A stretch of DNA of 30,564 nt from a virus. Positions 1 through 30,564 of the stretch are shown here, one piece after another. Made by a program: the position numbers and the translations under genes. A model generated the notes under the pieces. It made no database searches and was not told where the DNA came from. It worked only from the letters and a program-made list of their open reading frames with translations. The stretch spans positions 1 to 30,564 of IMG/VR virus record IMGVR_UViG_3300011113_000220; one strand, given 5' to 3'. Numbering within the stretch: the stretch's first letter is position 1; every line of letters starts with the position of its first letter.

Positions 1-75
1 AACCGCCCTTACCAGTTCACTGAGTACAGGAAGGAACGCTACCGCGAATTGATTGAACAACAAAACGAGTACTAA
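1..75 (+). CDS. C-terminal end of an unidentified gene (5' truncated)
   Basis: The first reading frame is open from base 1 to a TAA at 73-75. It gives 24 residues rich in charged amino acids (Arg, Glu, Lys, Gln) that would form a helix. It lies one base before the next ATG at 77, the tight spacing typical of this operon, so I take it as the tail of a real upstream gene. No function can be assigned. Confidence 0.5.
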   Translation, partial: NRPYQFTEYRKERYRELIEQQNEY

Positions 76-76
76 G

Positions 77-346
77 ATGGAACCAATAATTATTGAGATT
101 AAAATTTATCCTGAACAAGAAGAAATAGATTCTGTAGGAGAACAGTATACAAGCAAACGGTACATGGCTAAATTTGAAGATGGCCAAATTATCGGAGTTG
201 AACAAAACGTTTGGCCTAAAGATACAGGATATGAAGGATTTGGCGGTTGGTTATGGCATTGGTCGGAAGAAGAATGGATTGAGGAAGCAAAAAAAAGATA
301 TATAAAATATAATAATGAAACAATACGACTTAGCAAAAGAGAATGA
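77..346 (+). CDS. hypothetical 89-aa phage protein
   Basis: I place the start at ATG 77 rather than at an in-frame ATG 24 bases upstream, because the upstream gene ends at 75. The protein is acidic and rich in Trp and Glu, with a central Gly/Trp segment (GFGGWLWHW) and a basic C-terminus. There is no membrane segment and no recognised motif. It overlaps the next small gene by 32 bases, as expected in this compact early operon. Function unknown. Confidence 0.6.
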   Translation: MEPIIIEIKIYPEQEEIDSVGEQYTSKRYMAKFEDGQIIGVEQNVWPKDTGYEGFGGWLWHWSEEEWIEEAKKRYIKYNNETIRLSKRE

Positions 347-476
347 ACTATTGCGAAAGCTTCTTATCTTAGCAATCAGAAGAAGTATGCGCCCATCAAT
401 GCAAGACAATCAAGCGATGTGGCTACTGCTTAACGAATTGCATTTGATGACAGGAAACGACGATTATAAGTTATGA
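315..476 (+). CDS. small hypothetical protein, 53 aa
   Basis: ATG 315 opens a 53-codon frame (MKQYDLAKENELLRKLLILA...) ending at TGA 474-476. That stop overlaps the ATG of the next gene at 473 in an ATGA junction, which supports translation of both. The peptide looks helical, with a leucine-rich, coiled-coil-like N-terminal half. It fills what would otherwise be a gap between two genes. Function unknown. Confidence 0.6.
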   Translation: MKQYDLAKENELLRKLLILAIRRSMRPSMQDNQAMWLLLNELHLMTGNDDYKL

Positions 477-655
477 CAATAGGTGAATTGTGGGATAAGC
501 TCGCACAGTATACAGATGATACAGAAGTATACATAGGTTACATCGAAGGGCACAGCATCCAACAATTAGACTTTGGTATAGTTGAAACAACAGAACTGGG
601 TGGTAAGATTACCATCTCACTTATGCACGAAGACATAAACGTAATTAATAATTAA
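473..655 (+). CDS. small hypothetical protein, 60 aa
   Basis: It starts in an ATGA overlap with the preceding gene and stops five bases before the next ATG. The sequence begins MTIGELWDKLAQYTDDTEVY, a helix followed by beta-type segments and an acidic surface. The pattern resembles small phage proteins of unknown role that begin with an IGELxxxLxxY helix. No catalytic motif or membrane segment is visible. Confidence 0.65.
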   Translation: MTIGELWDKLAQYTDDTEVYIGYIEGHSIQQLDFGIVETTELGGKITISLMHEDINVINN

Positions 656-660
656 ACACA

Positions 661-900
661 ATGAGTAACTACACACACAAGCCAGGCACAGGAGTGCTAT
701 TCAAAAACGACAAAAAGACTTCACCAAATCAACCTGATATGACAGGTGCAGGTGCAGATGAATCAGGCAATCAAATACGCATAGCTGCATGGACTAAAGA
801 AGGTAAGAATGGTGTTAAGTACCTATCTTGGAAAATTAGTCCTATGCAAGAATCTAACGTAAACAATGAACCCGAAAGAGGCAATGATTTGCCGTTCTAA
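661..900 (+). CDS. small DUF736-like protein with an SSB-like acidic tail
   Basis: The 79-aa product has an N-terminal segment with GVLFKNDKK, a central IAAWTKEGKNGVKYLSWKI beta segment and a C-terminus ending NDLPF. The central part resembles small DUF736-like phage proteins. The last residues resemble the acidic Asp-x-Pro-Phe tip that bacterial SSB uses to recruit DNA-processing partners (known for SSB, inferred here). Its TAA shares a base with the ATG of the terminase gene. A role in DNA metabolism is plausible but unproven. Confidence 0.6.
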   Translation: MSNYTHKPGTGVLFKNDKKTSPNQPDMTGAGADESGNQIRIAAWTKEGKNGVKYLSWKISPMQESNVNNEPERGNDLPF

Positions 901-2198
901 TGATTGAATACTTACCGAAACAAAATGAAGCATTGCGCGTACTGGGTAACTCACACCCGGCACGTGTAGTGCTATTCGGAGGTGCGGCAGGTGGAAGCAA
1001 AAGCTTCATAGGTTGTGCATGGCAAATAAGCCGTAGGTATAAATACCCGGGCACGCGAGGGTTAATAGGTCGTAGCAAACTCGACACGCTAAAGAAGACC
1101 ACGTTAAAAACATTCTTTGAGGTAGCAGGTATGTTAGGTCTTGCACCAAATGAGCACTACACAATTAACAATCAGACGCACGTTATCACTTTTGCAAATG
1201 GTAGTGAGATTATTCTAAAGGATTTGTTTGCTTATCCTAGTGACCCTGAGTTTCATTCGTTAGGAGGTCTTGAGTTGACAGATGCTTATGTAGATGAAGC
1301 TGCACAGGTAAGCAAACGTGCAATAGATATACTCCAGTCGCGTATTCGTTTTAAGCTACGCGAATATGATTTGCCACCGAAGATGCTGCTCACCTGCAAT
1401 CCGTCCAAAGGATGGCTGTATAATGAGTTCTACGCACCGTTCAAGATGGATGGATTACCTACACATCTTGCATTCATTCCATCGCTGCCAACAGATAACC
1501 CACATCTACCTGATACATACCTGGAAACTTTGGAGCGATTGCCCGAAGTGGATAGGCGAAGGCTGTTGTACGGTGACTGGGAGTATGATGAATCAATAGA
1601 CAACCTATACCAGTACGATGATTTAGTGCGCTGCTTCCGGGATGAGGAAAGCAAAGGTGAAAAGTATATTAGTGCGGATATTGCGCGACTTGGAAAAGAT
1701 AGAACGGTCATTTGTGTATGGCATGGCTTGCACCTAATCGAGATACACGAGCTGCGTAAGCAACCAATTACAACTATTGTAACAAAAATTCGCGAAATTT
1801 GTTACAACCATAGTATAAAATTAAGCAACGTGATCTGTGACGAGGACGGTGTAGGTGGTGGTGTAGTAGATAGCTTAAAGTGTCGCGGATTTCTCAATGG
1901 TGGGCGTGCAAAGCAACCTGATAAGTTCACCAATCAAAAAGCTGAATGCTATTTCAAGTTAGCAGAATTGATAGAGCAAAATAAAGTAGTGTTTAAAGTG
2001 CAGCCATTCCGGGATGTGATAGTGCAGGAACTGGATATGATACGTAGACGCACACCTGAAGCCGATGGAAAGTTGGCCGTGATCAGTAAGGATGAAATAG
2101 CACGCATGCATGGCAAATCCCCTGACTACGCAGATGCTATAATGATGCGGATGTATTTCGAATTATTCCCGAACTACGGCTCCTATTCTTGGGCGTAG
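900..2198 (+). CDS. terL: terminase large subunit (TerL)
   Basis: This is the packaging motor ATPase and headful/cos nuclease that cuts concatemeric DNA and drives it through the portal. The 432-aa length is normal. The N-terminal ATPase carries a Walker A-like GGAAGGSKS (residues 27-35) and a Walker B segment ending VDEAAQ with D132/E133. The C-terminal RNase H-like nuclease shows three acidic positions: D260 (SADIARLGKDR), D314-D316 (CDEDGVGGG) and D409/D412 (PDYADA). The start is coupled to the previous gene (TAATG). It is unusual that TerL sits in the plus-strand operon beside recombination genes, while portal, capsid and tail genes are on the opposite strand. No obvious small subunit lies next to it. 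Confidence 0.95.
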   Translation: MIEYLPKQNEALRVLGNSHPARVVLFGGAAGGSKSFIGCAWQISRRYKYPGTRGLIGRSKLDTLKKTTLKTFFEVAGMLGLAPNEHYTINNQTHVITFANGSEIILKDLFAYPSDPEFHSLGGLELTDAYVDEAAQVSKRAIDILQSRIRFKLREYDLPPKMLLTCNPSKGWLYNEFYAPFKMDGLPTHLAFIPSLPTDNPHLPDTYLETLERLPEVDRRRLLYGDWEYDESIDNLYQYDDLVRCFRDEESKGEKYISADIARLGKDRTVICVWHGLHLIEIHELRKQPITTIVTKIREICYNHSIKLSNVICDEDGVGGGVVDSLKCRGFLNGGRAKQPDKFTNQKAECYFKLAELIEQNKVVFKVQPFRDVIVQELDMIRRRTPEADGKLAVISKDEIARMHGKSPDYADAIMMRMYFELFPNYGSYSWA

Positions 2199-2247
2199 CC
2201 TTTTAAATTTTAACAATTTTTAACAGGGTATATGTAATTATTTGCAG

Positions 2248-2255
2248 TACATTTG
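2248..2255 (+). promoter_or_regulatory. possible -7 promoter element
   Basis: TACATTTG matches the Bacteroidota -7 consensus TAnnTTTG and lies 25 bases before the ATG of a small gene at 2280, in an 81-base AT-rich gap. No TTTG is present 19 bases upstream, so support is partial. It could drive the recombination genes that follow. Confidence 0.35.
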
Positions 2256-2279
2256 TGCATCAATTAAAAACAATACAAC

Positions 2280-2384
2280 ATGAAAAAAGTATCTACTATC
2301 CTTCGCTACGTTATCGCAGCAATTATCATTTTCGCAATCCTTTCCTACTGTCAAGAGTTGAATGATTGCCTCGCTAAGTATTAA
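2280..2384 (+). CDS. very small single-span membrane protein, 34 aa
   Basis: ATG 2280 (after an A-rich leader ending CAATACAACA) opens MKKVSTILRYVIAAIIIFAI..., a basic N-terminus followed by one hydrophobic helix and a short polar tail with two Cys. It stops at TAA 2382-2384, 18 bases before the next gene. The leader and composition suggest a real short membrane peptide. Function unknown. Confidence 0.5.
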   Translation: MKKVSTILRYVIAAIIIFAILSYCQELNDCLAKY

Positions 2385-2402
2385 TTAATAACACAATACA
2401 CT

Positions 2403-3068
2403 ATGTTCCACAAAGACAACCTAGAAGCATTGCAGAAGTTTCAGCAAATGCTCAATGCAGAGCCTGATGAGTTAGGCATCGAATCCACACCCGATAGAAA
2501 AGCACGTACGCTAGTGATTAGCCACGTCGAGACAACACTAGACGAGATGTTTTTCGGGCACTGGAGAACTGAGAATTTTAAATGGAGTACCATTGCCAAC
2601 GAAGTACAGGCATCACTTGAACTTGTAGTGATCCATCCGATAAGCGGTTACGAACTTAGACGCACTGGAGCAGCTTCAGTAATCATAATGGTTGACCGTG
2701 TGCCCGATGGAGTAACCGGTATTGACCGCAATAGATGGGCATTAAACCCCGATAATAAAAAAGCCAATGCAATGGACTTAGCCTTTGGTAAACTCAAAGC
2801 AGAGTGCCTTAAAAACGCAGCATTGTCATTAGGCAAAGTATTCGGACGTGACCTTAACCGTATTAATAAGGATACCTACAAACCATTCAAGTTGAAAGGC
2901 GCATTAGGTCGTGGGCATGAGCAGGATGTGGCATACGTGCGAGAACTCATACAGCAAGCAACCGATGTGAATCAACTGGCAAAGATTATGAAGGCTTGCA
3001 GCCCTGAAGTGTTAGCCGAAGTATCGCAGGAATTAGAAACCAAACGTGCAGCATACGGGCTAGAGTAA
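2403..3068 (+). CDS. probable Rad52-like single-strand annealing protein
   Basis: The 221-aa protein likely anneals complementary single strands during phage recombination. Visible features are a beta-rich core at about 70-100 (a strand ending IHPISGYELRRTGAASV) and a helix at about 120-153 with Lys/Ala/Leu periodicity ending LSLGKVFGRDLNR. That layout resembles the Rad52/Sak-type fold, where a 'lkrAa..fG' helix follows the beta sheet. The C-terminal 50 residues are helical and may bind partners. The strongest support is context: the next gene is a PD-(D/E)XK exonuclease, the usual partner of phage annealing proteins. The family call is by eye and could be wrong. Confidence 0.6.
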   Translation: MFHKDNLEALQKFQQMLNAEPDELGIESTPDRKARTLVISHVETTLDEMFFGHWRTENFKWSTIANEVQASLELVVIHPISGYELRRTGAASVIIMVDRVPDGVTGIDRNRWALNPDNKKANAMDLAFGKLKAECLKNAALSLGKVFGRDLNRINKDTYKPFKLKGALGRGHEQDVAYVRELIQQATDVNQLAKIMKACSPEVLAEVSQELETKRAAYGLE

Positions 3069-3081
3069 ATGTTAAAATTTG

Positions 3082-3114
3082 TAGCAACTGTCAAGTATAT
3101 CTTGATGGTTGCTA
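3082..3114. promoter_or_regulatory. 33-base imperfect palindrome / stem-loop before the exonuclease gene
   Basis: Arms TAGCAAC and TCAAG pair with CTTGA and GTTGCTA around a TATAT loop, with a symmetric TG/TG internal loop: 12 paired bases in all. The right end runs into TATATTTA (3113-3120), a near -7 element. It could be an operator, an attenuator or an RNA stem controlling the exonuclease. No U-tract follows, so a simple terminator is unlikely. Confidence 0.5.
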
Positions 3115-3140
3115 TATTTACAGCATCAATACAATAACAC

Positions 3141-3911
3141 ATGAACACAACACTATTCAGAGCCTCACAACTTGGTAAGTTGATGACGGATGCACGGACT
3201 AAATCAGGTCTAAGCGAAACAACAAAGAGCGCACTACTGGAAGTATACGTACAACAGAAGTACAATCGCTACAAAGAGATTAGCAACAAGTATATTGAGA
3301 AGGGCATAGCAGTCGAGAATGATGCGATTGATATGTGGCGCAGGCACCGTAACGAAATCGTATTTAAAAACGAGGAGATGTTTGCTAATGACTTCATTAA
3401 AGGCACGCCCGATTTGCTTATCAAAGATGATGAAACAGGACTCGTTGTAAACGTGCCCGATATTAAATCAAGTTGGGATATACATACCTTTATGGATGCA
3501 AAGGCAAATGATATTAGCAAAGACTACTACTGGCAGGGTCAAGCGTATTGCTGGTTAACAGGCGCACCACGTGCTACATTCTGCTACGTGCTAGTCAGCG
3601 CACCTATCGAAATGATTAACGACGAGAAGTACAGACTATCGCGTAGGCTAAATCTGATAGATCCACAAGGCGACCCTGTATTCTTAAAGAAGGCAAAGAG
3701 CATCGAGCGCAATATGATTTACGATATGCCGCGATTCTTACGCGAATACCCGGATGCTAACCTAGAAACACCACAAGATGAGTGGGCGTTTGATATACCC
3801 ATCGCTGAACGCATCCATGAAAAGATTGTGGAGTTTGACCCCGAAGCAATCGCAAAGCTGCAAGAGCGTATACCAATGTGGCGTGAATACCTTAATACCT
3901 TAGCACTATGA
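3141..3911 (+). CDS. YqaJ/lambda-Exo-type PD-(D/E)XK exonuclease
   Basis: The 256-aa protein fits the phage recombination nuclease family that resects double-strand ends to expose 3' single strands. Motifs in order are an acidic helix with GIAVENDAI (about 55-63), GTPD at 88-91, the D107-I108-K109 half of the PD-(D/E)XK core, and the downstream YYWQGQAY motif at 129-136 that completes the active site in YqaJ-like enzymes. It follows the putative annealing protein after a 72-base gap that holds a palindrome. Together they would form a two-component recombination pair. The nuclease call is confident; the polarity of digestion cannot be read from sequence. Confidence 0.88.
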   Translation: MNTTLFRASQLGKLMTDARTKSGLSETTKSALLEVYVQQKYNRYKEISNKYIEKGIAVENDAIDMWRRHRNEIVFKNEEMFANDFIKGTPDLLIKDDETGLVVNVPDIKSSWDIHTFMDAKANDISKDYYWQGQAYCWLTGAPRATFCYVLVSAPIEMINDEKYRLSRRLNLIDPQGDPVFLKKAKSIERNMIYDMPRFLREYPDANLETPQDEWAFDIPIAERIHEKIVEFDPEAIAKLQERIPMWREYLNTLAL

Positions 3912-4096
3912 GGCACCAATGGAGCAATCCGCACGGGTTAGAATACAATCCTAATGAAGCAAAATCGGTATGCAAAAAGTGTGGACTAGTAAGATTACGA
4001 TTGAGTAATTTAAAGTCACAGGAAAATATCGCATACTATCACCCTACACTACCAACATTAACAACATACAAAGCACCTAAATGCAAAACACTATGA
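3908..4096 (+). CDS. small CxxC protein, possible zinc binder
   Basis: The start overlaps the exonuclease stop (ATGA at 3908-3911). The 62-aa protein has two His near the N-terminus (H3, H9) and a CKKCGL motif at about 22-27, a possible Cys2His2-type zinc site. The rest is polar with no membrane segment. Tight coupling to the exonuclease suggests a co-expressed accessory, but the function is unknown. Confidence 0.55.
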   Translation: MRHQWSNPHGLEYNPNEAKSVCKKCGLVRLRLSNLKSQENIAYYHPTLPTLTTYKAPKCKTL

Positions 4097-4329
4097 ACGA
4101 ATTAACACTATTACAAAAGGCAATGCGAATTGTCGAAGAACACGAGCCAAGTTTGTTCGATGTTCACACCAACAAAGGCAGGGATTTTATTCGTGCGATG
4201 TCAGAATTGATTGCCGAAAAAGAAACTGAAATTGAATTGGAGCGCAAATCATTTAATGATATTATGAATGATTTGATTGAAGTAAGTGATACAGTAATAT
4301 GGGTTGAAGAAAAAGGAGGTGAGCAATGA
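4093..4329 (+). CDS. hypothetical helical protein, 78 aa
   Basis: I choose ATG 4093 over the in-frame ATG 4081 because it forms an ATGA overlap with the upstream stop, as elsewhere in this operon. The product is acidic and almost entirely helical (MNELTLLQKAMRIVEEHEPS...), rich in Glu and Ile, with possible coiled coil at about 40-70. Its last codons contain a perfect Shine-Dalgarno sequence for the next gene. Function unknown. Confidence 0.55.
   Translation: MNELTLLQKAMRIVEEHEPSLFDVHTNKGRDFIRAMSELIAEKETEIELERKSFNDIMNDLIEVSDTVIWVEEKGGEQ
4313..4322 (+). promoter_or_regulatory. strong Shine-Dalgarno site AAGGAGGTGA
   Basis: A perfect AAGGAGGTGA lies inside the 3' end of the upstream gene, with GGAGG ending six bases before ATG 4326. 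This is unusual here, as most genes in the window have A-rich leaders and no such site. It fixes the start of the following gene. Confidence 0.75.
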
Positions 4330-4631
4330 AAGAAAGACCCACAGACCGCAGCCAACAAGCTGCAAACTATTTTGACGAAGGATTCAGGGCATTATTCAAA
4401 CGCTACACAGAACGCACGTTAACCCCTGCAGAATTTGTTACGGCAATGGATGAACTGAAACAATCAGCCGAAGCGAATTGCCGAAAGGATATTATACAAG
4501 CATTTAATAATGGATTCTATCATGGAGTGATGTGGCATATTGAAACTACCTCTACACAAAAGGAATTTGAAAAGCCCAATGGCGATGGATACTACAGCCG
4601 TGTATTTGAAGGAGGTGAGCATGACAGCTAA
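4326..4631 (+). CDS. hypothetical protein, 101 aa
   Basis: The start is set by a strong ribosome binding site and an ATGA overlap. The protein is mostly helical and basic at the N-terminus, with aromatic residues near the C-terminal third (NNGFYHGVMWHIE). Its last codons again hold an identical AAGGAGGTGAGCA used by the next gene, overlapping it by 11 bases. No recognised domain. Confidence 0.6.
   Translation: MKERPTDRSQQAANYFDEGFRALFKRYTERTLTPAEFVTAMDELKQSAEANCRKDIIQAFNNGFYHGVMWHIETTSTQKEFEKPNGDGYYSRVFEGGEHDS
4609..4618 (+). promoter_or_regulatory. second strong Shine-Dalgarno site AAGGAGGTGA
   Basis: The 13-base string AAGGAGGTGAGCA seen before ATG 4326 recurs here, with GGAGG ending five bases before ATG 4621. 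It selects that ATG over an upstream in-frame start at 4540. Confidence 0.75.
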
Positions 4632-4914
4632 AGAAAAAGCATGGCAACTGTACTCGAACTATTTTGATATTATCGAGAATGGAAAGCAGGAAGGCAATCT
4701 AGTTGAGGCGCATATTAAAGCTATTAACGCTGCGCTGTATTGTGTAGATGAAGCATTGACCAACGCACCTGATGATATTGTGAATGACTTTGAAGGCACC
4801 GGTGAATACTACAGCGTCAAAGCCTATTACATGCACGTTAAAAACGAAATACTCAAACTCAATGAAGGCAAGAACATTAAAGTCAGTAGACACCCTGAGG
4901 CTGGAACGGATTAA
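4621..4914 (+). CDS. hypothetical helical protein, 97 aa
   Basis: I place the start at 4621 because of the perfect ribosome binding site; an in-frame ATG at 4540 would overlap the previous gene by 92 bases and give a poor N-terminus. The product begins MTAKEKAWQLYSNYF and is helical, with a YYSVKAYYMHVKNEILKL segment. This layout resembles small proteins common in Bacteroidota phages (AKEKA..L......AI.AVDE......YW..VK.EI). Function unknown. Confidence 0.6.
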   Translation: MTAKEKAWQLYSNYFDIIENGKQEGNLVEAHIKAINAALYCVDEALTNAPDDIVNDFEGTGEYYSVKAYYMHVKNEILKLNEGKNIKVSRHPEAGTD

Positions 4915-5032
4915 CCTACTTACGATGTACGCAAACGCAAAGACAAAATATCTAAAAGATAATCTTTGCCACAAAATCAAATCGGTTAATAAAGACCTTT
5001 ACACACTAACTAAAGAAACCAAATACTTGTAA
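4862..5032 (+). CDS. small hypothetical helical protein, about 56 aa
   Basis: The frame is open to TAA 5030-5032. ATG 4862 gives a continuous Lys/Leu-rich helix (LERINLLTMYANAKTKYLKD...) and overlaps the previous gene by 53 bases. ATG 4925 would give only 35 residues and cut the helix. The whole helix looks like one unit, so I prefer 4862, but the start is uncertain. It is very basic and may contact nucleic acid. Confidence 0.45.
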   Translation: MKARTLKSVDTLRLERINLLTMYANAKTKYLKDNLCHKIKSVNKDLYTLTKETKYL

Positions 5033-5033
5033 A

Positions 5034-5135
5034 ATGACAGCAGCAATAATCATATCTATCCCTTTGTGGATAATCGCACTCTCCCTGCGCGACTTGTATA
5101 AACAAATCAAAAATCAAGATGGAACAACAGAATAA
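5034..5135 (+). CDS. very small membrane protein, 33 aa
   Basis: ATG 5034 follows directly after the previous stop and encodes one hydrophobic helix (AAIIISIPLWIIALSL) followed by a charged tail. Its TAA at 5133-5135 lies 17 bases inside the next gene. The spacing and clean membrane-helix composition favour a real peptide. Function unknown. Confidence 0.45.
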   Translation: MTAAIIISIPLWIIALSLRDLYKQIKNQDGTTE

Positions 5136-5340
5136 AAAAGAAACGGCAATACGCACACTTAGCAAATCACTAAGGCGTAGATTTCAGGGCGCATCGGTCA
5201 ACATCTCATGGGTGGAACTGGATGCGTTTATGATGAAAGCACAAACACGCGAAATGACTAATCTTATTAATTCCTACAACGAAGGCTACACAGATTGTAA
5301 AGCAGGATTACCAAACAGAACACAAGATGAAAAAAATTGA
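5119..5340 (+). CDS. hypothetical basic protein, 73 aa
   Basis: The 73-aa helical protein has a basic N-terminal half (TLSKSLRRRF) and a WVELDAFMMKAQ helix. It overlaps the 3' end of the preceding membrane peptide gene and, by 14 bases, the following gene. It could bind nucleic acid, but no family is recognised. Confidence 0.5.
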   Translation: MEQQNKKETAIRTLSKSLRRRFQGASVNISWVELDAFMMKAQTREMTNLINSYNEGYTDCKAGLPNRTQDEKN

Positions 5341-5659
5341 ACTAATAAAAACAACATATAGGTTGCATGTTGATTGCAACGAATTTCCACCAATGAAATC
5401 TTCAAATTGTCTACTACGTGGTGGTAAAGATGATTATGATGATAATAATGGAATTAGTCCTATAATGGTCGTTGGTTTAAACGAAGTTAGCGATTATCCT
5501 GAAATTGGTGGATTAGACTTTGAGGATGCATTTTTCCTTGCTGCATCACCAGATGTATACAATGCCCTAATAGATATTTTAAATAACGGATTAAATTACG
5601 CTACATATACACAAGCGTTAGCAGCAATTAAATCAACTAAATTACCGCACCACAGATGA
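5327..5659 (+). CDS. hypothetical protein, 110 aa
   Basis: The product has a beta-rich first half, a very acidic stretch (KDDYDDNNG at about 34-42), then helices with an FEDAFFLAASPDVYNALIDIL segment. No membrane span or catalytic motif is visible. The stop overlaps the next start (ATGA at 5656). The third-position AT content is higher than in its neighbours, which may hint at recent acquisition; this is a visual impression only. Confidence 0.55.
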   Translation: MKKIELIKTTYRLHVDCNEFPPMKSSNCLLRGGKDDYDDNNGISPIMVVGLNEVSDYPEIGGLDFEDAFFLAASPDVYNALIDILNNGLNYATYTQALAAIKSTKLPHHR

Positions 5660-5877
5660 AAGCAACACTAACGTTTGATTTAACAGATGATCAGCACTCT
5701 TTTGATTGTGCGATCAATGGCAAAAAGTATTATGATATACTTGATGAAATAAGACAACATCTACGCAGCCTTGAAAAATACCAAGACCTTACAGAGGAAC
5801 AGTATGAGATAATAGGTAAGGTGCGCGAATGGCTGCATACGGAGTTACTTGATGCCGGTATAGCGGATAAATTTTAG
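5656..5877 (+). CDS. small conserved-type phage protein, 73 aa
   Basis: It starts MKATLTFDLTDDQHSFDCAI, then has a Tyr/Asp/Ile-rich helix, LRSLEKYQDL and a closing acidic helix. This order (a beta strand with 'L..DD...F', a helix with 'LR...KY', then 'IREWL..EL...GI') matches a small protein found widely in phages, often near replication genes; its role is not known. It is the last gene of the left plus-strand operon. Confidence 0.6.
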   Translation: MKATLTFDLTDDQHSFDCAINGKKYYDILDEIRQHLRSLEKYQDLTEEQYEIIGKVREWLHTELLDAGIADKF

Positions 5878-5902
5878 TCACAAATCTTTGAATTATTGTG
5901 AC
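5877..5902. repeat. inverted repeat spanning the stops of two convergent genes
   Basis: GTCACAA (5877-5883) and TTGTGAC (5896-5902) form a perfect 7-bp stem with a 12-base loop between the ends of the plus operon and the minus-strand metalloprotein gene. No U-tract follows on either strand, so it is a weak terminator candidate or a protein site. Confidence 0.35.
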
Positions 5903-6138
5903 ACTTTACGATAACCTTGCTTCCAAAGAAACCTACCCAGTGCCTCACCTTCAGCATCAACTTTCTCCTCACTCCATTCGGGTTGGATGTGATGCAGATA
6001 TTCGTGAACAAGAACAATAAGATAGCGCATAGGTGGCAACGTTGGGTCTATTTCAATTACATTATCGCAGTACAATCCATCAGCCTTCTCGCGTCCTAGT
6101 TTGCGATGTATGACTTTTGGATGTGGCTTGCGTTTCAT
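5893..6138 (-). CDS. small HExxH metallopeptidase-like protein, 81 aa
   Basis: The protein carries VHEYLHHIQPEW with H45, E46 and H49 in the zincin order HExxH. An acidic stretch (E57-E63) could supply the third zinc ligand. The size is that of a minimal SprT/ImmA-like fold, shorter than typical proteases, so it may be a zinc-binding or anti-repressor-type protein rather than a full enzyme. It stands alone between a convergent plus-strand operon and the end of the late operon, from which it is separated by 94 bases with a plus-facing hairpin. No signal peptide. Confidence 0.65.
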   Translation of the reverse strand: MKRKPHPKVIHRKLGREKADGLYCDNVIEIDPTLPPMRYLIVLVHEYLHHIQPEWSEEKVDAEGEALGRFLWKQGYRKVSQ

Positions 6139-6144
6139 TTGTTT

Positions 6145-6152
6145 TATATTTG
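6145..6152 (+). promoter_or_regulatory. possible plus-strand -7 element (TATATTTG)
   Basis: TATATTTG matches TAnnTTTG on the plus strand; the position 19 bases upstream reads TGTG against TTTG. It lies 55 bases before a plus-facing terminator with no gene between. It could equally be part of the AT-rich leader of the minus-strand gene at 6138. Confidence 0.25.
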
Positions 6153-6206
6153 CAGTGTGATGTTATTCATGCATTGCAATTGTTTTTGTTATTGATTGAT
6201 TCAATT

Positions 6207-6230
6207 AGGCTCCTCACGTGGAGCCTTTTT
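6207..6230 (+). terminator. rho-independent terminator facing right
   Basis: AGGCTCC and GGAGCCT form a perfect 7-bp stem around a 6-base loop, and T5 follows on the plus strand only; on the minus strand the hairpin is followed by AATTGAATC. It may end read-through from the left plus-strand operon or a short RNA starting near 6158. Confidence 0.75.
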
Positions 6231-6232
6231 GA

Positions 6233-7255
6233 TTATCGAATCTTACCATTAACAATGCGATAGTTGCTCACTTCAAAATCTCCCGTATCTAATACCTTCA
6301 CGTGTGCAAAGCCGTGGTGGTGTTTATTAATAGGCATATAATCCGGGTGAAGCTCACACAAGCACGCCACACTCCAGCACGTTGTTATCTTGCCGTTTAT
6401 GTTAGGCTCGGTGTGCTCGCTCGCCTGATGATGGTGCCCACACAATGCGCTATCCTTTGCACGTAAAAACAAACCCCGTGCGATGTTTACGGGACTGAAG
6501 ACCGATGTTCCTAGTTCGTGCCCGTGTAGTATTGTCAATTTACCTGCGTGAATGATTTGCTTATCGGGAATGAAAGTGATATTAAACTTATCCAAGTGCA
6601 TCAATGACTCAAAATTAAACTCATCCATTCCCAAAAGGTCGGGAGCATTGCGCATGATGTAATGATCATAACGCACATCGTGATTACCACACTTGTAATA
6701 TATCGCAGCGTTCGGGAATAACTTGCGTAGTGTAGCAAGAAACTGCCTAGTCATTAACACCTCATGCCCAAAGTTTCGCTTACGTGGGTCTTTCTCAAAG
6801 CGACTAATAGCATAAAAGTCTATAATATCACCATTGAGCAGGATAGTATTGACCTCATTCTCTAGTCCGTACTTAAGCGCAAGCGTTAACGCCTGTATGT
6901 TATGATACGGAACGTGAATATCCGATAGCAGAAGTATATTGTTATGGTTAATCGGTAGCTTGTACGGTTTGTAGTTCGCTTCCTGCGAAGGTGGAAGGTC
7001 GAGCGGATTGCTTTGTTCAGGCATCAACTCATCTACTATATTACCAAAGTCAGCAAAATGGTTCTCTAGTTTCTGCAGTTGGCTAGTAGGTTTAGCATTT
7101 AGCTTAGCATCTACCCATCTACGATAACTTTTGTCTAATGAATTGACGGTAATATCTAGATTATACTTTTCAATTAGTTCGCGAATGCGTGGAATAAGTG
7201 CTCCTGTTCCATCATGTAATTCACGATGTAGCTTTTCACGTTCTAATGTTTGCAT
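6233..7255 (-). CDS. calcineurin-like metallophosphoesterase
   Basis: All five signatures of the binuclear metallophosphoesterase fold are present in order: D112-x-H114 (SDIHVPYH), G142-D143-x-x-D146 (NGDIIDF), G190-N-H-D193, H244 with H246 (HGHE) and GHHH at 273-276. The first 100 residues form a separate helical domain of unknown role. The 340-aa length suits a phage phosphodiesterase or nuclease acting on DNA or nucleotides in the cytoplasm; the substrate cannot be told. It is the last gene of the late minus-strand region, after the lysis cluster. Confidence 0.9.
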   Translation of the reverse strand: MQTLEREKLHRELHDGTGALIPRIRELIEKYNLDITVNSLDKSYRRWVDAKLNAKPTSQLQKLENHFADFGNIVDELMPEQSNPLDLPPSQEANYKPYKLPINHNNILLLSDIHVPYHNIQALTLALKYGLENEVNTILLNGDIIDFYAISRFEKDPRKRNFGHEVLMTRQFLATLRKLFPNAAIYYKCGNHDVRYDHYIMRNAPDLLGMDEFNFESLMHLDKFNITFIPDKQIIHAGKLTILHGHELGTSVFSPVNIARGLFLRAKDSALCGHHHQASEHTEPNINGKITTCWSVACLCELHPDYMPINKHHHGFAHVKVLDTGDFEVSNYRIVNGKIR

Positions 7256-7260
7256 AGGCT

Positions 7261-7587
7261 TTATTTAGTGCCCCTAATATACCCGGCAAGCTCAGCAAGA
7301 TTATTGCTAATTGTCATGTTCTGCGAAGCTATAACGTCTATCTTCGCCTCGAGTTTATCAATGGCTTTGTTTTGCTCGTCTTTCATAACATTAAGTTTGT
7401 TATTGAACTCGTCTTTAGTTTCTTTAATTGATTCAGCAAGCATTGTAACCTCTCTCTTGTGGTATGATTCAACTTTACCTAGTGCGCTGGATACTTTTAC
7501 CACATCCCTTTTCAATGCGTAGTAAAGACCCGTGAGCGATACTACCGCACCTATGATTGTTATCACATCTCTAGATTCAAATTCCAT
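7261..7587 (-). CDS. membrane-anchored coiled-coil protein, 108 aa
   Basis: One N-terminal membrane helix (about 9-25, ITIIGAVVSLTGLYYAL) is followed by a long heptad-like coiled coil (about 35-95). The topology resembles a small holin or a spanin-like protein, and it sits directly downstream of the lysis genes. There is no Cys lipobox. Its role in lysis is inferred from position and topology only. Confidence 0.6.
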   Translation of the reverse strand: MEFESRDVITIIGAVVSLTGLYYALKRDVVKVSSALGKVESYHKREVTMLAESIKETKDEFNNKLNVMKDEQNKAIDKLEAKIDVIASQNMTISNNLAELAGYIRGTK

Positions 7588-7589
7588 CT

Positions 7590-8030
7590 CTATAGTATTG
7601 CAAAATATATAGTAGAAAAAGCAAGCCCTGTGATACCTAAAGTTAGGGCTGTGTTGGAAATTATTAACCGTCTATTGCGTTTCTTTAACTGACTAATCTC
7701 ATTATCTTTCTCAGTAGATATAGCCTTTTCGATGCTCTGTTTGTTTTTGTAGATTTCCGCTAATGTTTCATAACTCGCTGCCTGAATGCCTGTAATCTTT
7801 GCGTAGTATGTAACCTTTGCACGCTCCATCTTATACAGACTATCTATTTCTTGTGCTGTCTCATACCAATACATCATGCTATTGAAGTTCAAGTTGAAAA
7901 GCTGACGATCGTAAGTTGTAAGTTCTGGAGTAAAACCCTGCTTTGAGTAAGGAGTCTGACTTGCGGAGCGTTGCCCTAAACCTACTATCTGCATCACTAG
8001 GAGTAGAACTAATAATGTTATATGTTTCAT
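7590..8030 (-). CDS. exported protein with C-terminal membrane helix, spanin-like
   Basis: I use ATG 8030, which gives a clean Sec signal (MKHITLLVLLLVMQIVGLGQ, likely cut after GLG); ATG 8045 adds five residues. The mature part is helical with heptad-like spacing, followed by a basic KKRNRR segment and a C-terminal hydrophobic helix (about 120-146). Its start lies about 150 bases inside the upstream gene in another frame, like Rz1 inside Rz. It lacks the lipobox Cys of an outer-membrane spanin, and having both a signal and a C-terminal anchor resembles a unimolecular spanin without the lipid. The role is inferred. Confidence 0.55.
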   Translation of the reverse strand: MKHITLLVLLLVMQIVGLGQRSASQTPYSKQGFTPELTTYDRQLFNLNFNSMMYWYETAQEIDSLYKMERAKVTYYAKITGIQAASYETLAEIYKNKQSIEKAISTEKDNEISQLKKRNRRLIISNTALTLGITGLAFSTIYFAIL

Positions 8031-8289
8031 TGCGGTAAATTTCATTAGTGATTTCTTGACGCTCTACAATCGTATCTTGATATAGTTGTAAAGAATCCAA
8101 TTTAGCAAATAAACTATCTGTCTTTGCGTTATTCATTTGTATTATTTGATACAAAGAATCATTCACATCCTGTAATCTTTTTACTGCAGGATTTGTTACA
8201 GGTCTATTGCAGGTACGCACGCTGAATATCACAGCCAATGCGAGAATGGTAATGCTTAATCCGATTGCTAGTTTTGTGATTTTGCCCAT
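7879..8289 (-). CDS. Rz-like inner-membrane spanin candidate, 136 aa
   Basis: A short cytoplasmic N-terminus precedes a membrane helix (about 5-24, LAIGLSITILALAVIFSV). A periplasmic helical, coiled-coil-like region with repeated D-S-L motifs (NDSLYQI, KTDSLFAKLDSLQL) follows. This is the architecture of an i-spanin. It overlaps the endolysin gene by 22 bases upstream and contains the start of the next gene in another frame, the arrangement typical of Rz/Rz1. The specific call rests on position and topology. Confidence 0.6.
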   Translation of the reverse strand: MGKITKLAIGLSITILALAVIFSVRTCNRPVTNPAVKRLQDVNDSLYQIIQMNNAKTDSLFAKLDSLQLYQDTIVERQEITNEIYRNETYNIISSTPSDADSRFRATLRKSDSLLKAGFYSRTYNLRSSAFQLELQ

Positions 8290-8843
8290 CGCGTTATTTG
8301 TATGCTTTTGTTCAATGGTCGTATCTTTACATACACACCATCTCCCGTTCTACTATCGCGCATTCCTAGATCATTTGTGTTGCCTTCAATAGTGCGAACA
8401 CTAGTTTTTCCTACTTTGACTACTATGCCAGTGTGACCAATGTTTTTAAATCTACCTTTCCTATCGTTGTAAGATAGGGTCATTATCAATACATCACCTT
8501 CACTGTATGACTTTAAGAATTTGCCGTCATCATAAATTACATCTTTTTTATTGTATGCAGTAGGACTCCACCCTGTTATAGTATTTGGCACACCGCACAC
8601 ATCAAGCACTGCCATAACAAAGAAACTGCACCATTGATAGCCGGGCTTCCATCCCTGCTCAGTCATTAGTCGACGAAAATAGTAATCAGTGAATCCCTGA
8701 TTATTGCCGCCTTGCTCATCAATACCTACATACGAATATGCAACTAACCTTACGCAGTAGCCGTCAGAAGCATTTGCAAAATGTATAGGAATGCCGCAAA
8801 GTAAAAGGCATATAAAAGCAGATATAACACAACTTTTTGCCAT
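8268..8843 (-). CDS. secreted CHAP-like endolysin
   Basis: A signal peptide (residues 1-26, ending FANA-S) leads to a CHAP/NlpC-P60-like cysteine peptidase domain. C72 lies in QWCSFFV at the start of a helix, H137 in GHTGIVV and E153/N155 in IEGNTND, the spacing expected for a Cys-His-Asn/Glu triad that cuts peptidoglycan amide bonds. A SYSEGDVLI segment before the His is also typical. The gene starts inside the holin gene (94-base overlap). The signal suggests Sec export, so the holin may trigger rather than transport. Confidence 0.8.
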   Translation of the reverse strand: MAKSCVISAFICLLLCGIPIHFANASDGYCVRLVAYSYVGIDEQGGNNQGFTDYYFRRLMTEQGWKPGYQWCSFFVMAVLDVCGVPNTITGWSPTAYNKKDVIYDDGKFLKSYSEGDVLIMTLSYNDRKGRFKNIGHTGIVVKVGKTSVRTIEGNTNDLGMRDSRTGDGVYVKIRPLNKSIQITRWAKSQN

Positions 8844-9163
8844 GTAGTTAGATAGGTGTTTATTTCATACTTAACTTCTTTGTTGTATATCTCCCGTTGT
8901 AGTGCTCTAAAATTAAATCTAATGCCTAAAAAAACCACGAAGTTGGCAACAACCATAACCATTGCAGCAAGCACAACGTACTGGATGTATTCCGTGCTAA
9001 TAAGCGCATCACCAAAATAGGCAACGGATAGTGTGCCCGATATTGCAAATACTAAAAAAGCAAGTGGTATAGACCAAAAGCCATCGAATAACTCGAGCTT
9101 GTAGCGTATACCTTTAAGATTAACCTTATTTGGTTTTGGATTTGTCTGTTTCTTTGCTGCCAT
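8750..9163 (-). CDS. holin candidate with three membrane helices
   Basis: The 137-aa protein has a Lys-rich N-terminus (AAKKQTNPKPNK) and three hydrophobic helices at about 30-51, 60-82 and 109-134. Size, topology and a position immediately before the endolysin gene fit a class I holin. No family signature was recognised, so another small membrane protein remains possible. Confidence 0.6.
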   Translation of the reverse strand: MAAKKQTNPKPNKVNLKGIRYKLELFDGFWSIPLAFLVFAISGTLSVAYFGDALISTEYIQYVVLAAMVMVVANFVVFLGIRFNFRALQREIYNKEVKYEINTYLTTWQKVVLYLLLYAFYFAAFLYILQMLLTATA

Positions 9164-9248
9164 TGGCTCGTAGTTTTAATGATAGTTCACGTTCATACTT
9201 GCGCAAACGCTCAGTGTATTCTTGTTTTAGTGTTTTTTTATCACTCAT
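9126..9248 (-). CDS. small charged protein, 40 aa
   Basis: ATG 9248 overlaps the stop of the connector gene in an ATGA junction, and the TAA at 9126 lies inside the holin gene. The peptide is highly charged and helical (TLKQEYTERLRKYERELSLKL), ending in a Lys-rich tail. The coupling supports translation. It could modulate lysis timing, but nothing in the sequence proves this. Confidence 0.5.
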   Translation of the reverse strand: MSDKKTLKQEYTERLRKYERELSLKLRANGSKETDKSKTK

Positions 9249-9814
9249 GGTATACGATTAATGATATTACGTGAGTAAGTAGGACGGTAACTAGTGGCTG
9301 TATTGCCTGAACTGAATTGATAGTTCAGCGTATTAGTCACATCAGTACGAGGTGAACGGTCAGGCCATTGCGCTGTGCTGTATTCCGGATACAAACTAGT
9401 GTTAGCACACAAGTAATCCACTAACAAAGTGGTGTAGTGTTCTGCATTTTGCCTTGCACGGTCTATCATATCCTTCATTACTGCATCCGATATAGGCACG
9501 GTGTCCTCAGATTGACGCTGTACTAGCGTGCCATTGTCCATACGATAGCAAAGGTTTGGCGTAACATCTACCATAACCCACCAAAGCAGCATTTTTTGGA
9601 TGTAATCTTCTAATAGTATTTGGTAATTACCACTAATAGTATTAGCTGCTACATCAGTCTTAATCTTATTGAGCAAATCAGTTCCCAAAAAGGGAAGTAA
9701 CCATTTATCCTGCGCCAAATAGATGGATGGATAAAGCAGGTTAGGGTCAACACTACCATTAACCGTAGTGTATTTCTTTATGTAGTTCTCAGATATTAAT
9801 AATACTTCAGCCAT
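9245..9814 (-). CDS. head-tail connector-like protein (DUF6712-type), 189 aa
   Basis: The mostly helical protein starts MAEVLLISENYIKKYTTVNG and has a LYPSIYLAQDKWLLPFLG segment and a long central helix with LLWWVMVDV. This pattern resembles the DUF6712 proteins of Bacteroidota phages, thought to be neck or connector proteins like gp6/gp15. It follows the portal gene after eight bases, the expected place for a connector. The family assignment is by eye. Confidence 0.6.
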   Translation of the reverse strand: MAEVLLISENYIKKYTTVNGSVDPNLLYPSIYLAQDKWLLPFLGTDLLNKIKTDVAANTISGNYQILLEDYIQKMLLWWVMVDVTPNLCYRMDNGTLVQRQSEDTVPISDAVMKDMIDRARQNAEHYTTLLVDYLCANTSLYPEYSTAQWPDRSPRTDVTNTLNYQFSSGNTATSYRPTYSRNIINRIP

Positions 9815-9822
9815 AGTTGTAA

Positions 9823-11775
9823 TTATTGATTTCCGTAAATAGGATTAGTTGGTAAAAAGCCACGATGAGGCATATCCTCGGGAAGCTGTGCTACATACTT
9901 TGGATTGCGCACCTTATATCCCATGCGTTCAGCTGTGGCAACTGCTACACGTGTTGCATCTGGATCATTAGGATTAATCTTTGCGCCTTTGGCATCTACG
10001 AACACCCTCTTTTCCCAGTAATGTTTGCAGTTGCCTCCGCCCTTAAAACGCCATATATCATAAACATCATCACCATTCGGCCCCCATCCGGGATTTACCG
10101 CAACGGTTTCCATTCCTACTATATCTTCCATGCGATATAGCTTACCCGCTTCCATCATCTTCGCACAGAATGGGCGCATATTATCATGCCCAAAGCTACC
10201 TGCATAAACGTAACGAGTAATAAAGTACTTACCATCCACCACAGCATCTTGCTCACTCTTAGCAGCAGGTCGAGCAGCACCCGTGCGTACTGCAAACTCA
10301 TGCTCAATCTCTTCATCTGCGTTGTAGCTATCTATCAATATCCATTCAGGATTCTCATCTTCACCTAATGCAATGAGCGCATCACCCACGGTAGAATCAT
10401 CTACTTTTTTTTTTAACTTAACACTTGATTGAATAATGTCGGTTGGTTGCAATGAGCCTGCAATAACATCGGCAAAGATTGCATCTATAATAGCAGCTGG
10501 TAACGTTGGGAACGCTGCACCCACAATCGCCTTAGCACTACTTACAGGAACGGCACCTGCAGCACTTTGCATCACAATATCAATAAGTGAACTAATCTGT
10601 GCACCGTTCAAAGCCGTAGCAGCAACATCCGTCGTAGTGCCTGTTGCGTCCGCATCGGTTACAACAGATGTTTGTTCTGCTACAAGTGGAGTATTAGGTA
10701 TGATTTCGAAGTTCACACCCGGCATTTGATTGCTCAATAGTTCCGTGATGCTCTTGTCTATTAGTGTTTGGTATGGCTCGATTACTTGCTTATTAAATAT
10801 CTCCAAGCCCGTAGCCATTTCATCTTTGTTCGAACCAAATCCTGATGTTTCGCGAATACCAAACAGCAGCGGGGTAGTAACACGGTGTGCAGTTATTATC
10901 TTTTGCTGTGCGGTAGTATCCATTAATTGGTACTGCTTATCTGCATCATTAACTGGAAATGGTGTAATCTCAGTCTTAGGTTGATCACGTTCGTTAAAGA
11001 ACATGACTACCTTACCTGCATTACGTGCGCCGCTCATCTTATTCTCCCAGTCCATCATCATCTGCTGCTTCTGCTCAGGAGTTGCTTGCCCGTTGTAGAA
11101 GTTGATAATGGTTGATGGGAAAAGACCGTTTGAGATTTGATTGATATGGAATATCGAAATCTGCTTATCTAATTCAATGTAGTTAATCGCACTCCAGTAA
11201 TCCGGGCGAGGATAAGCCTGTGAACCTGTATAGGTAAAGCACCAATAGATTTGGCGCGGCTCTTCATTTCGTGTAAGGTAGTTATACTTTGGAATAAACT
11301 CAGGAGTATTTTTTTTCTTACGTGTGTTACTCCAGTCGTAGCTATGGTATATACCTATTTCGCTTTCGTCTTCCTGATTAATTGCAATACGGCACTCTTC
11401 AAATGGTATCGCATTTAGTTTGCTAATTACTGTACGATCATTAGACCAAATCACTTCAATAAAGAAACCGCCAAACAACTTCAAGTCATGTGCGCAAGCA
11501 TAGGTCAAAGTATTTATATCAAGTGCATCTAATTCCTCTTGGTATTGTTCTGACTTAATACCCTTCCCGGCTATCATGTCACCAATGGCTACAACTAAAC
11601 TACCATGCACAGGTGATTCGTGTGCAAGGTCACGCAGGTATTTAGGAAAGTCGTTTTGGTCACCGTAGTTTACCCATCCTTTGCGGTCTACTTTTTCCGC
11701 ATCGGACTTAGCTACATATTCACTAAGCTTCAAGCTAACTATATTCGATTCTTTATGCTCCATAGATAATATCAT
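9823..11775 (-). CDS. portal protein fused to a minor-head-like C-terminal domain
   Basis: Residues 1-450 look like a phage portal: an N-terminal segment with GDQNDFPKYLRDLAHESP, a wing/stem region with FHINQISNGLFPS and MMMDWENKMSG, and a clip-to-crown region ending GAQISSLIDIV. The portal forms the dodecameric DNA channel. After an A10 run (residues 454-457), a second domain (about 515-640) contains C537 (MRPFCAKMMEAGKLYR), NPGWGP, and C583/H585 (GGNCKHYW), resembling the Mu F/SPP1 gp7 C-terminal domain. The 650-aa length exceeds a normal portal of 400-500. ATG 11763 is an alternative start with less overlap of the upstream gene. See the finding on the A10 run. Confidence 0.85.
   Translation of the reverse strand: MILSMEHKESNIVSLKLSEYVAKSDAEKVDRKGWVNYGDQNDFPKYLRDLAHESPVHGSLVVAIGDMIAGKGIKSEQYQEELDALDINTLTYACAHDLKLFGGFFIEVIWSNDRTVISKLNAIPFEECRIAINQEDESEIGIYHSYDWSNTRKKKNTPEFIPKYNYLTRNEEPRQIYWCFTYTGSQAYPRPDYWSAINYIELDKQISIFHINQISNGLFPSTIINFYNGQATPEQKQQMMMDWENKMSGARNAGKVVMFFNERDQPKTEITPFPVNDADKQYQLMDTTAQQKIITAHRVTTPLLFGIRETSGFGSNKDEMATGLEIFNKQVIEPYQTLIDKSITELLSNQMPGVNFEIIPNTPLVAEQTSVVTDADATGTTTDVAATALNGAQISSLIDIVMQSAAGAVPVSSAKAIVGAAFPTLPAAIIDAIFADVIAGSLQPTDIIQSSVKLKKKVDDSTVGDALIALGEDENPEWILIDSYNADEEIEHEFAVRTGAARPAAKSEQDAVVDGKYFITRYVYAGSFGHDNMRPFCAKMMEAGKLYRMEDIVGMETVAVNPGWGPNGDDVYDIWRFKGGGNCKHYWEKRVFVDAKGAKINPNDPDATRVAVATAERMGYKVRNPKYVAQLPEDMPHRGFLPTNPIYGNQ
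10405..10414 (-). other. A10 slippery run at the portal domain junction
   Basis: On the coding (minus) strand the codons read TTA AAA AAA AAA GTA, an uninterrupted run of ten A at residues 454-457. A -1 shift gives AGT AGA TGA and a +1 shift gives TAG at once, so both alternative frames stop within three codons. It is a candidate site for transcriptional slippage or ribosomal frameshifting. Confidence 0.6.
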
Positions 11776-12142
11776 TTGAAATTACATCGGTCGGTACATC
11801 GAAGTAAGATGTGTTGTTAGTCAGCACAGCGTAACCACGCTCCACCAAACCAACAACAGCACCATTTGACGGATTAGTATTAACGGCACTATTTTGTCCG
11901 TATACTTCATATCGGTAACGTCCCGAACGTGTAAGACCAACCGTTGTAATTGTGAGTTGTGTAATGCGTGTATTCTCATTGACAATAGTAGCAACCTGTG
12001 CTAAGTTAGTACCCGTAGTGCTATTCTCTTCGTGTGTTAGCACTATCAAATAGTGTGTGTATGCAGTGGCAAAATATTGCCTTGCCTCATCGAGCGAAAG
12101 GAACACTGTCTGATTCGCTGTATTTGTAACTAGATATATCAT
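11753..12142 (-). CDS. hypothetical structural protein, 129 aa
   Basis: The protein is almost all beta strands, rich in Thr, Asn and Val, starting MIYLVTNTANQTVFLSLDEA and with a GRYRYEVYGQNS segment near residue 80. This resembles small beta-sandwich proteins found near portal and capsid genes in Bacteroidota phages. It could be a head decoration or neck protein. It is preceded by a terminator and overlaps the portal start. Confidence 0.6.
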   Translation of the reverse strand: MIYLVTNTANQTVFLSLDEARQYFATAYTHYLIVLTHEENSTTGTNLAQVATIVNENTRITQLTITTVGLTRSGRYRYEVYGQNSAVNTNPSNGAVVGLVERGYAVLTNNTSYFDVPTDVISNDIIYGA

Positions 12143-12155
12143 TCCTTTTTAAATT

Positions 12156-12188
12156 AAAAGGACAGGTCAAAGATAACCTGCCCTTTTT
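12156..12188 (-). terminator. terminator after the tube-like gene
   Basis: On the minus strand GGGCAGGT pairs with ACCTGTCC (one G-U) and is followed by TTTTAATTT. The plus-strand reading has an A-C mismatch at the same place, so the leftward direction is favoured. It would separate the capsid transcripts from the portal transcripts or attenuate them. Confidence 0.7.
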
Positions 12189-12226
12189 ACAATACAACAA
12201 GAACACACAAAAACGGAAAACAAATC

Positions 12227-12769
12227 TTAGTAAGCAGGGCTTACAGTAATACCTGCGAAGTTATCGAATGGTACTGCAGTGAATGGCTCCAAGTGTACAG
12301 CTGGAGTCAATTCCTCAGCTGTTGCAGTTACTTGGTATCCCATCAAATCAGCCTTTTGAGCCCCTGATTGTACAGTACCTGCAGTCAATTGTGCACCTTC
12401 ACCGGCACCGAGCAACAAAATTTGGTCGTCATTCGTGCGAACAAATACTATCATCTTCGCCTTTGCTACATTCAAAAACTCGTTACGCATCTCTTGGTTC
12501 AACTTACCAAAAGTCCATTGAACTTCCTGAGAGAAAAACAAAGTACCAGTTTCCAAATTCTTCTGTACAGTCTCAATGTATGAACCTGAATTACGGAATG
12601 GAACGTAACGGTAGATAGTAGCAGTAGGCAAGCCGTCCACTTCTCCGTCAGGACCACCGTAAGTGATACCAGAGGTGAAGTCATCGTAGTTAGCAATCAG
12701 TATTTCTTTAACACCTCCGATACCTTCTAGGCACCCGAGGGTAAATCCAGTAGTTAAATCACAAGCCAT
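12227..12769 (-). CDS. tail tube-like structural protein, 180 aa
   Basis: It begins MACDLTTGFTLGCLEGIGGV and is beta-rich. The C-terminal half has an FVRTNDDQILLLGAGEGAQL segment followed by SGAQKADLMGYQVTATAEE. This resembles the 'D..G...G..G....G...GDl.GY.lt..g.E' pattern of siphovirus tail tube proteins. It lies just after the major capsid gene, separated by a terminator, and is followed by another, as expected for an abundant protein. A head-associated role is possible. Confidence 0.5.
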   Translation of the reverse strand: MACDLTTGFTLGCLEGIGGVKEILIANYDDFTSGITYGGPDGEVDGLPTATIYRYVPFRNSGSYIETVQKNLETGTLFFSQEVQWTFGKLNQEMRNEFLNVAKAKMIVFVRTNDDQILLLGAGEGAQLTAGTVQSGAQKADLMGYQVTATAEELTPAVHLEPFTAVPFDNFAGITVSPAY

Positions 12770-12783
12770 ACTATGTATATGTT

Positions 12784-12810
12784 TTAAAAGGGGGCTATTA
12801 CACCCCCTTG
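12784..12810 (-). terminator. terminator after the major capsid gene
   Basis: On the minus strand AAGGGGG pairs perfectly with CCCCCTT around an 8-base loop and is followed by TTAAAAC after the T pair. It sits in the 52-base gap after the capsid stop. Partial termination here would set capsid mRNA level against downstream genes. Confidence 0.75.
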
Positions 12811-12821
12811 TTATTTATTAA

Positions 12822-13718
12822 TTATGCTCCCCAGTAGGTAATATCTTCACCAACCGCAATCTGTGCACCGAGGTAGAAACGTGCACCGTAACGAACGTTC
12901 TGTGACCCATCGAGGTTTTGCATATCCAAGATGAACACTTCGTTCATTTGGTTTTCCTGCCATGTACCAAGCATCAAGTTTGACTTTTGAGCAAACACGA
13001 TGTTATCAGCAGCCATACCCGGACATACTGCGATTTCGTACATACCTACAAAACGCTTGTTTACTTCAGGACCACCAGTCAAGTACCAACCATTGCCATC
13101 AGCAATTTGTGCTTGCATGTAAAGTTCCCAAGCAGCTTGTCCCATGTAGATAGTTGGCTTTTCAGCAGCACCCTTAACACCTACAGACGCAGTATTGATT
13201 ACATCCCAAATGGTAGCGATGATATTACCTGAAGTCAAACCACCTGAACCTGCAGATACAGCACCTGAACCACCCGCCTTGATCAAGGTAAGGAATCCAT
13301 CGTATTGACCAGCTGTAGCGTTCACACCATTCCACATGATGCTTTCGTTGTTGGCAGCAATACCACCTACCAAACGACCAATGATAGCGTCTTGGATTTG
13401 GGTGTTTACACGACCGCTCATTACATCGGCTGTAGACCAGTCTGTAAAGAAGTCCTTTTTACAGATTTGGCGTTGAACTTGGAATTCTTCCAAAGTCAAG
13501 ATGCGCTCAGTCAAAGTGATTGTACCTGTTGGGGTAAAGTCACAAGTACCTGCAGCGAAAGTTACAGTGTCATCAATTTTACGTGCTACTGATTTGTAAG
13601 GCACGTTAGGCTTCATTGTCACGTACTGAGTTGATACGTTAGACAATAGTGCCTTTGCTACGATTTCACCTGCCAGCTCACCGGCATAGGTTGTAGTTAA
13701 GGAAGTTGTTGTTGGCAT
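12822..13718 (-). CDS. major capsid protein
   Basis: The 298-aa protein fits an HK97-type fold: N-terminal strand region (about 28-90), then a P-domain helix with ADVMSGRVNTQIQDAIIGRL at about 100-120, an A-domain stretch with PTIYMGQAAWELYMQAQ, a loop giving GWYLTGGPEVNKRFVGMYEI, and a final strand ending QIAVGEDITYWG. It follows a scaffold-like gene and has its own terminator, typical of the most abundant virion protein. No delta domain is present, consistent with a separate scaffold. Confidence 0.85.
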   Translation of the reverse strand: MPTTTSLTTTYAGELAGEIVAKALLSNVSTQYVTMKPNVPYKSVARKIDDTVTFAAGTCDFTPTGTITLTERILTLEEFQVQRQICKKDFFTDWSTADVMSGRVNTQIQDAIIGRLVGGIAANNESIMWNGVNATAGQYDGFLTLIKAGGSGAVSAGSGGLTSGNIIATIWDVINTASVGVKGAAEKPTIYMGQAAWELYMQAQIADGNGWYLTGGPEVNKRFVGMYEIAVCPGMAADNIVFAQKSNLMLGTWQENQMNEVFILDMQNLDGSQNVRYGARFYLGAQIAVGEDITYWGA

Positions 13719-13744
13719 ATTAATTTACTTTTTTTTATTCTTAA

Positions 13745-14353
13745 TTATTTACTTTGTTTAGAGCGAATGCTTTCCATGAAGTCGCTGAATGAGTTACCAT
13801 TCGATGCAACTACGGGCTGTGCATTCTTTTTAAATTCTTGTGATTTTACAGAAGGTACAGCAGGTGCTTTCTTAACCGAAGCAAGTTCAGTCTTCAATGC
13901 TTCTGCATCCTTCTTAGCAGATTCAACTGCGGCAGCTAGTTCGGTCTTCTCACCTTCTAGTGCAGCAATGCGTTCGGACAATTGACCAATAACAGCAACA
14001 AGATCTTCGCTGCTCATTTCAGTTGATTGTTCCTCTTTTTCGATTTCAGTAATGGTACCATCTTCGCCTACATAGACTTTGGTAACACCGTCCTCAAGCA
14101 GGTATTCTCCTGCAGGTACAGGCACTGGATTACCTTCAGCATCTTGCGTGTAGATATCTACACCTACTACCCACTCATCAGCGGTAGAATAGATTTTAGT
14201 ACCATCAGCCAAAGTGCCTTCTACTGCAAACTTGATTTCCGTTGCCGGAGCTTCAGCTGCTGCAGATTCTTCTTCGAACTTGATACCAACTGTTGAAGGG
14301 TCAATGCCGTACTTATTGAATACGGATTTGATTTGTTCTTTGATATTCGACAT
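13745..14353 (-). CDS. capsid scaffold-like protein, 202 aa
   Basis: The protein is very acidic. It has a short N-terminal helix, a beta domain (about 40-108) with repeated DGT turns (LADGTKIYS, GEDGTITEI), then a long Ala/Glu/Lys coiled coil (about 115-165) and a basic tail (EFKKNAQ...SIRSKQSK). The coiled coil plus basic tail, right before the capsid gene, is the pattern of a scaffolding protein. The beta domain is unusual for a scaffold and could have a separate role. Confidence 0.65.
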   Translation of the reverse strand: MSNIKEQIKSVFNKYGIDPSTVGIKFEEESAAAEAPATEIKFAVEGTLADGTKIYSTADEWVVGVDIYTQDAEGNPVPVPAGEYLLEDGVTKVYVGEDGTITEIEKEEQSTEMSSEDLVAVIGQLSERIAALEGEKTELAAAVESAKKDAEALKTELASVKKAPAVPSVKSQEFKKNAQPVVASNGNSFSDFMESIRSKQSK

Positions 14354-14355
14354 TG

Positions 14356-14371
14356 TTGGATATTTGGATAT
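14356..14371. repeat. tandem 8-bp direct repeat TTGGATAT x2 (candidate operator)
   Basis: Two perfect adjacent copies of TTGGATAT lie three bases before the scaffold start. A partial inverted copy (ATCCAA, 14397-14402) lies nearer the divergent RHH gene. MetJ/Arc-type ribbon-helix-helix proteins bind tandem sites of about this length, so these may be operator boxes. Confidence 0.45.
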
Positions 14372-14388
14372 AGTAGCAAAAAGACTAT

Positions 14389-14419
14389 TTTGTTACATCC
14401 AACTATTTTACTATCTTAG
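14389..14419 (+). promoter_or_regulatory. promoter for the RHH gene (TTTG-N19-TATCTTAG)
   Basis: A TTTG at 14389-14392 is spaced exactly 19 bases from TATCTTAG at 14412-14419, one mismatch from the Bacteroidota TTTG-N19-TAnnTTTG consensus. It ends 24 bases before ATG 14444. Confidence 0.6.
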
Positions 14420-14443
14420 CGACTGTAAAAAATTACATACAAT

Positions 14444-14578
14444 ATGAAAACACCTACACCTTCAATGCACAATAAGATTACTGTGCGACTAAACGACAAA
14501 CAACTAAAGTCATTACAGAAAAATGCAAAGCAGCATAAAATGAATATTGCTGAATATATACGAGCTTGCGTTCTATAA
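14444..14578 (+). CDS. ribbon-helix-helix DNA-binding protein, 44 aa
   Basis: ATG 14444 encodes MKTPTPSMHNKITVRLNDKQ followed by LKSLQKNAKQHKMNIAEYIR. A basic beta strand (KITVRL), helix A (DKQLKSLQKNAKQHK), a turn (MN) and helix B (IAEYIRACVL) form the Arc/MetJ/CopG ribbon-helix-helix fold. Such proteins dimerise and act as repressors. It is the only plus-strand gene inside the 23-kb late region, diverges from the scaffold/capsid genes, has its own promoter and is followed by a terminator. Control of capsid genes is inferred. Confidence 0.75.
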   Translation: MKTPTPSMHNKITVRLNDKQLKSLQKNAKQHKMNIAEYIRACVL

Positions 14579-14601
14579 AGTGGTTAAACTGGTAAAAAAA
14601 G

Positions 14602-14628
14602 AAGCCCCTCGTTTGGGGCTTTCTTTTT
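14602..14628. terminator. bidirectional terminator between RHH gene and subtilase gene
   Basis: AAGCCCC and GGGGCTT form a perfect 7-bp stem. The plus strand continues TCTTTTT, and the minus strand continues CTTTTTTACC. It ends the RHH transcript rightward and the subtilase transcript leftward. The rest of this 101-base convergent gap shows nothing else. Confidence 0.85.
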
Positions 14629-14679
14629 ACACTAACCTTATATCACTTTATATGCGTATTAACCGCAGCTAATATAGCA

Positions 14680-16749
14680 CTATTTTTTAATCTGCAAACG
14701 TGCTGTGTTATTTGTACTATCATTATCAGGTACACCATTCACAGCCGTAATAGTCAAAACGTAATCTGTCGGTATTGGTGTAGCAGGAGCGGTGATATTG
14801 TAAACACTAGCAAGTGTTTGACTGCGACCAACGTCGATTCTATCTGCACGGTTCCAAGTTCCATTGAACCCACCTACTAAACCGTGATTAACTTTCATAC
14901 TTGTAATTACCACACTACCCTTATTGTAGAATGTGTAGTAAATCTTTACCCGGTTAGCATCAAGCCATTCGTAACGATCAATAGTAACACTTGCATCTAG
15001 CCCTTGTGCAGGTGGGTTAACAAGTGTAATAGTTATGCCTGTACTAATCGTATTATCATTCTCATTGGTTTCTTTAATCACTAAATTGGGGTCAATAGTC
15101 AACGAGAATAATGCGTTGCCTGTTTGATTGTTAGGCAATGCAAATGGTGCATTTTTAGTTACAACTGTTTGACCTTTTGGAATGGTCACATCTCCAGTGT
15201 AGAACACAAACTTGCTACCATCGGGACGGGTGAAAGTAAGATGCACCGTTGCAATGATATCTTGAGTATACACTTTGTCAACGTTTACGGTGTATGCTAC
15301 ATTGACACTTGAGCCTTGCACTGCAGTTGCCAGTGTTGATATAGTACCAAATAGATTGTATTCAGCAACGGGCACAGGTGTAGGATTGCCTCCGTCTAAA
15401 CTTTTAGCAATGGTCACAGCATTAAACATATTTACCACACCGTATCCAAGTTCAGCACTTTTACCATTAGCATCGTATACATAGCCTCCAGTCTTGCGGC
15501 ACGCTTGCTTTAATACATCCGCTACCTGCGCTTCAGTAAGTGAAGGATTAGCAAGTATTACACTTGCAGCAGCTGCAGCCATTACAGGGCAACTGCATGA
15601 TGTACCACTGAATGAAGTATAGTTACTATCGGGCTTGTAACCTGCAGCACCTGTGCGGTCGGTTGTAGGGCATGAAGTACCTGGAGCAGCAGCAAAGGTT
15701 TTTGGTCCATAGTTACTAAATGATGCACGTGTGTTTGAAGTGGTTGATGCACCAACTGCATATACCATAGGATAGATAGCAGGAGCCTGTGTAAAGTTAG
15801 GATTGTTTTGATTCCCTGAACTTGCAAAGATTGGTATGCCTTTACCGTCGCGTCCATAGGTCTTACAAGCCGTTAACGCATTTTGAAATAACGGATATGA
15901 AGTAGGATTACCACCACCCCAACTCATTGATATAGCAAGGCAGTTAGGATTAGCTATTGCCTTATTCGCGGCACGTGTTACGATTGTATCAGATGTAGAA
16001 AAACCACCACTAGAGGTTGAGCCATAACCGATGTGTAGAAATTGCACCTTGAGTTTGTTGTTTCCTAATGAAGATACTCCGATATTATTATCGGTTGCTG
16101 CACATATCAAACCACTACAAGGTGTACCGTGTCTTTCGAACTCGCTAACTGGTCTTACATCCGCAGCATCTGTTACACAGTTCCATGATGTGTCACTTAT
16201 TCTACCTACTAAATCTTCATGGTCTACATCGCAGGCAATATCGAGTACTGCAACTTCTCCGTATGCAGCACCGTCAATTAAACCCCATGCTTCTGCAGCT
16301 TGCATATTCGGTAAGTGCCATTGCGAGGTATAAGTGTAAGCATCTGCATCCGTTGCATATGGCTGTATGTAATCAGGCTCTACACTTGTGAATAGTTTGC
16401 TATTCATTAGCGATATATAGAACTCATTAAAGCTAGCAAAGGCAGGGACTTCCACAAATAGCGTATTAGTCAAGTGGAATACCTCAGTAATTACTACCTT
16501 ATTCTTATTGAGATATGCACGGGCTGCATCGAGGTCGGGAGCAACGAGGATAGCAAGACCTGTTGAGATTTGGTCTAGTGATCTATCAACCTCGTTAACG
16601 TGTGTGACCTTAGTATGGTCGGGAGTAACACGCTCCTTGTCTTCAAATACAATGATGCCGAATGGCTCGTGTACTGCAATTACGTTAGGCTTTGTTTTGT
16701 TCTTGTCAAAGGATGCCTTATCCTTAAACTTTACGCTATTTATTTTCAT
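14680..16749 (-). CDS. subtilisin-like serine protease with C-terminal CARDB-like domains
   Basis: The S8 catalytic set is complete: D170 (AVLDIACDVD), H207 (ERHGTPCSG), oxyanion N313 (ASSGNQNN) and S384 (SGTSCSCPVMAA). An N-terminal region of about 130 residues could be an inhibitory prodomain. After the peptidase (about 140-450) come two beta-sandwich, CARDB-like domains (about 465-580 and 585-689) with the NENDNTIS and DNDSTNNTA turns typical of that family. There is no signal peptide. The start is ATGA-coupled to the XkdF-like gene and the next minus gene is the scaffold, so it is probably a virion protein or a head maturation enzyme. Confidence 0.9.
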   Translation of the reverse strand: MKINSVKFKDKASFDKNKTKPNVIAVHEPFGIIVFEDKERVTPDHTKVTHVNEVDRSLDQISTGLAILVAPDLDAARAYLNKNKVVITEVFHLTNTLFVEVPAFASFNEFYISLMNSKLFTSVEPDYIQPYATDADAYTYTSQWHLPNMQAAEAWGLIDGAAYGEVAVLDIACDVDHEDLVGRISDTSWNCVTDAADVRPVSEFERHGTPCSGLICAATDNNIGVSSLGNNKLKVQFLHIGYGSTSSGGFSTSDTIVTRAANKAIANPNCLAISMSWGGGNPTSYPLFQNALTACKTYGRDGKGIPIFASSGNQNNPNFTQAPAIYPMVYAVGASTTSNTRASFSNYGPKTFAAAPGTSCPTTDRTGAAGYKPDSNYTSFSGTSCSCPVMAAAAASVILANPSLTEAQVADVLKQACRKTGGYVYDANGKSAELGYGVVNMFNAVTIAKSLDGGNPTPVPVAEYNLFGTISTLATAVQGSSVNVAYTVNVDKVYTQDIIATVHLTFTRPDGSKFVFYTGDVTIPKGQTVVTKNAPFALPNNQTGNALFSLTIDPNLVIKETNENDNTISTGITITLVNPPAQGLDASVTIDRYEWLDANRVKIYYTFYNKGSVVITSMKVNHGLVGGFNGTWNRADRIDVGRSQTLASVYNITAPATPIPTDYVLTITAVNGVPDNDSTNNTARLQIKK

Positions 16750-17342
16750 TTGGATGGATTTACATTGCTAAGTATTTGGTCAAGTTCTAATACCAACTCC
16801 GCTTCGTAGTTTTTTACGCCACTCATTGCCACACCTACTTCATTAAAGAATCCTTCAATGCTGTATCCTTTTATCTTGCCCTCTTTTACATCAGTCCACA
16901 CGTGCTCCTCGTCTACCTTAGTACCGATAAACCACGTGCCATCGGGCAACTCAGGCAAACCCAGTTCAATGCTTTTATCATTCTTTCCCTCTTTAAGCCA
17001 TGATTCTACAACAGTCACACCCGTTACAGGTATTTCGTGCTGCAAGTTAGTGGTGTGTTGCAGATTCTTTTTAAAGAATTGATGCGCGATAGCTTGCACC
17101 GTAGCCTTTTCAAAGTACACATAGTACGGTTTACCCTTCTCATCATAGCGAAGTATCTCTTTATCCGGGATTAGTGCAGGACCGTATAGCATTCTACGCT
17201 CCTCGTTTAGCGCACTTAGTTTCATTTTGCTTAATGCTATCCAGTTCTCCTCGATTGCAGGGCTATCCACTAAGCCCATAGCCGTAATACCCAAGCGACC
17301 TTCCTCATCTATTACACATTTAACTACTTTTCTTTTTTCCAT
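16746..17342 (-). CDS. XkdF-like putative prohead protease
   Basis: The protein matches the XkdF layout: an N-terminal LVDSPAIEENWIAL segment, then YGPALIPDKEILR, a YVYFEKATVQAIAHQF helix, H102 in LQHEIPV, VVESWLKEG, PDGTWFIGTKVDEEHVW and a final KGYSIEGFF with S161. H102 and S161 are candidate catalytic residues. XkdF-type proteins are thought to process capsid or scaffold. It lies upstream of the scaffold and capsid genes in transcription order. Confidence 0.8.
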   Translation of the reverse strand: MEKRKVVKCVIDEEGRLGITAMGLVDSPAIEENWIALSKMKLSALNEERRMLYGPALIPDKEILRYDEKGKPYYVYFEKATVQAIAHQFFKKNLQHTTNLQHEIPVTGVTVVESWLKEGKNDKSIELGLPELPDGTWFIGTKVDEEHVWTDVKEGKIKGYSIEGFFNEVGVAMSGVKNYEAELVLELDQILSNVNPSK

Positions 17343-17356
17343 GTTTCAAAGTTATT

Positions 17357-17364
17357 TATATTTG
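17357..17364 (+). promoter_or_regulatory. possible plus-strand -7 element (TATATTTG)
   Basis: A TATATTTG lies 44 bases before a plus-facing hairpin, with TTTT at the expected -33 position. No gene follows on this strand. As at 6145, it may instead belong to the A/T-rich leader of the minus-strand gene starting at 17342. Confidence 0.2.
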
Positions 17365-17407
17365 TTCTGAATCTTTTCATAGTACAATTTGTTTTTTCAA
17401 GTAAAAG

Positions 17408-17434
17408 AGCCGTCCAAACGTGGGCGGTTTTTTT
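17408..17434. terminator. terminator hairpin after the tape measure gene
   Basis: CCGTCC and GGGCGG pair with one G-U on the plus strand and are followed by T7. On the minus strand the same pair is a C-A mismatch and the downstream run is CTCTTTTACTT. Position suggests a role ending tape-measure transcripts; base pairing favours the plus direction. Confidence 0.55.
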
Positions 17435-17435
17435 A

Positions 17436-19661
17436 TTATCCGATGCGTGCCAGGTCGGCAACGTTCTCACGAACTTCCGCTGCACTGGCAACATCACTAG
17501 CAAGTACATAGGCACGTGGTGTAATCTGCTCAGGTCTTTCCTGCAAGAATGAAGATGCAAGTGGATTAAACTGCGCAGGCTGTGATTCAGTACCACCACC
17601 ACCACCTACCGATGGAGTCGTAGTATCAGGTGTAGTTGATCCACCACCCTCAAACTTTGTGGAAGCTATTTTAGCAATTTGTGCAGCACCAGTAACGCTT
17701 GCCAATGAAATTGCAATAGGCAAGGTAGGGCTAGGAAATGGATTGGCACTTATGGCGGCAGTAATCGCTTTTGCTGTATCTATTGTAGCAGCTGCAATTT
17801 GTGAGGCTTTTTGGAACTTAAATTGTTTTTTGGCAAGTGCTTCTTCTTCTTTGCTTCCCTTCTTAACCTTTGACATTCTATTTGAAAATACTGTATCAGC
17901 CAAACTATTAAACGCATTCAAACTTTGACCAGCTAATTCTATACCTTTATTAAATTGTTCAAGCAATGAATTCGCTGTACCTGCCGCCGCTTTGTCTTGT
18001 ATTTCTTTTATTTTTTCGGATAACTCCTTTTGCAGTTTAGTTGTATCCTTTCCGGCTGCATCTGCTTTTGCAAAAAGTGCTTCGTACTTTTGCGTTATGC
18101 GTAGTTCTTCTTGCTCGGTATTGTTTAATGAGTTAAAATAACGCTCATCTTCTGCAGCTATAAATTCATTTTGTAAATCTTTATATGAGTTAAAGAAATC
18201 ATCTTCTAAACTTTTACGCTTATCCGCTTCAGCTTGCGCATTAGCTGTGCGCTGTGCATCCAGTGCAGCAAGTTCAGCATTAAGTTGTTTCTGTAATTCA
18301 ATTGTGCTTTGATTAGCTGCATCTGCTGCGGCAAACAATGCTTCATACTTTTGAATAATAGCAAGTTCTTCCTGTTCTTCTTTCGTTAATGTTTCTTCAT
18401 ATTTCTCATCTTCCAACGCAGCAACCTTATCGTAGTAATCCTTTTGCGCTGCATATTGCTTGTCAAGTGCGGCTTTTTCATCCGCTAGTTTTTTATCCGC
18501 TGCCGCCTTTGCATCTGCCGCTGCTTTTTGTGCACGTGCCTTTTCTTTTGCATCTTGGGCATTTAAAATTTGGTCACGCTGATTTCGTAATCCTACTAAT
18601 GTTTTTTCAGCTTCTCTAATTGTAGCATCCCCTTCCTTTTTTGTCTTATCAGGATCAAATATCTTTTTAGTTAAAAAGTCGTTTACATCATCAAATACTT
18701 TTGTAAAATTGACCTGCTCTATTTCAGCACCAAAAAAGTTTAGAGTTTTAATAGCACCATTTACAAACGTTTGAAAGAACTCAGCAAGTTTGCGCTGGGG
18801 CAACGTTACAAATTCAAGAAACCCACGTAAATAGTCGGCATTGCGTTTAGCAGCTTCAACCTGTGCCTTTGCTTGAGTTTTGGTAGTTTCAACTACTACC
18901 TCCTGTTCAAGAATCGCAGCATCTAAGGCTTGTAATTTTAAGGCAACAATTTCCTCTTCTGTTTTGCCTTGTCGCTTTAATGATTCCTCTTGTGCACCGA
19001 TTGCATCTACTTGTTCTTTAGCTAATGCAGCACGCTCCTTTTGTTTGTTAAGTGCTTCCGTTTCAGCATCGGTCACACCATCAATTAAACTCAACAACTC
19101 ATCGGCATAAACAATAGCAGCGGCAATAGCAGCACCTATCAAAAAGATAGGGTTTGTAAGTAATGCCTTACCAACTGATGCGAATGCACTACCAATGCTT
19201 TGAATACCTTTGGCAATATCACCCGGCTTTACTTGACCAATGTTTACAGCTAATTGCTTTGCACCTTCAGCTGCACCTTGAAAATCAAGATTAGCAATAC
19301 GTGAAGTTACCAGTCCTAATGATCCACCTACACGCTCGAATGCACCACCCGCCTGTGTACCTACAGCTTGAGCTGCATCTTGAATCTTGTCTTTAAGTTC
19401 ACCCGCTGCGGCTGCAAGTTCACGGTACTTTGCTGAATCAGGGTCTGTTGCTGCAAGCTGTGCCTGTAAATCTTTTAATTGCGCCTTGAGTGACTTACTT
19501 GATGTAACTACCGTTTCTTCCGCAGCCGCTACATTCTCAAATGACTGCGCACCTTGGTTGATGGCGGTTGAAGTCGCATTGATTTGAACGTTTAACTCCT
19601 TAAGGTTCTGCTCACTTTCGGTAGTGTCAATTACGAAACTCCGTACAATAGGTTCAGCCAT
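17436..19661 (-). CDS. tape measure protein
   Basis: The 741-aa protein is the tail length ruler and DNA ejection component. It is largely helical, Ala/Lys/Glu-rich coiled coil, with a hydrophobic segment at about 170-190 (NPIFLIGAAIAAAIVYADEL) and a second apolar region near 640-675 before a Gly/Thr-rich linker. Two related repeats of about 65 residues (409-470 and 492-556) share the core EEQEELAIIQKYEALF. Length predicts a rather short tail of roughly 110 nm by the usual 1.5 A per residue rule. The start overlaps the preceding stop (TAATG). Confidence 0.9.
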   Translation of the reverse strand: MAEPIVRSFVIDTTESEQNLKELNVQINATSTAINQGAQSFENVAAAEETVVTSSKSLKAQLKDLQAQLAATDPDSAKYRELAAAAGELKDKIQDAAQAVGTQAGGAFERVGGSLGLVTSRIANLDFQGAAEGAKQLAVNIGQVKPGDIAKGIQSIGSAFASVGKALLTNPIFLIGAAIAAAIVYADELLSLIDGVTDAETEALNKQKERAALAKEQVDAIGAQEESLKRQGKTEEEIVALKLQALDAAILEQEVVVETTKTQAKAQVEAAKRNADYLRGFLEFVTLPQRKLAEFFQTFVNGAIKTLNFFGAEIEQVNFTKVFDDVNDFLTKKIFDPDKTKKEGDATIREAEKTLVGLRNQRDQILNAQDAKEKARAQKAAADAKAAADKKLADEKAALDKQYAAQKDYYDKVAALEDEKYEETLTKEEQEELAIIQKYEALFAAADAANQSTIELQKQLNAELAALDAQRTANAQAEADKRKSLEDDFFNSYKDLQNEFIAAEDERYFNSLNNTEQEELRITQKYEALFAKADAAGKDTTKLQKELSEKIKEIQDKAAAGTANSLLEQFNKGIELAGQSLNAFNSLADTVFSNRMSKVKKGSKEEEALAKKQFKFQKASQIAAATIDTAKAITAAISANPFPSPTLPIAISLASVTGAAQIAKIASTKFEGGGSTTPDTTTPSVGGGGGTESQPAQFNPLASSFLQERPEQITPRAYVLASDVASAAEVRENVADLARIG
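18057..18380 (-). repeat. tandem internal repeat in the tape measure gene
   Basis: Residues 428-448 and 515-535, 87 residues apart, share 17 of 21 positions (core EEL.I.QKYEALFA.ADA). The surrounding 40 residues align more loosely. It looks like an internal duplication that lengthened the ruler. Confidence 0.7.
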
Positions 19662-19834
19662 TAGTAGATTAGTTTAGCGATTAGGTAAATGATTAAAAAG
19701 AAAAGAAACGTGCGCCACACATACAGCGTGATATACCACATCCAACGCTGCCACGGGCGTAATGAATATACGTGCTGTGGAAGTGTCTTAATACCGAGCT
19801 GCAAAAAGCGCAATGAGTTTTTTATATTGTCCAT
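19661..19834 (-). CDS. small membrane protein, 57 aa
   Basis: I place the start at ATG 19834, two bases after the upstream stop, rather than at an upstream ATG inside that gene. The protein has a basic amphipathic first half and one membrane helix (about 34-55, YVWRTFLFFLIIYLIAKLIY). It lies between the tail-tip gene and the tape measure gene. A role in tail assembly or ejection is possible but not shown. Confidence 0.55.
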   Translation of the reverse strand: MDNIKNSLRFLQLGIKTLPQHVYSLRPWQRWMWYITLYVWRTFLFFLIIYLIAKLIY

Positions 19835-19835
19835 C

Positions 19836-22800
19836 TTATGTGTATTTACTCTGTTGGTATTGCAATGAAGCCGTAGCAACTATGTTAATAGGGAAGGTCG
19901 CACCTGCAACGTCAAAATATATGCGATGCTCATCGGTATCGCTAACTACATCCACATCCCATGTAAACGTGTAACCTGCATACGTTCCTGAAGATGCAAT
20001 CAAAACTGGAGCAGCATAACCTGCAACACCCCCCGTTTTATATAATAGCATCGAGTATTGTTCTGATACAATTACAGTCATTGCAGCATCACGAATTGTT
20101 ACGTTCATTATGCAGCTCCATACCGTATCATCTGGTATGTTTAAATATTTGGCAGTAATACCTTCTACATCTAAAACAATATCTTGCCCTGTTGCAGTTA
20201 TAGCTTGTAGCCTGTGAAGTATTACCGTGCCTGATTGTGCCCATCCTAATTCGGTATTAGTCACATCTCCATTTTTGTAACCACCGCCTATATGTATACC
20301 GGGCAAATTCGTTGTAACATTTTTACCGAGCAAATTGCTACCGTCAACATTTTCGGTTAACTCCAAACGAGTGCCAACGGCTAACATATCCTTATTACCG
20401 TTTGCAATTGTAACCGCTTCACCATTTACAAAACTATCGGTTATTTGTGCGTTACGTGTTTGCGCTGCAGTTCTACGCGGTGCTGGGTTAGTAGCGTTGC
20501 CCGTTGTAGGTGGATTTGGTCTATCGCCCGTAGGGATATTTGCCCAGCATACACCATCATCTTCATCCCATGTATAGCCATAACGTTGGCAGCAATCCTG
20601 AGTTGAACTTATAGGGTCGCCATTGGCATCTTCAAAATTTACTTCACCATTGGGGCTAACTGAAATGGGCGTGCCGCTGCAATCTTCAGTATTTTCTAAA
20701 AACTTTATGAGTTTTACCTTAGTGCTTTCGTATCCTCCTATCTTGTAATCAGTAATCTCAAGTATGCGCCAATAGCTATCCTCTATCCATATCTTGTCAC
20801 TAAACTTAAAAGTCAATACATCTTTTAAATCGAGCGCAAAGGATGCCTCCATTATTCTACCTTGAGGTGAATACAAAGCATTCATATATGTACGCCAATA
20901 CTTATTAAATAAATTATTGTACGGGTTAGCTACAATAAAGTGTGGTGGCACTTCAGGCGCCCAGTTCAAATCCTCATCATCTATTTCTGCATATATAGTG
21001 CTGTAATTATTTAGCGCAGGTATTGAACTTAAAGCAGAAACAGCACTCCCATCATCATATACCTGTATATCCCAGTAACCTGCCTCAAATAAACAACGAG
21101 GACCGGGTGGTATAAACTGCAAAGAGTCATTTAAAAACATCGGTATAACATAGCCATTGCCATTGACTACGCCCGAAGGTGTAGAGCGTGTGACTAATTG
21201 TATCTTTTGGTCACCTATTGCAAAATCACTAGATGCTGTGTTAGGATTAATCGTGTATCCTACTGCCTCATAGTCTCCATAAATACGTTCTGCATTTCTA
21301 TACTGCTTAGAAATAATATCCTCACCTGCCGTGTACGTAAACTGAAACTTGCCTTTTTGTAGATCAACAGTGCTACTTAGTACTACATCTTTACTTGTAT
21401 CTAATTTAGAAGTCCAGTCTAATGTATCCCCACTACCTAAATAGCTATTCTGAGGAACAATATATATCTTAGTAGGATTTGCCCTATCTGGGACAATCGC
21501 GCAATTATGCATTTTTATCACATCCGTTACAAAGTCAATCTGCTTCATATCGGGTGAGTTAAAAGAATAGATAATTGTTTGCGAATAGTTCAGGTGAGCA
21601 ATTGCTAATTGAACAGAACTATTAGCCTGAAAGGTTGCAGTGCCTACGCCTTGTTTATATGCAAACCATTCGACTGTATCACCCTGATTCAAAGTCATTG
21701 CATGGTTAAAGCTCCACGCATTATTGCCCGTAAAGAACTGCGTATCTATTACGTTGAATACTTCAGTACCATTCTTAATCGCTTGCACAAATACACGTGC
21801 ACTTGCTCCTGTTATAGCTACAACAAACTGCAAATTAAAATTGAAGATACCACTAGCAGGTGCTGTATATGTATACGTTGCAGGGTCATAGTCTCCATTA
21901 TTGTCATATATCTCAGTATTAAATGGAATATAGATATTATTAACTGTGGTATTCGTACTCATTTCAGCTTTGAAACCATACGTACCTGCAGTATCGTTAC
22001 CATGTAGATAGCGTGTATTGCACCACGGCATCCAGTACATAGAAATTATATTTTCCAAAGTACCTGCCGACAATTCAAATCCTGCCTCATTAATGATATT
22101 CTCAAATAGATACCACCAATTAATAGCCGGTGTAAGGTCTGCAGGATATACTGGTAAAGTAGGGTCTTGTAATGGTCGCGTATTAGCTTCACCATTCTCA
22201 CTCCATAATTGACCACGATCTAAGATTGTCCAAATACGTGCCTGATTCGAACTTGTTACATTGCTATAACTACACGTTTCATCTAAATTATTAAGTGCCG
22301 TAATATCACTTAACTTTTTTTCTCCGATGTTACGCACTAAATCAGGAGTCTCCGCGTAGAATGCTATCTCAACTTCATTGATTCTGTTTAATTGCTTGTA
22401 TATTTTTCGCACTCGAATATAACCGCTAGATATCGGTAAAGTATCTACACGTATTTGTGCAGGCATCTTGTAGTGAAAATAACTATTTATACCTGCCTCT
22501 ACATTCACATCAAACAAAGCCCCAAGTGCTAACTGGTTTTGGTCGCTGTATGGTATTCTAAACTCACGAGTGAATGCACCCTGTGCAGTAAAGTTAGTGA
22601 GGTCTTGAAACTTCCAGTTCTGACTTATGCTCTCATTCTCGAATAAGTCTAGGTAGTATTCGGTATCTATTATCTGATTAAAGTAACCTCCTGCCGTTTG
22701 TCTAAAATCAAATGCAAGAGCACTACCAAAATTGATTGTAGTAAAACCAATGTTAGGAACATCCACCTGCACGCTAGTAACGGTTACTGTTTGCTGTTGC

Positions 22801-22970
22801 GCACTTGAATTAATCAAAGTAATCGTTTGACCAACGAGCGTAGTTGATTCGTTGTAATTGTTTACTCCGATTTTAGTCGTGCCGGGAGTACCGAATGCAA
22901 CACCATTGAGTGCTGCGTATATCGGTGTGTTATTCGATTGTGTTACTATTAATTGTACTTCTCCCTGCAT
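19836..22970 (-). CDS. large tail-tip/baseplate protein with a C1q-like domain
   Basis: The 1044-aa protein is beta-rich. Residues 1-360 resemble a tail-tip or Tal-like baseplate region (EFRIPYSDQNQLALG, RVRKIYKQLNRINEVEIAFY). About 370-455 is a jelly-roll, C1q/TNF-like stretch (FNFNLQFVV...QGDTVEWFAYKQG). Near 790-806 is a CCQRYGYTWDEDDGVCW motif with three Cys. The final 200 residues are another beta domain. Position between tape measure and fibre genes suits a host-recognition tail-tip protein. No peptidoglycan hydrolase motif was seen. Confidence 0.65.
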   Translation of the reverse strand: MQGEVQLIVTQSNNTPIYAALNGVAFGTPGTTKIGVNNYNESTTLVGQTITLINSSAQQQTVTVTSVQVDVPNIGFTTINFGSALAFDFRQTAGGYFNQIIDTEYYLDLFENESISQNWKFQDLTNFTAQGAFTREFRIPYSDQNQLALGALFDVNVEAGINSYFHYKMPAQIRVDTLPISSGYIRVRKIYKQLNRINEVEIAFYAETPDLVRNIGEKKLSDITALNNLDETCSYSNVTSSNQARIWTILDRGQLWSENGEANTRPLQDPTLPVYPADLTPAINWWYLFENIINEAGFELSAGTLENIISMYWMPWCNTRYLHGNDTAGTYGFKAEMSTNTTVNNIYIPFNTEIYDNNGDYDPATYTYTAPASGIFNFNLQFVVAITGASARVFVQAIKNGTEVFNVIDTQFFTGNNAWSFNHAMTLNQGDTVEWFAYKQGVGTATFQANSSVQLAIAHLNYSQTIIYSFNSPDMKQIDFVTDVIKMHNCAIVPDRANPTKIYIVPQNSYLGSGDTLDWTSKLDTSKDVVLSSTVDLQKGKFQFTYTAGEDIISKQYRNAERIYGDYEAVGYTINPNTASSDFAIGDQKIQLVTRSTPSGVVNGNGYVIPMFLNDSLQFIPPGPRCLFEAGYWDIQVYDDGSAVSALSSIPALNNYSTIYAEIDDEDLNWAPEVPPHFIVANPYNNLFNKYWRTYMNALYSPQGRIMEASFALDLKDVLTFKFSDKIWIEDSYWRILEITDYKIGGYESTKVKLIKFLENTEDCSGTPISVSPNGEVNFEDANGDPISSTQDCCQRYGYTWDEDDGVCWANIPTGDRPNPPTTGNATNPAPRRTAAQTRNAQITDSFVNGEAVTIANGNKDMLAVGTRLELTENVDGSNLLGKNVTTNLPGIHIGGGYKNGDVTNTELGWAQSGTVILHRLQAITATGQDIVLDVEGITAKYLNIPDDTVWSCIMNVTIRDAAMTVIVSEQYSMLLYKTGGVAGYAAPVLIASSGTYAGYTFTWDVDVVSDTDEHRIYFDVAGATFPINIVATASLQYQQSKYT

Positions 22971-22971
22971 A

Positions 22972-24261
22972 TTACGTCCAGTATTCGTTAGCGATTCTTA
23001 CCTTCAAAGTTACGTTGTACTGCTTGCCGTCACGGTTTTTCTTTTCTACATACGATGTATCATCAATGTTTACAGGAACCATTACAGGCTTGCCTGAGTC
23101 TTCAGTTAACCACGTGACTTGATTGCTTACAAGCAATGATCGCAGGAACTTAAACTCACCCTCACTAATGTAATCACTAGTAATAGTTAGCACCTGTTGC
23201 ATTAGGTTACGCCTTTCCTGCAGTCCTCTATCATTTGCACTAAACACCGTAGTTGTACCGTTAAATAATACCTTGCGATATTTCTTGCGCTCTATCTCAT
23301 CGGTAAACTCAGACTTCTTTGTGAAGTTGAAGTAATCCCATCCACCGCGACTATTAACCCAGCCAATGCGGATATTATCATTAAGGCAATCACATTGACC
23401 ATACTTAGCGGTGTTGTAAAAAACGTATGAGCAGCTTTTAGAACTACCTGCATTTTTTACGACTACCGTATAACATCTCCAGTCTGCAAAGAGTGAAGGT
23501 TTAACCGTCAACCCTGCCCAATCATTCAAATTTGCAGGATACACTGGTAGTGCCTCTATATCGTATGAATTTAAATTGATAGTTTGCGATGAAGGAACAC
23601 CCGCACTCGAATAGATTGTAATAGTAAAAGTGTCAAGTGCATTATTGCTCAGGTAAGTATTATTACCCGGTATGCAAAGTAGACCGTAGTCTGATTCTAA
23701 AGCAGGAATCCAAACAGTATTACCATTAGGCACGGCACTAAATCCCCACGTTTGCGCTAAGTAGAATGAGTGTGTATCATTTTGTCTATCACTCATTGCT
23801 AGGTTAGTCGTAGCAGTTAGTGAATATTTTACTTTTTGCTGTCCCGTTTCTACGTTTGGCTTGTATCCATCTATAACTTGAAAATAACCATTAGTACCTA
23901 GCAGTGTATTGCCGTACTGCTCACTACCTACATTGAGAGTTAACATACCACCCACTATCCACCATTCCGTTAATGTAAAGTCTATTGTCTTTTTGCTTAA
24001 ATCATCTTGCGTATCATCGGTAGAAAAGTGATAATCGAGCGGCTCATAGTTGCGTAAATCATCAATCAATGGTGCAAGGTCAAAGTATAACTTATTATCA
24101 GGAGCAGCTGGTACATAAAAGTTGTACGTTTTGCTATCAATTACAACCTCAACACCGTAACGAAAACCTAGCTGCGCTGTTTGCGTACTCGTTGCAATGA
24201 TCATTAGCTTTTGTCCCCTTACCGCCCATTCATACGGCTGGTCGTTTATAGTTATTGCCAT
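22972..24261 (-). CDS. tail protein, distal-tail-like, 429 aa
   Basis: The protein is beta-rich and soluble, starting MAITINDQPYEWAVRGQKLM, with GQCDCLNDNIRIGWVNSRGG in the middle and a C-terminal domain (about 330-429) ending NVTLKVRIANEYW. The C-terminal strand pattern is like distal tail or adaptor proteins. Overlaps at both ends tie it to the tail-tip gene and the gp10-like gene. I cannot name the family. Confidence 0.55.
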   Translation of the reverse strand: MAITINDQPYEWAVRGQKLMIIATSTQTAQLGFRYGVEVVIDSKTYNFYVPAAPDNKLYFDLAPLIDDLRNYEPLDYHFSTDDTQDDLSKKTIDFTLTEWWIVGGMLTLNVGSEQYGNTLLGTNGYFQVIDGYKPNVETGQQKVKYSLTATTNLAMSDRQNDTHSFYLAQTWGFSAVPNGNTVWIPALESDYGLLCIPGNNTYLSNNALDTFTITIYSSAGVPSSQTINLNSYDIEALPVYPANLNDWAGLTVKPSLFADWRCYTVVVKNAGSSKSCSYVFYNTAKYGQCDCLNDNIRIGWVNSRGGWDYFNFTKKSEFTDEIERKKYRKVLFNGTTTVFSANDRGLQERRNLMQQVLTITSDYISEGEFKFLRSLLVSNQVTWLTEDSGKPVMVPVNIDDTSYVEKKNRDGKQYNVTLKVRIANEYWT

Positions 24262-24791
24262 TATCTTTTATTTAAAAGTAACCGTTGTTCTACTGACTTA
24301 ATGTATCCTTCCATTAGCCTATCCTTGTATTCGTCCCACGTATCATCTATCGCTTCAGCATAGTAGTTAATACCTTCTATTCCCTTTTCGCCAATGCTCT
24401 TAGCAATAGCAATTGCCGCACTCTTTATGTTGCTTTCCGTTGCCTTTATGAATTCACCCTGTCTATTGCGCAGCTTCAATGGTTTTAACTTAATCCACTT
24501 CATAATATCCTTGTAAGGTGGTCGCTTTGTTGGGTCACCCGGATATGGTTTGCGCCCAAACTCGATTACATCTGCATACTTTCCCGCCTCATCATTAGAG
24601 ACTGTGAAGTCTATTGTAGGTTTGTTATAGCGTATCTTCAGGTTATAGTACAGCGAGTTGAGCAAACGACCTGAAGCTACACGATTAACGGTCTTGCCAC
24701 GCACCCTGCGTTTGATGCGCAGGTTGGATTGCGCACGCTCAACAACTGCAAGCGCATATTCGTTTAATATGTTCTCAAACTCATCGCTCAT
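24261..24791 (-). CDS. HK97 gp10-like tail completion protein
   Basis: The 176-aa protein has an N-terminal helix, a basic segment (RIKRRVRGKTVNRVASGRLLNSL), then KYADVIEFGRKPYPGDPTKRPPY, the 'YA..vEfGr.p' signature of HK97 gp10-type tail completion/head-tail joining proteins, and C-terminal helices. It shares a base overlap with both neighbours. In this phage it lies among tail genes, as is usual. Confidence 0.75.
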   Translation of the reverse strand: MSDEFENILNEYALAVVERAQSNLRIKRRVRGKTVNRVASGRLLNSLYYNLKIRYNKPTIDFTVSNDEAGKYADVIEFGRKPYPGDPTKRPPYKDIMKWIKLKPLKLRNRQGEFIKATESNIKSAAIAIAKSIGEKGIEGINYYAEAIDDTWDEYKDRLMEGYIKSVEQRLLLNKR

Positions 24792-27469
24792 TAGCTACGT
24801 TCAATTACAAATGAGATAGATACAACCGATGCACTCGCCACAGTTGCATTATTGATTAACTGAATCGCAAGCAAATCACCTGCATTAATAGCTAATGTAT
24901 TCGTATTATCGCTCTTTGTAGGCGAAGCACCATCCGCACTAGACACGGTTACAGCAACACTACTAGAAGTCGCATTGTTACGCATGGTAATTACCAGCGT
25001 ACCCGTTGCACTTTGTGTACCGCTCATCTTTACATACAGATTCTTAAGCGTACCGGCAACAGGCACAGCAAAGTGACGGTTCGATTCAGTTGCATTGAAA
25101 GTAGTAAGACCACTTACAGCGGCGTATACCGTTGTAGATGCACCTACGGTAACAGCATACACGTTACCATAAGTAACCGTGTCTTTTTTATTATTGAGCT
25201 GCGTCTGAATAGCTGAAGTCACACCATCCAAATAACCGAACTCTGTATTGCTTACTGTTCCCGTTCCGATTTTTGTTGCATCAATCCCGGTAGGCATATC
25301 ACCCGCAGCAAGTGAAGTACCTGCAGTCACAAGTCCCTTGCTGTCGTACGTTATTTTGGTAGCTGTTGCGCCTGTTATTGGTGCATTGCCTGTTAGCTTA
25401 CCATTAAACGTAGACCAATCTGCGCTGCTTAACGCACCACGATTGGCTGCACTTGCCGTTGGTAGGTTGAAGGTGTGTGTGCCACCTGCGCTACTTATTG
25501 CAAAGTCAGTTCCGGATGTACCTACTGCGAAGTTCTGCGTGCTTTCGGTTAAGCCATTCAAAGAACTTAAACCTATTGCATAGGTTGTATGAACTTCACC
25601 TATTTTGCTATCTTCAGTATAAAGAGTGACCGTCTTGCCGTTTGTGTTTTGAATATCAAATTCAATATGTATACGGTCGGTTGCTGCGGTTACGGTAGTA
25701 GGTACTGAGATAGTGAACGTGTACAAATCAGGCACGTTGCCGTTTGTGATTTGTTCTAATGTAGAAGTAGCCACTAATGTAAAAGTGACTCCATTATAAG
25801 TGTAAAGCTTTGCAAGTATTTCGGCATGGTTAGCACCACCTCCAGTCTCACTTAAATACACATCAATTGTCCATACACCTGCAGGTATTATAAGGTGATT
25901 AGGTGAACCTACATCTGTAATGAAACGAGCGATTGTACCTGTTGTAGCACGTGTGAAGTTGGCTGCTGGTCCTGTGTTGGCTGCAGTACCTAATTCGTAG
26001 TAATTATTACCTCCTATTGTACCCTGCGAAACGTTACCATTAAAGTAGAAGATTTGACCACCACCACCGCCTGTAGATGGGAACGTGCGAAGCGCACCTG
26101 TGCCATCGATGTATTGATCATTTGTACCATTAGCACCTATTGCAAGTGTGCCCGATGTGGTCACGGGTGAACCTGTTACAGTGAAAGCAGCATTAGCAGG
26201 TGAAGGTACTGTAAGACCTACGGATGTAACTGTACCACTACCACCCGCCGCAGGTGTTGTAACAATCCATCTACTCGTAGCAGTATCCCACGTAATTACT
26301 TGACCATTGCTAGGGCTTGTGATATTTACATCACTTAAATTCACAAGAGGTATTCTACCCTTACGCCACACAGTACCGTTCCAACTTATTACATCTCCTG
26401 TTGCAGGACTCGTTGCGTCCACATCTGCGAGGTCGTCAAGATTAACAGGAATAGTTGGTTTGTTTAAGATTTCTGACACACCACTAACTGCGTTCCAATC
26501 GGAATTGACCTGTGCCGCAGGTATGGTAGGTAGATTTGACAAATCATTGTAATCGCCCGTTGTGGCAACTGTTGCCAGTGTTGGCTTATTCAGGATTTGA
26601 TAATCACCTGTAGAGGCATTCCAGTCTACAGGATTTTGACGCAAGCGATAGCCTACACTTTGTAAAGTCCAGTATGATGTATTAGTAGGTAATATTGCAT
26701 CATTATTAGCAATGCAAGCGTATACGTTACCATTGTACCATACACGGTCACCTATTACATATTGATTGCCCTGTGCTGTTGTATGGTTTACATTAAACTC
26801 AGTTGATACATAAGGCGCACCACCACCACCACCACCACCTGCAGCATCAATAGTTACAGTACCATTCCCATTATCTGTTATTGTGATGTTTGTACCTGCT
26901 TCTAAGTTGAGAAGCGTTTGCACCACGTTATCTACTCCGTTTGTTTGTAGTGTGATGCCGTAACCTACACCACTGCCACCACTGCCTGATGCACCACCCA
27001 CAGACCATACTGCCGGGATATCACACGCGCTCCAGTCCCACGGAACTTCAAGTTTAATTGTGAAGGCAACACCTGTAACCGTGTTTTTTTGTTCCTCCAT
27101 AAATGGCTCGAACACGACCTCATTGACTAACTGCACATCAAATCCAAATAGCTGCAGTCCATTCTTTACTTCAGCTATTAAGTCTTGACCTAATCGTATG
27201 CAATCGCTAATCACTTCGCGCTGGTATTCGGCTTTGTATTCTTTGTCACGGGGTATATCCGCAAACATGATGTGAAAGCCAAACTGCATACCACCTTGCA
27301 CGGGTGTAATCGTATCGGGTGTTACGTGCATGAATGGGTATTGATCATCCTGCAGTTGGTCGGCTAAATCAATTTGCCCGTGCGTAAATCGCTTAATCAA
27401 AAAGTGACCCGCAGCAAATGCTTCCAGTCGATTGATTAAAACGTTGTAGCTGTAATTGTAGCTATTCAT
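24791..27469 (-). CDS. fibre-like structural protein with a tail-terminator-like N-terminus
   Basis: Residues 1-150 form an alpha/beta domain (LINRLEAFAAGHFLIKRFTHG, then FGFHIMFADIP and EVISDCIRLGQDLIAEV) that looks like a tail terminator or completion protein. After a Gly/Ser linker and a poly-Gly run (about 210-217) come fibre-type modules: a Trp-rich carbohydrate-binding-like unit (GDRVWYNGNVYACIANN), repeated DWN...ILNKPT and LSDVNITSPSNGQ elements, and a C-terminal beta domain (about 765-892). The mix suggests a receptor-binding fibre. The start overlaps the chaperone extension stop (TAATG). Confidence 0.7.
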   Translation of the reverse strand: MNSYNYSYNVLINRLEAFAAGHFLIKRFTHGQIDLADQLQDDQYPFMHVTPDTITPVQGGMQFGFHIMFADIPRDKEYKAEYQREVISDCIRLGQDLIAEVKNGLQLFGFDVQLVNEVVFEPFMEEQKNTVTGVAFTIKLEVPWDWSACDIPAVWSVGGASGSGGSGVGYGITLQTNGVDNVVQTLLNLEAGTNITITDNGNGTVTIDAAGGGGGGGAPYVSTEFNVNHTTAQGNQYVIGDRVWYNGNVYACIANNDAILPTNTSYWTLQSVGYRLRQNPVDWNASTGDYQILNKPTLATVATTGDYNDLSNLPTIPAAQVNSDWNAVSGVSEILNKPTIPVNLDDLADVDATSPATGDVISWNGTVWRKGRIPLVNLSDVNITSPSNGQVITWDTATSRWIVTTPAAGGSGTVTSVGLTVPSPANAAFTVTGSPVTTSGTLAIGANGTNDQYIDGTGALRTFPSTGGGGGQIFYFNGNVSQGTIGGNNYYELGTAANTGPAANFTRATTGTIARFITDVGSPNHLIIPAGVWTIDVYLSETGGGANHAEILAKLYTYNGVTFTLVATSTLEQITNGNVPDLYTFTISVPTTVTAATDRIHIEFDIQNTNGKTVTLYTEDSKIGEVHTTYAIGLSSLNGLTESTQNFAVGTSGTDFAISSAGGTHTFNLPTASAANRGALSSADWSTFNGKLTGNAPITGATATKITYDSKGLVTAGTSLAAGDMPTGIDATKIGTGTVSNTEFGYLDGVTSAIQTQLNNKKDTVTYGNVYAVTVGASTTVYAAVSGLTTFNATESNRHFAVPVAGTLKNLYVKMSGTQSATGTLVITMRNNATSSSVAVTVSSADGASPTKSDNTNTLAINAGDLLAIQLINNATVASASVVSISFVIERS
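26818..26838. repeat. (CAC)7 trinucleotide tract encoding poly-Gly
   Basis: Seven CAC units encode seven Gly residues in the hinge after the N-terminal domain of the fibre-like protein. Such tracts can change length by slippage without breaking the frame. Confidence 0.75.
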
Positions 27470-27738
27470 TATCTATTGCGTTTTCTCATTTCTACTTTTT
27501 GCACGTACACGTAATCCGCTAGGTACGTTAAGTGCGTAAATACTTCTAATGCTCTCCTATCTGTAACAGCATCAAACTTTGTTATATCACGTTCAGCTAG
27601 TGACTCAATGATATGAAACCAACCGTACACGGCTAAGCCGTCTGGGGTTGTTCCTGCTTCATCTCCTTCACTATCTCCGTTATCTCCTTTGCCAAATATT
27701 CTAGGGAACTGTTGTACAGTTCTATTTCTAAACTCGAA
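27469..27738 (-). CDS. -1 frameshift extension of the tail assembly chaperone (GT-like)
   Basis: From the T9 run the -1 frame stays open for 89 codons to a TAA at 27469-27471 that overlaps the next ATG. It has no usable start of its own; the only Met is near the end. It reads as a Gly/Asp/Glu-rich linker followed by a compact helical domain (YGWFHIIESLAERDITKFDA, then TDRRALEVFTHLTYLADYVY). This layout fits the T extension of lambda-like G/GT chaperones. It explains an otherwise gene-free stretch. Expected fused product about 255 aa. Confidence 0.75.
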   Translation of the reverse strand, partial: FEFRNRTVQQFPRIFGKGDNGDSEGDEAGTTPDGLAVYGWFHIIESLAERDITKFDAVTDRRALEVFTHLTYLADYVYVQKVEMRKRNR

Positions 27739-28235
27739 AAAAAAAGCAGCACATTCAGTACATGGTCAAGTGTGAGCTGTAATACCTCATCTTCGTACTT
27801 ACGTTTGGCGTTAGGGTTGTACGTTTCAATATCGTAGTACTTCCCAAACTTTGCCTTCACAGGTCGGTATAGTATGCACATCATAGCGTGTGCAGCCTTG
27901 CCTTGTATCTTACCATCTTTGTAGATGTTACCGCAATGCGTATCCAAGTCTACGTATTCGCCAAACGTTAACTCATTCAAGTTAGGTATAAACCCTAACT
28001 CGATTGCACCTACTCGCACTTTGCGTTCAAAGTCACTACTGCCTAATTTTATTGCAGCCTCAAAGCGCATGATGATTTCATCAATGACATTTGATTGCAA
28101 AAGGCGGATGCTCTCGCTGCTCTTGCCTGTTATGATGCGCACCTGCTCAACTTTATCGACTGCGTTTTGATAGTCGATGTACTTGCCAAGTGTTACACCC
28201 TTTGCATTTGCTGCTATGCTGAACTTTAATTTCAT
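27633..28235 (-). CDS. tail assembly chaperone (G-like)
   Basis: The 200-aa zero-frame product has FSIAANAKGVTLGKYIDYQN at the N-terminus and ELTFGEYVDLDTHC plus AAHAMMCILYRPVKAKFG in the middle. That 'FGeyvDld ... Lyrpv' order is seen in tail chaperones of Bacteroidota phages. Codons 164-167 run CTT TTT TTT TCG, giving a T9 slippery run. After it the zero frame adds 34 residues and stops, while the -1 frame continues to 27469. Such proteins wrap the tape measure and recruit tube subunits; here it opens the tail gene block. Confidence 0.7.
   Translation of the reverse strand: MKLKFSIAANAKGVTLGKYIDYQNAVDKVEQVRIITGKSSESIRLLQSNVIDEIIMRFEAAIKLGSSDFERKVRVGAIELGFIPNLNELTFGEYVDLDTHCGNIYKDGKIQGKAAHAMMCILYRPVKAKFGKYYDIETYNPNAKRKYEDEVLQLTLDHVLNVLLFFSSLEIELYNSSLEYLAKEITEIVKEMKQEQPQTA
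27737..27745 (-). other. T9 slippery run, probable programmed -1 frameshift site
   Basis: Nine T on the coding strand (C-T9-C) at codons 164-167 permit tandem Phe re-pairing one base back. The -1 frame then runs 89 codons, while the zero frame ends 34 codons later. Confidence 0.7.
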
Positions 28236-28269
28236 GCTCTGTTGTATTGTAGTTTTTGATTCCTTTTTG

Positions 28270-28539
28270 TTACAGGTCCGAATGCACCTGAATAATTACG
28301 GGTGCTTTCTCATCGCCGCTATGTGTGATTCGCGCCTGTTTAGGTTTAAAGTATTCGAGTAGAGCCGTGTAATGTTTGATGTATTCCTCATCCTCCATAT
28401 CATTCATAATGCGCATGCATTTGGCTGCGCCTTCTTGCACAAACCACTCGCCTAACTCATTCCACATTCTAACCTTATCGCTTACTGCACCCTGTGGTCT
28501 ACCACTTGGATTACCTGATACTCCTTTTGGAAATGGCAT
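28270..28539 (-). CDS. DUF5681-like protein, possible small terminase/DNA-binding subunit
   Basis: It begins MPFPKGVSGNPSGRPQGAVS, the hallmark GVSGNPxGRPxG segment of DUF5681-type phage proteins, followed by helices (VRMWNELGEWFVQEGAAK, YTALLEYFKPKQA). Proteins with this start are often annotated near terminases and may bind DNA. At 89 aa it is small for a complete TerS, and TerL is 26 kb away on the other strand, so the role is uncertain. Confidence 0.6.
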   Translation of the reverse strand: MPFPKGVSGNPSGRPQGAVSDKVRMWNELGEWFVQEGAAKCMRIMNDMEDEEYIKHYTALLEYFKPKQARITHSGDEKAPVIIQVHSDL

Positions 28540-28563
28540 ATTGTTTAGATTTGATATTTACAA

Positions 28564-28704
28564 TTATTTTTTATCATACTGCGCAATGCATACCGCGATG
28601 CGTTGTTGCGAATCGGGAAACTCTTCTTGAGTCTTTGCATCGCTCATGCAGCGTGCCACAAATTCATTCTTACTTTCGTCTGTGTTTGGTGTTGGTAGGG
28701 GCAT
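28564..28704 (-). CDS. small Cys-containing conserved-type protein, 46 aa
   Basis: ATG 28704 follows the Cys-rich gene by four bases and opens MPLPTPNTDESKNEFVARCM, then EEFPDSQQRIAVCIAQYDKK. The 'F..RCM....EFPD..QR.AVC...' pattern is one I recognise from short phage proteins or appended domains next to head genes, of unknown function. Two Cys could bind metal. The clear motif supports a real gene despite its size. Confidence 0.7.
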   Translation of the reverse strand: MPLPTPNTDESKNEFVARCMSDAKTQEEFPDSQQRIAVCIAQYDKK

Positions 28705-28708
28705 GGTA

Positions 28709-29161
28709 TTATTTATTTGGTTCTACTTTTCCTAATTGTCTTCTAAATTCGTTTATCAGATCGCGAATACAAGATGCACATCCGCTAGGTTTTTCGTGTT
28801 TCTTTGTTATCTTGCTAAACCAATAGTAAAGCAGTTGTAAATCGTCCTGCTCTATCTTATTAGCCTTACTAATTCGTGCTATAAAGGTATCCAGTGCGGC
28901 AATTTCTTCAGGCTTCATATCTATTGCAAACCACTTGCGAGCTGGGCATGATGTAAAACGGAACTTTGTCTTCACATCCATAAAGCAACCGCACAAACGT
29001 ATTTTTTCTTTGTACCAAGTCACATCATTTTCTTCAGGCATGACGGTACCACCGATTAAAGGTGTACCGCACGTGCCAAATGTACCGTTGTAGAACTTAC
29101 ATTTTTTGCAAATACTCAGCCTCTCTCGCTGAATGTGCAATGGAGCGTTGAAGTTTAACAT
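28709..29161 (-). CDS. Cys-rich putative zinc protein, 150 aa
   Basis: The N-terminal half has Cys at 18, 21 (ICKKCKFYN), 31, 57, 59 (LCGCFMD) and 72 (SCPARKW), enough for a zinc ribbon. The C-terminal half is helical and ends with GCASCIRDLINEFRRQLG, a second CxxC. It overlaps the sigma-like gene by 65 bases, so the two are probably translated together. It may regulate transcription or bind DNA, but only the metal-binding potential is visible. Confidence 0.65.
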   Translation of the reverse strand: MLNFNAPLHIQRERLSICKKCKFYNGTFGTCGTPLIGGTVMPEENDVTWYKEKIRLCGCFMDVKTKFRFTSCPARKWFAIDMKPEEIAALDTFIARISKANKIEQDDLQLLYYWFSKITKKHEKPSGCASCIRDLINEFRRQLGKVEPNK

Positions 29162-29654
29162 ATTCTCTTATTCGTTTTAATGCTCGATGTATCGCAGTGC
29201 GCAGGTAGCTGTAAGGTATACCTGTTTCTTTGCTCAATTCTTTGTAGTCAAAATCGGGTTTAGAGTATAGACGCAAAAGAATTGCATCGAATTCGTTTAA
29301 ACGACCGATTGCGTTGTATAGATATTCACCGTCTATAAATGCGCCTATCCACGTTTCGTCTTGCTTTGTGTCTTCTATTTGCTTTTCTACGTGAAGCTCG
29401 TAGTATTTACGGTATTTAATCGCGTAGTCACTTCGTGCGCTGTGCCATGATAGCCATAGTGCCCTATTGATATACGCTTCTACCTTACCCCGGCAAACAA
29501 TATCTTCTATATCCTGTTCTGGTCTATCCATCAACCTGGCAAGCACCTCATGCAGTAGATCACTTCCCTTGTTTTTATCGTGTGCAAGCCTTGTAGCTTT
29601 GTCAAGCCACGCATCGTAATACCTTGAAATATTGTTACTTACGCAACTGTTCAA
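29097..29654 (-). CDS. phage sigma-70/ECF-like factor
   Basis: The frame has no ATG start; TTG 29654 is the best candidate and an in-frame TAA lies just upstream. Residues 11-80 look like sigma region 2 (KATRLAHDKNKGSDLLHEVL, then a tryptophan-rich helix). Residues 112-168 look like region 4: LNEFDAILLRLY, then a helix-turn-helix (YKELSKETGIPYSYLRTAIHRALKRI). It would redirect host RNA polymerase, probably to late promoters. It is the first gene of the late minus-strand region and diverges from the right early cluster. A rare TTG start would keep its level low. Confidence 0.75.
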   Translation of the reverse strand: MNSCVSNNISRYYDAWLDKATRLAHDKNKGSDLLHEVLARLMDRPEQDIEDIVCRGKVEAYINRALWLSWHSARSDYAIKYRKYYELHVEKQIEDTKQDETWIGAFIDGEYLYNAIGRLNEFDAILLRLYSKPDFDYKELSKETGIPYSYLRTAIHRALKRIREYVKLQRSIAHSAREAEYLQKM

Positions 29655-29672
29655 AATTATTTTACGAAATTA

Positions 29673-29703
29673 TTTGCATACTGTAAATTATTGCCTACAT
29701 TTG
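29673..29703 (+). promoter_or_regulatory. strong Bacteroidota-type promoter (TTTG-N19-TACATTTG)
   Basis: TTTG at 29673-29676 is exactly 19 bases from TACATTTG at 29696-29703, a perfect match to the Bacteroidota -33/-7 consensus. It drives the right plus-strand cluster (ATG 29741) and lies in the divergent gap with the sigma-like gene. Confidence 0.8.
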
Positions 29704-29740
29704 CTCAGTCAATACAAAGGTAATTAAAAACAAAAGCAAA

Positions 29741-29980
29741 ATGAGAAAACCACAATTAAGCGATTGCTGCATCTACTGCGACTATGAAAATTATTTTGAT
29801 CTAGTAAAAGAAGCTGCAATTGAATTAGTAAAAAAGTTTAACGCTACCGCTGATGCTGAGGAGCAAATCGACGAAGCCGATGCGATTTTTTTCTACAAAG
29901 ACGAAGCTGTTGATATAGTAGCAAATGAGCCCGATGTAGAAACTGAATGTATTAAGTGCTACGATGGATGTGATGATTAA
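29741..29980 (+). CDS. acidic hypothetical protein, 79 aa
   Basis: The first gene after the strong promoter, preceded by an A-rich leader (AAAACAAAAGCAAA). It has CCIYCDYEN near the N-terminus and CIKCYDGCDD at the C-terminus, so paired Cys motifs flank an acidic helical middle. This could form a zinc or disulfide site. As the most promoter-proximal early gene it may act against host functions, but there is no direct evidence. Confidence 0.65.
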   Translation: MRKPQLSDCCIYCDYENYFDLVKEAAIELVKKFNATADAEEQIDEADAIFFYKDEAVDIVANEPDVETECIKCYDGCDD

Positions 29981-29999
29981 TTTTAAAACCCCCAATACA

Positions 30000-30335
30000 A
30001 TGACAAACACAATTGAAGTTAAACACAAAGTGCCCACTACGGTGAGCACTACTGAAATTACACTACCTCACTACTTTAAAACAGGCAAGCACTGGACTAA
30101 GTATTGTTGCATGACTGCAGAAGGTAACCTAATGAGCATCCACGACAATCAGGGTTATTTACAAATTGATGTGCGACCCTTTGAGGGTTCCGATGAGATT
30201 GCTGATTGTTTAGAGCGTGAGTTCTGTGAACGTGAATATATGCCAATTGATGAGGCTGTGTTCATGCACCAGTTTAGCAATGCACATCGCAAAGCATTTT
30301 ACATGGTTAACCCACAACTTAAACCAATACAATGA
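30000..30335 (+). CDS. hypothetical protein, 111 aa
   Basis: I use ATG 30000, after the AACCCCCAATACA leader and clear of the preceding stop; an in-frame ATG at 29964 would overlap the previous gene. The product has a beta-rich first half (HYFKTGKHWTKYCCMTAEGN) and an acidic C-terminal helix with LEREFCEREYMPIDEAVF. Function unknown. Its stop overlaps the next start (ATGA). Confidence 0.6.
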   Translation: MTNTIEVKHKVPTTVSTTEITLPHYFKTGKHWTKYCCMTAEGNLMSIHDNQGYLQIDVRPFEGSDEIADCLEREFCEREYMPIDEAVFMHQFSNAHRKAFYMVNPQLKPIQ

Positions 30336-30564
30336 GAAAGCACAATCAATTGAATGGGCTTATATCGCGAACGGTGGGCAGTAATGCTGCCCTCCTTCGT
30401 GCTATGCGCAAGAGCAGCACCCCCATATCCGACCGCACACTTTACAACTGGCTATATGATGCTAAGACTATAAAGCTGCAACAGCTTATTAATCTATCAA
30501 AGGCACTCGATATACCGGTGTGCGAATTAATCAAATCAATAACCGTAAAAAATGAAGGCGATGA
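30332..30564 (+). CDS. Cro/CI-like helix-turn-helix protein (3' truncated by window)
   Basis: ATG 30332 is ATGA-coupled to the previous gene and the frame runs off the window after 77 codons. The sequence has a helix with GSNAALLRAMRKSS, then DRTLYNWLYDAKTIKLQQLI and LSKALDIPVCELIK, the layout of an XRE/Cro-type DNA-binding domain. In this early cluster, next to the strongest promoter, it may be a repressor or regulator of the early/late switch. Confidence 0.65.
   Translation, partial: MRKHNQLNGLISRTVGSNAALLRAMRKSSTPISDRTLYNWLYDAKTIKLQQLINLSKALDIPVCELIKSITVKNEGD

Follow-up and report, generated by a model that had tools for sequence, protein, structure and literature searches.

Does a gene in the late region of this phage DNA encode two products, joined from two reading frames at a run of nine Ts, and if so, how is the slip made and what would the products do? 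The window, i.e. the whole stretch of DNA analyzed here, is the IMG/VR virus record IMGVR_UViG_3300011113_000220 with a length of 30,564 bases. An earlier note on this sequence had proposed a ribosomal -1 frameshift in a tail assembly chaperone gene. We located the T9 run exactly where it had been placed, 166 codons into the gene. It reads 27745..27737 on the minus strand (A9 on the plus strand), is exactly nine Ts long, falls in codons 164-167 and contains the heptamer T_TTT_TTT in the 0-frame register X_XXY_YYZ. The 0 frame ends with a TAG at 27635-27633 (minus strand). The -1 frame can be read without a stop through 89 codons (27738 to 27472) until a TAA at 27471-27469, and the final A of this stop also begins the next gene's ATG. 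Thus, both the 89 open codons and the overlap of their stop with the next ATG, as described in the note, were reproduced. The further claim that the extension lacks a start of its own holds for ATG, which does not occur until 7 codons before the -1 stop, but GTG codons are present. The features considered below are as follows.

27633..28235, minus strand: 0-frame product of 200 aa, comprising a proposed G-like core and a 33-codon 0-frame tail past the slip site (phrog_32199, E 1e-12; AlphaFold pLDDT 83.6)
27737..27745, minus strand: putative T9 slip run, CTT TTT TTT TCG, with heptamer T_TTT_TTT in register (nine or ten Ts at each of the 287 distinct sites in homologues)
27469..27738, minus strand: -1 extension of 89 codons plus TAA, a proposed T-like domain predicted as a three-helix domain behind a flexible linker (pN/pS 0.107)
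24791..27469, minus strand: next gene, 892 aa, the ATG of which (27469) overlaps the stop of the extension
17436..19661, minus strand: tape measure protein, 741 aa, four sizeable genes downstream of the putative chaperone gene (phrog_24676, E 1.7e-8)
10405..10414, minus strand: coding-strand A10 run within the portal gene, the second conserved homopolymer and a proposed second slippage site
9823..11775, minus strand: portal ORF of 650 aa with portal domain, A-run linker and a C-terminal domain of ~193 aa (phrog_33693 portal, E 1e-67)

Across seven large ORFs in this DNA, 0 of 3980 positions had a -1 frame open for at least 89 codons. The window contains two A/T runs that reach nine, where ~1.0 would be expected, and the T9 run by itself therefore means little. 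It is the conservation of the run, not its mere presence, that is remarkable.

As judged from the aligned sequences, two conserved coding frames meet at an invariant T run that is never shorter than nine. We consider it likely, with a probability of roughly 0.83, that the gene is programmed to yield two products and has a chaperone-like role. One gene would thus give two products in the manner of lambda G/GT. The majority of translation would produce the core protein of 200 aa, and a minority would slip at T9 and continue in the -1 frame, resulting in a protein of ~255 aa composed of 166 aa of the core and the 89 aa extension. By analogy with G/GT, many copies of the core would coat the tape measure protein and the extension would recruit the tail tube protein.

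Conservation of the T run and the -1 frame

Relatives were gathered using three types of query: the core, the extension alone, and distant members. After removal of duplicates, the T run was present at 287 distinct sites (T9 in 275, T10 in 12), which correspond to 55 clusters at 80% identity and 23 clusters at 60% identity. At all 287 sites the -1 extension was open for 70-105 codons, but an open extension of this length was the condition for entry, so that the tally is not blind; no homologue with a broken -1 frame was found among these preselected sites. The heptamer was in register at all tabulated sites. A site-by-site check of the relatives' loci that span the run detected none shorter than nine. 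The close homologues (69-99% identity) all carried T9, an open -1 extension and, where the contig reaches far enough, the 0-frame stop. As for the conservation that the earlier note had asked about, both the T run and the -1 ORF are kept, the exceptions in run length being two contigs with T11 and T12.

These two contigs, L359 and L365, are near-identical phage contigs in which the run at the slip site, around position 2972, is T11 in one and T12 in the other. In L359, core and extension are fused in one frame. The deviating lengths represent either an error or a length polymorphism.

A first scan of genome contigs yielded no relative. When the scan was performed with a later query, six contigs binned with various hosts were obtained, which we treated as phage contigs, and T9 was present in all six. 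T9 was also found at the same place in an isolate, Nonlabens phage P12024S (27% identity). Here gp38 and gp39 (NC_018271.1, L082 9001-9695), annotated as separate hypothetical ORFs, correspond to the two frames of a single gene, gp38 to the 0-frame product and gp39 to its -1 extension, the annotated start of gp39 being an ATG that overlaps the stop of gp38. Nonlabens phages P12024S/L (genus Inhavirus; phrog_32199) are the sole cultured members found of the same gene family, with T9 and the -1 extension. They differ from the window in that the gene is split into two hypothetical ORFs and in that the portal ORF is without a long A run. On the sequences compared, even phages with only about 25-30% identity retain the T run of this putative chaperone family. 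The family is large in environmental viromes, with at least 600 stretches matched by a single query.

Polymerase or ribosome at the run, and a second run in the portal gene

Insertion of a U by RNA polymerase and ribosomal -1 slippage on U_UUU_UUU would result in an identical protein. The earlier note had assumed a ribosomal frameshift. A programmed -1 product is upheld by our analysis, but the data lean slightly to slippage by RNA polymerase. Baranov et al. 2005 (PMC1088944) consider that nine consecutive As or Ts, when conserved across homologues, very likely reflect purposeful transcriptional slippage, and the T9 run has both properties used to recognize such sites, a length of about nine or more and conservation of this length among homologues. 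The run was never below nine at the 287 sites and was kept in three codon arrangements: NTT TTT TTT TNN, TTT TTT TTT CNN, and NTT TTT TTT TT(G/C) TGG. A following codon that begins with C or G is paired with TTT as the preceding codon, and the length remains nine Ts. No upstream SD-like motif was seen by eye in 65 sequences, and pseudoknot-free folding revealed no downstream signal in 22 sequences (z about 0). Note that stimulators are not needed at every -1 site, and lambda-type sites may do without them. Coding can account for part of the run length, since each T at the edge occupies the second position of a hydrophobic codon in one of the two frames; runs of at least nine therefore do not strictly prove that a given length is required. 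The codon arrangement with a non-T base at the start of the following codon may have arisen in a single evolutionary event.

A second homopolymer bears on the question. In the portal gene, a run of A9-A11 encodes KKK in a linker, the flanks of which vary widely between relatives; ~47 distinct portal linkers carry such a run. T9 and the portal run occur together in 11/11 window-clade genomes (the window and ten relatives), in which other A/T runs of nine or more amount to one coding and one intergenic run in total. Besides T9, the window-clade genomes conserve only one coding A/T run that reaches nine, namely portal A9-A11. Lysine in these portals is encoded by AAG 493 times vs 334 times by AAA, and in the window a further portal KKK, at about codon 154-156, is spelled AAG AAA AAA. 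PF04860 matches the N-terminal part of the portal; the C-terminal part had no Pfam match. Off-frame stops follow the run within 5 and 9 codons, but equally near stops in both off-frames are found by chance at ~26% of portal codon positions and the portal sequences compared are related, so we do not regard the near stops as striking by themselves. Near stops in both off-frames are likewise seen at the A9 transcriptional slippage site of Thermus thermophilus dnaX (PMC5009743, PMC1088944); unlike dnaX, the window-clade portal is a phage structural gene and its slippage is putative. The long A run was missing from the portals of divergent relatives, including P12024S. The loci with the run are window 10405-10414 (minus strand), L456-L475 and L511-L549, and the run in L543 is A12, which may be an error.

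A purely ribosomal -1 slip on T_TTT_TTT, with the length of nine being a coding constraint flanking the heptamer, has a sizeable chance, somewhat below even. It is consistent with the in-register heptamer at all tabulated sites, with the precedent of SPP1, which has a putative UUUUUUC in this type of gene (PMC6316719), and with the wide conservation of G-T frameshifting in long-tailed phages (PMC5009743). Against it stand the failure to find a stimulator, the occurrence of T7 or T8 at 0/287 sites, the change of the preceding codon to TTT that keeps nine Ts when the following codon is not T-initial, and the fact that the portal run keeps AAA AAA AAA instead of the shiftier A_AAA_AAG. In E. coli, U_UUU_UUU is a weaker ribosomal slip site than A_AAA_AAG (PMC5009743). 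The maintenance of at least nine Ts despite codon changes at the edges, the lack of stimulators and the portal A run together tilt the balance towards the polymerase. Thus, we slightly favor a slip that would be made mainly by RNA polymerase adding one extra U.

SPP1 17.5/17.5* is the closest parallel to the site itself, sharing a U-run heptamer, a tail chaperone gene and the -1 direction (PMC6316719). The SPP1 site is U6C, whereas the run in the window family is never below nine and its length is kept through edge codon changes. The earlier note had regarded the use of a homopolymer as distinguishing; T9 is indeed conserved, but a homopolymer is not unique to this family given the putative UUUUUUC of SPP1 (PMC6316719). 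What is new is the family and the variant of the slip site, G/GT-type frameshifting being already well known, and the finding that the run never drops below nine despite codon changes at both edges, with no stimulators found. Among the papers searched, none combined tail assembly chaperone, frameshift and Flavobacterium phage, and none dealt with a tail chaperone frameshift in which a T run is spelled out.

The portal A run, conserved in the window clade, is a possible second programmed slippage site; nothing resembling it was found in the portal papers searched. More tentatively, with a chance approaching even, polymerase slippage at T9 and at A9-A11 in this uncultivated phage lineage may set how much short relative to long form is made of a tail-assembly factor and also of the portal (alone, ~455 aa, or fused to the C-terminal domain, 650 aa). 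The conserved run of nine together with the portal A run makes it testable whether phages set the ratios of structural proteins by polymerase slippage. For annotation, it suggests a search rule, namely to look for conserved A/T runs of at least nine within phage late genes.

Role of the two products

The core matched the profile of phrog_32199, to which no function is assigned, in 65/65 members. No Pfam or NCBIfam match above noise was obtained for the core, nor a match to a named PHROG chaperone family, and a sequence search against solved structures returned nothing. The extension gave only insignificant matches to solved structures by sequence (SurA and other helical proteins). This is thus a protein family without functional annotation in the libraries searched. 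AlphaFold predicted the core with confidence (pLDDT as listed) and the extension as three helices behind the linker (79.6). Foldseek against the PDB found nothing with E < 0.78. In a second look with VIA-align, the sole PDB chain listed was HK97 gp13 (2ob9), with a weak Z of 3.8; the alignment covers 58 residues at 10% identity and is confined to core residues 1-66, the N-terminal third, so that the likeness is suggestive only. Significant matches in BFVD were unnamed phage proteins, including that of P12024S. Among the best 50 BFVD matches, the few named ones were tail assembly proteins, all with poor E-values.

The gene lies upstream of the tape measure gene on the same strand, not adjacent to it, with four sizeable genes intervening. 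Known chaperone genes usually lie directly beside the tape measure gene, although this position does not define them. The order downstream (tail terminator-like, HK97-gp10-like, two long genes, tape measure; the first two roles judged by eye) recurs in divergent relatives, where the putative chaperone gene is likewise the first gene of the tail module. Lambda G/GT also has two products with a common N-terminus, the minority one -1 extended, encoded upstream of tape measure. It differs from the family described here in having its own slip site, G_GGA_AAG, instead of T9, in showing no detectable sequence relation, and in that the window gene is followed by several genes before the tape measure gene.

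Based on architecture, synteny and the weak structural match, we propose that the protein probably functions as a tail chaperone working in a G/GT-like manner, without claiming homology to a known chaperone family. The designation as tail assembly chaperone in the earlier note is therefore likely to be correct as to role, without resting on membership in a described family. We also considered a programmed frameshift gene encoding a head- or packaging-associated protein. The gene directly follows the terminase large subunit in P12024S, a terminase-like gene precedes it in L504 as well (by eye), and no chaperone family model matches. Such a role nevertheless appears unlikely in view of the short/long two-product architecture, HK97 gp13 as the sole PDB chain listed, and the tail-module genes that follow in the same order in divergent relatives.

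Selection on the two frames and neighboring genes

Selection was analyzed on either side of the run. Upstream of the slip, pN/pS in the window clade was 0.24 for the 0 frame vs 1.94 for the -1 frame. In the overlap, over the first ~20 codons, both frames were constrained (0.27 for the 0 frame and 0.45 for the -1 frame) and overall divergence dropped. Past the 0-frame stop, the -1 frame had a pN/pS of 0.107 vs 1.63 and 1.97 for the others. In a distant clade the extension had a pN/pS of 0.20, with gaps blurring the overlap test there. Such a pattern is characteristic of a pair of proteins that are encoded in different frames and joined at the run.

These data also bear on whether the extension is a separate small gene, translated by reinitiation near the stop of the core. 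The ATG of gp39 overlapping the gp38 stop in P12024S, and a GTG soon after the core stop in the window, would be in line with this arrangement. However, the -1 frame is already conserved ahead of every candidate start, the T run is invariant, and in 17/64 representatives the 0 frame of the core spans >80% of the extension, which excludes reinitiation at the core's stop as a general route. We therefore rejected a reinitiated separate gene as very improbable. A sequencing or assembly error, i.e. one in-frame gene with a miscounted homopolymer, is negligible for the family: homopolymers are error-prone and one of the T11/T12 contigs reads through in frame, but the run and both open frames recur at 287 distinct sites and in an isolate genome, with purifying selection on both frames in the overlap.

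Several observations concern the neighboring genes. The N-terminal part of the next gene (24791-27469, minus strand) resembles, by eye, a stand-alone gene of 153-164 aa that follows the putative chaperone gene in L498, L500 and L506; the remainder has tail-fibre-like repeats and a weak match to a carbohydrate-binding module. A tail-region protein of 1044 aa (19836-22970, minus strand) contains a C1q domain (PF00386, E 3.6e-9). Within the head/tail block, a subtilase-like protease of 689 aa (14680-16749, minus strand; phrog_3677, E 1.7e-32) adjoins a separate gene resembling a head maturation protease. The gene order of the late block (minus strand) is unusual in that the tail genes (17436-28235) come before the protease, scaffold-like, capsid, probable tail tube (12227..12769) and portal genes (9823-17342), and the terminase large subunit maps to the far end of the record, on the opposite strand.
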